DNA of 64,000 nt from Kribbella sp. ALI-6-A (GTDB taxonomy: Bacteria > Actinomycetota > Actinomycetes > Propionibacteriales > Kribbellaceae): contig NZ_MTQN01000010.1 in the NCBI RefSeq assembly GCF_001984195.1, positions 558,001 to 622,000 of the forward strand. Reading direction: 5' to 3'. Shown one piece after another: positions 1 to 64,000 of the stretch. The notes beneath the pieces are model-generated. The model did not search any database. It saw nothing but the letters and a program-made list of their open reading frames with translations, and had not been told where the DNA came from. The position numbers were made by a program, and so were the translations under genes. Position 1 is the first letter of the stretch; every line of letters begins with the position of its first letter.

Positions 1-40
1 GGGTGATCGGGCGAGATCGGACCCGCGAGACACTGGTGCC

Positions 41-727
41 ATGAGTCCGACAGGTCACGAGCCGACCCACCCCGAGGCAGGCGCCGAGGAGAACGCTTCC
101 CAGCAGCCCGCGGTCGACGCCGCCGGCGGACCCGGCGCGCGGATCGATCCGGTGGCGCGGGAGCGGGCCCGGGCACGCGCGGAGGCGATGGCCTACCGGG
201 AGCAGGACCGGGCGAACCGGACCAAGGCGCGCACGCTGACCAACATGTTCTGGGCGTTGCTGGCGACGTTCGTCGTGGTCGCGTTCCTGATGATCGTCAC
301 CTGGCGGCCGAAGGAGGAGAAGGTCCGCGCGGTCGAGTACACGGCGCAACTGGCGGACGCGCGCAAGGCCGCTCCCTGGATCCGCGGTCCGGAACCGATG
401 CCCGAAGGGTGGACGGCGACCAACGTCGAGTTCCGCGCGCCACAGCAGCGCCCGATCACCTGGCACCTCGGCACGGTCACCAACGAAAAGAAGTACGTCG
501 GCCTCGAGCAGTCCAACCAGACCAGCCGCGCCTACCAGAACGAGGAGCTCGGCAAGACCGAGGACGACGGCACCTCGACCGTCCGCGGAGTGGTCTGGCA
601 GCGCAAGACGCTGCTCGAACGCAAGAACGAGAACGCGCTCGTGCTGGTCGGTTCCGGCGTCACCACGATCGTGGTCGGCAACGCCGGATACCCTGCCCTT
701 GAAACGTTTGCTGCAACTTTGCGCTGA
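41..727 (+). CDS. DUF4245 domain membrane protein
   Basis: The 228-residue protein has a charged, Ala/Arg-rich N-terminus, a single membrane segment at about residues 69-88 and a C-terminal extracytoplasmic domain of about 140 residues. This layout matches the actinobacterial DUF4245 family, whose function is unknown. As I recall, the mycobacterial homologue lies next to glpX and close to xseA/xseB/ispH, and the same xse/ispH genes follow here, so this is probably the core-genome copy. The start is the ATG at 41. Function cannot be assigned from the sequence. Confidence 0.85.
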   Translation: MSPTGHEPTHPEAGAEENASQQPAVDAAGGPGARIDPVARERARARAEAMAYREQDRANRTKARTLTNMFWALLATFVVVAFLMIVTWRPKEEKVRAVEYTAQLADARKAAPWIRGPEPMPEGWTATNVEFRAPQQRPITWHLGTVTNEKKYVGLEQSNQTSRAYQNEELGKTEDDGTSTVRGVVWQRKTLLERKNENALVLVGSGVTTIVVGNAGYPALETFAATLR

Positions 728-843
728 GTCGCCGTGCTCACCTGAGCGGCGAATCCCTTGCAGGGTTGGAAGTCGTGCACCTGTTGACAGGGCGGTCGAC
801 TTCGCGGTTCGATCGGGAATCGACGTCGGCGAAGGAGCCTGGT

Positions 844-873
844 GTGACTGTCACGATCCAGGTCGAGGGCTGA
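844..873 (+). CDS. candidate 9-residue minigene before the MobA-like gene
   Basis: A GAAGGAG Shine-Dalgarno at 831-837 is placed 6 bases before GTG at 844, opening a 9-codon frame (VTVTIQVEG) that ends in TGA at 871-873, 6 bases before the next ATG at 880. The peptide resembles the first strand of [2Fe-2S] small subunits of molybdenum hydroxylases, which often sit near MocA-like genes. It could be a remnant of such a gene or a translational coupler. That resemblance is an inference from a very short match. Confidence 0.25.
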   Translation: MTVTIQVEG

Positions 874-879
874 CGCGGC

Positions 880-1536
880 ATGTTCGTCACCGGGTTGCTG
901 CTGGCTGCCGAAGGCTCACCGCGACTCGGCGTCCCCCGCCAGCTGCTGGCCTACCGCGGTGAGACCCTGCTCGGCGCGACGCTCGACGCCGCGCGGGACT
1001 GCGGTTTCGACCAGCTCGTCGTCACGCTCGGCACGGCCGCCGGTCAGATCCGCGAACGCATCGACCTGGACGGCGTGCGCGTGGTGGACACCCCGCACGC
1101 CGACACCGGCAGCTCGTCGATCGTCCCGGCCCTGGACGCGATCGACCGTCGGACGGACGGGCTGGTGATCCTGCGCGGCGACCAGCCCGGCGTCACCTCG
1201 GCCGCGGTCTGGTCCTTGGTCGCCGAAGCGGCCACCCCGATCGGCGTCACCCGGTACGACGACGGCCGCGGCTGTCCGTGCTGGTTCGGCCGGGAGACGT
1301 TCGGGTCGCTGCGTTCCCTGCGCAGCGACCACGACCTGTGGTCCTTGATCGAGACCGGCCCGCACCCCGTCACCGATGTGGATGCCATAGGCAACGTTCC
1401 GCTCACCGTCGACACGTGGGACGACTACCAGGCCCTGGTCGGCCACTACACCGCCGCCCCGGCCCACCCGCTCGTCCCGCCGGCCGCCGTACCGATCCGG
1501 ACCCGCCGCCCCAGCCACACCCGCAACACCAGCTGA
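880..1536 (+). CDS. MobA/MocA-like nucleotidyltransferase
   Basis: The 218-residue protein has the NTP-transferase fold signature near its N-terminus (LLAAEGSPRLGVPRQLL, residues 7-23) and a metal-site Asp at about residue 101 (RGDQPGV). Family members transfer CMP or GMP to the molybdopterin cofactor (MocA, MobA, CoxI-associated forms). The usual second Gly and Lys of the AAGxSxRxGxxK motif are Glu and Arg here, so substrate use may differ. The C-terminal 25 residues are Pro/Arg-rich and probably disordered. No molybdoenzyme subunits are seen next to it, which leaves its partner unknown. Confidence 0.8.
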   Translation: MFVTGLLLAAEGSPRLGVPRQLLAYRGETLLGATLDAARDCGFDQLVVTLGTAAGQIRERIDLDGVRVVDTPHADTGSSSIVPALDAIDRRTDGLVILRGDQPGVTSAAVWSLVAEAATPIGVTRYDDGRGCPCWFGRETFGSLRSLRSDHDLWSLIETGPHPVTDVDAIGNVPLTVDTWDDYQALVGHYTAAPAHPLVPPAAVPIRTRRPSHTRNTS

Positions 1537-1551
1537 ACCGCCGGCTCGCGG

Positions 1552-1872
1552 TCAGTGCGAGCTGGACAGGTGAAGGCCGATGACGCCGGTCAGGATGAGC
1601 GCGATACACGCCAGGCGTGTCGGCGTGACCGGCTCGTGCCAGACGATGATGCCGAGCGTCACCACGCCGACCGAGCCGATGCCGGTCCACACCGCGTACG
1701 CCGTACCGACCGGGAGGCGGTCGAGGGTTTTGGCGAGCAGCACGACCGACGTGATGCCGAAGACCAGGACGGCGAGCGTCGGCCACAGGCGGCTGAAACC
1801 CTCACTGGGTTTGAGGCTGAGGGCGAACGCGATCTCGAAGGCGGCGGCGGTCAGCAGGACGATCCATGCCAT
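1552..1872 (-). CDS. SMR family small multidrug efflux protein
   Basis: The 106-residue protein has four hydrophobic segments and the SMR features of an early membrane Glu (AAFEIAFALSLK, about residues 10-21) and the GTAYAVWTGIGS loop (about 56-67). Members (EmrE, QacE, SugE) export cationic compounds using the proton gradient. The ATG at 1872 overlaps the stop of the upstream flavodoxin gene by one base (TGATG), so the two are translationally coupled. Both are probably controlled by the divergent TetR regulator. The true substrate is unknown. Confidence 0.9.
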   Translation of the reverse strand: MAWIVLLTAAAFEIAFALSLKPSEGFSRLWPTLAVLVFGITSVVLLAKTLDRLPVGTAYAVWTGIGSVGVVTLGIIVWHEPVTPTRLACIALILTGVIGLHLSSSH

Positions 1873-2483
1873 CACGCGGCCAGGGAGCCGCGCAGGTGGC
1901 GCAGGGTGACGGTGGCGACCCGGCTGCCCAGCGCGGCGGCGGTGCGCAGATCGGTTTCCGGCGGAGCCTTCTCCGCGGACAGGTCGGCGTCGGACTGAGC
2001 CATCGCGCCCAGCCAGCTGCCGAGCCGGTTGAGGTCTTCGATGCTGGCGGTCGACTCGGCCCAGCCGGGATAAAGGTCCAGGCCGACCCAGATCATGCCG
2101 TGCTGGGCCGCGAGCACGGCGAAGTCGACCAGGCTGTTGAGCTTGTCGCCGGACATCGCCTTGGAGTTGGTGAACCCGGCGGCGATCTTGTCGCGCCAGC
2201 CGAGGTTGTCGGCCCAGACGGCGGCACTGGCCTCGGCGAACGCCTTGAAGACCGCGCTCGGGCTGCCCATGTAGGTGGGCGCGCCGAAAACGATCGCGTC
2301 GGCGGCCGCGAGCCGTCGCCAGACGTCGTCGGTCAGCTCGTCGAGCGGCACGAGATCGGCGACCGCGCCCGGTACGGCGGAGGCGCCGGTCGCGACGGCT
2401 TCGGCCTGACGGGCGGTGTGGCCGTAGCCGGAGTGGTACGCGATGGCGATCTGCGCAGGGCGAATCGGTGGAACAGCGGGCAT
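1872..2483 (-). CDS. Flavodoxin/WrbA-like NAD(P)H:quinone oxidoreductase
   Basis: The 203-residue protein carries an FMN phosphate-binding loop (YHSGYGHTARQAEAV, about residues 16-30) and the GAPTYMGSPSAVFKAF segment typical of WrbA-type flavodoxins. I place the start at the ATG at 2483 because GGAGGT lies 7 bases upstream. An in-frame TTG at 2498 would include that Shine-Dalgarno sequence. The product probably reduces quinones or related electrophiles by two electrons. It is the first gene of an operon with the SMR pump and faces a TetR regulator across two matching palindromes. Confidence 0.88.
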   Translation of the reverse strand: MPAVPPIRPAQIAIAYHSGYGHTARQAEAVATGASAVPGAVADLVPLDELTDDVWRRLAAADAIVFGAPTYMGSPSAVFKAFAEASAAVWADNLGWRDKIAAGFTNSKAMSGDKLNSLVDFAVLAAQHGMIWVGLDLYPGWAESTASIEDLNRLGSWLGAMAQSDADLSAEKAPPETDLRTAAALGSRVATVTLRHLRGSLAA

Positions 2484-2506
2484 GGGTGCTACCTCCAAGC
2501 GGTAAT

Positions 2507-2552
2507 CGGACTACAGTCCGTCTTATGAACGACAGTACCGGACTGCAGTCCG
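2507..2552. promoter_or_regulatory. Twin TetR-type operators in divergent promoter
   Basis: Two palindromes with identical half-sites occur here: CGGACTACAGTCCG at 2507-2520 and CGGACTGCAGTCCG at 2539-2552, centred 32 bp (about three helical turns) apart. They flank the tetR start codon and lie just upstream of the flavodoxin gene. Both have perfect CGGACT/AGTCCG half-sites, so they are very probably the binding sites of the adjacent TetR protein, giving autoregulation plus control of the flavodoxin-SMR operon. Confidence 0.8.
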
Positions 2553-3166
2553 CTTCACAACGGGATCTTCCCGTCCTGGGTGAACCACGCCCGGAACGGG
2601 CCGACGCGCGGCGGAACCGGCTGAAGGTGCTGGAGGCGGCCGACCGGCTGTTCGCCGAACACGGCGTGAAGAACGTGTCGCTGGACGCGATCGCGGCCGA
2701 GGCCGGCGTCGGGAAGGGCACGGTGTTCCGGCGCTTCGGGGACCGGGCCGGGCTGGCGGTCGCACTGCTGGACGAGCGCGAGCGGGAGCTGCAGGGGCGG
2801 CTCCTGTCCGGACCTCCGCCGCTAGGACCCGGGGCTTCGCCGGTCGAGCGGGTGGTCGCGTTCGTCGACGCCTATCTGGAGTTACTGGATCGGCACGTCG
2901 AGCTGTTCATGGACAGCGAGAACGCGTCGGACGGCGCGCGCTACCGGATCGGTTCGTACTGGTTATGGCACCAGCACGTGGCGTTGCTCGTGCGGGAAGC
3001 GAGACCGGAGCTCGACGCGGAGTACGTCGCACACGTCGTACTGGCGCCGCTGGCGGCGGACCTGCACCACGCGTTGCGGACCGGGGGCTTCGAGCTGTCG
3101 CGGATGCGCGAGGGGGCGGCGTCGGTGCTGACGGCGCTGCTCGGGCCTGGCGAGTCAGCCGGCTGA
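2525..3166 (+). CDS. TetR family transcriptional regulator
   Basis: The 213-residue protein has a TetR-type DNA-binding domain at about residues 31-77 (VSLDAIAAEAGVGKGTVFRR) and a helical ligand-binding domain behind it. The ATG at 2525 is chosen because it sits between the two operator palindromes. The second palindrome lies inside the first codons, which suggests a very short or absent leader. It is divergent from the flavodoxin/SMR operon, which it most likely represses. Its 3' end overlaps the convergent xseB gene by 12 bases. Confidence 0.9.
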   Translation: MNDSTGLQSASQRDLPVLGEPRPERADARRNRLKVLEAADRLFAEHGVKNVSLDAIAAEAGVGKGTVFRRFGDRAGLAVALLDERERELQGRLLSGPPPLGPGASPVERVVAFVDAYLELLDRHVELFMDSENASDGARYRIGSYWLWHQHVALLVREARPELDAEYVAHVVLAPLAADLHHALRTGGFELSRMREGAASVLTALLGPGESAG

Positions 3167-3385
3167 CTTCTTCTGGTCGCCGGTGGTGTGGGCGGCCTGG
3201 GCTTCGGCCAGACGCGCACGGGCGCCGTCCAGCCACTGCTGGCAGGTGGCGGCCAGTTCTTCGCCGCGTTCCCACAGGGCCAGGGACTCCTCGAGGGTGG
3301 TGCCGCCGGCTTCGAGCTTGCGGACCACTTCGACCAGTTCCTCACGGGCCTGCTCGTAGGAGATGTCCGGTCGGGGGTCACTCAC
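3155..3385 (-). CDS. xseB: Exodeoxyribonuclease VII small subunit
   Basis: The 76-residue protein matches XseB: the SYEQAREELVEVVRKLEAG helix followed by TLEESLALWERGEEL is the family signature. It binds the large subunit XseA to form the single-strand-specific exonuclease VII. Its ATG overlaps the xseA stop codon by four bases, so the pair is translationally coupled. The tail (DQKKSAG) extends into the convergent tetR gene. Confidence 0.95.
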   Translation of the reverse strand: MSDPRPDISYEQAREELVEVVRKLEAGGTTLEESLALWERGEELAATCQQWLDGARARLAEAQAAHTTGDQKKSAG

Positions 3386-4617
3386 TTGCTGGTCTCCTTG
3401 CCGGTGTCACGGGAAGTCACTTCGACGTCGAATCGGCCGTCGGTCACCCGGGCGTGCAGCGTGTCGCCCGGTGAGACCTGGTCGAGTTGGCGGACGGCGG
3501 TGCCGTCGGGGAGCTGGAGCACGGAGTAGCCGCGCTCGAGCGTCGCCTTGGGGGACAGGGCGCGGACGCTGGCCAGCCGGTGCGCCAAATCGTCGCCGGC
3601 TCGGTCGAGACGGTGGAGCAGGGTGCGGCGGTTGCGCTCGACCAGCGCGGCGATCTCCTCCGAGCGCCGTTGCAGGTCGGTCGCGGGGGAGGCCAGCGCG
3701 GGCCGGCTGCGGATCGCGGCGAGCGCGTGCGCCTCGCGGTCCAGCCAGCTGGTGATCGCGCGCAGTCCGCGGTCGCGCAGCAGGCGTACGCCGTCCAGCT
3801 CCTCCCGTACGTCGGGAACGATGCGCTTGGCCGCGTCGGTCGGGGTCGACGCGCGCAGGTCGGCGACCAGGTCGAGCAGCGGGGTGTCCGGTTCGTGGCC
3901 GATCGCGCTGACCACCGGCGTACGGGCCTGGGAGACCGCGCGGATCAAACCCTCGTCGGAGAACGGCAGCAGGTCTTCCAGCGAACCGCCGCCGCGAGCG
4001 ATCACGATCACCTCGACGGACTCGTCGCCGTCCAGCTTGCGCAGCGCGGTCATCACGTCGCCGGCCGCGGACGGGCCCTGGACCGACGCGTACTCGACGC
4101 GGAACGCGACAGCCGGCCAGCGGCGCTTGGCGTTCTCGAGGACGTCGCGCTCGGCGGCCGAGTCGCGACCGCAGATCAGGCCGATGGTGTGCGGCAGGAA
4201 CGGCAACCGCTTCTTGCGGTGCGCGGCGAACAGCCCTTCGGCGCCGAGCAGCTGCTTGAGCCGCTCGATCCGCGCCAGCAGCTCACCGATGCCGACGTGC
4301 CGGATCTCGCTGACCGCCAGCGCGAGCGTGCCGCGCTTGGGAAAGAAGTTCGGCTTGGCGTTCACGACGACCCGGGAGCCGTCGGTGACCGGCGGATCGA
4401 CCGCGTCGAAGATCCGGCGGTTGCAGGTGAACCGCAGCGAGATGTCGGCGTCGGTGTCGCGCAGTGTGCCGAAAACCGTCGACATGCCGCGCCCGGCGGA
4501 CACGTCGGTCAGCTGCCCCTCGACCCAGACCGCACCGAGCTGGTTGATCCAGCCGGCGATCCCGTTCGCGATCGTCCGGACAGCGGCCGGCGCGTCCGGC
4601 GAGGTCTCCAATGCCAC
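3382..4617 (-). CDS. xseA: Exodeoxyribonuclease VII large subunit
   Basis: The 411-residue protein has an N-terminal OB-fold nucleic-acid-binding domain (about residues 15-115) and the catalytic ExoVII large-subunit domain. Visible conserved segments are GLICGRDSAAERDVLENAKR, IARGGGSLEDLLPFSDE and SAIGHEPDTPLLDLVAD. With XseB it degrades single-stranded DNA to short oligonucleotides in both directions. Length is normal for actinobacteria. It is the promoter-proximal gene of the xseA-xseB pair. Confidence 0.95.
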   Translation of the reverse strand: MALETSPDAPAAVRTIANGIAGWINQLGAVWVEGQLTDVSAGRGMSTVFGTLRDTDADISLRFTCNRRIFDAVDPPVTDGSRVVVNAKPNFFPKRGTLALAVSEIRHVGIGELLARIERLKQLLGAEGLFAAHRKKRLPFLPHTIGLICGRDSAAERDVLENAKRRWPAVAFRVEYASVQGPSAAGDVMTALRKLDGDESVEVIVIARGGGSLEDLLPFSDEGLIRAVSQARTPVVSAIGHEPDTPLLDLVADLRASTPTDAAKRIVPDVREELDGVRLLRDRGLRAITSWLDREAHALAAIRSRPALASPATDLQRRSEEIAALVERNRRTLLHRLDRAGDDLAHRLASVRALSPKATLERGYSVLQLPDGTAVRQLDQVSPGDTLHARVTDGRFDVEVTSRDTGKETSK

Positions 4618-4703
4618 CCCCAGACCCTACGGCCCCGCGCCGACAATCCCACGCACCCCCGCTCCCCTCGCGGACGCCCGCCGGTACGTCATACCGTGGG
4701 CAG

Positions 4704-5079
4704 GTGCCGGATCGCCCGTACCTGCTGCTCGACGTCGACGGTCCGCTCAATCCGCACCGCGCGAAGACGATCCCGCCCGGCTACTGATCGCGCCCCGGCT
4801 CGGCCTGCCGACCGACCTCCCGGTGATCGTCTGGCCGGCAGGCGCCCGCTCGACGCCGAGGCGCCGAGCGAGCTCGTGGAAGAGCCGGTACGTCGCCGAC
4901 TGGGTGGGGGGCGACGCTTCGCCTGGGTCGACGACGAAGTGAACCGCTTCGACCGGGCCTATCTGAAATCTCTTGGACTGGCGGCGCATTTCGTTCGTCG
5001 GGTGGATGCGAGCCGGGGATTGACCGCCGAGGACTTCGGCGTCCTCCGTGCCTGGCTGGAGGAGCGCGCCGACGAGTAG
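4704..5079 (+). pseudogene. Broken HAD-like domain gene
   Basis: A GTG at 4704 opens a frame reading VPDRPYLLLDVDGPLNPHRA, the DVDG start of actinobacterial HAD-like proteins, but it ends at TGA 4785-4787 after 27 codons. The second frame then carries LGLPTDLPVIVWPAGARS and the third carries RFAWVDDEVNRFDRAYLK through to TAG at 5079. These pieces fit one protein in order. The middle, which normally follows the DVDG strand, is missing. An internal deletion and two frame changes therefore inactivate it. The family comparison is from memory. Confidence 0.75.
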
Positions 5080-5125
5080 CTGATCGGCTGCTCGGGCAGG
5101 ACGTGCTGACCTACCGGAAGGCCTG

Positions 5126-5149
5126 AAAAACCTTTGCGCAAACGGTTTT
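5126..5149. promoter_or_regulatory. LacI-like palindrome upstream of ispH
   Basis: A central perfect palindrome TTTGCGCAAA (5133-5142) lies between inverted AAAAC and GTTTT arms. The central-CG symmetry is like LacI-family operators. No carbohydrate gene is adjacent, and the nearest gene downstream is ispH, about 145 bp away. It could equally act as an RNA hairpin, because CCGGAA at 5114 and TTCCGG at 5147 extend the pairing. The role is uncertain. Confidence 0.35.
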
Positions 5150-5188
5150 CCGGCTCGCATCCTGGAGGCAGTTGAATCACCTCCTAGG

Positions 5189-5217
5189 GGAGCCGCCCGG
5201 ACAGGGCGGGCGGCTCC
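5189..5217 (+). terminator. Hairpin terminator after the HAD-like pseudogene
   Basis: GGAGCCGCCCG at 5189-5199 pairs perfectly with CGGGCGGCTCC at 5207-5217 around a 7-base loop. It is followed by a pyrimidine-rich stretch (TCGACTTCTT) and lies between the broken HAD-like gene and ispH. It probably ends the former transcript and insulates ispH. Confidence 0.6.
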
Positions 5218-5293
5218 TCGACTTCTTCGCCCGCGAGCGTGAGCTGCGCCACGGGCGTCCGGGTCGCTCCGGTCGGCCCCGTACGATGGGGGC

Positions 5294-6313
5294 GTGACTG
5301 CCCAGCCTGAGATCAGTGGTTCGACCGCCGTGAAGACCAAGCGGGTGCTGCTCGCCGCGCCGCGGGGGTACTGCGCCGGCGTGGACCGGGCGGTGGTCGC
5401 GGTGGAGAAGGCCCTCGACCTGTACGGCCCGCCGGTCTACGTGCGCAAGGAGATCGTGCACAACAAGCACGTCGTCCAGACGCTGCAGGCGCGCGGCGCG
5501 ATCTTCGTCGACGAGACCGACGAGGTGCCCGAGGGCGAGACGGTGATCTTCTCCGCGCACGGCGTCGCCCCGGTCGTGCACCAGGAGGCGGCCGCGCGGC
5601 AGCTCAAGACGATCGACGCGACCTGCCCGCTGGTGACGAAGGTGCACCACGAGGCGAAGCGGTTCGCCGCCACCGACTACGACATCCTGCTGATCGGCCA
5701 CGAGGGTCACGAAGAGGTCATCGGCACCAGCGGCGAGGCGCCGGATCACATCCACCTGGTCGACGGGCCGAGCGACGTACCGAACGTCGAGGTCCGTGAC
5801 CCCGACAAGGTCGTCTGGCTGTCGCAGACCACGCTGTCGGTGGACGAGACGATGGAGACCGTACGCCGGCTGCGCGAGCGGTTCCCGAACCTGCAGGACC
5901 CGCCGAGCGACGACATCTGCTACGCCACCCAGAACCGCCAGGCCGCGGTGAAGAAGCTGGCGCCCGAGGCCGACCTGATGATCGTCGTCGGCTCCCGCAA
6001 CTCGTCGAACTCGGTCCGCCTGGTCGAGGTCGCCGTCGAGCACGGCGCCAAGGCCGGCTACCTGGTCGACTACGCCGACGAGATCGACGAGGCCTGGCTG
6101 GAGGGCGTCGACTCGGTCGGCGTGACCAGCGGCGCGAGCGTCCCGGAGATCCTGGTCCGCGACGTGATCGACTGGCTGGCCGCCCGTGGCTACGGCGAAG
6201 TACAGGAGATCAGCACCGCGGAGGAGAGCCTGGTTTTCGCCCTCCCCCGCGAGCTGCGGACCGACCTCAAGGCCGCCGGCATGGCGACCACGGGCACGTC
6301 CGACCACGCCTGA
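5294..6313 (+). CDS. ispH: 4-hydroxy-3-methylbut-2-enyl diphosphate reductase
   Basis: This enzyme makes IPP and DMAPP in the last step of the MEP isoprenoid pathway. The 339-residue sequence shows [13 protein letters not shown] with Cys27, [10 protein letters not shown] with Cys111 and [11 protein letters not shown] with Cys209, the three ligands of the [4Fe-4S] cluster. It also has the [11 protein letters not shown] segment with active-site His and Glu residues. The start is GTG at 5294. It is the core-genome neighbour of xseA and ychF, as in mycobacteria, and its own promoter must lie in the 75 bases after the preceding hairpin. Confidence 0.97.
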
Positions 6314-6319
6314 GCGGCA

Positions 6320-7180
6320 CTACGGCTTCGGTGAGGCCGGCGGTGCGGTGACGGTGATGTCCGTCGAGCGGGTCAGCTTCTTCGGGCCCGTCGGCGTGCA
6401 GTAGGTGGCGCTGTAGGTGAGCTTGTAGGTCCCCGCCTTGGCGTACCGGTGGCCCAACGGCCGGTTACCGCCGCCGCTGACCTTCTTCATGGTGGCGGGT
6501 TGGTCCGGTTGCGGGCAGAACACTCCGCCGAACCAGTCGTCCTCCACATGGGTGCCGTCACCCCACCAGAACTCGGAGTACAGCAGGTTGTCCTGGAACT
6601 TGCTGCTGCTGAGCACGCCACCTTCTTCGAACGTCGGCGCCAGCACACTGCCCGACGCGACGAGGATGAGCGAGACGTTCAAGCTGTTCGCGGGATCCGG
6701 GTCGGGCTCCGTCAAGGTCTCGAAGCGGAACGCCAGCCGGTACGGACCAGGCGGCGCGGCGATGCCCGTGGTGACCGGTGACGTCGGTTTGTCCGTGTTC
6801 GGCGGCGGGGACGACGACGTGGTGGTGCTCGTCGGTGGGGTGTCGGACTCCTGCCCGCCCGGCGCCAGTGTGCTCGCCGACGCTCCGATCGACGTCTTCG
6901 TCGGCGTGTGGGTCGGCGTTGCCGTCGGTGGTCCGGTGATGACCGGGGTCGGGCCGTTCGGGGTGTGCGTGACCGGCGGTGCGGAGTCGATGCCGGTCAG
7001 GTTGCCGGCGGCCAGCGCGATCGTGGCGACGGCGGTGGTGGCCAGACCGGCGACCAGGCCGGTCGTCCGGCGGCGGCGTACGGTCTTGATCCGGGCGAAG
7101 ACGGCGTCGCTGGGCAGGCCGTCGGGTTCGGGGGCGTCCTGGACGAGGGCCTGGAACTTGGCCTTCAGTTCATCGGTCAT
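6320..7180 (-). CDS. Membrane-anchored protein with PKD-like domain, sigma-factor partner
   Basis: The 286-residue protein has a cytoplasmic N-terminus of about 39 residues, one membrane segment (about 40-59), a Pro/Thr/Ser-rich linker (about 65-148) and an extracellular C-terminal domain. That domain shows WGDGT and HRYAKAGTYKLTYSATY, the pattern of PKD beta-sandwich domains. Its gene overlaps the upstream sigma-factor gene by 11 bases, so it may act as an anti-sigma factor or cognate sensor. No ZAS (HxxxCxxC) zinc motif is present in the N-terminus. Confidence 0.75.
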   Translation of the reverse strand: MTDELKAKFQALVQDAPEPDGLPSDAVFARIKTVRRRRTTGLVAGLATTAVATIALAAGNLTGIDSAPPVTHTPNGPTPVITGPPTATPTHTPTKTSIGASASTLAPGGQESDTPPTSTTTSSSPPPNTDKPTSPVTTGIAAPPGPYRLAFRFETLTEPDPDPANSLNVSLILVASGSVLAPTFEEGGVLSSSKFQDNLLYSEFWWGDGTHVEDDWFGGVFCPQPDQPATMKKVSGGGNRPLGHRYAKAGTYKLTYSATYCTPTGPKKLTRSTDITVTAPPASPKP

Positions 7181-7715
7181 AGGTCAGCCCTCCAGTCGGG
7201 CGGGGGGCGGGTGTCAGGGGATCGGACTCGGAAAGCAGTTGGTGTTCGCGGAGCTTGGCCAGCCCGCGCGACACGGTGCTCTTCACCGTGCCGACCGAGC
7301 AGCCCATGATCTTCGCGACCTCGGCGTCGGGCAGATCCTCGAAGAACCGCAGGGCCAGCGCCGCCCGGGTCCGGCGGGGCAGGGTGGCCAGCGCGCGGAG
7401 CAGCCGGTCGCGTTCGTCGATGGTGCCGAACTCCGACGGGGCGGTCGGTTCGGGCAGTGTCTCGGTCGGGGTCTCACCCTTCCATTTGCGCCGCCACCAC
7501 TGCGTGCTGGTGTTCACCATCACCGTGCGGGTGTAGCTCTCCAGGGCGTTGCCGCTGCGCAGCGACTTGCGGTGGAACCACACCTTGGTCAGCGAGGTCT
7601 GGACCAGGTCCTCGGCCAGGTGCCACTCGCCGGTGAGCAGGTAGCCGAACCGCTGGAGCGCGGTGAACCGCCCGTTCACGAACTCGGCGAACTCCTCGTC
7701 AAGCCCTGGATCCAT
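7170..7715 (-). CDS. SigE-family ECF RNA polymerase sigma factor
   Basis: The 181-residue protein has sigma-70 region 2 (FGYLLTGEWHLAEDLVQTSL, about residues 23-42) and region 4 (FEDLPDAEVAKIMGCSVGTV, about 124-143, a helix-turn-helix). It resembles the actinobacterial SigE-type extracytoplasmic-function group. It is transcribed with the membrane protein downstream, which overlaps it by 11 bases and may control it. The Pro-rich tail after region 4 is unlikely to be structured. The regulon is unknown. Confidence 0.9.
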   Translation of the reverse strand: MDPGLDEEFAEFVNGRFTALQRFGYLLTGEWHLAEDLVQTSLTKVWFHRKSLRSGNALESYTRTVMVNTSTQWWRRKWKGETPTETLPEPTAPSEFGTIDERDRLLRALATLPRRTRAALALRFFEDLPDAEVAKIMGCSVGTVKSTVSRGLAKLREHQLLSESDPLTPAPRPTGGLTYDR

Positions 7716-7804
7716 CCCGTTGTCCCCTGCCCCCAGCCGTCGGCGCCGGCGGTGGCCGACCTTTCAGCAGTGTGATGGCCGGGCGGGTGCGAAAGGTTGA
7801 GTGA

Positions 7805-8251
7805 TCACAGGAATTGCTCGAACTGACGCAGAACGACGACCCAGCCGGTGTCGTAGTTCTCGCGCGCCGCGGCGCCGTCCGGGCGGCGTTCCCAGCCGGT
7901 GTGGGTGAGTTCGACCTCGGTCCCGTCGCCGAGCGCGGTGAACCGGACCGTGACGTGACCGGCCTGCGCCGGGTCGGTGCCGGGGTGCCAGCTGAAGCTG
8001 ACCGTGTGTGGCGGGTCCCAGTCGGACACCGTGCCCCAGGAGCCGACCGGCCCGTCGGCGTCGTACTCGATGATCTGGCCGCCAACCGCGCCGTCGAGCC
8101 GTACGTCGGTCGCCTGCTCGCGGGCCACCGAGTGGGTGGCGAGCGGCCACCACCGGCCGAGCTCCGCCGTGAACAGCGTGAACGCCCGGTCCGGTGTCGT
8201 CGGCACGACCACCGTCTTCTCCAGCGGCGCGAGTCCTTGCTCGATGCTCAT
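7805..8251 (-). CDS. SRPBCC/AHSA1-like domain protein
   Basis: The 148-residue protein fits the START-like SRPBCC fold of the AHSA1 group. The N-terminal EKTVVVPTTPDRAFTLFTAE, the central GTVSDWDPPHTVSFSW and the C-terminal WVVVLRQFEQFL are typical. I choose the ATG at 8251, which overlaps the stop of the upstream ArsR gene by four bases. ArsR/SRPBCC pairs are common in actinobacteria; the SRPBCC protein is thought to bind a hydrophobic ligand, but the ligand here is unknown. Confidence 0.88.
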   Translation of the reverse strand: MSIEQGLAPLEKTVVVPTTPDRAFTLFTAELGRWWPLATHSVAREQATDVRLDGAVGGQIIEYDADGPVGSWGTVSDWDPPHTVSFSWHPGTDPAQAGHVTVRFTALGDGTEVELTHTGWERRPDGAAARENYDTGWVVVLRQFEQFL

Positions 8252-8595
8252 GACCGTCCCCTGTCGTCTGCCTCGGTACGCCGTACGTGGTCGGCGAACG
8301 CGTCGAGGGCCTCGGTCCAGAACTGGTCGATCCACTGCCGTACGGCGTCCAGCCCGGCCGGGTCGACCCGGTAGATGTTGCTGGTGCCGCGCGGCTCGTG
8401 CTCGACGAGTCCGGCCCGGCCGAGCACCTTGAGGTGCTGGGAGATCGCCGGGCGGCTGACCGGAACCTGCCCGGCCAACTTGGTCACCGAACTCGGCCCG
8501 GACCGCCGGAGCGTTTCCAGGATCGCCCGCCGGGTCGGGTCGCCGAGCGCGTCCAGCACTGGAGCGGCTGCCTCGAGTGTTCCGTAAGTCCCCAC
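8248..8595 (-). CDS. ArsR family transcriptional regulator
   Basis: From GTG at 8595 this gives 115 residues with a winged helix-turn-helix (ALGDPTRRAILETLRRSG and PVSRPAISQHLKVLGRAGLV). Metal-binding Cys pairs of ArsR/SmtB are absent, so it belongs to the non-metal group that accompanies SRPBCC genes. The upstream frame extends to 8652, but the GTG at 8595 lies directly after a palindrome that is probably its operator and matches the usual family start. It is coupled to the SRPBCC gene. Confidence 0.85.
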   Translation of the reverse strand: MGTYGTLEAAAPVLDALGDPTRRAILETLRRSGPSSVTKLAGQVPVSRPAISQHLKVLGRAGLVEHEPRGTSNIYRVDPAGLDAVRQWIDQFWTEALDAFADHVRRTEADDRGRS

Positions 8596-8599
8596 GAAC

Positions 8600-8617
8600 G
8601 GTAAGTTGCCACTAACC
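8600..8617. promoter_or_regulatory. Probable ArsR operator
   Basis: On the minus strand GGTTAGT-GGCA-ACTTACC forms an imperfect inverted repeat (6 of 7 positions in each arm) five bases upstream of the arsR GTG. Position and symmetry suggest autoregulation by the ArsR protein. It also argues for the shorter start, because a longer reading frame would place the operator inside the coding region. Confidence 0.5.
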
Positions 8618-8770
8618 AATGGTGGAGTCAAGAGGATGCGAACGTCCACCACTCACCAAGGACCTCGCTGGGGGTGACGCGAGGCGTATTCACGCTCGCG
8701 GGTGTGGGGAAGTTCGGGGTTGATGAGTAGTGGGTGTCCGCCGTCGCCTCCGCGTCCTCTCACGAAAGGA

Positions 8771-8809
8771 CCCCGGGTCCCGCCGCGGCAGCTGCGGTGG
8801 GACCCGGGG
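8771..8809 (-). terminator. Strong hairpin terminator of the GH64 gene
   Basis: A 16-bp stem (8771-8786 with 8794-8809, one G-T wobble) closes a 7-base loop. On the minus strand it begins 13 bases after the GH64 stop codon and is followed by TCCTTTC. It should end the glucanase transcript. Confidence 0.75.
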
Positions 8810-8822
8810 GATCGAGGGTGGA

Positions 8823-10010
8823 TCAGTTGAACGGATCGAGCGTGATGCCGGCCTGCTGCGGGTTGCCGTCGTGCACCAGCGACTCGTGCGCGCCGACGTC
8901 GTCGAACGCGAACCCGTACGCCTTGCCGTCGGCCATCTGCTCGTGCACCAGGCGCGAGTAGTGGTTGGTGACGTTGTCGCGGTAGAAGTTCGCGTTGTTC
9001 GCGTCCGGCTGGTTGGGGTTGATCAGCAGCGTGGACCGGTTGAATCCGGCGCACAGCGTGCGCGAGATCGGTCCGCGGACCAGGTCGTTCGGCGCGTCGA
9101 GCAGACCGGCGCAGCCGAAGATGCTGGCCGAGTTCGGCTTCTGGAACGACGTCACCACCTGGCCGGAGGTGTTGGTGAAGTTCATCGTGTTGCCCGAGAC
9201 CCGGCCGAAGTACTTGATGTTCGGCTGGTCGGTGAACGGCGTCACGGTGAGCGTCTCGGTGCTGTACTTCGACCAGACCCGGTTGACGTAGTCGTCCATC
9301 ACCGAGCCCGGCAGCGCACCGGTCTCGACGCCGTACGACGGAGCGAGCGCCCGCAGTACCGAGCCGTCGGGAGCCGTCTTGATCAGGTTCGACCAGCCGC
9401 CGCCCTGGTTGCGCAGCGCGTTGAAAAAGGCGTTGTACCCGCCGGGCTTCAGGTGCCCGGTCGTTTTCGTGCCGGCCGCGGACTGCACGCTGACGGCGTA
9501 CGGCGCGGAGAACATGTCGACCTGCGTGCTGTTGATCCACAGGCCGGAGTCGTTCAGCGTGTACTCGGTCCAGTTGAACAGGATGTTGGCGTTGGGGTCG
9601 CTCGGGTTCTGGACCGCGGGCTGTACCAGGCCGCCGGTGGTCAGCTTGAAGACCAGTTTCTGGCCGTAGGAGAAGTAGACCCGGCCGGAGAACTTCGGCA
9701 TCTGGATCGTGATCGATTGCCCGTTGGCAGGTCCGGCGATCGAGGCGTCCGGCGCGGGGGTCGGCGGGTTGCCGCCGGCCGGCCAGGCGTGGAACGTGCC
9801 GTTCGCGTCGGCCCAGCCCTGCTGGCCGGTCGCGAGGTTCGTGCCGAGGTTGTAGATGTAGATCGCGTCGCCGCGACCCGAGTTGTTGGTGATCTTCAGC
9901 GGAATGGTCGCCGGGACCGCTTCGGCGGGCGCCGAGACGGTGGCGGTGAGTCCGGCCGCGATGGTGGCCGCGGCGGCGAGCACCGCGAGCAGTTTCGGTT
10001 TGATGCGCAC
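8823..10010 (-). CDS. Secreted GH64 beta-1,3-glucanase
   Basis: The 395-residue protein starts with a Sec signal peptide (Lys-rich start, hydrophobic core, cleavage likely near residue 31). The rest matches glycoside hydrolase family 64, thaumatin-like laminaripentaose-producing beta-1,3-glucanases: FSYGQKLVFKLTTGGLVQPA, NWTEYTLNDSGLWIN and STQVDMFSAPY. Glu149 and Asp165 are in the positions and 16-residue spacing of the known catalytic pair. No extra carbohydrate-binding domain is seen. It should cut fungal cell-wall glucan outside the cell. The upstream region carries a LacI-type operator. Confidence 0.93.
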   Translation of the reverse strand: MRIKPKLLAVLAAAATIAAGLTATVSAPAEAVPATIPLKITNNSGRGDAIYIYNLGTNLATGQQGWADANGTFHAWPAGGNPPTPAPDASIAGPANGQSITIQMPKFSGRVYFSYGQKLVFKLTTGGLVQPAVQNPSDPNANILFNWTEYTLNDSGLWINSTQVDMFSAPYAVSVQSAAGTKTTGHLKPGGYNAFFNALRNQGGGWSNLIKTAPDGSVLRALAPSYGVETGALPGSVMDDYVNRVWSKYSTETLTVTPFTDQPNIKYFGRVSGNTMNFTNTSGQVVTSFQKPNSASIFGCAGLLDAPNDLVRGPISRTLCAGFNRSTLLINPNQPDANNANFYRDNVTNHYSRLVHEQMADGKAYGFAFDDVGAHESLVHDGNPQQAGITLDPFN

Positions 10011-10165
10011 AACTCCTCCTCAGGTCTGTCCCAGTGCGAGAGAAGGTGGAGCACCGGCCGGTCGATGGACGGCTGCGTTACCAGGGCACAGCCGCGCCGG
10101 ACCACGCGCAGAAACACCGGTGCTCGCAGGCCCGTGCGGTGAGGGACGGTGGACCACCGAACGGG

Positions 10166-10207
10166 TGAGAGCGCTCTCATCGTTGGACAGCGGTGCATCG
10201 ATGTCAA
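10166..10207 (-). promoter_or_regulatory. GH64 promoter overlapped by CebR/LacI-type operator
   Basis: On the minus strand TTGACA (plus positions 10202-10207) and AACGAT (10179-10184) are 17 bases apart, a sigma-70-like promoter. The perfect 14-bp palindrome TGAGAGCGCTCTCA (10166-10179) overlaps the -10 end. It differs from the Streptomyces CebR site TGGGAGCGCTCCCA at only two symmetric positions. This predicts repression of the glucanase by a LacI-family regulator and induction by an oligosaccharide. The rest of 10011-10336 holds no gene; about 155 bases are 5' leader. Confidence 0.75.
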
Positions 10208-10336
10208 TGCCGAACCGCAGACAGTTTTCGTTAAGTCGGCACTGACCGCTGATCGGTCGTCACTGTGCGTGCGGGGGATCTGGCCTCCGCCGGCACAGCT
10301 TGCTGGACCTGTCAGCGGATTGCGCGCACCACGGAA

Positions 10337-11572
10337 TCAGCCGGTCTGGGAGTCCATACCCGGCAGCGGCGGCGGCGCGTCCCGGCGGGTGCGGTCGACG
10401 GGTTGGGTGGGGACCCAGCGGCGGGTCGGGTCGTCGGGGGTGGTCTCGTCGAGCGCGAGCAGTTCGGGCGCCGCCAACGGACGCACGGAGGCTTCGATGG
10501 TTTCCATCGCTTCCAGCTCGGCCTCGGTGACGTGCAGGTCGCGGAGCTTGCGGGCGGTGATGAAGACCCGGCTCTCGAACGAGCCGACGGTCCGGTTGTA
10601 CGCGTCGACCGCCGAGGTGAGCGACCGGCCGACCCGGCCGAGATGGTCGCCCATCGTGCTGAGCCGCTCGTACAGCTCGCGGCCGAGCTCGAAGACCTGC
10701 TGGGCCGACTCGGTCAGGGCCGACTGGTTCCACGCGTACGCCGCGGCGCGCAGGGTCGCGATCAGGGTCGTCGGCGTCGCCAGGATCACCCGGCGTTCGG
10801 CGGCGTACTCGAGCAGGCTGGGCTCGACGTCGAGCGCGGCGGACAGGAAGGACTCGCCGGGCACGAACAGGATGACGAACTCCGGCGTGGACGGCAGGCG
10901 CGACCAGTACGCCTTGGCGGAGAGCTGGTCGACATGGGTGCGCAGATGGCGGGCGTGGGCCCGCAGCCGCTCCTCACGGAAGTCCGCGTCGTCGCTCTCG
11001 GCCGCCTCCAGGAACGCGGCCAGCGGCACCTTCGAATCGACGACCAGATTCTTGCCCTCGGCAAGTCTCACCACGAGGTCGGGCCGGAGCAGTCCGTCGT
11101 CGGTGACCGTCGAGGTCTGCTCGGTGAAGTCGCAGTGCGCCACCATGCCGGCCAGCTCGACGGTACGCCGCAGATGCAGCTCGCCCCACCGGCCGCGGAC
11201 CTGCGGCTTGCGTAGCGCGGTGGACAGCGACGCGGTCTCCCGCCGCAGCGCCTCACCGCTCATGCGGACTTCGTTGACCTGCTGGTGCAACTGGGACTGC
11301 CAGGCCGCGCGGCCCTTCTCCAGCTGGCTCAGCTCGGCGTGCAACCGGTCCAGCGCCTCCTTGACGACGGCCTGGCCGGACATCTGCTGACCGACCGAGT
11401 GCCGCTCCTGGGTCAGCTCGACCACCCGGTCCTCGGCCGCGTCGCGCTCGGCGGTGATCCGCGCCAGCTCGGCGCCGTCCCGGCCGCGTGACCAGAGCAC
11501 GCCGAAACCTGCCCCGAGCAACAACCCGATGACGAGGAACAGCAGCACCAAGAGCAACGTCGTACCGGTCAT
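10337..11572 (-). CDS. rmuC: DNA recombination protein RmuC
   Basis: From ATG at 11572 the product is 411 residues: an N-terminal membrane anchor (about 3-26), a coiled-coil stretch (about 30-110) and the RmuC nuclease-like domain. Hallmarks are GRWGELHLRRTVELAGM, LVVDSKVPLAAFLEAAES and PEFVILFVPGESFLSAAL. RmuC limits DNA inversions at short repeats in E. coli. The C-terminal 50 residues are Pro/Asp-rich. It appears to be a single-gene unit downstream of the deacetylase gene at 11609. Confidence 0.92.
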   Translation of the reverse strand: MTGTTLLLVLLFLVIGLLLGAGFGVLWSRGRDGAELARITAERDAAEDRVVELTQERHSVGQQMSGQAVVKEALDRLHAELSQLEKGRAAWQSQLHQQVNEVRMSGEALRRETASLSTALRKPQVRGRWGELHLRRTVELAGMVAHCDFTEQTSTVTDDGLLRPDLVVRLAEGKNLVVDSKVPLAAFLEAAESDDADFREERLRAHARHLRTHVDQLSAKAYWSRLPSTPEFVILFVPGESFLSAALDVEPSLLEYAAERRVILATPTTLIATLRAAAYAWNQSALTESAQQVFELGRELYERLSTMGDHLGRVGRSLTSAVDAYNRTVGSFESRVFITARKLRDLHVTEAELEAMETIEASVRPLAAPELLALDETTPDDPTRRWVPTQPVDRTRRDAPPPLPGMDSQTG

Positions 11573-11608
11573 GCCACAGACAGTGACACACGCCGCCGAC
11601 AATTTCTG

Positions 11609-12379
11609 TCAGCAGTCCATCGCGGGGAAGGTGTAGCCCTGGGCCTTGAGCAACGGGAGGACCTTGTCCAGAGCCGCGACGGTCTGGGCGCGATCGCCGC
11701 CGCCGTCGTGCAGCAGGACGATGTTGTGGCGGTGCGCGTGGGTCAAGATGTTGTTCGCGATCGCGTTGACGCCCGGCTTGGCCCAGTCCCGCGGATCGAC
11801 GTCCCAGAGCACCTGGGCCATCCCGGCGGCCTTGATCTCCGCGCGCACCTTCGCGTTCGTCGCGCCGTACGGCGGCCGGAAGCACTTGGACCGCGGACCG
11901 TCGAAGATCTCGTGGTGCCGCTTGGCCGCGGACAGCGCGGTGAGTTGCGGGTGGGTGATCGAGTGACTGCCGATGGTGTTGCCGTCGGCAAGGATCTGCG
12001 CGCGCAGTCCGGGGTGCTCGGCCTGGTTGCCGCCGAGCTGGAAGAAGGTCGCGTGGGCGCCGTGTTTCTTCAGCACCTGCAGGACTTTCGGCGTCCAGAC
12101 CGGGTCCGGGCCGTCGTCGAAGCTGAAGAAGAGCACCTTCTTGTTGCCGGCGACAAGCGCTGCGGTCGGGTCGGCGACCGGCGTACCGGGCGTGTGGTCG
12201 GCAGTCTTCGGCGGCGTCGTGGTCGGCGTGACGAGCGGCGGCGCCGAGCCCGTCGTACTGCTGGAGGCGGCGGTCGGTTTGGGTGCAGCGGAATGTCCCA
12301 GTGCGACGGCGAACAGGCCGCCGAGTACCAGTACTGCGGCAGCGGCGGTGCCGAAAACGGCAGCAAGCTTTCGGGACAT
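11609..12379 (-). CDS. Exported polysaccharide deacetylase (NodB domain)
   Basis: The 256-residue protein has an N-terminal signal or anchor (about 7-28), a Ser/Thr/Pro linker (about 35-70) and a NodB domain. Catalytic and metal residues are visible: SFDDGPDP with Asp88 and Asp89, HSITH with His139 and His143, and RPPYG at 168-172. It should remove acetyl groups from cell-wall or extracellular glycans using a divalent metal. The spacing to rmuC (36 bases) and shared strand suggest co-transcription. Confidence 0.92.
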   Translation of the reverse strand: MSRKLAAVFGTAAAAVLVLGGLFAVALGHSAAPKPTAASSSTTGSAPPLVTPTTTPPKTADHTPGTPVADPTAALVAGNKKVLFFSFDDGPDPVWTPKVLQVLKKHGAHATFFQLGGNQAEHPGLRAQILADGNTIGSHSITHPQLTALSAAKRHHEIFDGPRSKCFRPPYGATNAKVRAEIKAAGMAQVLWDVDPRDWAKPGVNAIANNILTHAHRHNIVLLHDGGGDRAQTVAALDKVLPLLKAQGYTFPAMDC

Positions 12380-12601
12380 GATGCTCCCTCACGAATCAGG
12401 CGGATGGTCCCCAGTCGCTCCCCCTCAGGAGCTTCACCAGGGAGACGCGTCGATCGCCGCGGTGGTTGGCCTGCGCCGTGTTGCAAGGAGGTCTCGGTCG
12501 CTTCCGCGTCAAGCAACAACGGTGTGGTCACGCTTGGGCCGGATCGCTTGCCGCCTCGCCGGTGGGCCGGGTAGATCAACGGACAAGCGAGGGGAGACGC
12601 G

Positions 12602-13132
12602 ATGAACGTCAAGGTGGTCTTCGAGACCGAGCGGCTGGTGGTCCGTGACTGGGTCGACTCCGACGGTGACCGGGTCTTCGACATCTACCGGCGCTGGGAG
12701 GTCTCGCGGTGGCTCGGCGCGACCCCGCGCGCGATGACGGACCGGGACGCGGCGACCCGGACGATCGAACGGTGGAACGCGCGCAACACCGATCCCGTGC
12801 ACGGCGTGTGGGCGGTGGAGGAGAAGGCGACGGGAACGGTCGCGGGGACGGTGCTGCTGGTGCCGCTGCCGGAGCCGTCGGACGGCGGGCCGGCGCGGGG
12901 TGAGGTCGAGGTCGGGTGGCATTTTCATCCGGACGCGTGGGGGCGTGGGCTGGCGACGGAGTCGGCGCGGGGTGCGATCGCGCATGGGTTCAAGACGGGG
13001 GTGGGGGAGATCTACGCGGTCGTCCGGCCGGGCAACCAGGCGTCGCTCGCGGTCTGCCGGCGGCTGGGGATGCGGCCGCTCGGGCTGACGAAGCGGTGGT
13101 ACGACGCGGAGCTGGAGTCGTTCGTGATCTGA
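12602..13132 (+). CDS. GNAT N-acetyltransferase (RimJ/RimL type)
   Basis: The 176-residue protein has the RimJ/RimL arrangement: TERLVVRDWVDSDGDRVFDI at the start, VEVGWHFHPDAWGRGLATES as the acetyl-CoA-binding motif (about residues 101-120), and IYAVVRPGNQASLAVCRRLG near the end. It acetylates an amine, either a protein N-terminus or a small molecule; the substrate is not predictable. It is divergent from the deacetylase. The 220 bases between them show no other gene. Confidence 0.88.
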   Translation: MNVKVVFETERLVVRDWVDSDGDRVFDIYRRWEVSRWLGATPRAMTDRDAATRTIERWNARNTDPVHGVWAVEEKATGTVAGTVLLVPLPEPSDGGPARGEVEVGWHFHPDAWGRGLATESARGAIAHGFKTGVGEIYAVVRPGNQASLAVCRRLGMRPLGLTKRWYDAELESFVI

Positions 13133-13142
13133 GCCACGGCGT

Positions 13143-13225
13143 GGGTACGGCGTACGGGTGGGGCGGGGGTGCGGCGTGCGAGGCTGCGGGTACGGCGTAC
13201 GGAACGGCGCGGCACGGCGTACGGG
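13143..13225. repeat. Short GTACGGCGTACGG repeats before ychF
   Basis: GGGTACGGCGTACGG occurs at 13143-13157 and again at 13188-13202, and a shorter CACGGCGTACGGG at 13213-13225. Spacing is irregular (45 and about 25 bases). The stretch between the GNAT gene and ychF (13133-13294) is otherwise non-coding. The repeats could be a binding site or local slippage; nothing shows which. Confidence 0.4.
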
Positions 13226-13294
13226 CTCGGCCGGCGGGCGGCGTACCGGCTGTGGATTGGGGTCCGGCGCGGCGGGCGCGTACCCTTGGCGTCC

Positions 13295-14371
13295 GTGGCA
13301 CTCACCATCGGAATCGTCGGGCTCCCCAACGCGGGCAAGTCCACGCTCTTCAACGCGCTGACCAAGAACAACGTGCTCGCCGCGAACTACCCGTTCGCGA
13401 CGATCGAGCCCAACGTCGGCGTGGTGGGGGTGCCGGACGCGCGGCTGGGCAAGCTGGCCGAGATCTTCGGGTCGGCCAAGCAGCTGCCGGCGACCGTGCA
13501 GTTCGTGGACATCGCCGGCATCGTGCGCGGCGCATCGGAGGGTGAAGGGCTGGGCAACAAGTTCCTCAGCCACATCCGCGAGTCGGACGCGATCTGCCAG
13601 GTCACCCGGGTGTTCCGCGACGACGACGTCACCCACGTCGACGGCAAGGTCTCGCCGGCCGACGACATCTCCACGATCCAGACCGAGCTGATCCTGGCCG
13701 ACCTGCAGACCGTCGAGAAGGCGATCCCGCGGCTGGAGAAGGAGTCCCGGCTGAAGAAGGAGAGCGTCGCTGTCCTGGAGGCGGTCCGCGAGGCGCAGAA
13801 GCACCTCGAGGCCGGTACGCCGATCATCGCCACTGACGTGGACCGCGACGCGATCCGCGAGCTGATGCTGATGACCGCCAAGCCGTACCTGTTCGTCTTC
13901 AACTGCGACGCCGACGAACTGGCCGACGAGTCGCTCAAGCAGCAGATGCGCGACCTGGTCGCGCCGGCCGAGGCGATCTTCCTGGACGCCAAGTTCGAGG
14001 CCGAACTGGTCGAACTCGGCGACGAGGACGAGGCCCGCGAGATGCTCGCCGAGATGGGCGTCGAGGAGCCGGGTCTGGACGTGCTGGCCCGGGTCGGTTT
14101 CGAGACCCTGGGCCTGCAGACGTACCTGACCGCGGGCCCCAAGGAGTCCCGCGCCTGGACGATCAAGAAGGGCGCCACCGCCCCCGAGGCCGCCGGCGTC
14201 ATCCACACCGACTTCCAGCGCGGCTTCATCAAGGCCGAGATCGTCTCCTACGACGACCTCGTCGAGGCCGGCTCGATGGCCGCCGCCAAGTCCGCCGGCA
14301 AGGTCCGGATGGAAGGCAAGGACTACATCATGGCCGACGGCGACGTGGTCGAGTTCCGCTTCAACGTCTGA
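13295..14371 (+). CDS. ychF: Redox-regulated ATPase YchF (Obg family)
   Basis: GTG at 13295 gives 358 residues, the normal family length; an in-frame extension upstream is repeat-rich and not conserved. The P-loop GLPNAGKST is at residues 9-17, the Obg signature VDIAGIVRGASEGEGLGN follows, and a TGS domain forms the C-terminus ending VVEFRFNV. YchF hydrolyses ATP rather than GTP and binds ribosomes. The last 27 bases of the gene recur imperfectly at 14745-14771. Confidence 0.96.
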   Translation: MALTIGIVGLPNAGKSTLFNALTKNNVLAANYPFATIEPNVGVVGVPDARLGKLAEIFGSAKQLPATVQFVDIAGIVRGASEGEGLGNKFLSHIRESDAICQVTRVFRDDDVTHVDGKVSPADDISTIQTELILADLQTVEKAIPRLEKESRLKKESVAVLEAVREAQKHLEAGTPIIATDVDRDAIRELMLMTAKPYLFVFNCDADELADESLKQQMRDLVAPAEAIFLDAKFEAELVELGDEDEAREMLAEMGVEEPGLDVLARVGFETLGLQTYLTAGPKESRAWTIKKGATAPEAAGVIHTDFQRGFIKAEIVSYDDLVEAGSMAAAKSAGKVRMEGKDYIMADGDVVEFRFNV

Positions 14372-14385
14372 GCGGGTCGAACCAC

Positions 14386-14740
14386 ATGGCCCGGCGGTTG
14401 ATGTTCGTCCAGCTGAAATCGGGCTACGACATCGACCGCGGACCGTCCTGGATCGCTTGGCTGGACTTCAACAAGACGTGAAGACGGCGCGGGTCCACGG
14501 TCCGGAGCTGAGGCGGTTCCAGGGGTTCGACGCCAACTGGGTGCGGGTCCGCCGGGCGGGCTCCTCCGCGGGTGCTTCTACGACGTCGTGACGGGCGAGT
14601 GGTTCTGGTTGTCAGGACCGAAGCGCGACCGCACGGACCTCCGGTATGCGCCTGGGCCGCCGCACGTCGACGAAGATGCTCGTGAGGTCTATGAGGCGTT
14701 CCTGGATGGAGCACCGCTCCCGGGCCGGGAGGATGGATAA
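14386..14740 (+). pseudogene. Decayed small gene behind ychF
   Basis: ATG at 14386 starts MARRLMFVQLKSGYDIDRGP and stops at TGA 14479-14481. A one-base shift continues as KTARVHGPELRRFQGFDANW, and a second shift gives GCFYDVVTGEWFWLSGPKRD through to TAA at 14738-14740. Read across the two shifts it forms one plausible protein of about 118 residues with strong codon bias. I do not recognise the family. Two frameshifts make it inactive unless they are sequencing errors. Confidence 0.65.
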
Positions 14741-14744
14741 CGCC

Positions 14745-14771
14745 ATGGTGGAGTTCCGGTTCAACGCCTGA
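14745..14771 (+). repeat. Imperfect duplicate of the ychF 3' end
   Basis: These 27 bases, encoding MVEFRFNA and a stop, match the last 27 bases of ychF at 14345-14371 (VVEFRFNV and stop) at 23 of 27 positions. The decayed gene at 14386-14740 lies exactly between the two copies. This looks like a duplicated target or a trace of recombination that inserted the small gene behind ychF. Confidence 0.6.
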
Positions 14772-14863
14772 CTCAGCGGTAGGCGGCGATGTAGTGGAGC
14801 TCCGCTCAACTGGGAGTCGTGCCGGTTCACCTGACAACCGGTGGCTGACTCTAGGCTGGCCGA

Positions 14864-15211
14864 ATGATCCAGGCGATTGCCAACGACTCCGTGCGCTGGA
14901 CGGACCTGCGGTCGGTCGACATGCCGGTCCTGCGGAGCTTCGTGGTCCGCAACGCGGACTCCGGGCAGACCGTGAGCATGACCACCGAGTCCGTGGATGG
15001 CCGGTCACGACTGGAGATGACCTACGTGGGGGTGGTCGAACTCCAGGTGTCCTGGCCCGAATTCCCCGTTCCCGCGCAGTTGGACGTCGTCGACATCGCC
15101 GAGGTCGCTGCGCACCAGTTGGAGAACATCAACTATCGCGTCGCGGAGGGGTCAGGTTTCTTCGCCTTCTGGTGCAGCGATTTCATAGCTGTCGCGATCC
15201 GGGACAACTAG
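14864..15211 (+). CDS. Hypothetical protein, 115 residues
   Basis: I do not recognise a family. The frame has coding-type codon use and an ATG at 14864. The product is acidic, with predicted beta-strands (LRSFVVRNADSGQTVSMTTE) and an aromatic end (SGFFAFWCSDFIAVAIRDN). It has no signal peptide or membrane segment. It lies between the decayed gene and the vapBC pair in an accessory patch, so horizontal acquisition is possible. Confidence 0.6.
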   Translation: MIQAIANDSVRWTDLRSVDMPVLRSFVVRNADSGQTVSMTTESVDGRSRLEMTYVGVVELQVSWPEFPVPAQLDVVDIAEVAAHQLENINYRVAEGSGFFAFWCSDFIAVAIRDN

Positions 15212-15353
15212 CTTCCCGTCGGCATCGGTGAATCTGGATGCCGTGATGAGCCGGAGTTGCGGTGACGGCACCCATCACCTGGTCGGACAGTCGCCGAACT
15301 CGGCTTCAATGTCTGACGCCTGGCCCTCTGGGATGCTGTGGTGGCGAGGTCGC

Positions 15354-15746
15354 TCAGGCAGGCATGTCGACAGTCAGTCCGGCAGCCTGGGCGGCGTCGG
15401 CCAGGCGTTTGTCGTACGTGATGAACGACGTGAGCTGTGAGCGGACGCGAAGAGCCGTTGCCAAGTGAATGGCGTCCAGGCTCCGAACCGTCGCCGGCCT
15501 CACCGTCTGCGCCAGAATGCGAATCCCGGCGTCCAATTCCACCAACTCGATCAGGTCGAGGACCAGGTGAAGACGCGTGACGGCCGCCGGGGCATGGCGT
15601 GCCAGTGCCCGCGACGACTCGATTTCCGCCAGGACAGAACTCGTCCACCCGGTCTCCGCTCGTTCGTCGAGCCAGTGACGTAACGCCTCTGTCTCCGACT
15701 CCGCGTGGACGAGCTTCACGATCGCGGCCGAGTCGAGATAGATCAC
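15354..15746 (-). CDS. VapC-like PIN-domain toxin
   Basis: The 130-residue protein is a PIN-domain RNase. The acidic residues are present: Asp5 in IYLDSAAIVKL, Glu in LAEIESSRALARH, Asp in SLDAIHLATAL and Asp in FITYDKRLADAA. VapC toxins cut tRNA or rRNA and are held inactive by VapB. The start overlaps the antitoxin stop by four bases, so toxin translation is coupled to the antitoxin. Confidence 0.92.
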   Translation of the reverse strand: MIYLDSAAIVKLVHAESETEALRHWLDERAETGWTSSVLAEIESSRALARHAPAAVTRLHLVLDLIELVELDAGIRILAQTVRPATVRSLDAIHLATALRVRSQLTSFITYDKRLADAAQAAGLTVDMPA

Positions 15747-15979
15747 CGGCGGTCGTCCTCGCGGTCGCGGGCGATCTCAGCGGCGATGTCGATGCCGTCC
15801 GGTTCGTCGAGCGGCATCCGCAGGACAGCGCGACGCATCGCCGCTGCCCGCTCCTTGCGCAGCGCGGCTTCGAGCACGGCTTGGCGAATCGCGGCTGAGC
15901 GGGAGCTGCCGTCATGGGTCAGCACCTCCAAGGCGTGCTCGGTTTCCGAATCGCTGCGGATCGTGATGGTGTCGGCCAT
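15743..15979 (-). CDS. VapB-like ribbon-helix-helix antitoxin
   Basis: The 78-residue protein has an N-terminal ribbon-helix-helix DNA-binding part (TITIRSDSETEHALEVL followed by SSRSAAIRQAVLEAA) and an acidic C-terminal tail (EPDGIDIAAEIARDREDDRR) that would wrap the toxin. It binds DNA and represses the operon. A perfect inverted repeat that fits as its operator begins eight bases upstream of the ATG at 15979. Confidence 0.9.
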   Translation of the reverse strand: MADTITIRSDSETEHALEVLTHDGSSRSAAIRQAVLEAALRKERAAAMRRAVLRMPLDEPDGIDIAAEIARDREDDRR

Positions 15980-15986
15980 ACAGTCA

Positions 15987-16009
15987 GCGTAAGACGCTAT
16001 GTCTTACGC
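15987..16009. promoter_or_regulatory. vapBC operator
   Basis: GCGTAAGAC (15987-15995) and GTCTTACGC (16001-16009) are perfect 9-bp inverted arms around GCTAT. The site lies directly upstream of the antitoxin start and is the expected binding site for VapB or the VapBC complex. The A/T-richer arms stand out from the GC-rich surroundings. Confidence 0.8.
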
Positions 16010-16025
16010 AACAAGTCCTGAGCCG

Positions 16026-16706
16026 TCACGTCGAGGCGGTGTTGCTCTGGCGGCGAACGATTTCTGTGATCCACGCGGGCGCGTACGGCGACGTGCAGCC
16101 TGGGGGAGTCGGGTAGTCCTTGAGGACCTCGAGGCGTTCGCCGATGGCGAGGGCTCGGGCTCGGTGGTCGGGGTGGTCGATGCCGATCTGGGCGAGGGTG
16201 TGGTTCATCGCCCATTGCAGGCGGTCGGGGGCGGTCTTCATCTCCGCCTCGATGACGTCGAGGAGGCCGGGGAGGTCGAGGCCGTCGGGGTTCTTGGTGA
16301 CGCGTTCGGTGGTGAGGGCCCAGCCGGCGCTGGCGACGACGGGGTCGGGGTCGGCGAGCCAGGTCACGCGGAGGTCTTCGGCGTACGGGGTCTTCTTGAC
16401 GACGTAGTTCACGAGCCAGTCGTGGACTTTGGGGACGCGCGCCTCGCGGAGCATGGTGTCGAGTTCGTCGAGCTTGAAGTTCTTCGGGCGGCAGACGAGG
16501 AGTGCGAGGAGGCGCGCGGCGGTGTCGCCGGTTTTCCAGAGGTCGCGCGAGAGGTCGTGCTGGGTCTTCAGGCGCTTGGCGATCGCGCGCAGCTTGCTGA
16601 GGTTCACGCCGTGGTCGTCGCCGTGGCGCTCGTTCACCGCACGCGCTTTCGGGTCTTCGAGCGCGGCGAGTTCGGCCATCAGCTCGGCCACCGTCGTCTC
16701 TGCCAC
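16026..16706 (-). CDS. DNA alkylation repair protein (HEAT-like)
   Basis: The 226-residue protein matches the DNA alkylation repair (AlkD-like) family of HEAT-repeat proteins: VNLSKLRAIAKRLKTQHDLS near the N-terminus, LVNYVVKKTPYAEDL in the middle and LQWAMNHTLAQIGIDHPDHR near the end. AlkD-type enzymes remove N3- and N7-alkylpurines without base flipping. Many relatives are uncharacterised, so glycosylase activity is a family-level inference. It ends 17 bases after the vapBC operator. Confidence 0.85.
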   Translation of the reverse strand: MAETTVAELMAELAALEDPKARAVNERHGDDHGVNLSKLRAIAKRLKTQHDLSRDLWKTGDTAARLLALLVCRPKNFKLDELDTMLREARVPKVHDWLVNYVVKKTPYAEDLRVTWLADPDPVVASAGWALTTERVTKNPDGLDLPGLLDVIEAEMKTAPDRLQWAMNHTLAQIGIDHPDHRARALAIGERLEVLKDYPTPPGCTSPYAPAWITEIVRRQSNTAST

Positions 16707-16753
16707 CGCAGCCTCCTTTCTCGGGTACGACGGTCAGCCTACGAGTTGCGCGG

Positions 16754-17245
16754 TCAGTCCAGGTCAAACGTGTCATCGTCGATCAGGCCGGCGATGAAAC
16801 TGGGGAAGTCAGCGGCGAGCGGGGTGATCTGGTAGTCCCGCTCCTGGTCGACGTGAACAACCGATGGTTCGTCGCCGTGGCGGTAGTCGAGGGCGATCAG
16901 GTCGTGGCCGGCTGAGGGGCAGTCGGCGAAGTACAGGCCGATGTCCGGGTAGCCCCACACGGTGATCCAGAAGGTGTTGCCGGCCGGGCCGCAGAGGCTG
17001 AACGGGGCCGTCCGGCCGATGGCGGCGATCGAGGTGATGCCGACATGGTCCTCGGCCCAGGTGGTGGGAGTCGGGGCCGGGTGGGCGTTGCGGGCGACGT
17101 GGCCGCCGTTGTGCAGACGGGACAAGGCGATGTACGCCGGGGGAAGGCGGAGGCCGAGCTCGGCCTCGATCGAGGCGATCAACGCATCGGTGGGTGGGGG
17201 CTCGAAGGCGGGAGCGTCGGTGAACGGGGACGGAAGCCTCGGCAT
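16754..17245 (-). CDS. SMI1/KNR4 family protein
   Basis: The 163-residue protein has SMI1/KNR4 features: IASIEAELGLRLPPAYIALS near the N-terminus, LHNGGH, and VVHVDQERDYQITPLAADFP with a C-terminal aromatic/acidic helix (FPSFIAGLIDDD). In bacteria the fold is common as an immunity protein against secreted toxins. No toxin gene is adjacent, so it may be an orphan immunity protein or have a housekeeping role. Confidence 0.8.
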   Translation of the reverse strand: MPRLPSPFTDAPAFEPPPTDALIASIEAELGLRLPPAYIALSRLHNGGHVARNAHPAPTPTTWAEDHVGITSIAAIGRTAPFSLCGPAGNTFWITVWGYPDIGLYFADCPSAGHDLIALDYRHGDEPSVVHVDQERDYQITPLAADFPSFIAGLIDDDTFDLD

Positions 17246-17342
17246 GCGGCGAGGGTAGCGGTCAAGCGGTCGCTCGATTGGGGTGGGGATTGATTGCCGG
17301 GGGGTGGGTGTTGGGCCCCGCTGATATTGGTTGGCGCGGGGA

Positions 17343-17380
17343 CCGTCACACTTGGTTAGCTAGAGGCGTACGCCTGACGG
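17343..17380 (+). promoter_or_regulatory. Nested inverted repeats in the DUF5302 leader
   Basis: CCGTCA (17343-17348) and TGACGG (17375-17380) form inverted arms that enclose a perfect palindrome AGGCGTACGCCT (17364-17375). The site lies 17 bases before the start codon and just before an AAGGAGA ribosome-binding site. It could be an operator or a leader hairpin. Confidence 0.4.
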
Positions 17381-17397
17381 TTTGTTAAGGAGACGGT

Positions 17398-17577
17398 ATG
17401 AGCGACAAGCCCAGCAAGCCGGCGCAGGACGATCTGCAGAAGAAGTTCCGCGAGGCGCTCGCGAAGAAGAACGCCACCCACGAGTCGCACCCGGGCAGTG
17501 GCCCGCGGCACGAGGGTGTCGGCGAGGCGCACAACGACAAGCAGAAGCGCCAGTTCCGGCGCAAGTCCGGCAGCTGA
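17398..17577 (+). CDS. Small DUF5302 protein
   Basis: A 59-residue, highly charged protein starts at the ATG at 17398, with AAGGAGA 6 bases upstream. The sequence begins MSDKPSKPAQDDLQKKFREA and ends KRQFRRKSGS, with a central HES/HPGSGPRHEG stretch. This matches the actinobacterial DUF5302 family as I remember it. It is probably disordered and of unknown function. It is a stand-alone unit followed by a strong terminator. Confidence 0.8.
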   Translation: MSDKPSKPAQDDLQKKFREALAKKNATHESHPGSGPRHEGVGEAHNDKQKRQFRRKSGS

Positions 17578-17600
17578 TTCCGCCGCCCATCCATCCATCT

Positions 17601-17635
17601 GAGCCCCGGGTTGCCGCCCGGGGCTCGAGTTTTTT
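17601..17635 (+). terminator. Rho-independent terminator after DUF5302 gene
   Basis: GAGCCCCGGG (17601-17610) pairs with CCCGGGGCTC (17617-17626) around a 6-base loop and is followed by GAGTTTTTT. The stem and T-run make this the clearest intrinsic terminator in the window. Confidence 0.92.
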
Positions 17636-17972
17636 GGGGGCTGGGACTGCCGAGCATCGAGTCCCGGGCGCCGGTGTGCCGGACCTCCTCCACCGACCAA
17701 CCTGCTGAAACCACCCCGGCACGAGCACGTCGGAGCGTGGGTTGCATCGGCCGCGACACGTTGGTCGGTGGTGCACGTCGGCCGATGAGTAGAAGGCCAC
17801 GCGTCGACCTACGAACATGGAGATCGAGCGCCCGGGGGGCGCCGACCGCCGGCCGCCGGGACCGCCGAGGACGGGCTGCCGAGCGCTGAGCGACGACGGC
17901 CGATACCGCCGAGGACGAGCAGCCGATCACCGACCGCCCAGAACCTCGAGCGCGAAGCGCCAAGACAAGGCG
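17636..17972. other. Intergenic stretch without a supported gene
   Basis: No frame here shows both a ribosome-binding site and consistent third-position G/C. Short frames exist on both strands but look like chance. The stretch lies between two terminators facing each other, one from the DUF5302 gene and one from the microprotein unit. Confidence 0.5.
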
Positions 17973-18010
17973 GGAGCCGCGACCCCGCCGTCCAAGGGGG
18001 TCGCGGCTCC
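17973..18010 (-). terminator. Terminator of the microprotein unit
   Basis: GGAGCCGCGACCCC (17973-17986) and GGGGTCGCGGCTCC (17997-18010) form a perfect 14-bp stem with a 10-base loop. On the minus strand it follows the small frame at 18059-18142 by about 48 bases. There is no clear T-run after it. Confidence 0.65.
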
Positions 18011-18058
18011 GCGGATCCAGGGGACGACTGATGCCCCCATCGTCGTACCCCGGATCGG

Positions 18059-18142
18059 TTAGGGAGCCCGGCGGACCAGCGGCCGGGGGTGGGCGAGGTT
18101 GGCCTCGATCTCGCCGGACGGGGAGCAGAAGTACGCAGTCAC
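18059..18142 (-). CDS. Candidate 27-residue microprotein
   Basis: GTG at 18142 is preceded by AGGAGA at a good distance and opens a 27-codon frame (VTAYFCSPSGEIEANLAHPR, then PLVRRAP) ending in TAA. About nine in ten codons end in G or C, which is coding-like. A promoter-like pair lies at 18272-18298 and a 14-bp hairpin follows. It is downstream of and on the same strand as the fusion gene at 18349. It holds one Cys and no signal peptide. It could be a regulatory microprotein, a leader peptide or a modified-peptide precursor; none is established. Confidence 0.5.
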   Translation of the reverse strand: MTAYFCSPSGEIEANLAHPRPLVRRAP

Positions 18143-18271
18143 GAGTTCTCCTGGGGAACCACCTGCGCCCGAGGTGGTCCGACGTGGGCGGGTCGGCGGG
18201 GCGCTCTTCCATTGACGCCGACTTTTTTCACGTCGTAAACCGTTGTGGTCGAGCTGTGATGAGACCTGGAA

Positions 18272-18298
18272 ATTATGACAATCGGGATTGACTGTCAC
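18272..18298 (-). promoter_or_regulatory. Promoter-like site with internal palindrome
   Basis: Read on the minus strand, GTGACA (plus 18293-18298) and CATAAT (18272-18277) match the -35 and -10 consensus at five of six bases each, with a short 15-base spacer. The spacer contains the palindrome CAATCGGGATTG (18279-18290), which may be an operator. The local sequence is clearly richer in A/T than its surroundings. It would drive a transcript through the 27-codon frame, with about 120 bases of structured leader. Confidence 0.45.
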
Positions 18299-18348
18299 TT
18301 TTGACGGCTCTTGGATCACATTCTGAAAGAAGCTCAGTTTCCGAGAAG

Positions 18349-20403
18349 TCACAGTAGGTCGGCGAGGAAATGGCCGGCCCTCACAGCGCCGTCGGTCGGG
18401 ACCGGGAGGTAGTCGACCGGATCGGTGAGCGCCTTCGCGACGGCTTCGGCGAGGCGGTCGGGGTCGGCTGCCTCGGAGTAGTCGAGGCGGTGGCCGGCGC
18501 GGTGGCGGTCGAGGCGGGCGGTGACGTGGAAGTTCTGCTCGAAGTGGTGCTGGAGTGGGATGTAGACGAACGGGACGCGCTGGGCGGTCAGTTCCATACA
18601 GGTGGTCAGGCCGCCCTGGGTGATCGCGACGTCGGCCTTGCCGAGTTCGAGGTGGAGGTCGGGGAGGTAGCCGTGCAGCCGTACGCCGGGCGGGTGCGGT
18701 AGCGACGACGGGTCGATGCGCGGGCCGGTGACGACGTCGAACTCGATGCCTGGGATCAGGCGCCGGATCGCCGGTACGGCGTCGAGGACCCGGTGCAACA
18801 AGCTGACGCCGACGCCCGAACCGCCGACCGTCACCAGGCAGCGCGGTGGTGACGCAGCCGACCGCGAGCCGATCGGCGCGAACCCCGTGATGTACCCCGT
18901 GAACATATAGTTCTGCCGAGTCCACTCGCGAATCCCCGGCAGCCCCGGCCCGAAAGACTCCTCGACCACATCCTCGGGATCACCCACGAACAACGAGCAA
19001 TCCCGCAACCGCCGATAACGCGACCGTTGCGTCAGCATCTCCGCGTTGTAGTCCGCCGTCAGTGCAGCCTCATCAGGCCCGCCGTCCGGCATCGGCAACC
19101 AGCCGACGAAGTCGGTCAGCCAGGCGTAAGCAAAGCGTTTCAGCTCAGGGTTCTCGTGCAGGAAGTAGTCGACCTCCCACGCCTCGTCGCCGATCACCAG
19201 GTCGTAGTGCCGGTCCTCGACCACGTCGCTGAAGGTGAGGAAGTTCGCGACCAGGATCTCGTCCATCCGCCGGAGCGCCTGAAAGGCGTGCAAGTCGTGC
19301 TCGCCCGCCTCGTGTTCCACATGCGCCGACTCACTGAGCAACCAGTCCGACGCCGGGTGCACGGCCTCACCCGCGTCCGCCAGCACGCGCGTCACAGGAT
19401 GCTGCGCGAGCCACTCGATCTCCACCTCCGGATATAGCGAGCGCAACTCCCGCGCGATCGCGAGATCTCGCCGAGCATGGCCGAGCCCGATCGGCGACGA
19501 GAGATAGAGCACCCGCCGAGTCCGACGAGCGGCCCGCACCCACGTACGACGTACCGGTTGCGGCATCACCTGCGAGGCGAACTGACGCAGCAGGTGATTG
19601 ACGACCACCGGATCGCGCGCCTGCGGCGCGTGCCCGCCGCCCACGACCGTGACAAGCGATCCACCTGTCAGCTCAGCAAGCCGGGCCCCCTCCGCCGGCG
19701 GGCGGATCTGATCGTCCGATCCGTGCACGACCAGCACCGGACACGACACCTCGGCGAAGCGTGCCGGGTCCAGGTGCTGCGAGCGCGCGGCCTCGGTGTC
19801 GGCCAGCAGCGACGGGCTGATCTCGTGCCCCCACCCGATCGCGTCCTCGACCTGCTTGCTGGAGTGCGGTTCCGGGAACATCCGCCCGAAAAAGAACGCC
19901 AGGAAGTCGTCGTACCCGCCCTCGAGCCAGTAGTACCTGTTGTACTTCGCCCATCCCTCGCTCGTCGCATGCCGCTCGTCCCAGGTCCACCGGGTGCGTT
20001 CCTCGAGCATCGGCGTCAGCCTGGTCGCCGAGCCGATACAGACCACGCCCAGCACCCGCGACGGCTGCCGCAGCGCGACCTCCAGCGCCCACGGACAGCC
20101 GCGGGAGAACCCGACCAGCACGCAGTACGGCGTACTGGTCGCGTCCAGCACCGCGATCGTGTCGGCGACGTACTCCGCGTCCGTGTACGCCGCCGCGCCG
20201 GCCGGGCGGTCCGACGTGCCCGAGCCGCGGCCGTCGAAGCTGATCACCCGGAAATGCCTGGCCAGATAGGGGATCTGGGCCTTCCAGACCCGCGAGGGCA
20301 CGATCGACCAGGTCGGCAGCAGGACCAGCGTCGGGCCCTCGCCGTCCACGCGGTAGTGGATCGTCACGCCGTTGCGGGTGACCGTGCCCTCCATGCTGAT
20401 CAC
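18349..20403 (-). CDS. Alpha/beta-hydrolase fused to glycosyltransferase
   Basis: The 684-residue protein joins two enzymes. Residues 1 to about 280 are an alpha/beta hydrolase: oxyanion region LLPTWS, nucleophile Ser100 in GFSRG, acid Asp230 or Asp231 in HGSDDQ and His258 in GGGHAP. Residues from about 297 are a GT-B glycosyltransferase of the UDPGT/MurG type, with a glycine-rich start (LYLSSPIGLGHARRDL) and donor-binding end (AITQGGLTTCMELTAQRVPF, then PLQHHFEQNF). The gene follows the methyltransferase by four bases. It may tailor a secondary metabolite; the substrate is unknown. Confidence 0.85.
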   Translation of the reverse strand: MISMEGTVTRNGVTIHYRVDGEGPTLVLLPTWSIVPSRVWKAQIPYLARHFRVISFDGRGSGTSDRPAGAAAYTDAEYVADTIAVLDATSTPYCVLVGFSRGCPWALEVALRQPSRVLGVVCIGSATRLTPMLEERTRWTWDERHATSEGWAKYNRYYWLEGGYDDFLAFFFGRMFPEPHSSKQVEDAIGWGHEISPSLLADTEAARSQHLDPARFAEVSCPVLVVHGSDDQIRPPAEGARLAELTGGSLVTVVGGGHAPQARDPVVVNHLLRQFASQVMPQPVRRTWVRAARRTRRVLYLSSPIGLGHARRDLAIARELRSLYPEVEIEWLAQHPVTRVLADAGEAVHPASDWLLSESAHVEHEAGEHDLHAFQALRRMDEILVANFLTFSDVVEDRHYDLVIGDEAWEVDYFLHENPELKRFAYAWLTDFVGWLPMPDGGPDEAALTADYNAEMLTQRSRYRRLRDCSLFVGDPEDVVEESFGPGLPGIREWTRQNYMFTGYITGFAPIGSRSAASPPRCLVTVGGSGVGVSLLHRVLDAVPAIRRLIPGIEFDVVTGPRIDPSSLPHPPGVRLHGYLPDLHLELGKADVAITQGGLTTCMELTAQRVPFVYIPLQHHFEQNFHVTARLDRHRAGHRLDYSEAADPDRLAEAVAKALTDPVDYLPVPTDGAVRAGHFLADLL

Positions 20404-20407
20404 TGTC

Positions 20408-21481
20408 TCAGGGGCGAACTTCGTAGACCAGGTTGAACGGCGTCTGCGCCGCGACCCGGAACCGGGTGAAACCGGCCGCGGTCGTCACGTCCCGGATCCG
20501 CGCCGGACCGGCCTGGGTGCCGAGCCCGAGCCCGACCTCCTGCGACAGCGACGCCGGCGTGCACAGCAGCGTGGAGAAGCCGTAGTACGCGCGCCCGACC
20601 GGGTTCAGGTTGTCCTCGACGTGGTCGCCGGCCATCGGCTCGACCACCATCCAGGTGCCGTCGGGGGCGAGCGACTCGCGCACCCGGCGGGCGGCGCCGA
20701 CCGGGTCGCCCATGTCGTGCAGGGCGTCGAAGGTCGTCACCAGGTCGTAGTTCTCACCGCCGTACGACGTGGCGCCGGCCACCTCGAACTCGGCCTCGAC
20801 GCCCGCGTCGGCGGCCCGCTGCCGGGCAGTCGCGATCGACTCGGGATGGTAGTCGGAGCCGCGGAAGGTGGACCGCGGGAACGCCTGGGCCATCAGGATC
20901 GTGGAGGCGCCGTGGCCGCAGCCGATGTCGGCGACCTTCGCTCCACGCTGCAGCTTGGCCACGACGCCGTCGAGCGCGGGCAGCCAGCTGTCGACGAGGT
21001 TCGCGTGGTAGCTGGGGCGGAAGAAGCGCTCGCAGCCGAGGTGGACGTCCGCGTCGTGCTCGTGCCAGCCGATGCCGGCGCCGCTGCGGGCCGCGTCGAC
21101 CATCCGGTCGGTGTCCTGGACGGTGCCGAGCGCGATCTGGAAGAAGCCGGGCAGGAACGCCGGGCTGTTCTCGTCGGTGAGCGCGACGGTCTGCTCGGGC
21201 GGCAGCGTGTACCGCCCGGTAGCCGGGTCGTAGGTGACGAAACCGCCGGCTGCTTGGGCGTTGAGCCACTCGCGGACGTAGCGCTCGTGGGTGCCGGTGC
21301 GGTCGGCCAGCTCGGCCGGGGTGAGCCCGCCGGCGCCGGCCAGCGTGCGGTAGTAGCCGAGCTTGTCGCCCATCACGACGAGCGCCGCGTTGAGTGTCGC
21401 GCCGACCTCGCCGACGGCCTGGAACACGAACTGCATGAGCTTGTCGCCGTCGACGGTGACGGGCTGGTCGATGGTGGTCAT
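20408..21481 (-). CDS. SAM-dependent methyltransferase with winged-helix N-domain
   Basis: The 357-residue protein has an N-terminal helical/winged-helix dimerisation part (LTPAELADRTGTHERYVREW, about residues 53-72) and a class I methyltransferase domain with motif I VADIGCGHGAST at about 183-194. This layout is that of O-methyltransferase-like proteins with a regulator-type N-domain. It leads a two-gene operon with the hydrolase-glycosyltransferase fusion. It is divergent from the LAL regulator, 100 bases away, which may control it. Confidence 0.88.
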   Translation of the reverse strand: MTTIDQPVTVDGDKLMQFVFQAVGEVGATLNAALVVMGDKLGYYRTLAGAGGLTPAELADRTGTHERYVREWLNAQAAGGFVTYDPATGRYTLPPEQTVALTDENSPAFLPGFFQIALGTVQDTDRMVDAARSGAGIGWHEHDADVHLGCERFFRPSYHANLVDSWLPALDGVVAKLQRGAKVADIGCGHGASTILMAQAFPRSTFRGSDYHPESIATARQRAADAGVEAEFEVAGATSYGGENYDLVTTFDALHDMGDPVGAARRVRESLAPDGTWMVVEPMAGDHVEDNLNPVGRAYYGFSTLLCTPASLSQEVGLGLGTQAGPARIRDVTTAAGFTRFRVAAQTPFNLVYEVRP

Positions 21482-21583
21482 GGTTTCCCCTCCCTGGGAT
21501 TGCTGTCCTCGCTGACGCTAGGAGCGGGCGATCGGGCATCGCATCAGGTGGGCCCCCTGGTCCCGGGGTTCTAGACTCCGAAG

Positions 21584-24274
21584 ATGCTGATCGGGCGGGA
21601 GGCCGAGCGGCGGGCGATCGGGCAGTTGGTCGCGGGGGCGCGGGTGGGCACCAGTGGAGTGCTGCTGATCACCGGGGAGCCGGGGATCGGCAAGACCGCC
21701 CTCCTGGACCAGGCCGCGGCCGAGTCCGCCGGCCTCCGCCTGCTTCGGGCGAGCGGAACCGAGACCGAACACGAGGTTCCGTTCGGTGGTTTGCTGCAGT
21801 TGCTCCGTCCGGCGCTGGGTGAGCTGGACCGGATCCCTTCACCACAACGGGATGCGCTGGCCGCGGCATTGGCCCTCACCACCACCACTGATCCCGCCGG
21901 ACGGTTCGCCGTCGGCGCGGCGACGCTCAGCCTGTTGTGCCGGTACGCCGAACAAGCACCCGTGGCGGTCCTGGTCGACGACGCGCAGTGGATCGACCGG
22001 CCGTCGGCGGAGGCGTTGGTGTTCGCGGCCCGGCGGTTGGTGGCGGATCCGATCGTGCTGCTGGTGGCGGCGCGCGCCGGGGAGTCGCATCCGTTGGCCG
22101 AGGCGGACCTGCCGCTGCTGCGGCTCGACGGACTCGGGCTCGACGACGCGCGCGAGCTGGTCGGCCGGCGTGCGACGGATGTGGCGCAGGTGCATCGGAT
22201 GGTGGCCGGGAACCCACTGGCTCTGCTGGAACTGACCCGCGATCCGAACAGGCTGCAGCGCGTCCCGCCCGGCGCCCCGATTCCCGTGCCGCGCCTGCTG
22301 GCCGAGGCCTTCGCCGCGCAGGCGCACCGCTTGAGCGAGTCGGCCCGCATCGCCTTGCTGGTGGCGGCTTCCGACGACGGCGAGCTCGGTGTGGTCGCCC
22401 GCGTGTGCGAGCAGTTCGGCGTGGACGTCAACGCGTTGGGTGAGGCGGAGGAGGCCGGGCTCGTCCGGATCGTCGACGGGCGGGTGGAGTTCCGGCATCC
22501 GTTGGTTCGCTCGTCCGTGTACGCCGACGCGGCACCGGCCGTACGCCGTACTGTCCACCAGGCGATCGCCGGTGTGCTGGCCGACCACGACCGGCGGATC
22601 TGGCATCTGTCCGAAGCCGTGCTCGGGTCGGACGGCGATGTCGCGGCAGGACTGGAGGCTGTCGCCGGGCACGCGGTCGAGCGGGGTGCGCACGCGGTCG
22701 CGGCGACGGCGTTGGAGCGAGCGGCACGGCTGACCGACGATACGTCCGAGCAAGGTCGCCGATTGGTCGCGGCGGGGGAGGCGGCCTGGTTCGCCGGCTT
22801 GCCCGACCGGGCAGAGGAACTGCTCGTGGACGCGCTGCGCCGGGACCTGTCGCCCGCGGTCGGCCTGCGCGCCCAGGAGCTGCGCGGGGACATCGCCGTC
22901 AGGTGCGGCTCACCCGGTCAGGCGCGCGACATCCTCCTGGCGGCAGCCGCGAGCGCCGATGACCTGCCGACCCGGATCAGGCTGCTGAGCGACGTTGTGA
23001 ACGCCTGCTTCCACGTCGGCGACACTGCCACGGCCGTGCAGGTCGCCGAGGATCTCGACGCGATACTGCCGGACGTCGACGTGCCGGAGAGCCGCTTGCT
23101 CGGCCTGCTCGCGAGTGGGGTCGCCCGCGTGCTGGCGGGCCGTGGTGGCAGCGACCAGATCCGTACGGCGGTCGCGTTGTCCCGGGCCGCTGGTGCTCTG
23201 AAGCTCGAACGACGCCACCAGGTGTGGGTGGTGGTGGCGCCGCTGTTCCTGCGCGAACGCGACGCCGGCCGCGAGGTGATCGAGCAGGTCCTGCGCGACA
23301 GCCGGGACGGCGTCGCGCTCGGGTTGCTGCCGGCAGTCCTGTTCCACCTGGCCCGCGACCAGGCGACCACCGATCGCTGGGCCGACGCGGCCACGTCGTA
23401 CGACGAGGGCATCCGGTTGTCCCGGGAGACCGGTCAGACCACCGAGCTGGCGATCAATCTCGCCGGCCAGGCCTGGTTGTCCGCGCGCCGGGGCCGGGTC
23501 GCCGATTGCCACGCCCAGGCCGCCGAGGCGATCACGATCTGCACCGAGCGGGAGATTCGGCTCGGGCTGGCCTGGTCGTCGTTCGCGCTGGGCGATCTGG
23601 CGCTGGGGTGTGGTGATCCGGCCGCGGCGGTTGCGCCGTACGAGCGGTTGGTCGAGTTGCTGACGAGCGGCGGCACGCTCGATCCGGATCTGTCGCCCGC
23701 GCCGGAGCTCGTCGAGGTCTACCTCCGTCTCGGCCGGACGGATGACGCCGTCAGCACGGCCGACATCTTCGCCGGCCAGGCGGCCAGCAAGGGTCTGCCC
23801 TGGTCGCTTGCGCGGGCGGCGCGGGTGCGCGGGCTGGTCGACGCCGACGAGGATGCCTTCACCGAGGCGCTGCGGTTGCACGAGCGGACGCCCGACCTGT
23901 TCGAAACCGCCCGGACGCAACTGGTCTACGGCTCCTGGCTTCGGCGGGTACGGCGACGCGTCGACGCGCGGGTCCAGCTGCGCAAGGCCGTGGAGGTGTT
24001 CGACCATCTCGGCGCTCCCACCTGGGCCGACCAGGCTGCCGCGGAACTGAACGCCACCGGCGAAACCGCCCGTCGCCGCGAACCCAGTAGCGCCGACGAC
24101 CTCACGCCGCAGGAACGCCAAGTCGCGCAGCTGCTGGCCGCCGGTCACAGCACTCGCGAAGCCGCCGCCAAACTTTTCCTCAGCCCGAAGACGGTCGAGT
24201 ACCACCTCCGCAAGGTCTACACGAAGCTCGGCGTCCACAGCCGCGCCGAGCTCGCTGACCAGCTCACGGAGTGA
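21584..24274 (+). CDS. LAL-type LuxR regulator with AAA ATPase
   Basis: The 896-residue protein has an N-terminal ATPase (Walker A GEPGIGKT, residues 31-38; Walker B VAVLVDDAQWID), a long helical TPR-like middle and a C-terminal LuxR HTH (LTPQERQVAQLLAAGHSTRE, then FLSPKTVEYHLRKVYTKLGV). LAL proteins are large ATP-binding activators, often controlling secondary metabolism or sugar use. It sits between the methyltransferase/fusion operon on one side and a P450 on the other, so it is a likely local regulator. Confidence 0.93.
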   Translation: MLIGREAERRAIGQLVAGARVGTSGVLLITGEPGIGKTALLDQAAAESAGLRLLRASGTETEHEVPFGGLLQLLRPALGELDRIPSPQRDALAAALALTTTTDPAGRFAVGAATLSLLCRYAEQAPVAVLVDDAQWIDRPSAEALVFAARRLVADPIVLLVAARAGESHPLAEADLPLLRLDGLGLDDARELVGRRATDVAQVHRMVAGNPLALLELTRDPNRLQRVPPGAPIPVPRLLAEAFAAQAHRLSESARIALLVAASDDGELGVVARVCEQFGVDVNALGEAEEAGLVRIVDGRVEFRHPLVRSSVYADAAPAVRRTVHQAIAGVLADHDRRIWHLSEAVLGSDGDVAAGLEAVAGHAVERGAHAVAATALERAARLTDDTSEQGRRLVAAGEAAWFAGLPDRAEELLVDALRRDLSPAVGLRAQELRGDIAVRCGSPGQARDILLAAAASADDLPTRIRLLSDVVNACFHVGDTATAVQVAEDLDAILPDVDVPESRLLGLLASGVARVLAGRGGSDQIRTAVALSRAAGALKLERRHQVWVVVAPLFLRERDAGREVIEQVLRDSRDGVALGLLPAVLFHLARDQATTDRWADAATSYDEGIRLSRETGQTTELAINLAGQAWLSARRGRVADCHAQAAEAITICTEREIRLGLAWSSFALGDLALGCGDPAAAVAPYERLVELLTSGGTLDPDLSPAPELVEVYLRLGRTDDAVSTADIFAGQAASKGLPWSLARAARVRGLVDADEDAFTEALRLHERTPDLFETARTQLVYGSWLRRVRRRVDARVQLRKAVEVFDHLGAPTWADQAAAELNATGETARRREPSSADDLTPQERQVAQLLAAGHSTREAAAKLFLSPKTVEYHLRKVYTKLGVHSRAELADQLTE

Positions 24275-24384
24275 GCAGCTCCAGCCGATCGACCGTCGGC
24301 TGCCACGCCGGCAAGTGGTTGGCGGCCTTCCAGTCGAAGACCAGTCGCCGGAGCGGTCGACCCCGCGGAACGTACGGTGGTGAG

Positions 24385-25569
24385 GTGACTTCGCCATTCA
24401 CCGAGACCAGCGGTCAGGCTCGCCACAAGGGGTTCGCGGAGCTGGCCGCTCAGGGACCGTTGCAGTACCTGACTTTGTTCACCGGAGTGCCGGTCTGGCT
24501 CGTCACCGGGTACGCCGAAGCGCGGGAGTTGCTGGCTCATCCGGACGTCGTCAGGTCGCCGCTGGACGGACCGCACCGCGACCACGTGTTCGACAGCCTG
24601 GTCAATTCGATGGACCGGCACATGCTCAGCGCCAATCCGCCCGACCACACCCGGCTGCGCAAGCTCGTGTCGGGAGCGTTCACGCGCCGGCGGATCGAGC
24701 TGCTCGAGCCGCGAATCCGCGAGATCGCATCCGGGCTGCTCGACGAGATGGCCGCGGCGGACGGGCCGGTCGACCTGGTCAACGCCTACAGCTATCCACT
24801 GCCGATCACCGTCATCTCCGAACTGCTCGGCATCCCGGCCATCCGCCGCGACGACTTCCGCCGCTGGTCCTCGGTGGTGGTGAACGCGTCCGTGCACCCG
24901 CCCGAGGTGTACGTCGAGAGCGCGCTCGCGATGGTCGAGTTCATCCATGAGCTGATCGAGGACCGCCGGGTGGTCGCGCCGTCCGACGACCTGCTCTCCG
25001 CGCTGATCGCGGCCCGCGACGGCGGCGACCGGCTGAGCACCGACGAGCTCACCTCGATGGTCTTCCTGCTGCTCGCCGCCGGCCACGAGACCACGGTCAG
25101 CCTGATCACCAACGGCGTACACGCGCTGCTCACCCACCCCGACCAACTCGCGCTGCTCAAGGCCGAGCCCGAGCGGCTCCCGGCGGCCGTCGAGGAACTG
25201 ATCCGGTACGACGGCCCGCTGCAGGCCGCGATCCCGTACGTCGCGGCGGCGCCGATCGAGGTCGCCGGGCGGACGATCCGTACCGGCGAGGTGATCGTGT
25301 TCGCGCTGACCGCGGCCAACCGTGACGACGCGCGGTTCGGGAACGGAGCCGAGCTCGACATCACCCGGACCGAGAACCAGCACCTCGGCTTCGGACACGG
25401 CATCCACCACTGCCTGGGCGCGCCGCTGGCCCGGCTCGAGGGCCGGATCGCGCTCGGCCTGCTGTTCGACCGGTTCCCCGGCCTGCGCCTGGCCGAACCG
25501 GGCGCCGATCCGCACCGTCATCCGGGCCTGTTGATGAACGGTATTTCCGAGCTCCCGGTGCTGCTGTGA
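24385..25569 (+). CDS. Cytochrome P450
   Basis: From GTG at 24385 the product has 394 residues, normal for bacterial P450s. The I-helix AAGHETTVS, the ExxR in EELIRYDGP and the heme loop FGHGIHHCLGAPLARLEG, with the ligand Cys at about 343, are all intact. A longer frame begins at a GTG overlapping the LAL stop, but its 38 extra residues are Arg/Ser-rich and not P450-like. It should hydroxylate a hydrophobic substrate using a ferredoxin and reductase encoded elsewhere (fdxA lies near 53.7 kb). Confidence 0.93.
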   Translation: MTSPFTETSGQARHKGFAELAAQGPLQYLTLFTGVPVWLVTGYAEARELLAHPDVVRSPLDGPHRDHVFDSLVNSMDRHMLSANPPDHTRLRKLVSGAFTRRRIELLEPRIREIASGLLDEMAAADGPVDLVNAYSYPLPITVISELLGIPAIRRDDFRRWSSVVVNASVHPPEVYVESALAMVEFIHELIEDRRVVAPSDDLLSALIAARDGGDRLSTDELTSMVFLLLAAGHETTVSLITNGVHALLTHPDQLALLKAEPERLPAAVEELIRYDGPLQAAIPYVAAAPIEVAGRTIRTGEVIVFALTAANRDDARFGNGAELDITRTENQHLGFGHGIHHCLGAPLARLEGRIALGLLFDRFPGLRLAEPGADPHRHPGLLMNGISELPVLL

Positions 25570-25576
25570 ACAGCGG

Positions 25577-26284
25577 GTGAATTCCTCGCCGGACGGGCCG
25601 AATCACAGCGTTGGGATTGGGATCACCTTGACACCGGATGGCATGCTCGGGGGCGTGACAGAGTTGATGGAGGCCGCCCGAGAGCTGCTCAGCATGGCGA
25701 TGGCCTCGCATTGGCTGCTGCTCGTCCTGTTCCTCGCGGCGTTGATCGACGCCGTGTTCCCGGTGATCCCGAGCGAGGGACTGATCGTCACCGCCGGGAT
25801 GGCGGCCGCGGCCGGCCATCAGAACCTGCTGCTCGTGATCGTGCTGGCGATGGTCGGCTCGGTGATCGGCGAGTGCGTCTGCTACTTCCTGGGCCGCGGC
25901 TCCGGGCCCGCCCTGCGCCGCTGGATGCGCCGCCGCGACGCGCGGCAGGCGATGTACGAGAAGGTCAGCACGGCGCTGCACACCCGCGGCGGGCTGATCC
26001 TGATGACGGTCCGCTACATCCCCGGCGCCCGGATGGTCGCCACGCTGACCGCCGGCGCCACGGCGTACTCGTTCCGCAAGTTCGTGCTGTTCACCGCGGC
26101 CGGGGTCACCGTCGCGTACACCTACGTCGCGCTGCTCGGTTACCTCGGCGGTGACGCGTTCGCGCACGACTCGCTGAAGGCGCTCGCGTTCAGCCTGAGC
26201 CTGGCCTTCACGATCGGTCTGGTGCTGGAAACGACGCGGCGGATCGTCGCGCGCCGCAAGGCCGTCCGGGTCGCGGCCGAGTAA
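25577..26284 (+). CDS. DedA family membrane protein
   Basis: The frame gives 235 residues with the SNARE-associated/DedA core: hydrophobic segments, FPVIPSEGLIV with the conserved Pro/Glu, GSVIGECVCYFLGRG with Gly/Glu, and RYIPGARMVATLTAGATAYS with the family arginine. Members are membrane proteins linked to lipid-carrier transport and membrane stress. The start is uncertain: GTG 25577 lies 7 bases after the P450 stop, and ATG 25643 or GTG 25655 would remove a non-conserved N-terminus. Confidence 0.85.
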   Translation: MNSSPDGPNHSVGIGITLTPDGMLGGVTELMEAARELLSMAMASHWLLLVLFLAALIDAVFPVIPSEGLIVTAGMAAAAGHQNLLLVIVLAMVGSVIGECVCYFLGRGSGPALRRWMRRRDARQAMYEKVSTALHTRGGLILMTVRYIPGARMVATLTAGATAYSFRKFVLFTAAGVTVAYTYVALLGYLGGDAFAHDSLKALAFSLSLAFTIGLVLETTRRIVARRKAVRVAAE

Positions 26285-26412
26285 CGAAGTACCGGACGCT
26301 TCCGACCCGGCCGCGTGTCTTCGGCCAACCGGATCGCCGGTTCGTGCGTCAGTAGCGGTATGACGGGGGCACACAACTGGGGGACTGTCCGGGGCGACGT
26401 CGTGGCCGAGGC

Positions 26413-27549
26413 ATGCTGAGGCGCCGGCGACTGATCGCATCGACGATGGTGGTGGCGGCAGTGGCCGCCGGGTGCGCGGACACCGCGCCACAGGCCTCGT
26501 CCGGCCCGCCCGCGAAATCCCCGTCCGGTACGCCGACGGCGAAGCCGAGCGAGCCGGACCCCACCACCATGCTGTCGCCGAGGGTCAAACCGCCGTCCGC
26601 CGCGCCGGTGACCAGGTCCTTTCCGGCGAAGCTGCCGAACGGCGAACCGCCGCTGTTCGTGGTCGTCTCGTTCGACGGCGCCGGCGACCTCGCGCTCTGG
26701 TCGCACTGGCGCAAGATCGCCCAGCAGGTCGACGCGCGGATGACGTTCTTCCTGTCCGGCCCGTACCTGTATCCCGAGTCCCGCAAGACCGACTACAAAC
26801 CGGCGTACCACAACCCCGGCGCCTCCGACATCGGCTGGGCCGTGCCGGACAACGCGGTCGAGCGGGCCACCGTGCTGCGCCGGGCGATTGCCGAGGGCCA
26901 CGAGATCGGCACCCACGCGAACGGGCACTTCTGCGGCAAGAACGGGATCGAGCGCTGGTCGGTCGCCCAGTGGAAGGCCGAGTTCGTTGCCTTCGACAAG
27001 ATGGTCGAGACCGGGCCGTCACTGGCCGCGGGCAAGCCGCTCGCCGCGCCGTTCGATCCGTCCACGGTGAAGGGCATGCGCACGCCGTGCCTGGAGGGCA
27101 GGCGGCCGGCGTACCGGCAGGTGATGCGGCAGCGCGGCATGCTGTACGACGCGTCCGAGCCCGGGTACATCGCCTGGCCGAAGAAGAAGGACGGCGTCTG
27201 GGACTTCCCGCTGCAGTCGGTCGAGCTGGCCGGCACGGGCAAGAGCACGCTGACGATGGACTACAACCTCTGGTACAGCCAGACCAAGGCCCGCAAGGCG
27301 CCGCTCGCGCACGCGCCGAAGCTGAAGGCCCAGGTGCTCGCGACGTACCGGCAGGCGCTGGCGCGGTCGCGGGCGGGCAACAACCCGCCGCTGTTCCTCG
27401 GCAACCATTTCAACCGGTGGAACAACAGCGTCTACTCCGACTCGCTCACGACCTTCGTCCAGGAGACCTGCAAGCAGCCCGACGTCCGCTGCGTGAGCAA
27501 CGTCGAGCTGATCGCCTGGCTGACCAAGTACGGCGTCCCTAAAGGCTGA
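26413..27549 (+). CDS. Polysaccharide deacetylase-like lipoprotein
   Basis: The 378-residue protein begins with Arg-rich and hydrophobic segments ending in a lipobox (VAAGC, Cys21), so it is probably a lipoprotein. A Ser/Pro/Thr linker follows, then a NodB-like domain with VVVSFDGAGDL, a FFLSGPYLY strand and EGHEIGTHANGHFCG. Only one Asp of the usual DDG pair is present. It may be a divergent deacetylase. Its 3' end overlaps the convergent gene at 27539 by 11 bases. Confidence 0.8.
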   Translation: MLRRRRLIASTMVVAAVAAGCADTAPQASSGPPAKSPSGTPTAKPSEPDPTTMLSPRVKPPSAAPVTRSFPAKLPNGEPPLFVVVSFDGAGDLALWSHWRKIAQQVDARMTFFLSGPYLYPESRKTDYKPAYHNPGASDIGWAVPDNAVERATVLRRAIAEGHEIGTHANGHFCGKNGIERWSVAQWKAEFVAFDKMVETGPSLAAGKPLAAPFDPSTVKGMRTPCLEGRRPAYRQVMRQRGMLYDASEPGYIAWPKKKDGVWDFPLQSVELAGTGKSTLTMDYNLWYSQTKARKAPLAHAPKLKAQVLATYRQALARSRAGNNPPLFLGNHFNRWNNSVYSDSLTTFVQETCKQPDVRCVSNVELIAWLTKYGVPKG

Positions 27550-28363
27550 GGTAGCCGAACCCGGTCTGCCACGTCCCGCCGGCCTTGATCCGCTCGACGA
27601 TCAGCCGCTGCAGCGCGGTGTCCTGCGGGAACTCGTCCAGCTTGCCGAGGTCGTGGCTGCGGAAGGTGAAGAAGATCGCGCTGTCCTGGGAGTCGTACGG
27701 TTCGCCGTACGGCGTGAAGCGGCGGCCGAAGCGGACCATGTTCGAGTCCTGCGGCAGGTGGTCGAGCAGGTAGGGGTCGATCAGCCAGGAGCCGAGCGTC
27801 GCGGTCTTCACCGGGTGCTCGGGGAAGTGCTCGGCGAAAAACGCGCGGGCCTGGTCGAAGCTGTCGTCGACGGACTCCGGCGTCAGCGGACCGGTCTCCG
27901 GGATGTGCACGCCGAGCACCCACTCACCGGGCTCGACACCGGGCACCGGGTGGGCGTCGGGCACCGGGTGGATCAGGAACTGCAGCCGGCCGAGCGCGTA
28001 CAGGGCGCCGGTCCAGTACGTCGTCACCCACCAGTGCGTCTCGAGCCCGAACGATCCGTGCGTGCGCCGGTGGACCTTCAGTTGCTGACCGAGATCGGCG
28101 AGCGTGGCCCAGCTGATCTCGTCGCTGATCCCGCGCTCCTGGTGGTAGCGGCGGATGTCCGGCAGCGTCTCCAGGTAGGCCGCCAGTGAGACCATCGGGT
28201 CGTCCGGCGCCTCCAGCTCACCCTCGACCGGTACGCCGCCGATCGCCTTGCGCAGCTCCTCGGCGAAGCCGGCGACCAGCGCCGGGTCGACGTCCAGTTT
28301 CTCGGTGTCGGCCTGGTCCTCGGCACTGAACCCCAGCAGTCGGTACTCGTCAGCAGTCGTCAC
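27539..28363 (-). CDS. Acyltransferase-domain (GNAT-like) protein
   Basis: The 274-residue protein matches actinobacterial proteins described as acyltransferase domain-containing, with N-terminal NAT_N and C-terminal GNAT_C parts. Recognisable pieces are ISWATLADLGQQLKVHRRTH, TTYWTGALYALGRLQFLIHP and LGVHIPETGPLTPESVDDSF. No catalytic role has been shown for this group as far as I know. It appears monocistronic. Confidence 0.7.
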   Translation of the reverse strand: MTTADEYRLLGFSAEDQADTEKLDVDPALVAGFAEELRKAIGGVPVEGELEAPDDPMVSLAAYLETLPDIRRYHQERGISDEISWATLADLGQQLKVHRRTHGSFGLETHWWVTTYWTGALYALGRLQFLIHPVPDAHPVPGVEPGEWVLGVHIPETGPLTPESVDDSFDQARAFFAEHFPEHPVKTATLGSWLIDPYLLDHLPQDSNMVRFGRRFTPYGEPYDSQDSAIFFTFRSHDLGKLDEFPQDTALQRLIVERIKAGGTWQTGFGYLSL

Positions 28364-28397
28364 GCGTCCAGCATGTCAGATTGTCACGGCGTGCCGT

Positions 28398-28429
28398 CTC
28401 CGGCCGGTGCCGACTGCCACCGGCCGGAG
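28398..28429 (-). terminator. Hairpin terminator of the phosphodiester glycosidase gene
   Basis: CTCCGGCCGGTG (28398-28409) and CACCGGCCGGAG (28418-28429) form a perfect 12-bp stem with an 8-base loop. On the minus strand it begins six bases after the stop codon of the gene at 28436. Confidence 0.7.
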
Positions 28430-28435
28430 GACGGG

Positions 28436-29707
28436 TCAGCGCCGGTACTTCGCGTCGACGTAGACCAGGGCGTCGCCGACGGCGCGTTCGGCGCCGGACG
28501 GGCGGTTGACCAGGGCACCGTTGACGGCCATCGCGGTGGAGCCGCCGCCGTCGAGGTTCATCGCGTTGTGCAGGCCGAGTGCCTTGGCCAGGGCGGCGGA
28601 CTCGCCCATCGTCGTTCCGACACTGGTGGTCTGCCGGCCGTCGACGGTGACGAACACGAGCTTGCCGTCCTTGGTGGTGCCGGCGATGGTCCGCGGGTTG
28701 CGGTCGTTGAAGCTGCCGCCGGTCGGCTGCTCGACGACCTCGCCGTCGCGGACCAGCAGGCCGCGGCCGGTCACGCCGTACAGGCTGTTGCGGAGGGCAA
28801 CCTTCTTGCCCTGCTCGTCGCGCACGGCCAGCGAGGTGCTGACACAGCCACCGGCGAGGGTCTGGAAGACGGCGACGGTGTCGTGGCCGGTGGCCTGCAC
28901 CGAGGTCTGGCCGGCGGTCAGCGCCGTACCGCGGGTGGTGGCGGTGCGCACGACGCAGCCGCGCTGGTCGAGCACGACCTCGATCCCGGCACCGGCCGGC
29001 GTCGAGGCGGCGAACTCGGGCGTGAACAGGACGACGTCACCGGCGGCGGTGCAGTCGGTCTGGTCGGCCAGTGCCGTACAGGCGGCGGGCACGACCGGCG
29101 GGTGGTTGACGAACTCCAGCGGCAGCACCGCCTCGGTCTTCTTGTTCTTGAGGCTGCCGGTCCAGCTCAGGTGCCCGATCAGCGCCTTGCTGGTCTTCGC
29201 GTCGACCACGAAGTTGGTCTCGGCCGGGTCGGTCAGCGGCTCGCTCAGCAGCTTGCCGTCGAAGATGCCCAGGCCGACCGGGTCACCGGGGTACTGCTGG
29301 CTGGCGGTGAAGGTGAAGAACGACGCGTTCACGCCGGCCAGCGCGCCGGCGCCGCGGACCAGGTCGGTGGTCTTCTCGGTCCGGGCCAGGTCCGGGCCGT
29401 ACGTCGCCTTGACGTGGCCCTTGGCCTCGTCGGGATCGACGGTGAGCACGTTGATCGACCACGGACCACGCGTGGTGGTGTTGATCTGGTCCGCCGGCGC
29501 CGGCTCGGTGCCGCGCACGATGCGGGTCAGACTGACGCCGTCGGTCAGGGTCTGGGAACTGCGGGTCTCGGTGAGGTTCTGGTCGCCCAGCGGCAGCGTC
29601 AGGCTGCCGGCGGCGCTGGCGCCGGCCGGGGCGATGCTGAGACCGGCGATCGCGGCCAGCAGGACAGCACCGGCCGCGGCGACGCGCGGTCGTACGGAAG
29701 AAGTCAT
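28436..29707 (-). CDS. Secreted phosphodiester glycosidase (NAGPA domain)
   Basis: From ATG at 29707 the protein has 423 residues with a Sec signal peptide (about 1-33, ending ASAAG). The C-terminal half has the NAGPA/DUF2233 hallmarks GVNASFFTF, TIAGTTKDGKLVFVTVDGRQ and NLDGGGSTAM. These enzymes cleave phosphodiester-linked sugars, probably in the envelope. Two Cys pairs in the middle suggest disulfides. Confidence 0.9.
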   Translation of the reverse strand: MTSSVRPRVAAAGAVLLAAIAGLSIAPAGASAAGSLTLPLGDQNLTETRSSQTLTDGVSLTRIVRGTEPAPADQINTTTRGPWSINVLTVDPDEAKGHVKATYGPDLARTEKTTDLVRGAGALAGVNASFFTFTASQQYPGDPVGLGIFDGKLLSEPLTDPAETNFVVDAKTSKALIGHLSWTGSLKNKKTEAVLPLEFVNHPPVVPAACTALADQTDCTAAGDVVLFTPEFAASTPAGAGIEVVLDQRGCVVRTATTRGTALTAGQTSVQATGHDTVAVFQTLAGGCVSTSLAVRDEQGKKVALRNSLYGVTGRGLLVRDGEVVEQPTGGSFNDRNPRTIAGTTKDGKLVFVTVDGRQTTSVGTTMGESAALAKALGLHNAMNLDGGGSTAMAVNGALVNRPSGAERAVGDALVYVDAKYRR

Positions 29708-29790
29708 GCCGTGCACTCAACTCGACCGGAGAAAACTTTCGGCCGATTTGGTTGACCGGTAAGCAACTTCCGCATGACGCTTCGGGGGCG

Positions 29791-30078
29791 TCAGGCCGCC
29801 GCGGTGTCGATGTGCCGGGCGAGCACCAGGTCGTCGTCGGTGATGCCGCCGGCTTCGTGGCTGGAGACGCGGAAGGTGATCGTGGTGTAGCGGATGTCGA
29901 TGTCGGGGTGGTGGTTCATCGACTCGGCCAGCTGGGCGACCGTGGCCACCAGCCGGATCCCGTCCAGGAAACTCTCCTTCTGCACGCTGCGGACCAGCGC
30001 GTTGTCCGCCACCTTCCACTCCGGAAGCAGGTCGCGGATTGCCGCGTCGATCTGGTCGTCGGTCAGCAGCTCAGCCAT
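29791..30078 (-). CDS. Pterin-4a-carbinolamine dehydratase
   Basis: From ATG at 30078 the protein is 95 residues with the PCD signature NHHPDIDIRYTTITFRVSSH and the ILD-type start LTDDQIDAAIRDLLPEWKV. It dehydrates 4a-hydroxytetrahydrobiopterin or acts in pterin recycling. It lies 10 bases downstream of the MFS gene, so it is probably co-transcribed. A short hairpin (TGACGC/GCGTCA) includes the stop codon. Confidence 0.93.
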   Translation of the reverse strand: MAELLTDDQIDAAIRDLLPEWKVADNALVRSVQKESFLDGIRLVATVAQLAESMNHHPDIDIRYTTITFRVSSHEAGGITDDDLVLARHIDTAAA

Positions 30079-30088
30079 GCGGCACACT

Positions 30089-31516
30089 CTAGCGGTGAAC
30101 GCGCGGCACTCTGGCCGAGGTGAGCAGGGCGGCCAGCGCCAGGGCGGCGGACGTGGTGATGATGGCGCCGAAGACCCAGCCGGTCGGGTGGTCGGCGTTG
30201 ACGGCGAGCAGCGTGCCGAAGAGTGCGAAGACCGCCGCGATGCTCATCGTGCCGGCCATCTGGGCGGCGCTGCTGTTGCGGCCGGAGTTCGTCGCGTCGG
30301 ACAGGTCGAGGGTGAGGACGGAGACGCTGGAGGAGTTGAGGCCCATGCCGATTCCGGCGATCGCCCAGCAGATCAGACCGGGCCAGGTGGTGGAGGTCCA
30401 CGCCAAGAGCGACGTACCGGTGATGCCGAGGGTCATCAGGGCGAGGCCGGTGCGCAGGACGGTCAGACGGTCGAGCCCGTGGTCGCGTCCCTGTAGCCAG
30501 GAACCGACGGCCCAGCTGACGCCGGTGATCGACAAGGTGACGCCCGCGCGGGACGGGCTGAAGTCGTGTAGCAGCGTGAGGAGCAGTGGGAGATAGGCAC
30601 CGGCGCCGGCGAACGCCGCACCGCCGAGGCCGCGGACCGCGACGACCGCCGGGAAGCCGCGCCGTGCGACGAACGTGCCGGCCGGCATCACCCGTACGGC
30701 GGCGACGGCGAGCACGAGCAGACTGACCGGGATCGCGACCCAGGCGGCGATCGCGTGCGCCTCGAGCTGGTCGCCGGCCCAGGACAGCGCGAACAACGCG
30801 ACCGAAGCGGCGAATGCCCAGGGCAACAAAGCACGCGCGGCGGCGAGCGCGTCCGCGTCGCGACCGGCGGTGGGTTCGTCGGCCCCGCGATCCGCGGCGC
30901 CGCCGGCGTCGGTCGTCGGGTTCGCGATCAGGCGCAGCGCGGGACGAAGGCACAACCAGCTCGGCACCAGCAGGAGCAGCGCGCCGAGAAACACCCAGCG
31001 CCACCCGACCTGCTCGGTCACCAGTCCGGTCAGCACCGGACCGACCACCGACGGCAGGATCCACATCGCGGCGAACAACGAGAACATCCGCGGCCGCAGG
31101 GCGGCGGGCAGCGCACGCGCGACCAGGACCATCAGCGCGACGTCGAGCAGTCCCTCGGCGAAGCCGCTCAGCAGCCGGCCCCCGATCACCATCGGCATCG
31201 ACTGCGCCGTACCGACCAGGAGCTGCGCGAGCGCGAACGTGATAGCGCCCGCCCGCAACGCGGCGACCGGGCCCCGTCGGTCCGCCCACAACCCGGCGAT
31301 CGCGAGCGACACCAGGTACGACGCGTTCGGGGCCGCGTTCGCGAGCCCGAAGCTGCTCAGCGCGTCGAACTCACGGACCATCGTCGGCAGCGCCGTACCG
31401 ACAGCGCGGTTCTCGAAAGCGGCCAGGGTGACCAGGCCGACCACGCCCAGCACGAGCGCGAGGTGCTCGCGACCGAACAGCCGGGCAGGGGCTTGCACTG
31501 CGTGCTCCGAAGACAT
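30089..31516 (-). CDS. MFS drug transporter (EmrB/QacA-like)
   Basis: From ATG at 31516 the protein has 475 residues with 12 to 14 hydrophobic segments. The MFS motif A region is LWADRRGPVAALRAG and the antiporter motif C region is WILPSVVGPVLTGLVTEQVG. It should export small molecules using the proton gradient. The gene is 34 bases after the ABC1 kinase gene and 10 bases before the pterin dehydratase, which suggests one transcript. Confidence 0.9.
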   Translation of the reverse strand: MSSEHAVQAPARLFGREHLALVLGVVGLVTLAAFENRAVGTALPTMVREFDALSSFGLANAAPNASYLVSLAIAGLWADRRGPVAALRAGAITFALAQLLVGTAQSMPMVIGGRLLSGFAEGLLDVALMVLVARALPAALRPRMFSLFAAMWILPSVVGPVLTGLVTEQVGWRWVFLGALLLLVPSWLCLRPALRLIANPTTDAGGAADRGADEPTAGRDADALAAARALLPWAFAASVALFALSWAGDQLEAHAIAAWVAIPVSLLVLAVAAVRVMPAGTFVARRGFPAVVAVRGLGGAAFAGAGAYLPLLLTLLHDFSPSRAGVTLSITGVSWAVGSWLQGRDHGLDRLTVLRTGLALMTLGITGTSLLAWTSTTWPGLICWAIAGIGMGLNSSSVSVLTLDLSDATNSGRNSSAAQMAGTMSIAAVFALFGTLLAVNADHPTGWVFGAIITTSAALALAALLTSARVPRVHR

Positions 31517-31550
31517 GCGCCCGATCCTCAATGCTCAAGCCTGCTTGAAG

Positions 31551-33530
31551 TCAAGGGCGTTGTGCCTCCGGCAGCCGGAAGATCAGCACCAGCACCCGGA
31601 GGACGAGCACCGCGCAGATCACCAGCAGGTTGTAGCCGAAGAGCTGGAACAGCGTCATCGACTCGGTCACCTGCGGGCCGCCCGGCGTACCGAGCAGGAG
31701 GACGGCCATCACGCCGGCGGTGGCGCCGAGAATCGCCAGCAGGGCTTGGTGCAGCATGGCGGTGACGTGCCGCCGGTCGCGTTCGTCGGCGAACAGGCGG
31801 ACGTTCAGGCCGAGCCGGCCGGATTCGGCGGCCGCGGCGATCCGGTCGATGCGGCGGGGCAGCCGGCGCAGCATCGGGAGCAGAGTGGCGAGCTCCTCGG
31901 TCGCCGTACGGCGGAGGGCGTCCGGAGCGAGCCGGTCCGTCACGTGCGCGGTGGCGAACTGCCGGGAGGCGGCGATCAGGTCGAAGCCGGGGGACAGCCG
32001 CGAGATCGTGCCCTCGATCGTGGCCAGGGCGCGGAAGACCGCCGCGACCTCGGGCGGGACGCCGAGTCCGTGCACGGTGATGATGCGGAACAGGTCGTTG
32101 AACAGCGCCGGACCGAGCGCGGCGCCCGCACCGAGATGCCGGGCCATGAACTGGCCGACCGCGCGTTCGAGCGCGTGCTCGTCGACCACGTCCGGCCGGT
32201 CGACGATCTCCAGCAGTGCGTCCGTGGCGGCGACCGGGTCACCGTGGTCGACGCCGAGCAGGAACCGCTGCAGGGCTTCCCGCGTGGACGGATCGAGGCG
32301 GCCGACCGAGCCGAGGTCGAGCATGCCGAGCCGGCCGTCGGCGAGCAGCAGGAAGTTGCCCGGATGCGGATCCGCGTGGAAGACGCCGTCGATCGCGACC
32401 TGGCTCAGCAGGCAGTCGAACAGCACCCGCGCCAGCCGCGCGCCGTCCTGTCCCCGCTCGGCCAGGACGGCGGCAGCGCTGCCCAGCCCGACCCCGTCCA
32501 GCCGTTGCATGGTGAGCACCCGATGGGTCGACAGCCGCGGATGCAGCTCCGGTACGACGACGTCGGCGTTCGTGGCAACCGCCCGGCCGGCCGCGACGGT
32601 GGCCATGTTGCTGGCCTCGACGGTGAAGTCGAGCTCCTCCATCATCGCGTCGGCGAATCCCTCGGCCAGCGCGCGCACGCCCATCGACCGGCCCCAGTCG
32701 GTGTTGCGCTCCAGCATCCGGGCCAGCCGGCGCACGATGTCGAGGTCGCGCTGGACCAGCGCGGTGATGCCCGGGCGCTGGACCTTCACGACGACGTCCG
32801 CGCCGGTGTCGGCCAGCCGCGCGGTGTAGACCTGTGCGACCGACGCGGCGGCCAGCGGCTCGGTGTCGAAATCGGCGAAGATCTGGTGCGGGTGGGCGCC
32901 GAGCTCCTCGGTGAGCGCCTGCTCGACCTCCGGCCAGGGCGCGGGGGAGACCTGGTCCTGCAGGCGGCTGAGCTCGGCCGCGACCGACGCGGGGATCACG
33001 TCGCTGCGGGTGGACAGCACCTGGCCGAGCTTCACGAAGGTGACGCCGGCTTCGTCCAGTGCCAGGCGCAGGGAGCGAGCGAGGTCGGCCTGCCCGGCGG
33101 CGTCCTCGCGGCCGGGGCGACGGCGGCCGCGCAGGTACGGGCCGAGACCACGGCGTACGGCGATGCGCAGGATCTGCAGGTACCGGCGGGTGCGGGAGAT
33201 CCGGCCGCCGACGTCGCGGCGCAGATCGCGCACCCGCGGCAACGAGCCGGTCGGGACGAGCGCCTCGGACAGCACCAGAAAGATCAGCCCGGTGAGCATC
33301 GAGCAGATCGCGGTCAGCCCGAGGTACGCCGCGGCAGCGCCGGTCGAACCGGTCCAGGGCAACGGGCCGACCAGGGCGTTCATCACGGGGCTGAAGATCA
33401 CCAGCGTGAGGAACGCGCCGATCGCCAGCCGGCCCAGCCCGAACCGCACACCGAGCAGGCGCTGGGACACCGGCACGAAGATCACCATGAAGATGACGAG
33501 GTTGACCAGGCCGATCAGCAGGACGTCCAT
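31551..33530 (-). CDS. ABC1/UbiB-family atypical kinase, membrane-anchored
   Basis: The 659-residue protein (ATG at 33530) has three or four N-terminal membrane segments (about residues 1-95) and an ABC1/AarF kinase domain. The KxGQ motif (TFVKLGQVLSTRSD), the Ala-rich loop (AAASVAQVYTARL), the catalytic HADPHPGNFLLL and LDLGSVG are intact. UbiB-type proteins are ATPases linked to quinone or isoprenoid-lipid handling. In actinobacteria that use menaquinone the exact target is unknown. It is the first gene of the unit with MFS and PCD. Confidence 0.9.
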   Translation of the reverse strand: MDVLLIGLVNLVIFMVIFVPVSQRLLGVRFGLGRLAIGAFLTLVIFSPVMNALVGPLPWTGSTGAAAAYLGLTAICSMLTGLIFLVLSEALVPTGSLPRVRDLRRDVGGRISRTRRYLQILRIAVRRGLGPYLRGRRRPGREDAAGQADLARSLRLALDEAGVTFVKLGQVLSTRSDVIPASVAAELSRLQDQVSPAPWPEVEQALTEELGAHPHQIFADFDTEPLAAASVAQVYTARLADTGADVVVKVQRPGITALVQRDLDIVRRLARMLERNTDWGRSMGVRALAEGFADAMMEELDFTVEASNMATVAAGRAVATNADVVVPELHPRLSTHRVLTMQRLDGVGLGSAAAVLAERGQDGARLARVLFDCLLSQVAIDGVFHADPHPGNFLLLADGRLGMLDLGSVGRLDPSTREALQRFLLGVDHGDPVAATDALLEIVDRPDVVDEHALERAVGQFMARHLGAGAALGPALFNDLFRIITVHGLGVPPEVAAVFRALATIEGTISRLSPGFDLIAASRQFATAHVTDRLAPDALRRTATEELATLLPMLRRLPRRIDRIAAAAESGRLGLNVRLFADERDRRHVTAMLHQALLAILGATAGVMAVLLLGTPGGPQVTESMTLFQLFGYNLLVICAVLVLRVLVLIFRLPEAQRP

Positions 33531-33721
33531 GCCGAGCACCCTAGAAGACAGAACGTGGCGAATGTCTCACCCGCACAGGTGAAGCAGATCCCCCACAAGA
33601 GTGAACCGCCCCCGAGCCGGCGGGCTCGGGGAGGGGAAGGCGGGAGGGGTCAGCGCAGCGGCGGGATCGTGAGCGAGCGCGGCGAAGCGTCCGGGGCGGC
33701 CGCCGCCTCCCCACCCCCAAC

Positions 33722-33762
33722 GCAGCAACCCCCGGGCCGCGGAGCGGGCCGGGGGTTGCTGC
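33722..33762 (-). terminator. Terminator of the sdh operon
   Basis: GCAGCAACCCCCGG (33722-33735) and CCGGGGGTTGCTGC (33749-33762) make a perfect 14-bp stem. On the minus strand it starts 12 bases after the sdhB stop. A second hairpin (CCCCGAGCC/GGCTCGGGG, 33610-33631) lies further downstream before the ABC1 gene. Nothing else is seen in 33540-33774. Confidence 0.8.
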
Positions 33763-33774
33763 GTCACGATCAGC

Positions 33775-34524
33775 TCAGGCGCGGCGGCGGATCTTGTTGC
33801 CGAGCCAGACGATCGGGTCGTACTTGCGGTCGGCGACGCGCTCCTTCATCGGGATCAGCGCGTTGTCGGTGATCTTGATGTGCTCGGGGCAGACCTCGGT
33901 GCAGCACTTGGTGATGTTGCAGAAGCCGAGCCCGTGCTCCTCCTGGGCCGCCTTCTGCCGGTCGGCCGCGTCCAGCGGGTGCATGTCCAGCTCGGCGATC
34001 CGCATCAGGAACCGCGGCCCCGAGAAGGACTCCTTGTTCTCCTCGTGGTCACGGATCACGTGGCAGGTGTCCTGGCACAGGAAGCACTCGATGCACTTGC
34101 GGAACTCCTGCGAGCGCTCGACGTCGACCTGCTGCATCCGGTACTCACCGGGCTTGAGGTCGGCCGGCGGCGTGAAGGCCGGCACCTCGCGGGCCTTGGT
34201 GTAGTTGAACGACACGTCGGTGACCAGGTCGCGCAGCACCGGGAAGGTGCGCATCGGCGTGACCGTGACGACCTCGTCCTCGGCGAACGTGTTCATCCGG
34301 CACATGCACATCAGCTTCGGCTTGCCGTTGATCTCCGCGCTGCACGAACCGCACTTGCCGGCCTTGCAGTTCCACCGGACCGCGAGATCCGGCGTCTGCG
34401 TGGCCTGCAGGCGATGGATGACGTCGAGCACGACCTCGCCCTCGTTGACCTCGACCTCGTAGTCCTGCAGGTCGCCGCCCTCGGCATCCCCGCGCCAGAC
34501 GCGGAACTTGCCCTTGTACGTCAT
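33775..34524 (-). CDS. sdhB: Succinate dehydrogenase iron-sulfur subunit
   Basis: From ATG at 34524 (overlapping the sdhA stop by four bases) the protein has 249 residues. The N-terminal [2Fe-2S] ferredoxin domain shows CKAGKCGSCS and CMC. The C-terminal domain carries CIECFLCQDTCHV and CNITKCCTEVCPEHI, binding the other two clusters. It passes electrons from SdhA to the membrane subunit. The length and partner set resemble mycobacterial Sdh1. Confidence 0.95.
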   Translation of the reverse strand: MTYKGKFRVWRGDAEGGDLQDYEVEVNEGEVVLDVIHRLQATQTPDLAVRWNCKAGKCGSCSAEINGKPKLMCMCRMNTFAEDEVVTVTPMRTFPVLRDLVTDVSFNYTKAREVPAFTPPADLKPGEYRMQQVDVERSQEFRKCIECFLCQDTCHVIRDHEENKESFSGPRFLMRIAELDMHPLDAADRQKAAQEEHGLGFCNITKCCTEVCPEHIKITDNALIPMKERVADRKYDPIVWLGNKIRRRA

Positions 34525-36398
34525 GCCGGCAGTTCCTCCTCGGTGAGGTACTTCTTCAGCTCGTCGAGCTCGAACAGTTCGAGCAGGTCGTCCCGCATCG
34601 GGATCTGGTCCTTCTTCGTCACGTCCACGCTGCCGTCGGCGTTCAGCCGGCAGACCAGCAGCAGCTTGCGCCACTCCGCGTCCATGCCCGGGAAGTCGTC
34701 GCGGGTGTGACCGCCGCGGGACTCCTCGCGCTCCAGCGCCGCCTTGGCCACGCACTCCGACACGGTCAGCATGTTGCGCAGGTCCAGCGCCAGGTGCCAG
34801 CCCGGGTTGAACTGCCGGTGTCCCTCGACCGTCATCTTCGCGATCCGGCCCCGGAACTCGGCCAGCCGCGACAGCGCCTGCTCCATCTCCTCGGCCTTGC
34901 GGATGATGCCGACCAGGTCGTTCATCGACTGCTGCAGTTCCTGGTGGATGGTGTACGGGTTCTCGCCACCCTCCAGCTCGAACGGCGCCAGCGCCTCGGC
35001 GGCCGCCGCATCGACGTCGGCCTCGGAGATCTTCGGCCGGTTCGCGCCGAGCGAGTCCAGGTACATCGCGGCGCCCATGCCGGCCCGCCGCCCGAACACC
35101 AGCAGGTCGGACAGCGAGTTGCCGCCCAGCCGGTTCGAGCCGTGCATGCCACCGGCAACTTCCCCGGCCGCGAACAGACCCGGTACGACGGACGACGCGG
35201 TGTCCGGGTCGACCTCGACGCCACCCATCACGTAGTGACAGGTCGGACCGACCTCCATCGGCTCGGCGGTGATGTCGACGTCGGCCAGTTCCTTGAACTG
35301 GTGGTGCATCGACGGCAGCCGGCGCTTGATCTCCTCGGCGGGCAACCGGGTCGACACGTCCAGGAAGACCCCGCCGTGCGGCGTACCGCGACCGGCCTTC
35401 ACCTCGGAGTTGATCGCGCGGGCGACCTCGTCGCGCGGCAGCAGTTCCGGTGGGCGCCGGTTGTTGTCGGCGTCCTTGTACCAGCGGTCGGCCTCTTCCT
35501 CGGTGTCCGCGTACTGCGCCCGGAACACGTCCGGCACGTAGTCGAACATGAACCGCTTGCCCTCGGAGTTGCGCAGCACGCCGCCGTCACCGCGGACCGA
35601 CTCGGTGACCAGGATGCCCTTCACCGACGGCGGCCAGACCATGCCGGTCGGGTGGAACTGGATGAACTCCATGTTGATCAGCGTCGCGCCGGCCCGCATC
35701 GCCAGCGCGTGCCCGTCACCGGTGTACTCCCAGGAGTTCGAGGTGACCTTGAACGACTTGCCGACGCCGCCGGTGGCCAAGATGACCGCCGGTGCGTCGA
35801 ACAGGATGAAGCGGCCCGACTCACGCCAGTAGCCGAAGGCGCCGGAGATCGCGTCCCCGTCCTTCAGCAGTTCGGTGATCGTGCACTCGGCGTACACCTT
35901 GAGGTTGGCCTCGTAGTCGCCGGTGGCCTGGAAGTCCTCCTGCTGCAGGGAAACGATCTTCTGCTGCAGGGTGCGGATCAGCTCCAGCCCGGTCCGGTCG
36001 CCGACGTGCGCGAGCCGCGGGTAGGAGTGACCGCCGAAGTTGCGCTGGCTGATCCGGCCGTCCGGCGTACGGTCGAACAGGGCGCCGTAGGTCTCCAGCT
36101 CCCAGACCCGGTCGGGGGCTTCCTGCGCGTGCAGTTCGGCCATCCGCCAGTTGTTCAGGAACTTGCCGCCGCGCATCGTGTCGCGGTAGTGAACCTGCCA
36201 GTTGTCGTTGGAGTTCGCGTTGCCCATCGCCGCCGCGCAGCCGCCCTCGGCCATCACGGTGTGCGCCTTGCCGAACAGCGACTTGCACACGATCGCGGTG
36301 CGCTTGCCCTGCTCGCGGGCCTCGATCGCCGCCCGCAGGCCGGCGCCGCCGGCGCCGATCACGACGACGTCGTATTGGTGTCGTTCCAGCTCAGTCAT
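34521..36398 (-). CDS. sdhA: Succinate dehydrogenase/fumarate reductase flavoprotein
   Basis: The 625-residue flavoprotein has the FAD dinucleotide fold VVVIGAGGAGLRAAIEAREQ, the flavinylation region GKAHTVMAEGGCAAAMGN with His, the FHPTGMVWPPS segment and the HGSNRLGGNSL active-site region. It oxidises succinate to fumarate. It is encoded between the membrane subunit and sdhB in one operon. This long form with an Arg-rich C-terminal helical domain is typical of the Sdh1 group. Confidence 0.95.
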   Translation of the reverse strand: MTELERHQYDVVVIGAGGAGLRAAIEAREQGKRTAIVCKSLFGKAHTVMAEGGCAAAMGNANSNDNWQVHYRDTMRGGKFLNNWRMAELHAQEAPDRVWELETYGALFDRTPDGRISQRNFGGHSYPRLAHVGDRTGLELIRTLQQKIVSLQQEDFQATGDYEANLKVYAECTITELLKDGDAISGAFGYWRESGRFILFDAPAVILATGGVGKSFKVTSNSWEYTGDGHALAMRAGATLINMEFIQFHPTGMVWPPSVKGILVTESVRGDGGVLRNSEGKRFMFDYVPDVFRAQYADTEEEADRWYKDADNNRRPPELLPRDEVARAINSEVKAGRGTPHGGVFLDVSTRLPAEEIKRRLPSMHHQFKELADVDITAEPMEVGPTCHYVMGGVEVDPDTASSVVPGLFAAGEVAGGMHGSNRLGGNSLSDLLVFGRRAGMGAAMYLDSLGANRPKISEADVDAAAAEALAPFELEGGENPYTIHQELQQSMNDLVGIIRKAEEMEQALSRLAEFRGRIAKMTVEGHRQFNPGWHLALDLRNMLTVSECVAKAALEREESRGGHTRDDFPGMDAEWRKLLLVCRLNADGSVDVTKKDQIPMRDDLLELFELDELKKYLTEEELPA

Positions 36399-36432
36399 AA
36401 GTCTGCAGAGTCCCGAATCAGTTGGTACCGCG

Positions 36433-37233
36433 TCAGTTGAACAAGCGCAGGTCGGACAACCAGCCGGCCGACAACGCCATGATGTAGAAGTCGGTGAGGA
36501 TCACGGTGAACAACGAGATCATCGCGAACGTGCCGTGCTTGGGGTTCAGCTTCGACACGAAGGTCCAGTACCGGTAGCGCAGCGGGTGCTTGGAGAAGTT
36601 CTTCAGCCGGCCGCCGACGATGTGCCGGCAGGCGTGGCAGGACAGCGTGTACAGCCACAGGAAGACCAGGTTGATCCAGATGATCACCGTGCCCAGGCCG
36701 ATGCCGAAGCCGCCGTCCTCGCCGTGGAAGGCGAGCACCCCGTCGTACACGTTGAGCACACCGAAGATCAGCGCGCCGTAGAAGAAGTAGCGGTGCAGGT
36801 TCAGCGCGACCAGCGGGAACTTGCGCTCACCGGTGTAGCTCTTGTGCGGCTCCGGGACGGCGCAGGCCGACGGCGCGAAGAACAGCGAGCGGTAGCCGGC
36901 CTTGCGGTAGTAGTAACAAGTGCCGCGGAAGCCGGCCAGCACCGCGAAGGTGATGATGCTGAACGGGATCACCCGCGGGAACTCGCCGAACCAGGTGCCC
37001 AGGTGACTCGACCCGGGCACGCACGACGCGGTGACACACGGCGAGTACAGGGGAGTGAGGTAGTGGTGCGCGTCGACCCAGTACCACTTGTTCATGAAGA
37101 TCCGGACCGTCGCGTAGACGACGAAGAAGGCCAGGATCACGCCGATCCGCAGCGGCGCCAGCCACCAGCGGTCGGTCCGCAGTGTCTTCTGCCCGATCTG
37201 TGCGCGACCGGGACTGTTCACACCAATAGCCAT
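36433..37233 (-). CDS. sdhC: Succinate dehydrogenase membrane subunit (Sdh1-type)
   Basis: From ATG at 37233 the protein is 266 residues with five or six membrane segments. His residues in LNLHRYFFYG and in YTLSCHACRHIVGG are candidate heme ligands. A long loop holds Cys pairs (YSPCVTASCVPGS). The single large anchor resembles mycobacterial Rv0249c as I remember it, rather than separate SdhC and SdhD. It links SdhAB to the menaquinone pool. Its start overlaps the upstream small gene by one base. Confidence 0.9.
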   Translation of the reverse strand: MAIGVNSPGRAQIGQKTLRTDRWWLAPLRIGVILAFFVVYATVRIFMNKWYWVDAHHYLTPLYSPCVTASCVPGSSHLGTWFGEFPRVIPFSIITFAVLAGFRGTCYYYRKAGYRSLFFAPSACAVPEPHKSYTGERKFPLVALNLHRYFFYGALIFGVLNVYDGVLAFHGEDGGFGIGLGTVIIWINLVFLWLYTLSCHACRHIVGGRLKNFSKHPLRYRYWTFVSKLNPKHGTFAMISLFTVILTDFYIMALSAGWLSDLRLFN

Positions 37234-37526
37234 CAGGGCGCGCGCCGGTCCGGTGCTCCGAAGCCTTCGTGCTCCGCGTCTGTCCACATGGACGCGTCAT
37301 ACTCCACGTCGGGGATCTCCTCGAGTTCCTCCGGAACTGGTCCGGGTCTGTGCCGTGGGTCGGGCGGGCCGAGCTCTGCGAGGTCGTCGCTCAACCGGGC
37401 CACGTCGGACACCAGCCGGCGGATGCCGAGGGTGTCGCCGTACTCCTGGCTGAGCTTGCCGACACACCCGTGCAACGCTTCGAGTGCGCGCTGCACAGCG
37501 GCCACGCTGCTGCTGCCGTCGCCCAT
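37233..37526 (-). CDS. Small protein coupled to the sdh operon
   Basis: From ATG at 37526 (GGAG 7 bases upstream) a 97-residue protein is predicted: a helical N-terminal part (VAAVQRALEALHGCVGKLSQ, then GDTLGIRRLVSDVARLSDDL) and a Pro/Glu-rich acidic tail. Its stop overlaps the sdhC start (TGATG), so it is translationally coupled. As I recall, mycobacterial Rv0250c sits at the same place and is also about 97 residues. A role as accessory or assembly factor of the Sdh complex is an inference. Confidence 0.75.
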   Translation of the reverse strand: MGDGSSSVAAVQRALEALHGCVGKLSQEYGDTLGIRRLVSDVARLSDDLAELGPPDPRHRPGPVPEELEEIPDVEYDASMWTDAEHEGFGAPDRRAP

Positions 37527-37765
37527 TCCGACTCCAGTAATGGTTTTGTCGCTGTCAGTATGGGCACACTTTGCCCCCGCTCGGCGCACAACGGAAGACC
37601 CGTCGGTACGGCGTGTTTCTAGTTAGGTTGCCCTTTCTTGCCGACCGCGCCGAGGTGGAGTAAAGGGACGTGTCCCGCCTTCAGTACAACGCGATCGAGG
37701 CCGCCGTGTCCTGTTTGTGCGCGCCCTGCCCCCAGATCCCGAACCCGCCTGGCACAGTCACCCCC

Positions 37766-38158
37766 ATGGACAGACAGGTGGTCGTCGGCGTGGCGATCGT
37801 TGACGACGGGCGGGTGCTGGCCGCGTTGCGGCCGGGCGCCGAGGGCGGGTGGGAGTTTCCGGGCGGCAAGGTCGAGCCGGGCGAGTCCGACCAGGCCGCC
37901 GCCGTCCGCGAGATCGAGGAGGAACTCGGCGTGCGGATCACCGTCGGTCAACCCCTGGAGGGTGAACAACCCATTGGGGACAAATATGTTTTGCGGGTCT
38001 ACCTGGCCGAACTGGCCGGTCACGACTGGTCACCAACACTGCGCGAGCACGCCGAGATCCGCTGGGTGCACGCCGCTGACCTGCGAACTCTCAACTGGCT
38101 GCCGGCCGACCAGCCGTTTCTGGCCACGCTGCGTGACCGGCTGGTGGCTGCTGAGTGA
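37766..38158 (+). CDS. Nudix hydrolase (MutT-like)
   Basis: From ATG at 37766 the protein has 130 residues. The Nudix box is complete at residues 34-56 (GKVEPGESDQAAAVREIEEE, then LGV), binding Mg and cutting nucleoside diphosphates linked to another group. The FPGGK and WLPADQPFL contexts match 8-oxo-dGTP diphosphatases (MutT) of actinobacteria. It is divergent from the sdh operon. Confidence 0.9.
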   Translation: MDRQVVVGVAIVDDGRVLAALRPGAEGGWEFPGGKVEPGESDQAAAVREIEEELGVRITVGQPLEGEQPIGDKYVLRVYLAELAGHDWSPTLREHAEIRWVHAADLRTLNWLPADQPFLATLRDRLVAAE

Positions 38159-38276
38159 TCAGTCACGATTCAGCGACAGGGTGGCCCGTCCCGTGGCGTC
38201 CACACTGCGAGATTTGTAGGGTTCCGGCCAGGCCGCGAACAACATTTCGCTCGACCGGGAAGGCTTGGCGAAACAC

Positions 38277-39323
38277 ATGACTCTGGGAGCAACCGAAGCT
38301 TCCCCGCCCGACGGCGGACTCCCCTCTGAACACATCGCCGAGACGGCCGAGGCGAAGCAGATCGAAGGCCGTTCGCTCGGGCAGATCGCCTGGGCCCGGC
38401 TGAAGAAGGACAAGGTCGCGCTGATCAGCGCGACCTTGATCCTGCTGATCATCGCGATCGCGGTGCTGGCGCCGCTGATCGTGAAGATCTCCGGCTTCCC
38501 GCCCGACCAGCCGAACTTCAAGGACAGCAACGGCAACGACCTGCTGGACACCCAGCTGGGCGGTATTCCCGCCGGTGGTCTGTTCGGCAGCGGGATGAGC
38601 TCCGAGCACTGGCTCGGCGTCGAGCCGCAGAACGGCCGCGACGTGTTCGCCCGTCTTGTGTACGGCGCCCGCGCCTCGCTGCTGGTCGCCCTCGGCGGAA
38701 CCGTCGTCGCCGTCGTACTCGGTACCGTCGTCGGCATGGTGGCCGGCTACTTCCGCGGCTGGGTCGACGCGCTGCTCAGCCGGGTGATGGACATCCTGCT
38801 CAGCTTCCCGACCCTGCTGTTCATCCTCGCGCTGACGCCGGTGATCGCCGACCGGGCCCAGTCCACCTTCGGCATCCCGGACAACAACACGCTGCGGATG
38901 GGCGTGCTGATCTTCGTGCTCGGCTTCTTCGGCTGGGCCTACCTGGCCCGGATCGTGCGCGGCCAGACGCTGTCGATCCGCGAGCGCGAGTTCATCGACG
39001 CGGCCCGTTCCCTCGGCGCCGGCCCGGGCTACGTGATCTTCCGGCAGATCCTGCCGAACCTGATCCCGACCCTGCTGGTCTACGCGACGCTGATCATCCC
39101 GACCTACATCACCGCCGAGGCCGCGCTGTCGTTCCTCGGGGTCGGCGTCAAGGAGCCGACCGCGTCGTGGGGCCGGATGATCTCCGACGCGTCCAACTGG
39201 TACGAGGGCAACCCGCTCTACCTCTTCTTCCCTGGCGCGATGCTGTTCATCACAGTGCTCGCCTTCAACCTGTTGGGTGACTCGGTGCGCGACGCGCTCG
39301 ACCCGCGAGCCGGACGGAGCTGA
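38277..39323 (+). CDS. Oligopeptide-type ABC transporter permease (OppC/DppC)
   Basis: From ATG at 38277 the protein has 348 residues: a soluble N-terminus, a first membrane helix (about 50-70), an external loop, then the permease core with FIDAARSLGAGPGYVIFRQI, the EAA-type coupling motif of DppC proteins. It forms the import channel with the second permease. An in-frame TTG at 38265 lies too close to GAAGG to be preferred. It is the first gene of the five-gene importer operon. Confidence 0.92.
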   Translation: MTLGATEASPPDGGLPSEHIAETAEAKQIEGRSLGQIAWARLKKDKVALISATLILLIIAIAVLAPLIVKISGFPPDQPNFKDSNGNDLLDTQLGGIPAGGLFGSGMSSEHWLGVEPQNGRDVFARLVYGARASLLVALGGTVVAVVLGTVVGMVAGYFRGWVDALLSRVMDILLSFPTLLFILALTPVIADRAQSTFGIPDNNTLRMGVLIFVLGFFGWAYLARIVRGQTLSIREREFIDAARSLGAGPGYVIFRQILPNLIPTLLVYATLIIPTYITAEAALSFLGVGVKEPTASWGRMISDASNWYEGNPLYLFFPGAMLFITVLAFNLLGDSVRDALDPRAGRS

Positions 39324-39331
39324 CCGAAGCC

Positions 39332-40333
39332 GTGTTCAACTACATCGTCCGCCGTCTGCTGCAGATGGTGCTGATCCTGTTCGCGATCAGCGCGATCACC
39401 TTCTTCCTCTTCTGGGCGACGCCCGCCAACCCGGCCCTGCTGATCTGTGGCAAGGACTGCAACACCGAGCGAATCGCCGAAGTCAACGCGTCGTACGGGT
39501 TCGACGACCCGCTGATCGTCCAGTACGGCCGGTACATGAGCGGGCTGGTCAACCCGGGCGGCCGCGAGCTCGGCAGCGAGGGTTCGCAGGAGCACTGCTC
39601 CTGGCCGTGCCTGGACCGTTCGCTGCAGAACGGCCTGCAGGTCACCGACTCGATCGCCGACGCGATCGGCCCGACGTTCTGGCTGGCCACCGGGGCCGCC
39701 GTCCTCTGGCTGGTCTCCGGCGTGCTGCTGGGATTGCTGGCGGCGCTGCGCAAGGGCAAATGGCTGGACAAACTCAGTGTCGGATTGGCGTTGTTCGGTG
39801 TTTCGTTCCCAACGCTGGTCCTCGGCTATCTGCTGGTGTTCGTCTTCATCGTGAAGGGCGGGTTACTGCCCTATCCGGACCAGGCGAACTCCAGTCCGTC
39901 GGCCGGACTGGTGCCGTTCTTCCAGTTCTACATCCTGCCCTGGGTGACGCTGGCGCTGGTGAACGCTGCCCTGTACACCCGGCTCACCCGGGCCAACATG
40001 ATCGACACGATGAACGAGGACTTCATCCGGACCGCCCGGGCCAAGGGCCTGGGCGAGCGTCAGGTGGTCTTCAAGCACGGCCTGCGCGCCGCGCTGACCC
40101 CGATCGTCACGATCTTCGGTCTCGACCTGGGCGCCCTGCTCGGCGGTGCCGTGATCACCGAACGGATCTTCAGCATCCAGGGCCTGGGCAAGCTGTCGAT
40201 CGACTCGGTGCTCGGCAACGACCTGCCGGTGGTGATGGGCGTCGTCCTGGTCGCCGCGTTCTTCGTGGTCTTCGCCAACATCGTGGTCGACGTGCTGTAC
40301 GCCTTCATCGACCCCCGGGTCCGGCTCTCATGA
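39332..40333 (+). CDS. Oligopeptide-type ABC transporter permease (OppB/DppB)
   Basis: The 333-residue protein starts at GTG 39332, 8 bases after the OppC gene. It has the DppB layout: an N-terminal helix (RRLLQMVLILFAISAITFFL), a periplasmic loop with Cys residues (ICGKDCN and CSWPCL, possible disulfides), and the permease core with DFIRTARAKGLGERQVVFKH. The Cys-bearing loop is larger than in standard DppB proteins. It pairs with OppC. Confidence 0.92.
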   Translation: MFNYIVRRLLQMVLILFAISAITFFLFWATPANPALLICGKDCNTERIAEVNASYGFDDPLIVQYGRYMSGLVNPGGRELGSEGSQEHCSWPCLDRSLQNGLQVTDSIADAIGPTFWLATGAAVLWLVSGVLLGLLAALRKGKWLDKLSVGLALFGVSFPTLVLGYLLVFVFIVKGGLLPYPDQANSSPSAGLVPFFQFYILPWVTLALVNAALYTRLTRANMIDTMNEDFIRTARAKGLGERQVVFKHGLRAALTPIVTIFGLDLGALLGGAVITERIFSIQGLGKLSIDSVLGNDLPVVMGVVLVAAFFVVFANIVVDVLYAFIDPRVRLS

Positions 40334-40391
40334 GCAAGATGGTGCTTTTGGCAGTCAGCATTGATACGAGCATCCGGATGGAGCCGACACT

Positions 40392-41465
40392 GTGAGCACG
40401 ACCGCATCCACCGAGCCGGTGCAGCCGTCCGGCGCGCGGGACGCCAGCGCGTTCCTCGAGGTCCGCGACCTGCACGTGCGATTCCCCACCGACGACGGCC
40501 TGGTCCGTGCGGTCAACGGGCTGAGCTTCTCGCTCCAGCCCGGTGAGACGCTCGGCATCGTCGGTGAGTCCGGCTCCGGCAAGAGCGTCACCAGCCTGGC
40601 GATCATGGGCCTGCACAAGGGCAGCCGGGCCCAGGTCGAGGGTGAGATCTGGCTGGACGGCGACGAGCTGGTCTCGATGCGCGTCGAGGAGATGCGCCGG
40701 CTGCGCGGCAACAAGGTCTCGATGATCTTCCAGGACCCGCTGTCGGCGATGCACCCGTTCTACAAGATCGGCGACCAGCTGGTCGAGGCGTACCTGGTGC
40801 ACAACGACGTGTCCAAGGCGGTCGCCAAGAAGCGGGCGGTCGACATGCTGGACCGGGTCGGCATCCCGTCGCCGGCCAGCCGGTACCACGACTACCCGCA
40901 CCAGTTCTCCGGCGGGATGCGGCAGCGCGCGATGATCGCGATGGCGCTGATGTGCGACCCGCGGCTGCTGATCGCCGACGAGCCGACCACCGCGCTGGAC
41001 GTCACCGTGCAGGCCCAGATCCTGGACCTGATGAACGACCTGCAGAAGGAGTTCAACTCCGCGATCATCATCATCACCCACGACCTGGGCGTGGTCGCGC
41101 AGATGGCCCAGAAGCTGGTGGTGATGTACGGCGGCCGGGTGGTCGAGGCCGGCGACGTCCGCGACATCTTCTACCGGCCCGAGCACCCCTACGCCTGGGG
41201 CCTGCTGGGTTCGATCCCGCGGATCACCGGCGGCGGTGACCGGCTGAAGTCGATCAAGGGCTCACCGCCCTCGCTGATCAACCTGCCGACCGGCTGCCCG
41301 TTCCACCCGCGCTGCGACTTCCGCGACAAGGTGCCCGGCGACGCCTGCGTCACCGACGTACCGGAGCTGCTGCAGATCGGCGGCACCCCGCACGCGGCCC
41401 GCTGCCACATCCCCAGCCCGGAGCGGCAGCGGTTGTTCACCGAGCAGATCAAGCCGGCCCTGTGA
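40392..41465 (+). CDS. Oligopeptide-type ABC transporter ATPase (OppD/DppD)
   Basis: The 357-residue ATPase starts at GTG 40392. Walker A is GESGSGKS, the signature is FSGGMRQRAMIAMAL, Walker B is LLIADEPTTALDV and the switch His is in ITHDLGVV. The C-terminal oligopeptide-transport extension has a Cys cluster (TGCPFHPRCDF, then ACVTDVPE and RCHIP), as in DppD, where it can hold a [4Fe-4S] cluster. It overlaps the downstream frame at GTGA. Confidence 0.94.
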   Translation: MSTTASTEPVQPSGARDASAFLEVRDLHVRFPTDDGLVRAVNGLSFSLQPGETLGIVGESGSGKSVTSLAIMGLHKGSRAQVEGEIWLDGDELVSMRVEEMRRLRGNKVSMIFQDPLSAMHPFYKIGDQLVEAYLVHNDVSKAVAKKRAVDMLDRVGIPSPASRYHDYPHQFSGGMRQRAMIAMALMCDPRLLIADEPTTALDVTVQAQILDLMNDLQKEFNSAIIIITHDLGVVAQMAQKLVVMYGGRVVEAGDVRDIFYRPEHPYAWGLLGSIPRITGGGDRLKSIKGSPPSLINLPTGCPFHPRCDFRDKVPGDACVTDVPELLQIGGTPHAARCHIPSPERQRLFTEQIKPAL

Positions 41466-41488
41466 GCCCGGCCAGTCGAGGAGACGAC

Positions 41489-42553
41489 GTGACCACCACC
41501 TCCACCCCGAAGTCGACCGGGCGGGCGACGGCGTTCTCCGAGCGCACCAACCCGGTGCGCGGCGAGGTGCTGCTCGAGGTCGAGGGCCTGCAGCGGCACT
41601 TCCCGGTCACCCAGGGCATCGTCTTCCAGCGCCAGACCGGCGCGGTCAAGGCGGTCGACGGGATCGACTTCCAGTTGATCGCCGGAGAGACGCTCGGCCT
41701 GGTCGGCGAGTCCGGCTGCGGCAAGTCGACCACCGGGCGGCTCGTCACCCGCCTGGACGAGCCGACCGGCGGCAAGATCACCTTCCAGGGCGCGGACATC
41801 ACGCACCTGAACCGGCGCCAGATGCGGCCGTTCCGGCGCGACGTGCAGATCATCTTCCAGGACCCGTTCTCGTCGCTGAACCCGCGGCAGACGGTCGGCA
41901 CGATCATCGCCGCGCCGTTCGACATCCAGGGCATCAAGTCCGAGGGCGGCACCAGGAAGGCGGTCCAGGACCTGATGGCCCGGGTGGGCCTGAATCCTGA
42001 GCACTACAACCGCTACCCGCACGAGTTCTCCGGGGGTCAGCGGCAGCGGATCGGCATCGCCCGGGCGCTGGCGCTGCGGCCGAAGCTGATCGTCTGCGAC
42101 GAGCCGGTGTCGGCGCTGGACGTGTCGATCCAGGCCCAGGTGGTGAACCTGCTCGACGACCTGCAGGACGAGTTCGACCTGACGTACCTGTTCGTCGCGC
42201 ACGACCTGTCGGTGGTGCGGCACATCTCCGACCGGGTGGCGGTGATGTACCTGGGCAAGATCGTCGAGATCGCGGCCCGCGACGAGCTGTACAACCACTC
42301 CCGTCATCCCTACACCCACGCCCTGCTGTCGGCCGTTCCCGAGCCCGATCCCGACGCGGTCAAGCGCCGCGAGCGGATCCGGTTGACCGGTGACGTGCCC
42401 AGCCCTCTGAATCCGCCGACCGGGTGCCGGTTCCGCACTCGCTGCTGGAAAGCGCAGGACGTCTGCGCCGAGCAGGAACCGCCGCTGGTCCAGATCGGAG
42501 CTCCCGGCCACTTGGCCGCCTGTCACTTCCCGGAGGAACGCGACGTCGTCTGA
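41489..42553 (+). CDS. Oligopeptide-type ABC transporter ATPase (OppF/DppF)
   Basis: I prefer GTG at 41489, with AGGAG 5 bases upstream, giving 354 residues; a GTG at 41462 overlapping the OppD stop would add nine. Walker A is GESGCGKST, the signature FSGGQRQRIGIARAL, Walker B LIVCDEPVSALDV and the switch His is in VAHDLSVV. The Cys-containing end (PTGCRFRTRCWKAQDVCA) is typical. With OppD it powers uptake. Confidence 0.93.
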   Translation: MTTTSTPKSTGRATAFSERTNPVRGEVLLEVEGLQRHFPVTQGIVFQRQTGAVKAVDGIDFQLIAGETLGLVGESGCGKSTTGRLVTRLDEPTGGKITFQGADITHLNRRQMRPFRRDVQIIFQDPFSSLNPRQTVGTIIAAPFDIQGIKSEGGTRKAVQDLMARVGLNPEHYNRYPHEFSGGQRQRIGIARALALRPKLIVCDEPVSALDVSIQAQVVNLLDDLQDEFDLTYLFVAHDLSVVRHISDRVAVMYLGKIVEIAARDELYNHSRHPYTHALLSAVPEPDPDAVKRRERIRLTGDVPSPLNPPTGCRFRTRCWKAQDVCAEQEPPLVQIGAPGHLAACHFPEERDVV

Positions 42554-42727
42554 CAGACACAGACGGTTACAAACGGTCTCTGTATCGCGTGGAAGTCGTC
42601 ACGATCCGGTGACGGCCCCGAAGAACCGTTGAAGAGATGTCGAGGTCATGAGTAGATGACCGGCATTCCAGTCACCAGGGCAGCCGTGACCCGGCGTCCC
42701 GATGGAGGAAACAGAAAGAAGGATGGC

Positions 42728-44434
42728 ATGACACACGCCAAGCGCGCCGGATCCGTGATCGCCACGGGTCTGGCCCTGACCCTCACGCTGGCGGCATGCG
42801 GCGGGGGAAACAACGACGACGGCGCCGGCGGCGAGAGCTCGGAGCAGGGGGCGAAGGGTGGCATCGTCACGGTCTACCACGCTTCGGACTTCGAGCACCT
42901 GGACCCGGCCCGTGCGTTCGTCACTGACACCGGCATGGCCGGTCAGCTCCTCTACCGCACACTGACCGCGTTCGATTGGGACGCCGAGACCAAGAAGGTC
43001 GAGCTGGTCGGTGACCTCGCCGACAAGTGGGAGAAGTCGGCCGACTTCAAGACCTGGACCTTCACGCTGAAGGACAATCTGAAGTACGAGGACGGCTCGC
43101 CGATCACCACCAAGGACATCAAGTACAACGTCGAGCGGTCGTTCTCCGCCGACCTGTCCGAAGGTGCGCCGTACGGCAAGGACTACCTGGACTGCAAGGG
43201 CTACAAGGGTCCGTACTCGCCGGCCGGCAACAACGGTGGCAAGGGCTGCACCGCGATCGAGGTCCCGGACGACAAGACGATCGTCTTCAAGCTGAACCAG
43301 GCCGTGTCGGAGTTCGACATGACCGCGTCGATGAAGATCTTCGCGCCGACGCCGCAGGCCAAGGACACCAAGACCCAGTACGACAACCGGGTGTGGTCCT
43401 CCGGCCCGTACAAGGTCAAGAGCTACACCCGCAACAAGACGCTGGTGCTGGAGCGCAACACCAACTGGGACCAGGCCACCGACCCGCTCCGGACCGCGAT
43501 GCCGGACGGTTTCGAGTTCAAGTTCGGTGACGACGAGGCGATCGTCGACCAGCGCCTGATCGCCGGCACCGGTGCCGACGCCAACTCGCTGAGCTTCTCG
43601 CCGGTCCAGCCGCAGAACCTGTCCAAGTTGACCCAGGCCAACGTCAAGGACCGGATCATCGAGGGTACCGACACCTGCCGCCGCTACATCGCGTTCAACC
43701 AGCAGAAGCCGCTGCTGAAGGACCAGAAGCTGCGCGAGGCGCTGTACTACGGGTTCGACAAGACCGCCTACCTCACCGCGCGTGGTGGCGAGCGGCTGAA
43801 CAAGCCGGTCGACTCGATCGTGCCCGAGAGCCTCGAGGGTTACCGCAAGAACCCGCTCGAGGTCCCGCCGACCGGTGACATCGAGAAGGCGAAGGCCGCG
43901 CTGGCCGCGTCGAGCTACAAGGGCGAGAAGCTGCAGCTGGGCGCCTCCGACGCGACCGACATCTCGATCAAGGCCGCGGAAGCCGCTCAGGCCGCGTGGA
44001 AGAAGATCGGTGTCAACGTCGACATCAAGAAGATCCCAGGTGACAACTACTACTCGACGCAGCAGAACGACGCGTCGGCGACCGACCTGGTCACCGCCGG
44101 CTGGTGCCCGGACTGGCCGTCGCTGTCGACGATCGTTCCGAAGGTGCTCGGTCCGGACAACACCGCTCCGGGCAAGGCAGCGCAGAACAACTACGGCCGC
44201 TCGACGATCGGCTGGGACAAGATGAACGAGATCCCGAAGATCGCCGACCAGAAGGAGGCCACCAACGCGTGGGCCGACGTTCTGGACGAGGCCATGGCGG
44301 CGTACCCGCTGGTCCCGGCCTCCGCGGACAACAGCATCTACGTCATCGGCGGCAACCTCACCAACACGTCGGCCAACTCCGACATCGGTGGTCTGCCGGA
44401 CCTGACCAAGATCGCCCTGAAGAAGGTCGGCTGA
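42728..44434 (+). CDS. ABC transporter peptide-binding lipoprotein (family 5)
   Basis: From ATG at 42728 (AAGGA upstream) the protein has 568 residues. The signal peptide ends in a lipobox (LTLAACGGG), and an extracellular solute-binding family 5 domain follows, with the conserved start (DLADKWEKSADFKTWTFTLK, then YEDGSPITTKDIKYNVERSF). It delivers oligopeptides or similar ligands to the preceding permease. The gene is last in the operon, 174 bases after the ATPase, and a strong terminator follows. Confidence 0.94.
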   Translation: MTHAKRAGSVIATGLALTLTLAACGGGNNDDGAGGESSEQGAKGGIVTVYHASDFEHLDPARAFVTDTGMAGQLLYRTLTAFDWDAETKKVELVGDLADKWEKSADFKTWTFTLKDNLKYEDGSPITTKDIKYNVERSFSADLSEGAPYGKDYLDCKGYKGPYSPAGNNGGKGCTAIEVPDDKTIVFKLNQAVSEFDMTASMKIFAPTPQAKDTKTQYDNRVWSSGPYKVKSYTRNKTLVLERNTNWDQATDPLRTAMPDGFEFKFGDDEAIVDQRLIAGTGADANSLSFSPVQPQNLSKLTQANVKDRIIEGTDTCRRYIAFNQQKPLLKDQKLREALYYGFDKTAYLTARGGERLNKPVDSIVPESLEGYRKNPLEVPPTGDIEKAKAALAASSYKGEKLQLGASDATDISIKAAEAAQAAWKKIGVNVDIKKIPGDNYYSTQQNDASATDLVTAGWCPDWPSLSTIVPKVLGPDNTAPGKAAQNNYGRSTIGWDKMNEIPKIADQKEATNAWADVLDEAMAAYPLVPASADNSIYVIGGNLTNTSANSDIGGLPDLTKIALKKVG

Positions 44435-44461
44435 TCTCGAGCAGGTAGCAACTAGCTGAAC

Positions 44462-44497
44462 CCAGGGGCGGCACCGGACCACCGGTGCCGCCCCTGG
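44462..44497. terminator. Bidirectional terminator between importer and STAND regulator
   Basis: A perfect 16-bp stem (44462-44477 with 44482-44497) with an ACCA loop lies between two convergent genes. It starts 28 bases after the binding-protein stop and 22 bases beyond the stop of the minus-strand regulator, and probably serves both. Confidence 0.8.
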
Positions 44498-44518
44498 CAC
44501 GTTCCCGGGACGGACGAG

Positions 44519-46912
44519 CTAGGCGATGCCGAGCAGGTCGCGCAGCTCGGCGGTGCCGTGCGCGTTGTGCTGCTCGCGGATGGACAGGGCGATCCGCCAC
44601 TCGCGCCGGGCCTCGGGCAGCCGGCCCTGGAGATGGCGGACCTCGCCGAGCGACTTGCGGATATCGGCCTCGCAGAGCCAGTCGCCGTACTGGCCGGCGA
44701 TCGCCAGGCCTTCGCTCTGGTGGGCGACGGCGGCGTCGAGATCGCCCTGGGCCAAGCGAAGCTTGCCCAGCTCGTTGAGGACCTGGGCCTGCTGCACGGT
44801 GGCTCCGGCCCGGCGGTAGAGCTCCAGGCTCTGCTGGAGGTTCTCGGTGGCCAGGTCGTACCGGCCGGCCTCGCGGTAGGAGACGCCGATGTTCTGGGCG
44901 ATCATGCCGCGGTAGCGCTCCTGACCGGGCTCGACCAGGAGGTCGAGGGCTTCGGCGAAGTGGCGCTGGGCGGTCTCGGTGGCGCCGGTCTTCAGGTAGA
45001 GCATGCCGAGCGCCAGGCAGGCCCATGCCGCGCGCGGCGGGATGCCCAGGCGCAGGCCGATCTCACGCGCGCGTTCGGCGTACGGGATGCCGTCGGCGGT
45101 GCGGCCGATGCGTTCGAGCACGTGGCTGAGGCTGCTCAGGCAGAGCGCCTGCAGATTGCCGTCGCCGGACGCGTCCGCTGCCTCGATCGCCCGGCGCAGC
45201 GGGGTCAACGCCTGCTGGTACTGGTCCAGCTCGGCGTGGGCTGCCCCCAGGTCGTGCAGGACGAGGCCCTCGGCGATGCGGTCGGGTCCGCCGCTGACCA
45301 GCCGGAGTACGGCCTCGTTGACCTGCAGCCAGTCGAGCCACGCACGGCGAAGGGCGTAGTACGTGTTGAGCCCGATGGCCACCTGTACGGCGAGCTCCGG
45401 CTGCTCGGTCGTCGCATGCTGGATGGTGGTCACCAGACCGGAGCGCTCGGCGTCCAGCCAGCTGAGCACGTCCTCCTGGGTCAGCAGGTCGTCAGCGCCC
45501 TTCAGCCACTCCTGGTCGAGCCAACGCTCCCTGGTGACCCCGTGGCCGGCGTACTCACTGGCTCTCCAGACGACGGCCGAGATCCGCTTGAGCCACCGCG
45601 TCGTCGCGGCCAGCCGGTCCTCGCGGGAGAGCGTGTGCTCGGCGAACTCCCGGGCGGCGACCCGTACGAGGTCGTGCAGCCGGTACACCCGCGGTGCGGG
45701 AGTGGTCAGCAGGTGGACGTCCACCAGCCGCTCCAGCACGATCTCGGCCTCCGGCTCGGGGCTGTCCGACAGCGATGCGGCCAGTGCGGACGTCAGGTTC
45801 GGGCACTCGGCCAGACCGAGCAGCGCGAACATGGAGACCGCCTGGACGTCGATCGGGTCGTCGCTGCCGGCCAGCTGCTCGATGGAGAGCACCAGCGTCG
45901 CCCGTACGCCGGAGTCGTCGAGCTGGAGCTCGTCCAGCCGGCGCCTGCCGTCGGCGAGCCGGTCAGCCAGGTGCGCGACCGGCCAGGACGGCCTGGAGGC
46001 CAGCCGGGCGCCGGCCATCCGGATCGCGAGGGGCAGACCGCCGCACTGGCGGACGACCTCGGCGCATTCGTCCTCCGGGGCGTCGGGACGGCCGGAGATC
46101 CGGCGCAGCATCTCGATCGCCTCGTGCAGGGGCGGTTCGCCCAGCTGGTAGTGGCGACCGCCCAGCCCTGCCATGCTGCGGCGACTTGTCACGACGGCGG
46201 CACAGCCACCCGCTCCGGGAAGCAGGTGCCGTACCTGCTCGTGGTCGGCGGCGTTGTCGAGCAGGAGGACCAGCCGACGCTCCGCGAGCGCCGTACGGAA
46301 CCGGGCCGAGGCAGTCGGGAGATCGGCGGCTGGAGTCTCGCCCAGGTCCTCCAGCAGATAGGTGAGAGCTTCCAGTGGGTCCAGCGGCGGACCCAGCCCG
46401 AACCCACGCAGGTCCAGGTACAGCTGGCCGTCCGGGAAGTGAGCGGCCACCTCGTGGGCCACGTGAATGGCCAGAGTGGTCTTCCCGATCCCGCCCATGC
46501 CGGTGATCGCAGTGACGCTCACACCCGGGCTGTCGATCAGGTACCGGCTCAGCTCGGCCAGCTCCTGGACTCGGCCGGTGAAGTCACCACTGGCGAACGG
46601 CAGCTGCCGCGGCGAGACCGCCGGGGGAGCAGGCTCTGCCGGCGCCGGGCGGTCCGTCTGCCCGCGTCGGGAGGCCGCGGCGACCAGTGCGGCCTGCTGG
46701 TCAGGGTCCAGGCGCAGGGCGTTCGCCAGGGCGCGGACAGTGGCCGGCTGGGGGTATTTGCGGGTCCCGCGCTCCAGGGTGCTGATGGCCTGCACGCTGA
46801 TCCCGGACACCGTCGACAACTCGTCCTGCGTGAGGCCGGCCGCCGTACGGTGCCGGCGCAGCAGGGCCGCGAACTGCGACTCCACGCTCGCCTCACCCCT
46901 CACGATCGGCAC
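44519..46912 (-). CDS. STAND regulator: XRE HTH, NB-ARC ATPase, TPR
   Basis: The 797-residue protein has an XRE helix-turn-helix (about 15-70: GLTQDELSTVSGISVQAIST), an NB-ARC ATPase (Walker A GMGGIGKTT, Walker B RLVLLLDN, VVTSRRSM, GGLPLA) and C-terminal tetratricopeptide repeats (about 560-790). It resembles AfsR-like regulators with an XRE domain in place of the SARP domain. The start is GTG at 46912; GTG 46885 is an alternative. It is divergent from the small HTH gene and may control it through the intergenic direct repeats. Confidence 0.9.
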   Translation of the reverse strand: MPIVRGEASVESQFAALLRRHRTAAGLTQDELSTVSGISVQAISTLERGTRKYPQPATVRALANALRLDPDQQAALVAAASRRGQTDRPAPAEPAPPAVSPRQLPFASGDFTGRVQELAELSRYLIDSPGVSVTAITGMGGIGKTTLAIHVAHEVAAHFPDGQLYLDLRGFGLGPPLDPLEALTYLLEDLGETPAADLPTASARFRTALAERRLVLLLDNAADHEQVRHLLPGAGGCAAVVTSRRSMAGLGGRHYQLGEPPLHEAIEMLRRISGRPDAPEDECAEVVRQCGGLPLAIRMAGARLASRPSWPVAHLADRLADGRRRLDELQLDDSGVRATLVLSIEQLAGSDDPIDVQAVSMFALLGLAECPNLTSALAASLSDSPEPEAEIVLERLVDVHLLTTPAPRVYRLHDLVRVAAREFAEHTLSREDRLAATTRWLKRISAVVWRASEYAGHGVTRERWLDQEWLKGADDLLTQEDVLSWLDAERSGLVTTIQHATTEQPELAVQVAIGLNTYYALRRAWLDWLQVNEAVLRLVSGGPDRIAEGLVLHDLGAAHAELDQYQQALTPLRRAIEAADASGDGNLQALCLSSLSHVLERIGRTADGIPYAERAREIGLRLGIPPRAAWACLALGMLYLKTGATETAQRHFAEALDLLVEPGQERYRGMIAQNIGVSYREAGRYDLATENLQQSLELYRRAGATVQQAQVLNELGKLRLAQGDLDAAVAHQSEGLAIAGQYGDWLCEADIRKSLGEVRHLQGRLPEARREWRIALSIREQHNAHGTAELRDLLGIA

Positions 46913-46914
46913 TT

Positions 46915-46936
46915 TGTATGGGTGAACTGTATGGGT
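46915..46936. repeat. TGTATGGGT direct repeats between divergent regulators
   Basis: TGTATGGGT occurs at 46915-46923 and again at 46928-46936, a 13-base period, immediately upstream of the STAND gene start. Such spaced direct repeats in a divergent promoter region are candidates for regulator binding, for example by the XRE or the small LuxR-type protein. Confidence 0.5.
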
Positions 46937-47006
46937 TGTACCTGGTGAGCGGTCTGGACCGGCACAAGAATGGACTGCGCTGGACCGATCTGGGGAGGAG
47001 ATACGG

Positions 47007-47303
47007 ATGTCGGTTTACCAGGCTGTCCCTGTGGTGCGAATGGAGGATTTCGCACCGGAGGTCGTCTGCGAGGTGTACGAGCTCGGATCGCGGCGGCAGG
47101 CACCGTCGGCGGCCAAGGAGCTGACCACCCGGCAGGTGACGATCGGCCGGTTGATGGCGACCGGCGCCAAGGACGCCGCGATCGCGCGGCAGCTCGGCCT
47201 GTCACTGCGTACCGTCCGGTCGGAGATCAGCGCGCTGATCGCCGGGCTGGGGGCGCGGTCGCGGTTCCAGGCCGGGTGTCTGCTGGTCCGCCGCTTCGGC
47301 TGA
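47007..47303 (+). CDS. Small LuxR-type HTH protein
   Basis: The 98-residue protein starts at ATG 47007 with a GGGGAGGAG ribosome-binding site. Its C-terminal half is a GerE/LuxR helix-turn-helix (LTTRQVTIGRLMATGAKDAA, then LGLSLRTVRSEISALIAGLG). The N-terminal 35 residues have no recognisable sensor domain. It may be an effector-less regulator. It is divergent from the STAND protein and may form a regulatory pair with it. Confidence 0.85.
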   Translation: MSVYQAVPVVRMEDFAPEVVCEVYELGSRRQAPSAAKELTTRQVTIGRLMATGAKDAAIARQLGLSLRTVRSEISALIAGLGARSRFQAGCLLVRRFG

Positions 47304-47404
47304 GACCGGCCGGTGACGGGTCGCGATCTGGTGGTGGCGGCCCGGCCCCGGCGGTCGGCCTACGTCGCCCGGAAACTGTCCGGCCCCCGACGTAGGCTGA
47401 CCGC

Positions 47405-48316
47405 ATGAGCGACCTTGCTGACCGCCGGCTGTTGCTGGTGCACGCCCATCCCGACGACGAGACGATCAACAACGGCGCCACGATGGCGAAGTACGTGGCC
47501 GAGGGGGCCCACGTCACGCTGGTCACCTGCACGCTCGGTGAGGAGGGCGAGGTGCTGGTGCCGGAGCTGGCGCACCTGGCCGCCGACCAGACCGACGGGC
47601 TCGGTCAGCACCGGATCGGTGAGCTGGCCGCCGCGATGCAGGAGCTCGGCGTCACCGACCACCGCTTCCTCGGCGGCCCCGGGCGGTACCGGGACACCGG
47701 GATGATCTACGACGAGTCCGGCAACGCCGCCGTCCCGCCGGACACCCGGCCGGACAGCTTCTGGCAGGCCGACCTGGTCACCGCGGCCAACGACCTGGTC
47801 CAGATCATCCGCGAGATCCGCCCGCAGGTCCTGGTCACCTACGACGAGTGGGGCAACTACGGCCACCCCGACCACATCCAGGCCCACCGCGTCGCGACGT
47901 ACGCCGCCTCGCTGGCCGCGGCTCGCTCGTACCGCGAGGACCTCGGCCCGGCCTGGGACGTCGCCAAGATCTACTGGACGGCGATCGCCGAGACCTCGAT
48001 GCGCGAGAGCCTGCGCCACCTGCGCGAGTCCGGCGACACCACCACCTTCGAGGGCATGGACCCCGACGGCCCGATGCCCCCGATGATCACGCCGGACCGC
48101 CTGATCGACTGCGTCGTGTCGGCCGAGGGCTACCTGGACCGCAAGATGAACGCGATGAAGGCGCACGCCACCCAGATCACCGTCGACGGACCGTTCTTCG
48201 CGCTCTCCAACAACAACGGCCTGGAGATCTGGGGCGACGAGGCCTACCGCCTGGTCAAGGGCACCGCGGCCCCAGGCCCCGACGGCGTGGAAACGGACCT
48301 GTTCGCCGGCTTGTGA
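47405..48316 (+). CDS. mshB: Mycothiol biosynthesis deacetylase MshB
   Basis: The 303-residue protein matches MshB, which deacetylates GlcNAc-Ins in mycothiol synthesis. The zinc site is visible: AHPDDE at residues 14-19 (His15, Asp18) and GHPDH. The YDEWGNYGH segment is specific to the MshB group of PIG-L deacetylases. Mycothiol is restricted to actinobacteria, so this gene is strong evidence for the phylum. Confidence 0.95.
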
Positions 48317-48373
48317 GTGACCGGAGCCACACAGTGGGTTGAGACGTCAGCTTCCGGTGGGTCTTAGGCTGCT

Positions 48374-48886
48374 GTGGTGACCCCGGACTCCAGTCGCAGT
48401 GTGGTGCCGGAGGAGTTCCGTGCGGTGCTGGGGCGGTTCGCCTCCGGTATCACGATCATGAGCACGCTGCAGGGCGGTGTCGCGCACGCGATGACCGCGA
48501 ACGCGTTCACCTCGGTGTCGCTGGAGCCGCCGCTCGTGCTGGTCTGCGTGGACAAGGGCGTGCGGATGCACGAGGCGGTGCTGTCGCGGGGTGACTGGGC
48601 CGTGTCCGTGCTGGCGGCCGGTGATCGCGCGGTGGCGGAGCGTTTCGCTCGGTCGGGACGGGATCTCTACAGCCAGTTCGACGGGATCGACACGGTGCCC
48701 GGGCCGAAAACCGGCTGCCCGGTGATCGCCGGGGCGCTGTCGTGGCTGGAGTGCCGGACCTGGGCGACCTACGACGGCGGCGACCACACGATCGTGGTGG
48801 GTGAGGTGCTCAGCCTCGGGACCGGCGATGACCCCGGAGCTTTGATCTACTACGCGGGGCAGTACCGGGACCTCCGGGGCAGCTAA
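48374..48886 (+). CDS. Flavin reductase-like FMN-binding protein
   Basis: The 170-residue protein has the flavin reductase fold: FRAVLGRFASGITIMSTLQG, AMTANAFTSVSLEPPLVLVC and RFARSGRD. Such proteins reduce FMN or FAD for monooxygenases. The start is GTG at 48374 or the following GTG at 48377. No partner monooxygenase is adjacent. Confidence 0.9.
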   Translation: MVTPDSSRSVVPEEFRAVLGRFASGITIMSTLQGGVAHAMTANAFTSVSLEPPLVLVCVDKGVRMHEAVLSRGDWAVSVLAAGDRAVAERFARSGRDLYSQFDGIDTVPGPKTGCPVIAGALSWLECRTWATYDGGDHTIVVGEVLSLGTGDDPGALIYYAGQYRDLRGS

Positions 48887-48981
48887 GGGCTTCCCGGGGC
48901 AGATCCGACGGCGGAACCGGCGTGCCCGGTCGCGTACGATAGGCCGTCTGTCGTCTGGTTCGAGCAGGAGGACTCTGTCCG

Positions 48982-50760
48982 GTGGGGAGAAAACAGCTCG
49001 CGGGGATCATCGCCGCGGCCGGGTTCGGAGTGCTCGTCGTCGGGTACGGCGTGGCGTTCGCGCTGACCGGTGACAAGGTGCCGAGCAACACAACGGTGCT
49101 CGGGATCGACCTCGGCGGTCTGTCCGAGGACGACGCCAAGGCGAAGTTGCAGGCGGGGGTCGAGGACCGGCTCTCGGTGCCGATCAAGCTCAAGGCCGGC
49201 GGTTCGACGTACCAGGTGAAGCCGGGCGACGCCGGGCTCAGCCTCGACGTGGACGCGACCGTCGCCGAGGCCGGTGCGGGCCGCAGCCTGAACCCGGCCC
49301 GGATGTGGCAGGTGATGACCGGCGGTGACGCGGTCGCGCCGGTGGTCACCCGGGACGAGGGCAAGCTGAAGGCGGCCGTCGAGCGGCTCGCCGAGCAGGT
49401 CAACCGCCCGGCCACCGAGGGCACGATCACGTTCCCGGACGCGAAGGCCGTTCAGCACGCGCCGGCCGACGGGCTGCAGCTCGACAACGCGAAGGCCACC
49501 GAGACCGTGGTCTCCGGTTTCCCCTCCGACGGCAACCCCAAGGACCTGCCGGTCAGCGTGACCAAGCCGCAGGCCGGGACCGAGGCGATCAGCAAGGCGA
49601 TGAAGGAGTACGCCGAACCGGCGATGTCCGGGCCGATCCGGCTGACCGTCGGGGACAAGGGCGTGAACCTGACCCCGGCCGAGCTGGCGCCGGCGCTGAA
49701 GCTGGTCGCCAAGGACGGCAAGTTCACCCCGAGCCTGGACGCGAAGAAGCTCGAGCCGCTGTTCAAGAAGCGGTTCAAGAACCTGGAGACGCTGCCGAAG
49801 GACGCCGGCATCCAGATCGTCGGCGGCCGGCCGCAGGTGGTGCCCGCGGTCGACGGCGAGATCGTCGCCCGGGACAAGGTCGTGCCGGCCATCCTGTCGG
49901 TGCTGCCCAAGCCCGAAGGCGAGCGCAAGGCGGCGGTCGGCCTGGCCAAGACCAAGGCCGAGCTGACCACCGAGGCGGCGCAGGCGCTCGGGATCAAGGA
50001 GGTGATGGGGCAGTTCACCACCAAGTTCCCGCACGCGGAGTACCGCAACGTCAACATCGGCACGGCGGCCCGCAAGATCAACGGCACCCTGCTCAAGCCG
50101 GACGAGACGTTCAGCCTGAACAAGATCGTCGGTGAGCGGACCAAGGCGAACGGCTTCACCGAGGGCAACATCATCAACGGTGGCAAGTTCGTGCTGGACC
50201 TCGGTGGCGGTGTCTCGCAGTCGGCGACCACCACGTTCAACGCGGCGTTCTTCGCCGGCCTGAAGGACGTCGAGCACAAGGCGCACAGCGTCTACATCAA
50301 CCGGTACCCGGTCGGCCGCGAGGCGACCGTGGCCTGGCCGTCGGTGGACCTGAAGTTCAAGAACGACTCCGGGCACGGGGTGTTCGTGCAGACGCTGTTC
50401 ACGGCCTCGACGCCGGGCAACCAGGGCAGCATCACGGTGAAGATCTGGGGCACCAAGGTCTGGGACATCACCGCGGGCCAGTCCGCGCGTTACAACTTCC
50501 GCGCCCCGGGCCTGGTCTACAGCCAGGAGCCCGGCTGCCGCCCGCAGGCGCCGACCGGTGGGTTCGACATCAAGATCTACCGCTACTTCTCGAAGAACGG
50601 CCAGCGGGTCAAGACCGAGTCGTTCACCACGAACTACAACGCCGCCGACGACATCCGCTGCGGCCCGAAGCCGGGCACCACGCCTCCGCCGAGCACGCCG
50701 GACGCCCCGCCCACCCCGGGCCAGACCAAGCCGTCCACCACCACTCGCCCGCCGAGCTGA
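48982..50760 (+). CDS. VanW family envelope protein
   Basis: The 592-residue protein has a membrane anchor (about 7-28), two repeated peptidoglycan-binding-like (PG_binding_4) regions in the first 340 residues and a VanW domain (about 345-490) with LNKIVGERTKANGFTEGNII and GGGVSQSATTTFNAAFFAG. A Pro/Thr tail follows. VanW has no proven biochemical role but is associated with vancomycin-resistance clusters and spore or wall functions. It is monocistronic and followed by a terminator. Confidence 0.9.
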   Translation: MGRKQLAGIIAAAGFGVLVVGYGVAFALTGDKVPSNTTVLGIDLGGLSEDDAKAKLQAGVEDRLSVPIKLKAGGSTYQVKPGDAGLSLDVDATVAEAGAGRSLNPARMWQVMTGGDAVAPVVTRDEGKLKAAVERLAEQVNRPATEGTITFPDAKAVQHAPADGLQLDNAKATETVVSGFPSDGNPKDLPVSVTKPQAGTEAISKAMKEYAEPAMSGPIRLTVGDKGVNLTPAELAPALKLVAKDGKFTPSLDAKKLEPLFKKRFKNLETLPKDAGIQIVGGRPQVVPAVDGEIVARDKVVPAILSVLPKPEGERKAAVGLAKTKAELTTEAAQALGIKEVMGQFTTKFPHAEYRNVNIGTAARKINGTLLKPDETFSLNKIVGERTKANGFTEGNIINGGKFVLDLGGGVSQSATTTFNAAFFAGLKDVEHKAHSVYINRYPVGREATVAWPSVDLKFKNDSGHGVFVQTLFTASTPGNQGSITVKIWGTKVWDITAGQSARYNFRAPGLVYSQEPGCRPQAPTGGFDIKIYRYFSKNGQRVKTESFTTNYNAADDIRCGPKPGTTPPPSTPDAPPTPGQTKPSTTTRPPS

Positions 50761-50775
50761 ACTCGGCTGTCACCC

Positions 50776-50807
50776 GAAGGCCGCCTGGATCACTCCAGGC
50801 GGCCTTC
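50776..50807. terminator. Terminator after the VanW gene
   Basis: GAAGGCCGCCTGGA (50776-50789) and TCCAGGCGGCCTTC (50794-50807) form a perfect 14-bp stem with a TCAC loop. It sits between the convergent VanW and PemK-like genes and can serve both. Confidence 0.75.
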
Positions 50808-50824
50808 GCCGTCCAGGGACAGAG

Positions 50825-51262
50825 TCAGGCTTGGTGCAACTCATGCAGTTCTTCAGCGATCTGGTGGAAGAGGACCTCGCCGATGACGGCCCCCTCGCGC
50901 CGCACCGCTGACGGCGTCACCCGCAGGACCCGGTCCAGCCGCACCTCGCTGTTGCGGCCGTCCTTGTCCCACGGTCCGCTGCCGATGTCCAGCCACACGC
51001 GCCCCCAGCGGGCCTCGTCGGCGGCGTCGCGGTCGTGGTCCTTGCTGGTCAGGATCAGCGCCAGCAGGTACGGCCCGTCCGCGCCGACGACCAGCACCGG
51101 CCGGTCCTTGCCCCGGTGGTGGTCCTCCTCGAACGGCACCCAGGTCCACACCACCTCGCCCGGGTCCGCCACCCCGTCGTCCGGGTGCGGCGTGTACTCG
51201 ACCCGCACGGGTCCCTCGTAGTCCCCGGGATACTCCGGCCGCTCGGCCACGTGGTCCGCCAT
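50825..51262 (-). CDS. PemK/MazF-like protein
   Basis: From ATG at 51262 the product has 145 residues. The beta-barrel core of PemK/MazF is visible: GEVVWTWVPFEEDHHRGKDR then PVLVVGADGPYLLALILTSK, and GRNSEVRLDRVLRVTPSAVR. The RPVLVV element is the family hallmark. No antitoxin gene precedes it, unlike usual MazEF pairs. It may be an orphan toxin or a relative with another role. It converges with the VanW gene. Confidence 0.8.
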   Translation of the reverse strand: MADHVAERPEYPGDYEGPVRVEYTPHPDDGVADPGEVVWTWVPFEEDHHRGKDRPVLVVGADGPYLLALILTSKDHDRDAADEARWGRVWLDIGSGPWDKDGRNSEVRLDRVLRVTPSAVRREGAVIGEVLFHQIAEELHELHQA

Positions 51263-51353
51263 GCGCCCGACGATAGGCGATGCCCGCCGACCGCCGCTGC
51301 CCTCACACGCCAGCCGCCGGGCCCGTTCCACCCCAGACAGCGAAGGGGTGACC

Positions 51354-52721
51354 GTGCGAACCACCACACAGCACAGCCGCGGCACGATGCTCGCGGTCCT
51401 GCTCACCGGCCAGTTCATGGCGAACGTCGACACGGCGGTCGCCAACATCGCCGCGCCCGCCCTCCAGGCCGACCTGCACGCGACCGAGGGCGAGGCCGCC
51501 CTGGTCGTCTCCTCGTACGTCGTCGCCTTCGCCGTCCTCCTGGTCACCGGCGCGCGCCTGGGCTCGTCGATCGGCTGTCGCCGTGTTTTCCTGACCGGAT
51601 TGCAGCTCTTCACGCTCGCCTCGCTGGCGTGCGGCCTCGCTCCCGACGTCCGCACGCTGACCGTGGCCCGATTCCTCCAAGGCGCCGGAGCCGCGCTGAT
51701 GGTCCCGCAAGTCCTCAGCGGCATCCAGCTCTCGTACGCCGGCCGAGACCGGGTGAAGGCCCTCGGCTGGTTTTCGATCGCCCTGTCCGGCGGTGCCGTC
51801 GCCGGACAGGTCCTCGGCGGCGTCCTGATCTCCGCCGACCTCTTCGGCACCAGCTGGCGGCCGATCTTCCTGGTCAACGTGCCGATCGGCATCGCCCTCA
51901 CCATCGCCGGCCTGCGCCACCTCGACCCCGCCCGCGGCGTCAAACAGCCGCTGGACGCCAGGGGAGCCGTCACCCTGTCCGCCACGGTCCTGCTGGTGAT
52001 CGTCCCTCTCCTGCTCGGCTCCGAGCGCGGCTGGCCGGCCTGGTCGTGGATCTGCCTGGCCCTCAGCATCCCCATGCTCGCCCTCTTCGAGTACGGCGAA
52101 CGCCGCGCCGCCGCATCGGGTGGCCGCCCCCTGATCGCCCGCCAGGTCCTGCGCAACCCGAGAGTCCGAGCCGGCCTGCTCGCTCACGGCGCCACCACCG
52201 GCTCGTACTTCGCGCTGCTCTTCGTCCTGGCCCTCTACCTCCAGCAGGGCCTCGGCAAGAGCGCGGCGTACTCGGGCCTGGCCATGGTCGTCTGGGTCGC
52301 CGCGTTCGGCATCGCCGGCCCGCTGCTGCCGCGACTGCCCGAGGGCATCCGCTGGCTCCCGGTACTCGGCTGTGCGGTCCTGGGAACGGGCTACCTGGCT
52401 GTCCTGCTCTACCTGCTCGGCGGTGGAACGTCGGGCCCGCTCCTGTTCGCCCTGCTGGGGATCGGCGGCTTCGGCCTCGGCGTCAGCGCCAACACCCTCA
52501 TCAGCGGGATCACCTCGAGTGCGCCCACGCAGTACGCCGCTGACGTGTCCGGGGTGGTCACGACCAACGCCCAGCTGTCAGGAGCCTTCGGCGTCGCGTT
52601 GGCAGGCGCCGTCTACTCCGGCCTGAGCACCGACCCGCAGGACGCGCTCAGCGTCGTACTGGCGGGCTTCGTGGCGCTGAGCCTGGTCGGAGTGGGTGCG
52701 TCCTACCGCTTGGTCAGGTAG
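51354..52721 (+). CDS. MFS efflux transporter (EmrB/QacA-like)
   Basis: From GTG at 51354 (GAAGGGG seven bases upstream) the product is 455 residues with 12 to 14 membrane segments. The QacA-type motif D1 region (LLTGQFMANVDTAVANIAAP) and motif C region (SIALSGGAVAGQVLGGVLIS) are visible. It should export drugs or metabolites. The 3' end overlaps the convergent GNAT gene by 19 bases. Confidence 0.9.
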   Translation: MRTTTQHSRGTMLAVLLTGQFMANVDTAVANIAAPALQADLHATEGEAALVVSSYVVAFAVLLVTGARLGSSIGCRRVFLTGLQLFTLASLACGLAPDVRTLTVARFLQGAGAALMVPQVLSGIQLSYAGRDRVKALGWFSIALSGGAVAGQVLGGVLISADLFGTSWRPIFLVNVPIGIALTIAGLRHLDPARGVKQPLDARGAVTLSATVLLVIVPLLLGSERGWPAWSWICLALSIPMLALFEYGERRAAASGGRPLIARQVLRNPRVRAGLLAHGATTGSYFALLFVLALYLQQGLGKSAAYSGLAMVVWVAAFGIAGPLLPRLPEGIRWLPVLGCAVLGTGYLAVLLYLLGGGTSGPLLFALLGIGGFGLGVSANTLISGITSSAPTQYAADVSGVVTTNAQLSGAFGVALAGAVYSGLSTDPQDALSVVLAGFVALSLVGVGASYRLVR

Positions 52722-53632
52722 CGGTAGCGGTAGGCCTCGACGTAGCCGAGACCGGTGTAGGTGGCCAGGGCGCCGGCGTTCTCCTCCTCGACCTCCAGAT
52801 AGGTCCTCCGGCCGCCCAGGGGCCCGGCCCAGCGCGCCAGACCTTGCAGCACCGCCGTCGCCAGCCCCCGACGCCGGTACGCCGGCGCAACCCGCACAGC
52901 GTCGACACCCAGCCAGTGACCGGTCATCGAGCCACGCCCGACCGCCACCACGCGCCCGTCGAGCTCTATTGAAGCGAACGCGGCTCGCGGCGCGCCCTCC
53001 ATCACGGTGGGCGCCGCAGCAGGCACCGGGCCCTCGAAGGCCGCCTCGTACCACTCCGCGTCCGGCTGGTCCGAGACCAGCACCTCGTACGCCGGTACGC
53101 CGTTCACGTGGTCCAGGGTCGTGTGCAGCACCAGGGTGTCCGCCTCCTGCGGTCGCGCATCGGTCCAGCCATGGCCCCGGAACTCGTCGACCTCCGGACT
53201 GCCCAGCCGCGTCAGCGCCAGCGGCGGCAGCCCGCGCTCCTGGTAGAACGCCTCCACCTGCTTCTCGGCGTCGCTGAACGGCAGCCCCGGATCACCTGCG
53301 GGCAGCACCGAATTGGCCCGGCCGGTCCAGCCGCCGGAGGCCCGGAGCAGCCATTCGCCGACGTACCGGGTCTCCACGGCCGGGCGGCCGAGTGCCGTGG
53401 TCAGGAAGAGCTGCTCGACGTCCACCTGGCGCAACGGCATCGGGGGGATCGGTTTGGCGGCGACGACCGCTGTCTGGCGGATCAGGTACGGCGTACTGTC
53501 GGCATGACGGACCACGAGGGACTCCGCGTCGTACGACTGCAGCACTCCGATGACGTCGGTCGCCTGGCCGCCGTCCAGCCGGTGGCGGACCACGACACGG
53601 TGGCCGATATCACGGGGACTGACGCCTGACAC
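52703..53632 (-). CDS. GNAT acetyltransferase with SH3-like N-domain
   Basis: The 309-residue protein has an N-terminal SH3-like barrel (about 1-65: GHRVVVRHRLDGGQATDVIG) and a C-terminal GNAT domain with acetyl-CoA motif VRVAPAYRRRGLATAVLQGL (about 247-266). The layout resembles mycobacterial Rv0428c as I recall it. The substrate is unknown. It is divergent from fdxA. Confidence 0.88.
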   Translation of the reverse strand: MSGVSPRDIGHRVVVRHRLDGGQATDVIGVLQSYDAESLVVRHADSTPYLIRQTAVVAAKPIPPMPLRQVDVEQLFLTTALGRPAVETRYVGEWLLRASGGWTGRANSVLPAGDPGLPFSDAEKQVEAFYQERGLPPLALTRLGSPEVDEFRGHGWTDARPQEADTLVLHTTLDHVNGVPAYEVLVSDQPDAEWYEAAFEGPVPAAAPTVMEGAPRAAFASIELDGRVVAVGRGSMTGHWLGVDAVRVAPAYRRRGLATAVLQGLARWAGPLGGRRTYLEVEEENAGALATYTGLGYVEAYRYRYLTKR

Positions 53633-53748
53633 GATGCGGACTCCTGGCAGAGTGGGCGGGGTACTACCGTGATACTAGAGAACCCGAGCACTACCGCACC
53701 GCAGCATTTCCCAGACCGCTGCGCTTGCTGGCCATAGGAGGAGTACCA

Positions 53749-54075
53749 GTGACTTACGTCATCGCGCAGCCGTGTGTTGACCTCAAGGACCTCGCGTGCG
53801 TCGAGGAGTGCCCGGTCGACTGCATCTACGAGGGCAACCGGATGCTCTACATCCACCCTGACGAGTGCGTCGACTGCGGAGCGTGCGAGCCGGTCTGCCC
53901 GGTCGAGGCGATCTACTACGAGGACGACACGCCGGAGCAGTGGAAGGACTACTACACGGCGAACGTCGACTTCTTCAACGACCTCGGCTCGCCCGGCGGC
54001 GCGTCGAAGCTCGGCAAGATCGACAAGGACCACCCGTTCATCGCGGCCCTGCCCCCGCAGGAGCACGACGAGTAA
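53749..54075 (+). CDS. fdxA: 7Fe ferredoxin FdxA
   Basis: From GTG at 53749, with AGGAGG 6 bases upstream, the product is 108 residues. Cys9, Cys17 and Cys50 fit the 3Fe-4S cluster and Cys21, Cys40, Cys43 and Cys46 the 4Fe-4S cluster; Cys25 is an extra cysteine. The acidic C-terminus (about residues 56-108) is typical of the FdxA group. It carries low-potential electrons and could serve the P450 in this window. Confidence 0.95.
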   Translation: MTYVIAQPCVDLKDLACVEECPVDCIYEGNRMLYIHPDECVDCGACEPVCPVEAIYYEDDTPEQWKDYYTANVDFFNDLGSPGGASKLGKIDKDHPFIAALPPQEHDE

Positions 54076-54192
54076 TCGGTCCCTCACGAACCACCGTCAC
54101 CCGTTTCGGGGACGGTGGTTCGTCGCGTCCACGGGCTGCTCGTACGGCGCTCAGCGGTACGGCGCTCGGCCCGGACGTCGTCCCGGGGCGGC

Positions 54193-54510
54193 TCAGCGGG
54201 TCGCTTGCTCTTCCGCGAGCGGAGGCGGCGCGTACTCGACCAGCGCGATCCCCGGCCAGCGCTGCTCCGCGGCGACCAGCCGGCTGAGCCGCTCGGCACC
54301 GATCGGCGCCGGACGCAGAATCGAGCACAGCGAGACCCGATCCGGATTCGGCGGCACAGAGGTCGAGTAGGCGACAACGGAAGGCCCGAGCGCCTCGGTC
54401 GCGGGATGCCCGGGCAGCAGTTCCTCGACGTGCAACCGCTGCAGCAGCTCGTCAGGCAACGCGTCGAGCCAGGGATGCGCGCGCAACACCTCCGCGAGGC
54501 TCACCGGCAC
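54193..54510 (-). CDS. Hypothetical protein, about 105 residues
   Basis: A GTG at 54510 opens a frame of 105 codons with coding-like bias: LAEVLRAHPWLDALPDELLQ, then a Pro-rich middle and AERLSRLVAAEQRWPGIALV. No family is recognised and no Shine-Dalgarno is obvious. It lies 56 bases downstream of the lysozyme-like gene on the same strand and may be cotranscribed. Confidence 0.5.
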   Translation of the reverse strand: MPVSLAEVLRAHPWLDALPDELLQRLHVEELLPGHPATEALGPSVVAYSTSVPPNPDRVSLCSILRPAPIGAERLSRLVAAEQRWPGIALVEYAPPPLAEEQATR

Positions 54511-54566
54511 CACCCGCTCGGCGCCGCCGAGACCTCGTCGCCCGCCGCCGAGCTCACCTCGACCGG

Positions 54567-55544
54567 CTATTCGTCGACCACGTCGACGTGCACGTGGTCC
54601 AGATGCCGCAAGGTGTCGCGATTCCCCGGCCGGTCCGGTGCCTGGTAGTCGCGCCATCCGCTGTCCGAGCGTCCGCCCGCGGTCCAGATCTTGTCGCTGA
54701 AGATCACGGTCTTGATCTTCAGCCGATCGGCCTGCGCGACCAGGTACTGCGCGACCGCCCACCCGCGGGTCGTGTTCGCCGGCGAGATCGGCTTGACGAA
54801 GATGTCGACCGCCCGCCCGTCGTAGTGCGCCGAGCCCTCCATGTGGCCCGTGCGAACCCCACCGGCGGCGTACCCACCGGTGGACAGCCTGCCGAACGTC
54901 TTGGCCAGGTCCCTGCGCACCGCCTCGGCCCGCGGGGTCAGACCGTTCCCACCGATCGTCTCCAGCGCGCCGCTCGGATTGTCGAGCGTGCAGCTGAACG
55001 CCGCCTTCGACTGGCCGGTCAGCGCCGAGGCCAGGATCCGCGCGTCGGCCTCGTGGTCGGCGTACGCGTTCGGGAAGGCGCTGCGCTGGACCCGGTCGGC
55101 GGCGACCGTCACCGCGAGCTGCTGGTAGTTCTTGATCTTCACCAGCGCGTCGTAGAACTTCGAGGCCGCGTAGTGCGGGTCCTGGACCTGCGCGGGCGTG
55201 CCCCAGCCCATCGAGGGCCGCTGCTGGAACAAGCCCAGCGAGTCCCGGTCGCCGTGGGCCACGTTGCGCAGCCCGGACTCCTGGTACGCCGTGGCCAGCG
55301 CGATCGTGGCCGCGCGCGGCGGCAGACCACGCCGTACGGCGACGCCGGTGATCACCGCGGCCCACTGCGCCTGTTCGAGGTCGAGCGTGACCGTGGTCCC
55401 GTTCACCGTCGCCTCGCACTGCTCCCGCGGCGGGATCAGCGGCCCGATGCCCTGCCCGCCGACCCAGGAGATCGCCGCGCCGACGGCCAGCGCGAGCGCA
55501 CCGATCGCCCCGACAGCGACGATCACTCCACGATTCACCGGCAT
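54567..55544 (-). CDS. Membrane-anchored lysozyme-like protein
   Basis: The 325-residue protein has an N-terminal membrane anchor (about 7-28) and a soluble part starting with a lysozyme/transglycosylase-like segment (IALATAYQESGLRNVAHGDR, then LGLFQQRPSMGWGT) with catalytic-type Glu in QESGL. The C-terminal domain (SAHYDGRAVDIFVK, then HLDHVHVDV) resembles the VldE/ARB-07466-like domain, with His and Asp placed as a metal site. It may act on cell-wall peptidoglycan. Confidence 0.78.
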   Translation of the reverse strand: MPVNRGVIVAVGAIGALALAVGAAISWVGGQGIGPLIPPREQCEATVNGTTVTLDLEQAQWAAVITGVAVRRGLPPRAATIALATAYQESGLRNVAHGDRDSLGLFQQRPSMGWGTPAQVQDPHYAASKFYDALVKIKNYQQLAVTVAADRVQRSAFPNAYADHEADARILASALTGQSKAAFSCTLDNPSGALETIGGNGLTPRAEAVRRDLAKTFGRLSTGGYAAGGVRTGHMEGSAHYDGRAVDIFVKPISPANTTRGWAVAQYLVAQADRLKIKTVIFSDKIWTAGGRSDSGWRDYQAPDRPGNRDTLRHLDHVHVDVVDE

Positions 55545-55683
55545 AACGGTCCCAACGTGCGGGGGACCGGTGCAGGTTCCAGATGGTGGGTCACGAACTG
55601 GTTGACGTGCGACGGCCCCGGTTGGTTGGCGGCCGACCGGGGCAGTCCGACGTTCGACGGAGGAGAATCGTCAGAAAGGAGGA

Positions 55684-56622
55684 TCACGCGTTGGCGTGCA
55701 GGGCCTCGTTGAGCGTGATGCCCTCACCCTGCCGCGGCCGCGCCTCGACGGCACCGGTGACGGAGTTGCGCAGGTAGAGCAGTCCCGGCTGGCCGGACAG
55801 CTCACGCGCCTTGACCACGCTGCCGTCCGGCAGCGTCACCTTGGTGCCGGCCGTCACGTACAGTCCGGCCTCGACCACGCAGTCGTCGCCGAGCGAGATG
55901 CCGATGCCGCCGTTGGCGCCGAGCAGGCAGCGCTTGCCGATCGAGACGACCTGCTTGCCGCCGCCGGACAGCGTGCCCATGATCGACGCGCCGGCCCCGA
56001 TGTCGCTGCCGTCGTCGACCACGACCCCGGCCACGATCCGGCCCTCCACCATCGAGGTGCCGAGCGTGCCGGCGTTGAAGTTGACGAAGCCCTCGTGCAT
56101 CACGGTCGTGCCCTCGGCCAGGTGCGCGCCCAGGCGGACCCGGTCCGCGTCACCGATCCGGACCCCGGACGGTACGACGTAGTCGGTCATCCGCGGGAAC
56201 TTGTCGACACTGGTCACCGACAGGTGCAGCCCGGCGGCCCGCGCGCGCAGCCGGACCTGCTCGACCTGGTCGACCGGGACCGGGCCGTGCGACGTCCAGG
56301 CGTTGTTCGGCAGGGCGGCGAAGATGCCGTCCAGGTTCACGCCGTGCGGGCGGACCAGCCGGTGCGAGAGCAGGTGCAGCCGCAGGTAGGCGTCCGCCGT
56401 ACCGGCCGGGGCGGTGTCCAGCGCGATCTCGGCCTTGACCACCTCCCGGCGGACCTTGCGCAGATCGTCGTTGCCCTCGGCAGCGATCAGCTCAGCCGGC
56501 GCCTTCACGTCTTCCGGCGCGGCGCCCAGTGCGGGGGCCGGGTACCAGACGTCGAGCACCGATCCGGACTCGGTGACGGTGGCGAGGCCGAAGCCCCAGG
56601 CGTGCGCGGCAGTCTCAGTCAT
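55684..56622 (-). CDS. dapD: Tetrahydrodipicolinate N-succinyltransferase
   Basis: The 312-residue protein is the actinobacterial type of DapD: a unique N-terminal domain ([20 protein letters not shown]) and a left-handed beta-helix of hexapeptide repeats (about 160-280: [20 protein letters not shown], then GNA/SMV-type turns). It makes N-succinyl-2-amino-6-oxopimelate in the lysine/diaminopimelate pathway. Diaminopimelate is needed for the cell wall. Confidence 0.95.
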
Positions 56623-56720
56623 GCCGCAAAGCCTGCCAGACGGCGCGGACGGGTTCTAATTGGTGCGCGAGATGCGGACACCAGGTGGTCTACTGGCTGG
56701 CTGAGTGGAAGGGAGTTGGC

Positions 56721-57587
56721 GTGCTGCCGGTGTGGATCGAGGCCGTCGAACCGGCCGTGCTGAAGGCGACCGGGGCCCCGGCGCGGGACGAGCTCGGCGC
56801 GGAGGTGCTGCGACGCTGGGGATCGTCGGAGGTCTGGCGCCTGTCGTACGGGCTGCGCAGCGTGATCGTCAAGCGGGGGAGCGACGCGCAGAGCACCGAG
56901 GGCACGGCGTACGAGCGGATCGTGCGGCCGTTGCGGCTGCCGGCGCCGGAGCTGTTCGAGCTGGTCCGGCTGGACGGCGCGGTGCTGCTGGTGCTGGCCG
57001 ACGTCGGCCGGGTGACGCTGGAGCAGGAGCCGAGCCTGGACGGTTACCTGGCGGCGACCGAACTGCTGGCGCGGATCCGCGCGGTCGAGGTCGAGGGGGA
57101 CAGCGAGTTCGGCGCGGACCGGTTGTCGGAACTGGCGGCCCGGGTCGCGTCACGAGCTGCGGAGGGATTCGGGCAGAAGGTGGAGCGGCGGTTGCGGCCG
57201 GCGCTGGCCGAGCTGCATCGCACGGTCCGGCCACGCGTGGTGCACGGCGACTACGTCGGCAAGAACCTGGTCACCGACGGCACCCGCTGGACCGCGATCG
57301 ACTGGCCGCTGACCTACCTGGCCCCGCAGCTGCCCGACCTCTACACGCTGATCCGCGAAGCCGTTGCCTTCGGCCACGATCGTGACCTGCTCGTCACCCG
57401 GTACTGCGACGCGGCCGGCGCGGACCGCGACCTGGTCGAGCGCCAGGTGCTGATCGGCGGCTGTGGTTTCAGCCTGCGCGCCCTGGCCTGGGTGATCGAG
57501 GAAGGCGTGCACACCGTGCCCTCGTCGAAGGACTGGATCGATCCGCTGCTCGAGGAACTCGGCGGCCTGCTGGACCAGCTCCCGTGA
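56721..57587 (+). CDS. Aminoglycoside phosphotransferase-fold protein
   Basis: From GTG at 56721 the product has 288 residues with a kinase fold: VWRLSYGLRSVIVKRGS (Lys of the N-lobe), VVHGDYVGKNLVTDG (catalytic Asp and Asn) and WTAIDWPLTYLA (metal Asp). Most members phosphorylate small molecules; antibiotic resistance is not implied by fold alone. It overlaps the epimerase gene by four bases. Confidence 0.82.
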   Translation: MLPVWIEAVEPAVLKATGAPARDELGAEVLRRWGSSEVWRLSYGLRSVIVKRGSDAQSTEGTAYERIVRPLRLPAPELFELVRLDGAVLLVLADVGRVTLEQEPSLDGYLAATELLARIRAVEVEGDSEFGADRLSELAARVASRAAEGFGQKVERRLRPALAELHRTVRPRVVHGDYVGKNLVTDGTRWTAIDWPLTYLAPQLPDLYTLIREAVAFGHDRDLLVTRYCDAAGADRDLVERQVLIGGCGFSLRALAWVIEEGVHTVPSSKDWIDPLLEELGGLLDQLP

Positions 57588-58477
57588 AGCTGCTCGTGCT
57601 CGGCGGAACCAAGAATCTCGGCCGCCACGTCGTCGAAGCGGCCTTGCGCGACGGTCATCAGGTCACGCTGTTCAACCGCGGCCTGACCGCGCCGGAGCTC
57701 TTCCCCGAGGTCGAGCGGATCGTCGGCGAGCGAGCCGATCCCGCCGCCCTGGCGCGCGGGGAGTGGGACGGCGTGATCGACATGTCCGGCTTCCTGGTCC
57801 GCGACGTCCGCCGCAGCGCCGAGATCCTGCGCGACCGGGTCGGCCATTACACGTTCATGTCCTCGATCGCCGTCTACGCCGACCGGCGTACGCCCGGGCA
57901 GACCGAGGACGCCGAATTGTTGCCCTGGCCGTCGAACGCGCCCGAGGACGAGTTCACGATGGACCTCTACGGCCCGTCGAAGGTTCGCTGCGAACAACTC
58001 CTGACCGACCTGTACGGCGAACGCACCGCCGCGATCCGCTCCGGCTTCGTCGTCGGCCCGTACAACCCCGACTTCGGCAACTGGGGCCAGGCGCTCGCGA
58101 CGGGCGGGACCCTGGAATGCGCGGCGCGACCCGGACAGCCGATCCAGTGGCTCGACGCGCGCGACCTGGCCGACTTCCTGCTCCTGGTCACGGCGAAGCG
58201 GCTGGCCGGGCCGTTCACCGCGGTCAGCGAGACGTGGACGATGCGGGACCTGCTGGAGGCGTGGCGGTCCGTCGTACCGGGTGAGTTGGCGGTGGACTGG
58301 GAGCCGGAGGTGGATCGCTTCCACCTGTCCCACGACGGCTCGAACGACGGGACCTTCCAGCTCGCCAACGGCCGGGCCCTCGCCGCCGGGTTGCAGGTCC
58401 GGCCGGCGGCGGTGAGCGCTCTCGACTGCGTCCGGTGGATCCGCGCCGGCCACACGCCACCGCCGCCTCCGCACTGA
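57584..58477 (+). CDS. NAD-dependent epimerase/dehydratase
   Basis: The 297-residue protein has the extended SDR fold: GGTKNLGR at residues 7-14 as the NAD(P) loop, DVIDMSG-like acidic strand (WDGVIDMSGFL) and a MDLYGPSK sequence supplying the active-site Tyr and Lys. The GTGA overlap with the phosphotransferase gene points to one operon. The reaction is not predictable. The Pro-rich end (HTPPPPPH) is odd but may be flexible. Confidence 0.88.
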   Translation: MKLLVLGGTKNLGRHVVEAALRDGHQVTLFNRGLTAPELFPEVERIVGERADPAALARGEWDGVIDMSGFLVRDVRRSAEILRDRVGHYTFMSSIAVYADRRTPGQTEDAELLPWPSNAPEDEFTMDLYGPSKVRCEQLLTDLYGERTAAIRSGFVVGPYNPDFGNWGQALATGGTLECAARPGQPIQWLDARDLADFLLLVTAKRLAGPFTAVSETWTMRDLLEAWRSVVPGELAVDWEPEVDRFHLSHDGSNDGTFQLANGRALAAGLQVRPAAVSALDCVRWIRAGHTPPPPPH

Positions 58478-58496
58478 CGAACTCTCTCGGCCTCGT

Positions 58497-58516
58497 GTAT
58501 CTTGATGTCGAGATAC
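58497..58516. promoter_or_regulatory. MarR-like operator before the MFS gene
   Basis: GTATCTTGATGTCGAGATAC is a near-perfect 20-bp palindrome (16 of 20 positions symmetric) placed 13 bases upstream of the MFS start, just before GAGGAGG. The TATCTTGA half is like MarR-family sites. No MarR gene is adjacent, so the regulator may act from elsewhere. Confidence 0.6.
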
Positions 58517-58529
58517 TTCGAGGAGGGTC

Positions 58530-59744
58530 ATGCCGGGCTTCAGCCTCTGGCGGATCGCGGTCCCGGCGTTCGGGCCGACCGTGCTCAACGCCGTCGGCCA
58601 GGGCGCGGTGCTGCCCGTCGTCGCGTTGTCGGCGCTGCAGCTGGGGGCGTCGGTCGGCTTCGCGGCGTTCCTGGTCGGTGTGCTCGGCATCGGGCAGTTC
58701 GCCGGCTCGCTGCCGGCCGGCGCGCTCGTCGTACGGATCGGTGAACGCCGTGCCCTCCTGGTCGCCGCCGTCGTCAGCGCGCTCGCCTGGTGCGCCGCCA
58801 TGGTCGTCCGTACGCCGTGGTTGCTCGGCTTCGCCCTGCTCGTCGCGGGTCTGGCCGGCGCCGTCTTCAGCCTGGCCCGTCAGTCGTACGTCACCGAAGT
58901 CGTCCCGGTCGAACTGCGGGCCCGCGCCCTGTCCACGCTCGGCGGCGTCAGTCGGATCGGCCTGTTCGTCGGCCCGTTCCTCGGCGCGTTCGCCGGTCAC
59001 CACTGGGGCATGACCGGCGCGTACGGCGTCGGCGTCGCGGGCTCGGTCGGCGCGGTCGTCGTCCTGCTCACCGCGGGCGAACCGCAAGGCGCGCACGCCC
59101 CGCTGCAGGTCGAGCGCCTCTCCCTAAAGCAAGTCCTCTGGGATCACCGTCGGACGTTCCTCACCCTCGGCACCGGCGTCTTCGTCATCGCCGTCGCCCG
59201 CGCTGCCCGCACCAGCCTGATCCCCTTGTGGGGCGAGCATCTGGGCCTGTCGGCCACCGACACCTCGATCGTCTTCGGCATCACCAACGGCATCGAAATG
59301 CTGCTCTTCTACCCCGCCGGCGTCGTGATGGACCGCCTCGGCCGAGTCTGGATCGCCGTCCCCGCCACCGTCCTCCTGGGCCTGGGCATGCTCACCCTGC
59401 CCATCTCCACCACCTTCGCCGGCCTCCTCGCCGTCGGCCTCCTGATGGCCGTCGGCAACGGCCTCGGCTCCGGCATCGTGAAAACCCTCGGCGCGGACGC
59501 CGCCCCACCCGGCCACCGCGCCCAGTTCCTGGCCGGCTGGACCTTCTGCGCCGAGTTCGGCAGCGTCATCGGCCCGATCCTGATCGGCGCCATCACCCTC
59601 GCCTTCCCCCTGGCCGCCGCGAGCCTCACCCTCGGCGCCCTCACCCTCACCGGCAGCACCTGGCTCGCCCGCTGGGTCCCCACCTTCGACCCACGGCACG
59701 CGAAGCGGGCTACTTCTTCTGGGGCTTCTTCGGGGCCGACGTAG
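58530..59744 (+). CDS. MFS transporter
   Basis: The 404-residue protein has 12 hydrophobic segments. The motif A-like loop is ALVVRIGERRALLVA, a second one is VVMDRLGRVWIAVPAT, and RQSYVTEVVPVELRARALS is the motif typical of drug exporters. A GAGGAGG ribosome-binding site precedes ATG 58530, and a MarR-like operator overlaps the promoter region. The 3' end overlaps the convergent LacI gene by 35 bases. Confidence 0.88.
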   Translation: MPGFSLWRIAVPAFGPTVLNAVGQGAVLPVVALSALQLGASVGFAAFLVGVLGIGQFAGSLPAGALVVRIGERRALLVAAVVSALAWCAAMVVRTPWLLGFALLVAGLAGAVFSLARQSYVTEVVPVELRARALSTLGGVSRIGLFVGPFLGAFAGHHWGMTGAYGVGVAGSVGAVVVLLTAGEPQGAHAPLQVERLSLKQVLWDHRRTFLTLGTGVFVIAVARAARTSLIPLWGEHLGLSATDTSIVFGITNGIEMLLFYPAGVVMDRLGRVWIAVPATVLLGLGMLTLPISTTFAGLLAVGLLMAVGNGLGSGIVKTLGADAAPPGHRAQFLAGWTFCAEFGSVIGPILIGAITLAFPLAAASLTLGALTLTGSTWLARWVPTFDPRHAKRATSSGASSGPT

Positions 59745-60720
59745 CGCGGATGTGGAGTTCGGTGCGCAGGGTCACGGTGGACGGCGGGCGGCCGGGAGCG
59801 GCGATGCGGTCCTTGAGCAGGAGGCCGGCGGTGCGGCCCAGTTCGTACGTCGGCTGGGCGACGGTGGTGAGGCTGGGGACGACGAGGTCGGCCCAGGGGA
59901 TGTCGTCGAAGCCGACGACGGCGATGTCGTCGGGGGCGCGCAGGCCCTTCTTGGCCAGGCACTCCAGGGCGCCGACGGTCATCAGGTTGTTGGTGACGAA
60001 CAGCGCCTCGGGTGGTTCGGGCAGTTCCAGCAGGCTTTCCATCGCGGCGTAGCCGCCGGCCTCGCGGAAGTCGGCGTGCCGGACCAGGTCCTTGTCGTAC
60101 CGGATGCCGCCGCCGCGCAGCGCCGCGCGGTAACCGGCGAGCCGGTCCATCGCCGTGCTGACGCGCCGGGGGCCGGTGATGCAGGCGATCCGCTGGTAGC
60201 CGCCGTCGATCAGATGCTTCACGCCCTCGGCGGCGCCGTGCTCGTTGTCGACCAGAACGGTGTCGGCCTCGACGCCCTCGACCCGGCGGTCGATCAGCAC
60301 CAGCGGAGTTTTCGCCTCGGCCAGTTGCTGCACGCCCTCGGCGGTCGACGTCGGCGAGATCACCACGCCGGCCATCTGCTCGGTCAGCACCGCCGCCGCG
60401 TACGCCGCTTCCTTGGCCGGGTCCTCGTCGGAGTTGCACAGCACGACGTGGTAGCCCTCGGTCTGTGCGACGTCCTCGAGTCCGCGCACCAGCGAGGTGA
60501 AGAACGGGTTCTCGATGTCGGAGATCACCACGGCCCACAGGTTCGTGCTGGCCCGGCGCAGGTTCCGCGCGACGCCGTTGGGCCGGTAGCCGAGCTCGGC
60601 GACGGCGGCGCGGACCTTCTCCGACAGCTCGGGGTCCACGTTGCGCCGTCCGCTCAGCACCCGGGACACGGTGGCCGGAGACACGCCCGATCTACGCGCG
60701 ACGTCGTAGATCGTCGTCAT
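59710..60720 (-). CDS. LacI family transcriptional regulator
   Basis: From ATG at 60720 the product is 336 residues. The N-terminal HTH is TTIYDVARRSGVSPATVSRV with the following hinge helix (GVARNLRRAS), and the C-terminal sugar-binding domain has IENPFFTSLVRGLEDVAQTE and VVGFDDIPWADLV. It lies 53 bases downstream of the kinase gene, so it probably belongs to the SIS-kinase-LacI unit. It is the likely binder of the GAAATCGATTTC sites at 62511 and 62654. Confidence 0.93.
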   Translation of the reverse strand: MTTIYDVARRSGVSPATVSRVLSGRRNVDPELSEKVRAAVAELGYRPNGVARNLRRASTNLWAVVISDIENPFFTSLVRGLEDVAQTEGYHVVLCNSDEDPAKEAAYAAAVLTEQMAGVVISPTSTAEGVQQLAEAKTPLVLIDRRVEGVEADTVLVDNEHGAAEGVKHLIDGGYQRIACITGPRRVSTAMDRLAGYRAALRGGGIRYDKDLVRHADFREAGGYAAMESLLELPEPPEALFVTNNLMTVGALECLAKKGLRAPDDIAVVGFDDIPWADLVVPSLTTVAQPTYELGRTAGLLLKDRIAAPGRPPSTVTLRTELHIRATSAPKKPQKK

Positions 60721-60773
60721 ACTCGCTCCCCGCCGCTCAATCCGTAGCTGCCGTCTGGACGGCATCTAGGGTC

Positions 60774-61760
60774 TCACGCCTGAGGCGGCGCAGCGGCGAC
60801 CGTCTGCGAATCGATCTCCGCCGCGTCGGACGACGCGGCCAGCAGGGCCAGAGCCGACGCCCGGTCCGGCGCCGAAGCGGCGGCTCCGTTCAGTGTCGTG
60901 GACAGTGCGCCACAAGCATTCGCCAGCCGTACGGCGTCCGTCAGCGAAGCGCCCTCGGCCAGCGACGCCGCGAGTGAGCCGCAGAAGGCGTCGCCCGCTC
61001 CGACGGTGTCCACGGTGGCGACGCGATGCGGCGGCACGCGGAGTTCGACCCCGGCTTCACGGTCCAGCACATAGGCGCCGCGCGATCCCAGCGTCACCAC
61101 GCATCCGCGCAGCTCCCACTCGTCGGCCAGCTTGCGCGCGATCATCGGGACCTGCGACTCGTCGTCGCAGTCCAGCCCGGTCAGCGCGGCGGCTTCCACC
61201 TCGTTCGGCACCAGGATGTCGACGTACGCCGTGAGCGACGGATCGACCGGCCCGACCGGTGCCGGGGTCAGGATCGTGGTGACGCCCGCGGCCGAGGCGA
61301 GCCGGAGGGCAGCGCGGCTCGCCTCGACCGGGAGTTCGAGTTGCACGCTCAGCACCCGGCTGCCGGCCAGTACGTCGCCGGCCGCCTCGATGTCGGCCGG
61401 GGTGATCGCCGCGTTCGCGCGGGACACGATGATGATCGAGTTGCTCCCGTCCGGCAGCACCAGCGGCAGCCCGACCCCGGTGCCGAGCTCGGGATGCCGG
61501 ATCACCCGATCGACGTCGACGCCGTCGGCCGCCAGCAGGTCCAGGAACTCCTCGCCGTACCGGTCGTCGCCGATCGTCCCCACGATCGCCGTCCGCGCAC
61601 CCATCCGGGCCGCCGCGATCGCCTGGTTCACGCCCTTGCCGCCGAGGAACTCCGCGAACCCCGTGCCGTGCAACGTCTCACCCGGCAACGGCCGGCGCTC
61701 GGCACTGGCGACCAGGTCCTTCATGAACGAGCCGAGCACGCACACGTCGTACCGGCTCAT
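60774..61760 (-). CDS. Ribokinase-type carbohydrate kinase (PfkB family)
   Basis: The 328-residue protein has both PfkB signatures: GGKGVNQAIAAARMGARTAI near residue 40 and VDTVGAGDAFCGSLAASLAE near the end, with the catalytic Asp in AGD. It should phosphorylate ribose or a related sugar imported by the divergent ABC system. The start overlaps the SIS gene stop by four bases. Confidence 0.92.
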   Translation of the reverse strand: MSRYDVCVLGSFMKDLVASAERRPLPGETLHGTGFAEFLGGKGVNQAIAAARMGARTAIVGTIGDDRYGEEFLDLLAADGVDVDRVIRHPELGTGVGLPLVLPDGSNSIIIVSRANAAITPADIEAAGDVLAGSRVLSVQLELPVEASRAALRLASAAGVTTILTPAPVGPVDPSLTAYVDILVPNEVEAAALTGLDCDDESQVPMIARKLADEWELRGCVVTLGSRGAYVLDREAGVELRVPPHRVATVDTVGAGDAFCGSLAASLAEGASLTDAVRLANACGALSTTLNGAAASAPDRASALALLAASSDAAEIDSQTVAAAPPQA

Positions 61761-62482
61761 GCCTCACCGCCCAGCAGCCGCCGGCCGAGTGCGCCCGAGG
61801 GATGGAACCGGGCGAAGTCGTGGTGGGTGAACTCCCGCAGGACGACGAGCGCGCACGCGAGCGCGTCGCCCATCACCAGCGCGGCGGTGGTCGAGGCGGT
61901 CGGCGCCAGGTTCAGCGGGTCGGCCTCGCGCAGCACCATCGTGTCCAGTGTGTACGTCGACAGTCGCGCCAGCGTCGACTCCTCGTTGCCGGTCATCGCG
62001 ATCACCGGGATCTGCCGCTCGGACAGCATTCGGGCGAACGCGCACACTTCAGCCGTTTCGCCCGACGCCGACAACGCCAGCACCAGATCGCGCGGGGTCA
62101 CCGCACCGGAGTCGCCGTGCAGCGCGTCGCCGGCGTGGATGAACGTGGCCGGGGTCCCGGTCGAGGCCAGCGTCGCGGCGATCTTGCGACCGACCAGCCC
62201 GGACTTGCCGAGCCCGGTGACGACCAGATGCCCTTCGCAGGCAGCGACCGCGGTCAGTACGTCGAGGAACACTCCGTCCAGCCGGTCCGCCAAGGCGGAG
62301 ACGGCGGCGGCCTCCGTCTCGATCGCGCTGCGCGCCGCGGCCAGCCCCCGGGTGACCAGGTCCCGGGGGAGTTCGGCGCTGTTCGCGCCGGCGGTCGCGA
62401 CCTGGGCGACCCCCGGATCCTCGTCGGCGAGCTGCTGCCGCTCGGCGGTGGGGCGGTCCGCACGGTTCGGCACTACTGGCAT
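61757..62482 (-). CDS. SIS-domain sugar isomerase
   Basis: From ATG at 62482 the product is 241 residues (ATG 62506 would add eight). The SIS domain is visible: VVTGLGKSGLVGRKIAATLA, FIHAGDALHGDSGAVTPRDL and ALSASGETAEVCAFARML. It resembles arabinose-5-phosphate isomerase (KdsD/GutQ) but lacks the C-terminal CBS domains and is therefore short. It probably interconverts a phosphosugar. It is promoter-proximal in the SIS-kinase-LacI operon. Confidence 0.87.
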   Translation of the reverse strand: MPVVPNRADRPTAERQQLADEDPGVAQVATAGANSAELPRDLVTRGLAAARSAIETEAAAVSALADRLDGVFLDVLTAVAACEGHLVVTGLGKSGLVGRKIAATLASTGTPATFIHAGDALHGDSGAVTPRDLVLALSASGETAEVCAFARMLSERQIPVIAMTGNEESTLARLSTYTLDTMVLREADPLNLAPTASTTAALVMGDALACALVVLREFTHHDFARFHPSGALGRRLLGGEA

Positions 62483-62510
62483 CCTCGACCCGCTTTCCGG
62501 TCTCATGTCA

Positions 62511-62522
62511 GAAATCGATTTC
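62511..62522. promoter_or_regulatory. LacI-type operator, site 1
   Basis: GAAATCGATTTC is a perfect 12-bp palindrome with central CG, as in LacI-family sites. It lies just upstream of the SIS-kinase-LacI operon, 5 to 16 bases before the longer SIS start, so bound repressor could block transcription of the operon. Confidence 0.75.
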
Positions 62523-62653
62523 CGAAGCGTAGGCAGCGGCCGGACGCAGTGTCAACGCCTGCAACCCGAGCAAAACAAGGCCTGTTGCCATGTCCGGTCA
62601 AACTCGTGGCCGTTGTGGTCTTGACCGTTCCGACCACCACTCGTAGATTGCGA

Positions 62654-62665
62654 GAAATCGATTGC
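62654..62665. promoter_or_regulatory. LacI-type operator, site 2
   Basis: GAAATCGATTGC differs from site 1 at one position. It is 47 bases before the start of the sugar-binding protein gene and 143 bases from site 1. Two like sites in one divergent region suggest one regulator controlling both transcripts, perhaps through looping. Confidence 0.7.
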
Positions 62666-62711
62666 CCATTTCCCGAAGATCGCCGCCGGTGCGCTACCCC
62701 TGGAGCCCTCG

Positions 62712-64000
62712 ATGCCCGCAACCCCCTCCCTGTCAAGGCCGCTGAGCCGGCGTTCCGTGCTGCGCGGCGGTCTCGGCGCCCTGGCCGCGACCGCGATCGG
62801 CGGCCCCCTGCTGACCGCATGCGGAGGTGACGGCGGCAGCGGAGGCGACGGCAAGGAGATGTCGTTCTGGAACTTCTACGGTCCCTCCGACGACGGCGGT
62901 CCGCAGAGCAAGTGGTTCGTCGACGTGGCCGAGCAGTGGAACGCCAACAACGACGTCAAGGTCAAGCTGCGCTACATCCCCGGCAAGGACTACCTGAACG
63001 GGACCACCCTGCAGACCGCCTTCCAGTCCGGCGAGGGCCCGGACATCTTCCTGATCAGTCCCGGCGACTTCCTGCGCTACGCCAACGGCGGCGTGCTGCA
63101 GGACCTGTCCCCGGCGCTGCCGGACGAGGCGAAGGCCGACTACCTGCCCGGCCTGCTGGAGGCCCGGTCGGTCGACGGCAAGGTCTACGGCCTGCCGATG
63201 GAGATCGAGCCGCTGGCGATGTACTACAGCGAAGCCGCCTTCACCAAGGCCGGTCTGTCCGAGGCGGACCTGCCCAAGACCTGGGAGCAGACGCTCGCGG
63301 TGGCCGAGAAGCTGACCGGCAAGGACCGGTACGGCGTGATGTTCGAGACGCTGCCCGGCTACTACCAGAACTTCACCTGGTACCCGTTCCTGTGGCAGGG
63401 CGACGGTACGCCGATCAAGGACGGCAAGGTCGCCTTCGACTCGCCGGCCGCCGTACAGGCGCTGAAGTTCTGGAAGGACACCATCCAGAACAAGGTCGCC
63501 CCGCGCAAGGCGCTCGGAGACGGCGGCGGTGACGTCGTGTCCAACCTCGGCTCCGGCGCGGTCGCGCTGCAGCAGAGCGGGATCTGGGCGGTCGCCGACA
63601 TGCGGGCCAAGGCGCCGAAGTTCAAGTACGGCATCATCCCGCTGCCGACGCCGCCCGGCGGCAAGCCGGCCACCGACCTCGGTGGCTGGGCGTTCGTGGC
63701 CAACTCCAAGGGCAAGAACCCCGAGGCGGCGGCGAAGTTCATCACCTGGGCGCTCGGCTCGACCGATGCCGAGGGCATCGAACGGCAGCGGCAGTGGAAC
63801 ACCGTGGTCAAGACCAACGTGCCGCCGCGCAAGTCGGTCCAGCAGGCCGCCGACGCCAAGGGCGCGTTCGAGCAGGGTGTGCTGAAGCAGTTCGTCGACG
63901 AGATCGCGCCGACCGGCCGGCCCGAGCCGCGGTTCCCACCGGAGGTCTACCAGCCGATCGCCGACGCGATCCAGGCCTGCCAGCTGAACGGGTCCGACCC
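62712..64000 (+). CDS. ABC sugar-binding lipoprotein, partial
   Basis: ATG at 62712 opens a frame that runs off the window after about 429 codons. The N-terminus has a Tat-like motif (SRRSVLRGGLG) followed by a hydrophobic core and lipobox (LTACGG). The rest is a family 1 extracellular solute-binding protein: FQSGEGPDIFLISPGDFLRY and YGLPMEIEPLAMYYSEAAF are visible. It should bind a sugar or oligosaccharide. Its permease genes would be expected just beyond the window. Confidence 0.93.
   Translation, partial: MPATPSLSRPLSRRSVLRGGLGALAATAIGGPLLTACGGDGGSGGDGKEMSFWNFYGPSDDGGPQSKWFVDVAEQWNANNDVKVKLRYIPGKDYLNGTTLQTAFQSGEGPDIFLISPGDFLRYANGGVLQDLSPALPDEAKADYLPGLLEARSVDGKVYGLPMEIEPLAMYYSEAAFTKAGLSEADLPKTWEQTLAVAEKLTGKDRYGVMFETLPGYYQNFTWYPFLWQGDGTPIKDGKVAFDSPAAVQALKFWKDTIQNKVAPRKALGDGGGDVVSNLGSGAVALQQSGIWAVADMRAKAPKFKYGIIPLPTPPGGKPATDLGGWAFVANSKGKNPEAAAKFITWALGSTDAEGIERQRQWNTVVKTNVPPRKSVQQAADAKGAFEQGVLKQFVDEIAPTGRPEPRFPPEVYQPIADAIQACQLNGSD

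Follow-up and report, generated by a model that had tools for sequence, protein, structure and literature searches.

A hydrolase–glycosyltransferase fusion protein in a recurrent candidate modification cassette with a LAL regulator and a methyltransferase

Results

The comparison of genomes showed that the predicted genes of a LAL regulator, a SAM-dependent methyltransferase (MT) and a protein joining an alpha/beta-hydrolase to a glycosyltransferase (GT) travel together in many genomes, and that the divergent promoter region they have in common contains a conserved element. We tentatively read them as a candidate modification cassette, in which the LAL regulator would switch on enzymes that hydrolyze, glycosylate and methylate one and the same small molecule. 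The genes were analyzed in a window of 64,000 nucleotides from Kribbella sp. ALI-6-A, which is the whole stretch of DNA considered here (Table 1). The positions given for the fusion, MT, LAL and P450 open reading frames (ORFs) in a preliminary description of this DNA agreed with the ORF list.

Table 1. Coordinates of the cassette genes, their domains and neighboring features in the window
Feature	Position	Strand	Description	Basis
Hydrolase–GT fusion	18349-20403	-	684 aa, GTG start	ORF list
C-terminal GT-B glycosyltransferase domain	18349-19548	-	Residues 286-684 and stop codon	Pfam, AlphaFold, fold matches, invariant residues
N-terminal alpha/beta-hydrolase domain	19555-20403	-	Residues 1-283; S100, D231, H258	Pfam, triad conservation, fold matches
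MT	20408-21481	-	SAM-dependent methyltransferase, Rv2258c/TnmJ type, 357 aa; in the same direction as the fusion and upstream of it	Pfam, PDB sequence matches
CCTAGCGTC box	21514-21522	-	Putative -10 region of the MT–fusion promoter; 17 bases downstream of the AGGGGGCCCACCTGATGCG element	
AGGGGGCCCACCTGATGCG inverted-repeat element	21540-21558	-	Conserved putative LAL operator between LAL and MT	50 spacers, genome scan, PWM scan
LAL regulator	21584-24274	+	896 aa; AAA_16, TPR, LuxR-type GerE HTH; divergent from MT	Pfam
Cytochrome P450	24385-25569	+	Likely start; ORF 24271-25569 (432 aa); occasional companion, outside the cassette core	
Gene with NAGPA phosphodiester-glycosidase domain	28436-29716		Beyond DedA	Pfam

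Domains of the fusion protein

The proposal that one protein joins a Ser-His-Asp alpha/beta hydrolase to a GT-B glycosyltransferase was borne out by the Pfam matches to Abhydrolase_1 (residues 37–261, 4.2e-21) and Glyco_tran_28_C (residues 574–662, 1.3e-9) in the same frame, and by the triad of S100, D231 and H258. A full-length match without internal stops was found in 17 of 97 genomes of the genus and order, the window's own counted in, and the fusion was readable as a full-length frame in 61 of 74 public loci, so that it is not a sequencing artefact. The remaining 13 public loci, which were partial, split, frame-broken or beyond the read-off limits, were left out of the fusion alignment. 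The AlphaFold2 model of the whole protein had a mean pLDDT of 94.5 and a pTM of 0.93. Since an ATG at 20394, three codons inside the GTG, is an equally possible start, the gap of four bases reported between MT and the fusion holds for the GTG start but is not fixed. No paper describing this fusion was found in the open-licence literature searched.

From sequence and model, the N-terminal domain is classed as an esterase/lactonase-like hydrolase with a Ser or Cys nucleophile. It scored 76.2 bits against the Abhydrolase_1 cut-off of 25.8, and across 62 aligned fusions D231 and H258 were present in every sequence, while residue 100 was Ser in 55 sequences and Cys in the other 7. The Cys forms made up one clade plus L082 in the fusion alignment and the hydrolase tree; this tree of 73 rows excluded hydrolases at or below 150 bits or spanning fewer than 230 residues, most of those of Burkholderiales among them, and is therefore silent on the excluded ones. 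The fold neighbors were Est816, aryl esterases and the enol-lactonase 2xua; the superposition on Est816 (5egn_A), which is AHL-degrading according to its entry title, gave a Z score of 32.8 and an rmsd of 2.0 over 250 aligned residues at 28% identity. The matches listed span a broad fold family of esterases, lactonases, haloperoxidases, epoxide hydrolases and C–C hydrolases. They included no glycosidase fold, an absence that excludes nothing, and none of the NCBIfam cut-offs was reached among the best 25 of 31 matches, including those of the macrolide esterases NF052610 (48.2 vs 420 bits) and EstT (38.3 vs 450 bits) and of the 3-oxoadipate enol-lactonase PcaD, TIGR02427 (83.7 vs 255.85 bits).

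On the same kind of evidence, the C-terminal domain is GT1-like and nearest to macrolide and natural-product glycosyltransferases. Modeled by itself it reached a pLDDT of 94.1, and the closest folds were 2iya (a macrolide GT, which we take to be OleI), YojK, CalG1 and YjiC. The GT-B fold resembled 2iya and CalG1 along the entire domain (2iya_B: Foldseek E 5e-15; VIA Z 28.3, rmsd 3.3, 336 aligned residues, 21% identity). Residues G306–H309, R312–D313 and E622–Q623, the last presumably the donor-site pair, were invariant across 62 sequences. Because the score against NCBIfam TIGR01426 (MGT) was far under its cut-off (34.8 vs 260 bits), the domain is labeled GT1-like and not MGT. RhlB was not among the fold matches listed for it, which excludes nothing.

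Comparison of the public loci further showed that the predicted GT nearly always retains a hydrolase partner, either fused or encoded by an adjacent gene. Separate neighboring genes, in the order GT–hydrolase, which is swapped relative to the fusion, were found at L089, L090, L104, L121 and L165. Four of these five stand-alone hydrolases have a Cys nucleophile, and the pairs of L104, a locus of Microbacterium yannicii, and L165 follow an MT gene with LAL divergent. In the GT tree, which left out 4 of 88 loci as partial, the split rows fell among fused forms; the label "fused" was distance-based in this tree, and thus also covers the frame-broken L066, L110 and L115.

Methyltransferase

The MT was assigned to the Rv2258c-like type by its HTH_65 (60.2 vs 24.1 bits) and methyltransferase (57.7 vs 27 bits) domains in Pfam, and its sequence matched TnmJ (8g5s, 1.4e-55, residues 20–357) and 5f8c (1.6e-45) in the PDB. 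TnmJ is an enzyme of the tiancimycin pathway, to a step of which it is only assigned in the excerpts of PMC9464397. FmtB (PMC5426589), considered as a hint to fatty-acid methylation by this family, was dropped, because its models use 3OCJ and 1WZN, and the sole mention of Rv2258c in the excerpts of that paper is in the reference list.

Recurrence of the cassette

Among 38 genomes of the genus, LAL and MT occupied the identical 29, and were adjacent and divergent in all of them. The fusion lay downstream of MT in 14 of the 29, and the other 15 kept LAL–MT without it, which suggests that MT has some role apart from the fusion. Of the 74 public loci, 33 had MT at a distance of no more than 2 kb from the fusion and 29 had LAL within 4 kb of it; 27 had both. 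There was no MT within 2 kb at 41 loci, 15 of which are from Burkholderiales, and no LAL nearby at 45, some contigs in both sets ending too early; among the 51 loci whose contigs extend far enough to either side, 27 were without MT. Neither gene is thus obligatory for the fusion. A fusion unrelated to its neighbors in most genomes, which would have spoken against the cassette, is not what is seen for MT and LAL in Actinomycetota, although across all loci it is a near thing. A TetR-cluster gene stood beside the fusion in 12 of the 41 loci without MT. Separately, a DUF1326 gene cluster was observed close to five fusion loci.

The arrangement with LAL divergent from MT–fusion was found, in the same gene order outside the genus, in many Actinomycetota and also in Chloroflexota MAGs. 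Outside Actinomycetota it was seen on MAG contigs only, mostly of similarly named Chloroflexota bins, where binning errors are possible. A Chloroflexi bin (L115) and a Deltaproteobacteria bin (L116) had nearly identical hydrolases and identical spacers, so at least one of the two labels is doubtful, and the Deltaproteobacteria label was not used. The idea of a small tailoring cassette is kept for the LAL–MT–fusion core, whose gene order and promoter element are found again beyond the genus, but not for the P450.

LAL regulator and the LAL–MT spacer

That the fusion and MT face a LAL regulator, as first described, was confirmed by the divergent arrangement and by the domains AAA_16 (65.3 vs 32.6 bits), TPR_12 (40.4 vs 30.1 bits) and GerE (63.1 vs 23.5 bits) in a protein of the expected length of about 900 aa. 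The inverted repeat in the LAL–MT spacer is probably the LAL operator, as judged from its conservation. Its 19-base seed, which came from the same data, was matched at 15 or more bases in 40 of 50 LAL–MT spacers, while the best of 1,000 shuffles was 14. These spacers, 28 of which come from one genus, are the survivors of filters that removed the genus genome G031, incomplete LAL starts, spacers outside 20–500 bases, and L124, L125 and L134. Boxes resembling CCTAGCGTC were present by eye, unscored, in many of the spacers.

A position weight matrix (PWM), built without 4 of the 50 spacers, scored at least 16 bits at 26 of 29 LAL loci versus 2 of 45 loci where LAL was not seen, among the 74 public loci. 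Of these two, L055 is on a contig that ends first, and the match of L102 lies within the fusion coding region. Nine LAL loci outside the training set reached at least 24 bits (L046, L090, L109, L124, L125, L134, L144, L165 and L179), and the three without a match at 16 bits (L061, L065 and L080) have what look by eye like shortened variants. The element was rejected as a regulon finder. Besides the copy in the window, the genome has one more exact match (G000:C7:2042455-2042473), which is taken as chance, since it sits inside an ORF resembling a TetR-family gene by eye, and of 21 genomic matches 19 had two mismatches, many of which are probably noise because the reversed-pattern control also yielded 7.

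The P450 and the surroundings of the cassette

For the P450 (Pfam 1.4e-25), the true start is probably not 24271 but an in-frame GTG at 24385, since most relatives in the genus have shorter ORFs of about 393–403 aa and align only from residue ~30–40 onward; the gene would then not overlap the LAL stop. The P450 adjoins LAL in 17 of 29 LAL-positive genomes of the genus. On the other hand, it occupies the same flank without LAL, MT or the fusion in 6 of 38 genomes, is missing from 11 of 14 fusion-bearing ones, and is near the fusion at only 2 of 74 public loci. It is thus better described as a gene of the flanking locus that can occur apart from the cassette than as the cassette member that it was initially taken for. 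The 29 LAL–MT loci of the genus carried both P450 and fusion in 3 cases, the fusion only in 11, the P450 only in 14 and neither in 1 (Fisher p 1e-4). These counts are not independent, as the fusion state changes just 3 times on the flank-gene tree, and functional exclusion between the two is not claimed.

No core synthase was seen among the ten flanking window genes scanned with Pfam, two of which had no Pfam match, in agreement with the preliminary description. The base composition gave no signal of horizontal transfer, with a GC content of 0.67–0.74 between 18 and 26 kb against 0.65–0.72 around it, and no step.

Discussion

If the cassette acts on one small molecule, LAL would sense a metabolite and, via the inverted repeat, turn on MT–fusion and probably itself. 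The hydrolase domain would open an ester, lactone or enol-lactone, or transfer an acyl group, by its Ser/Cys-His-Asp triad. The GT1-like domain would next cap the same molecule, plausibly at the freshly released hydroxyl, with sugar from a housekeeping NDP-sugar, while MT would methylate the same scaffold, and the neighboring P450 may contribute an oxidation in a few strains. Most likely, the net outcome would be that a lactone- or polyketide-like compound, imported or made elsewhere in the genome, is inactivated or tailored. A bolder version, to which we give rather little credence, is that the fusion is a bifunctional, possibly channeling enzyme for lactone or ester opening followed by immediate glycosylation. 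The hydrolase partner of its GT would have been swapped in evolution, Ser type for Cys type, and un-fused, and the whole would be a cassette for inducible detoxification or resistance under a single conserved LAL operator in Actinomycetota and, judging by MAGs, Chloroflexota.

It is likewise doubtful that the cassette is biosynthetic, with the hydrolase as an acyltransferase or lactone former whose product the GT glycosylates to a small glycolipid or signal. RhlA, which has an alpha/beta-hydrolase fold, and RhlB, a GT1, make rhamnolipid, and the fusion has the same pairing of fold classes. The Cys nucleophile of some fusions and of most stand-alone partners would suit acyl transfer at least equally well, LAL regulators often drive biosynthesis, and genes of OsmC, a flavin oxidoreductase and a P450 precede the split pair of L090. 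However, RhlA was not named among the best 60 of 231 PDB and best 25 of 31 NCBIfam matches, which is weak evidence, the best hydrolase matches listed were esterases, an enol-lactonase and macrolide esterases, and no acyl-supply family recurred in the first 25 of 53 families from a tally of 50 chosen neighbors, not all.

A role in the envelope, in which the LAL-controlled cassette would modify a lipid of the cell wall or a component of the surface, seems improbable. The Mycolicibacterium locus L052 has two extra elements, which precede two glycine-rich genes whose N-termini look signal-like, but this is limited to L052, as the extra copies of L057 and L115 are not ahead of such genes, and the solved relatives closest to the cassette enzymes work on small molecules. 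We consider it quite improbable that the four window genes, the P450 among them, form a fixed cluster, a reading that would be compatible with the chemistry ones: the place of the P450 beside LAL in the genus and the 44% identical P450 adjoining the split pair of L090 speak for it, but the P450 occurs on the same flank without the other genes and is absent near most fusions. The glycosylate/deglycosylate device first proposed is very improbable, even with two catalytic domains in a single protein, a GT fold like that of 2iya and the NAGPA-domain gene in the window, because the partner is an esterase/lactonase-type hydrolase with a Ser or Cys nucleophile, a type that is not known to cleave O-glycosides, and no glycosidase family was among the Pfam and NCBIfam matches listed for the fusion, MT, LAL and P450.

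If the reading as a small-molecule modification cassette is true, it would be a compact, portable and ligand-switched enzyme set that removes or decorates lactone- or polyketide-type molecules. The operator could then be used as a reporter for the inducer, which would likely be the substrate. The enzyme architecture would be an undescribed one, and the cassette might expose a way of inactivating antibiotics or signals that has so far gone unrecognised in soil bacteria.

Comparison with known systems

The window MT has the HTH_65 and methyltransferase domains of the Rv2258c/TnmJ enzymes; unlike in the TnmJ setting, it is paired with a LAL regulator, and no enediyne or other synthase is among the ten flanking genes scanned. 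The RhlA–RhlB system also combines an alpha/beta-hydrolase-fold enzyme with a GT1, although neither is named among the matches listed for the fusion. In OleI/OleR self-resistance a macrolide is glycosylated inside the cell and deglycosylated outside; the GT fold is of the same kind as in the fusion, whose partner domain is of the esterase/lactonase type and not a glycosidase. The esterases and lactonases (Est816, enol-lactonase and EstT-type macrolide esterases) have their fold and triad in common with the window hydrolase, which, unlike them, is fused to a GT and has relatives in which Ser is partly replaced by Cys. Similarly, the macrolide and antibiotic GT1 enzymes (2iya, CalG1 and YjiC/YojK) have the same GT-B fold with Glyco_tran_28_C, while the window GT differs from them in having a hydrolase partner.

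Results

The fusion and its conservation

The four open reading frames of the small tailoring cassette proposed in the preliminary description were found where it had placed them. One 684-aa frame encodes the whole fusion, with an alpha/beta hydrolase at about residues 6–280 and a GT-B glycosyltransferase (GT) at about residues 290–684. This two-domain protein, as first described, is real and old, with full-length fused relatives in the genus and the order. They were present in 13 of 37 same-genus genomes other than the window's own and in 3 of 59 same-order genomes; a phylum-wide draw gave matches with E <= 1e-40 in 32 of 396 genomes, a count which includes the window's own and some matches that are not full length. 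A scan of GTDB species genomes yielded 74 fusion loci (the public loci) in Actinomycetota, Chloroflexota, Pseudomonadota and other phyla, with identity down to 41%. One tblastn piece of the Deinococcus sp. QL22 plasmid copy (L120, 8350–11091) covered 97% of the fusion query; this copy is annotated as two genes, for an alpha/beta hydrolase and a glycosyltransferase, with a TetR gene upstream.

The alignment of 62 fusions showed that residue 100 was Ser in 55 and Cys in 7, that D231 and H258 of the hydrolase domain were invariant, and that G306-L307-G308-H309, R312-D313, D406-E407-A408-W409 and E622-Q623 of the GT were kept in all 62. Compared with the window fusion, the GT was the better-conserved half in 61 of 61 comparisons (median 57% versus 44% for the hydrolase).

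Features of the window around the fusion
Feature	Position	Strand	Remark
PIN-domain gene	15354-15746		3' side of fusion
DNA alkylation repair enzyme	16026-16706		3' side of fusion
SMI1/KNR4 (SUKH) protein	16754-17245		3' side of fusion
Fusion	18349-20403	-	hydrolase + GT
Methyltransferase (MT)	20408-21481	-	Rv2258c/TnmJ type
Conserved element	21540-21558		putative LAL operator
LAL regulator	21584-24274	+	
P450	to 25569	+	
NAGPA phosphodiester-glycosidase domain gene	28436-29716		PF09992, 1.5e-35; past DedA and GNAT-like gene, ~2.9 kb from P450

The locus in the genus

The LAL (at least 63% identity) and MT (at least 77%) genes occupied the same 29 of 38 genus genomes and were adjacent and divergent in all 29, while the fusion was found in 14 of these, always directly after the MT. 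Homologues of the P450 occurred in 23 of 38 genomes, adjoining the LAL in 17 and standing beside DedA in the other six (G003, G014, G018, G025, G032 and G034), where LAL, MT and fusion were all absent from the locus. The order N17 (GNAT-like)–'PDA'–DedA–[P450]–[LAL-MT-(fusion)]–ArsR–AHSA1 was kept in most genus genomes concerned; 'PDA', our own label, gave no match in the Pfam scan. A tree built from three flank proteins of 34 genus genomes required a minimum of 6 state changes for the P450, 5 each for LAL and MT, and 3 for the fusion. Because it occurs beside DedA without the cassette and has its own state changes, the P450 is best seen as a gene of the flanking locus that can be separated from the cassette, and its proposed membership of the cassette is not upheld; the full four-gene set was present in 3 of 38 genomes.

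In one genome (L122 in G035), ArsR-AHSA1 separates DedA from LAL rather than following the fusion, which places the cassette on the other side of this pair. In another (L135, G060:C2:88000-107000), C-terminal pieces of the GT (query residues 252–401, 53%) and the MT (residues 306–357, 63%) adjoin on opposite strands at 9685–10392; judged from these pieces, the cassette seems to have decayed here.

Neighbours across the public loci

Of the 74 public loci, 27 had both LAL and MT next to the fusion (MT counted singly in 33, LAL in 29). The isolates were of Kribbella, Mycolicibacterium, Mycobacterium, Lentzea, Actinophytocola, Modestobacter, Nocardioides, Ornithinimicrobium and Microbacterium; MAGs of Actinomycetota and Chloroflexota also had this arrangement, which beyond Actinomycetota was seen, among the 74 loci, in MAG contigs only. 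Flanks of at least 1.5 kb upstream and 1.3 kb downstream were available for 51 loci, of which 24 had MT and 20 had LAL; the latter count is affected because a 1.5-kb flank often stops short of the LAL. In six loci the MT was linked to the fusion with no LAL seen, either before it (L055, whose contig ends early, L058, L072 and L081) or after it (L092 and L095, from Variovorax). Hence, the MT–fusion link is frequent, but it is not universal.

TetR_N was the commonest family (13 of 50 chosen fusion neighbours), and members of one TetR-type cluster, two of them checked individually, adjoined the fusion in 14 loci; this cluster was present in 12 of 41 public loci without MT. Since L106 and L112 have BTAD-domain regulators ahead of the fusion, the regulators vary among loci.

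Other genes recurred nearby. One cluster, whose tested member (L062) is DUF1326, was found near the fusion in L053, L062, L075, L088 and L110, with a partner from a second cluster in four of the five (PpoB2 in L062). In L088, from a Thermomicrobiaceae MAG, a gene combining a TIR domain with an alpha/beta hydrolase (11100–12356) is convergent with the adjoining fusion. L115 (Chloroflexi bin) and L116 (Deltaproteobacteria bin) do not differ in their LAL-MT spacers and hardly differ in their hydrolases; one of the two bin labels is therefore probably wrong.

A shared promoter element

Filtering left 50 LAL-MT spacers for comparison, 28 of them from the genus and 22 from other sources, and ACYAGGTGGGGCACCTGATGCG or a recognisable variant was present in nearly all of them. 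The fullest copies contain the inverted repeat AGGTG-GGG-CACCT, and a CCTA...TC box often follows about 17 bases past the element, before the MT. Scored without gaps against the 19-base seed, the spacers had best matches of 10–19, with at least 15 in 40 of 50, while 1,000 shuffles averaged 10.1 and never exceeded 14; the seed was derived from the same spacers on which it was scored, and a PWM from 46 training sites is therefore the stronger test. Nine untrained LAL loci (L046, L090, L109, L124, L125, L134, L144, L165 and L179) had PWM matches of 24.4–36.5. Among LAL-bearing public loci, 26 of 29 had a match of at least 16 bits and 25 of at least 20 bits; L061, L065 and L080 had none at 16 bits. 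Of the 45 public loci with no LAL seen, two reached 16 bits: L055 (24.2), whose contig stops before any LAL could show, and L102 (16.6), where the match is within the fusion coding region. In L109, where the MT is absent, a LAL-like gene and the fusion directly flank the element. The sole other exact match in the window's own genome lies in a coding frame. Position and co-occurrence suggest that the element is a putative binding site of LAL.

Additional copies occur downstream of the fusion in L057, L115 and, twice, L052 (Mycolicibacterium austroafricanum). The latter, at 12117 and 14039, precede glycine-rich genes with signal-like N-termini (12278–13885 and 14132–15529) just downstream of the fusion; the second had no Pfam match.

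Split forms and a proposed hydrolase exchange

In L089, L090, L104, L121 and L165 the GT and hydrolase are separate adjoining genes in reversed order, GT first; in L104 (Microbacterium yannicii) and L165 the pair follows the MT, with LAL divergent. The four split forms included in the GT tree sit among fused actinobacterial forms, requiring at least two changes. The stand-alone hydrolases have a Cys nucleophile in L090, L104, L121 and L165 and Ser in L089, with Asp and His in all. Most Cys types form one clade of the hydrolase tree (SH-aLRT 96), uniting three stand-alone partners with six of seven Cys-type fused domains, while L082 falls elsewhere. In L070 and L079 a stand-alone Ser-type hydrolase directly precedes a fusion with a Cys-type domain. 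From these trees, made by a quick method, we read that the hydrolase partner may have been replaced while the GT stayed, which would argue that both activities serve one pathway.

In L121 (G019:C24:18500-38400) the split pair is followed by an aldo/keto reductase, and the same genome also holds a fused cassette (L128).

Discussion

At the variant loci the regulators are of LAL, TetR or BTAD type; L090 carries P450, flavin oxidoreductase and OsmC genes, and L109 an aromatic-ring hydroxylase. This gene content fits natural-product tailoring or inactivation. We tentatively favour, at slightly less than an even chance, a scheme in which the hydrolase domain would hydrolyse or ring-open a molecule, the GT would next glycosylate that same molecule, methylation by the MT would accompany these steps, and LAL would control the whole set. 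The main alternative, which we consider doubtful, is a biosynthetic pair in which the hydrolase fold serves as an acyltransferase alongside the GT. The glycosylate/deglycosylate device first speculated for the fusion is unlikely, because alpha/beta hydrolases of this esterase/lactonase class are not known to cleave glycosides; a gene with a NAGPA phosphodiester-glycosidase domain does, however, lie further out in the window, at 28436–29716.

A search of open-licence papers found no publication on the fusion, the proposed hydrolase swap or the LAL-MT-fusion cassette with its element; every enzyme family involved is already known. Among solved proteins the MT is closest to TnmJ (1.4e-55), followed by 5f8c (1.6e-45), which we take to be the Rv2258c structure. 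AlphaFold2 predicted the whole fusion with pLDDT 94.5 and pTM 0.93, and the GT domain alone with pLDDT 94.1. The fold matches of these models leave the substrate of either domain unfixed. The GT model matches YojK (Z 28.3, rmsd 3.5, 337 aligned), the macrolide GT 2iya (Z 28.3, rmsd 3.3, 336 aligned), CalG1 (Z 27.6) and YjiC (Z 25.9). The hydrolase model matches aryl esterases, the enol-lactonase 2xua (Z 31.3) and Est816 (Z 32.8, rmsd 2.0, 250 aligned), which is AHL-degrading according to its entry title.
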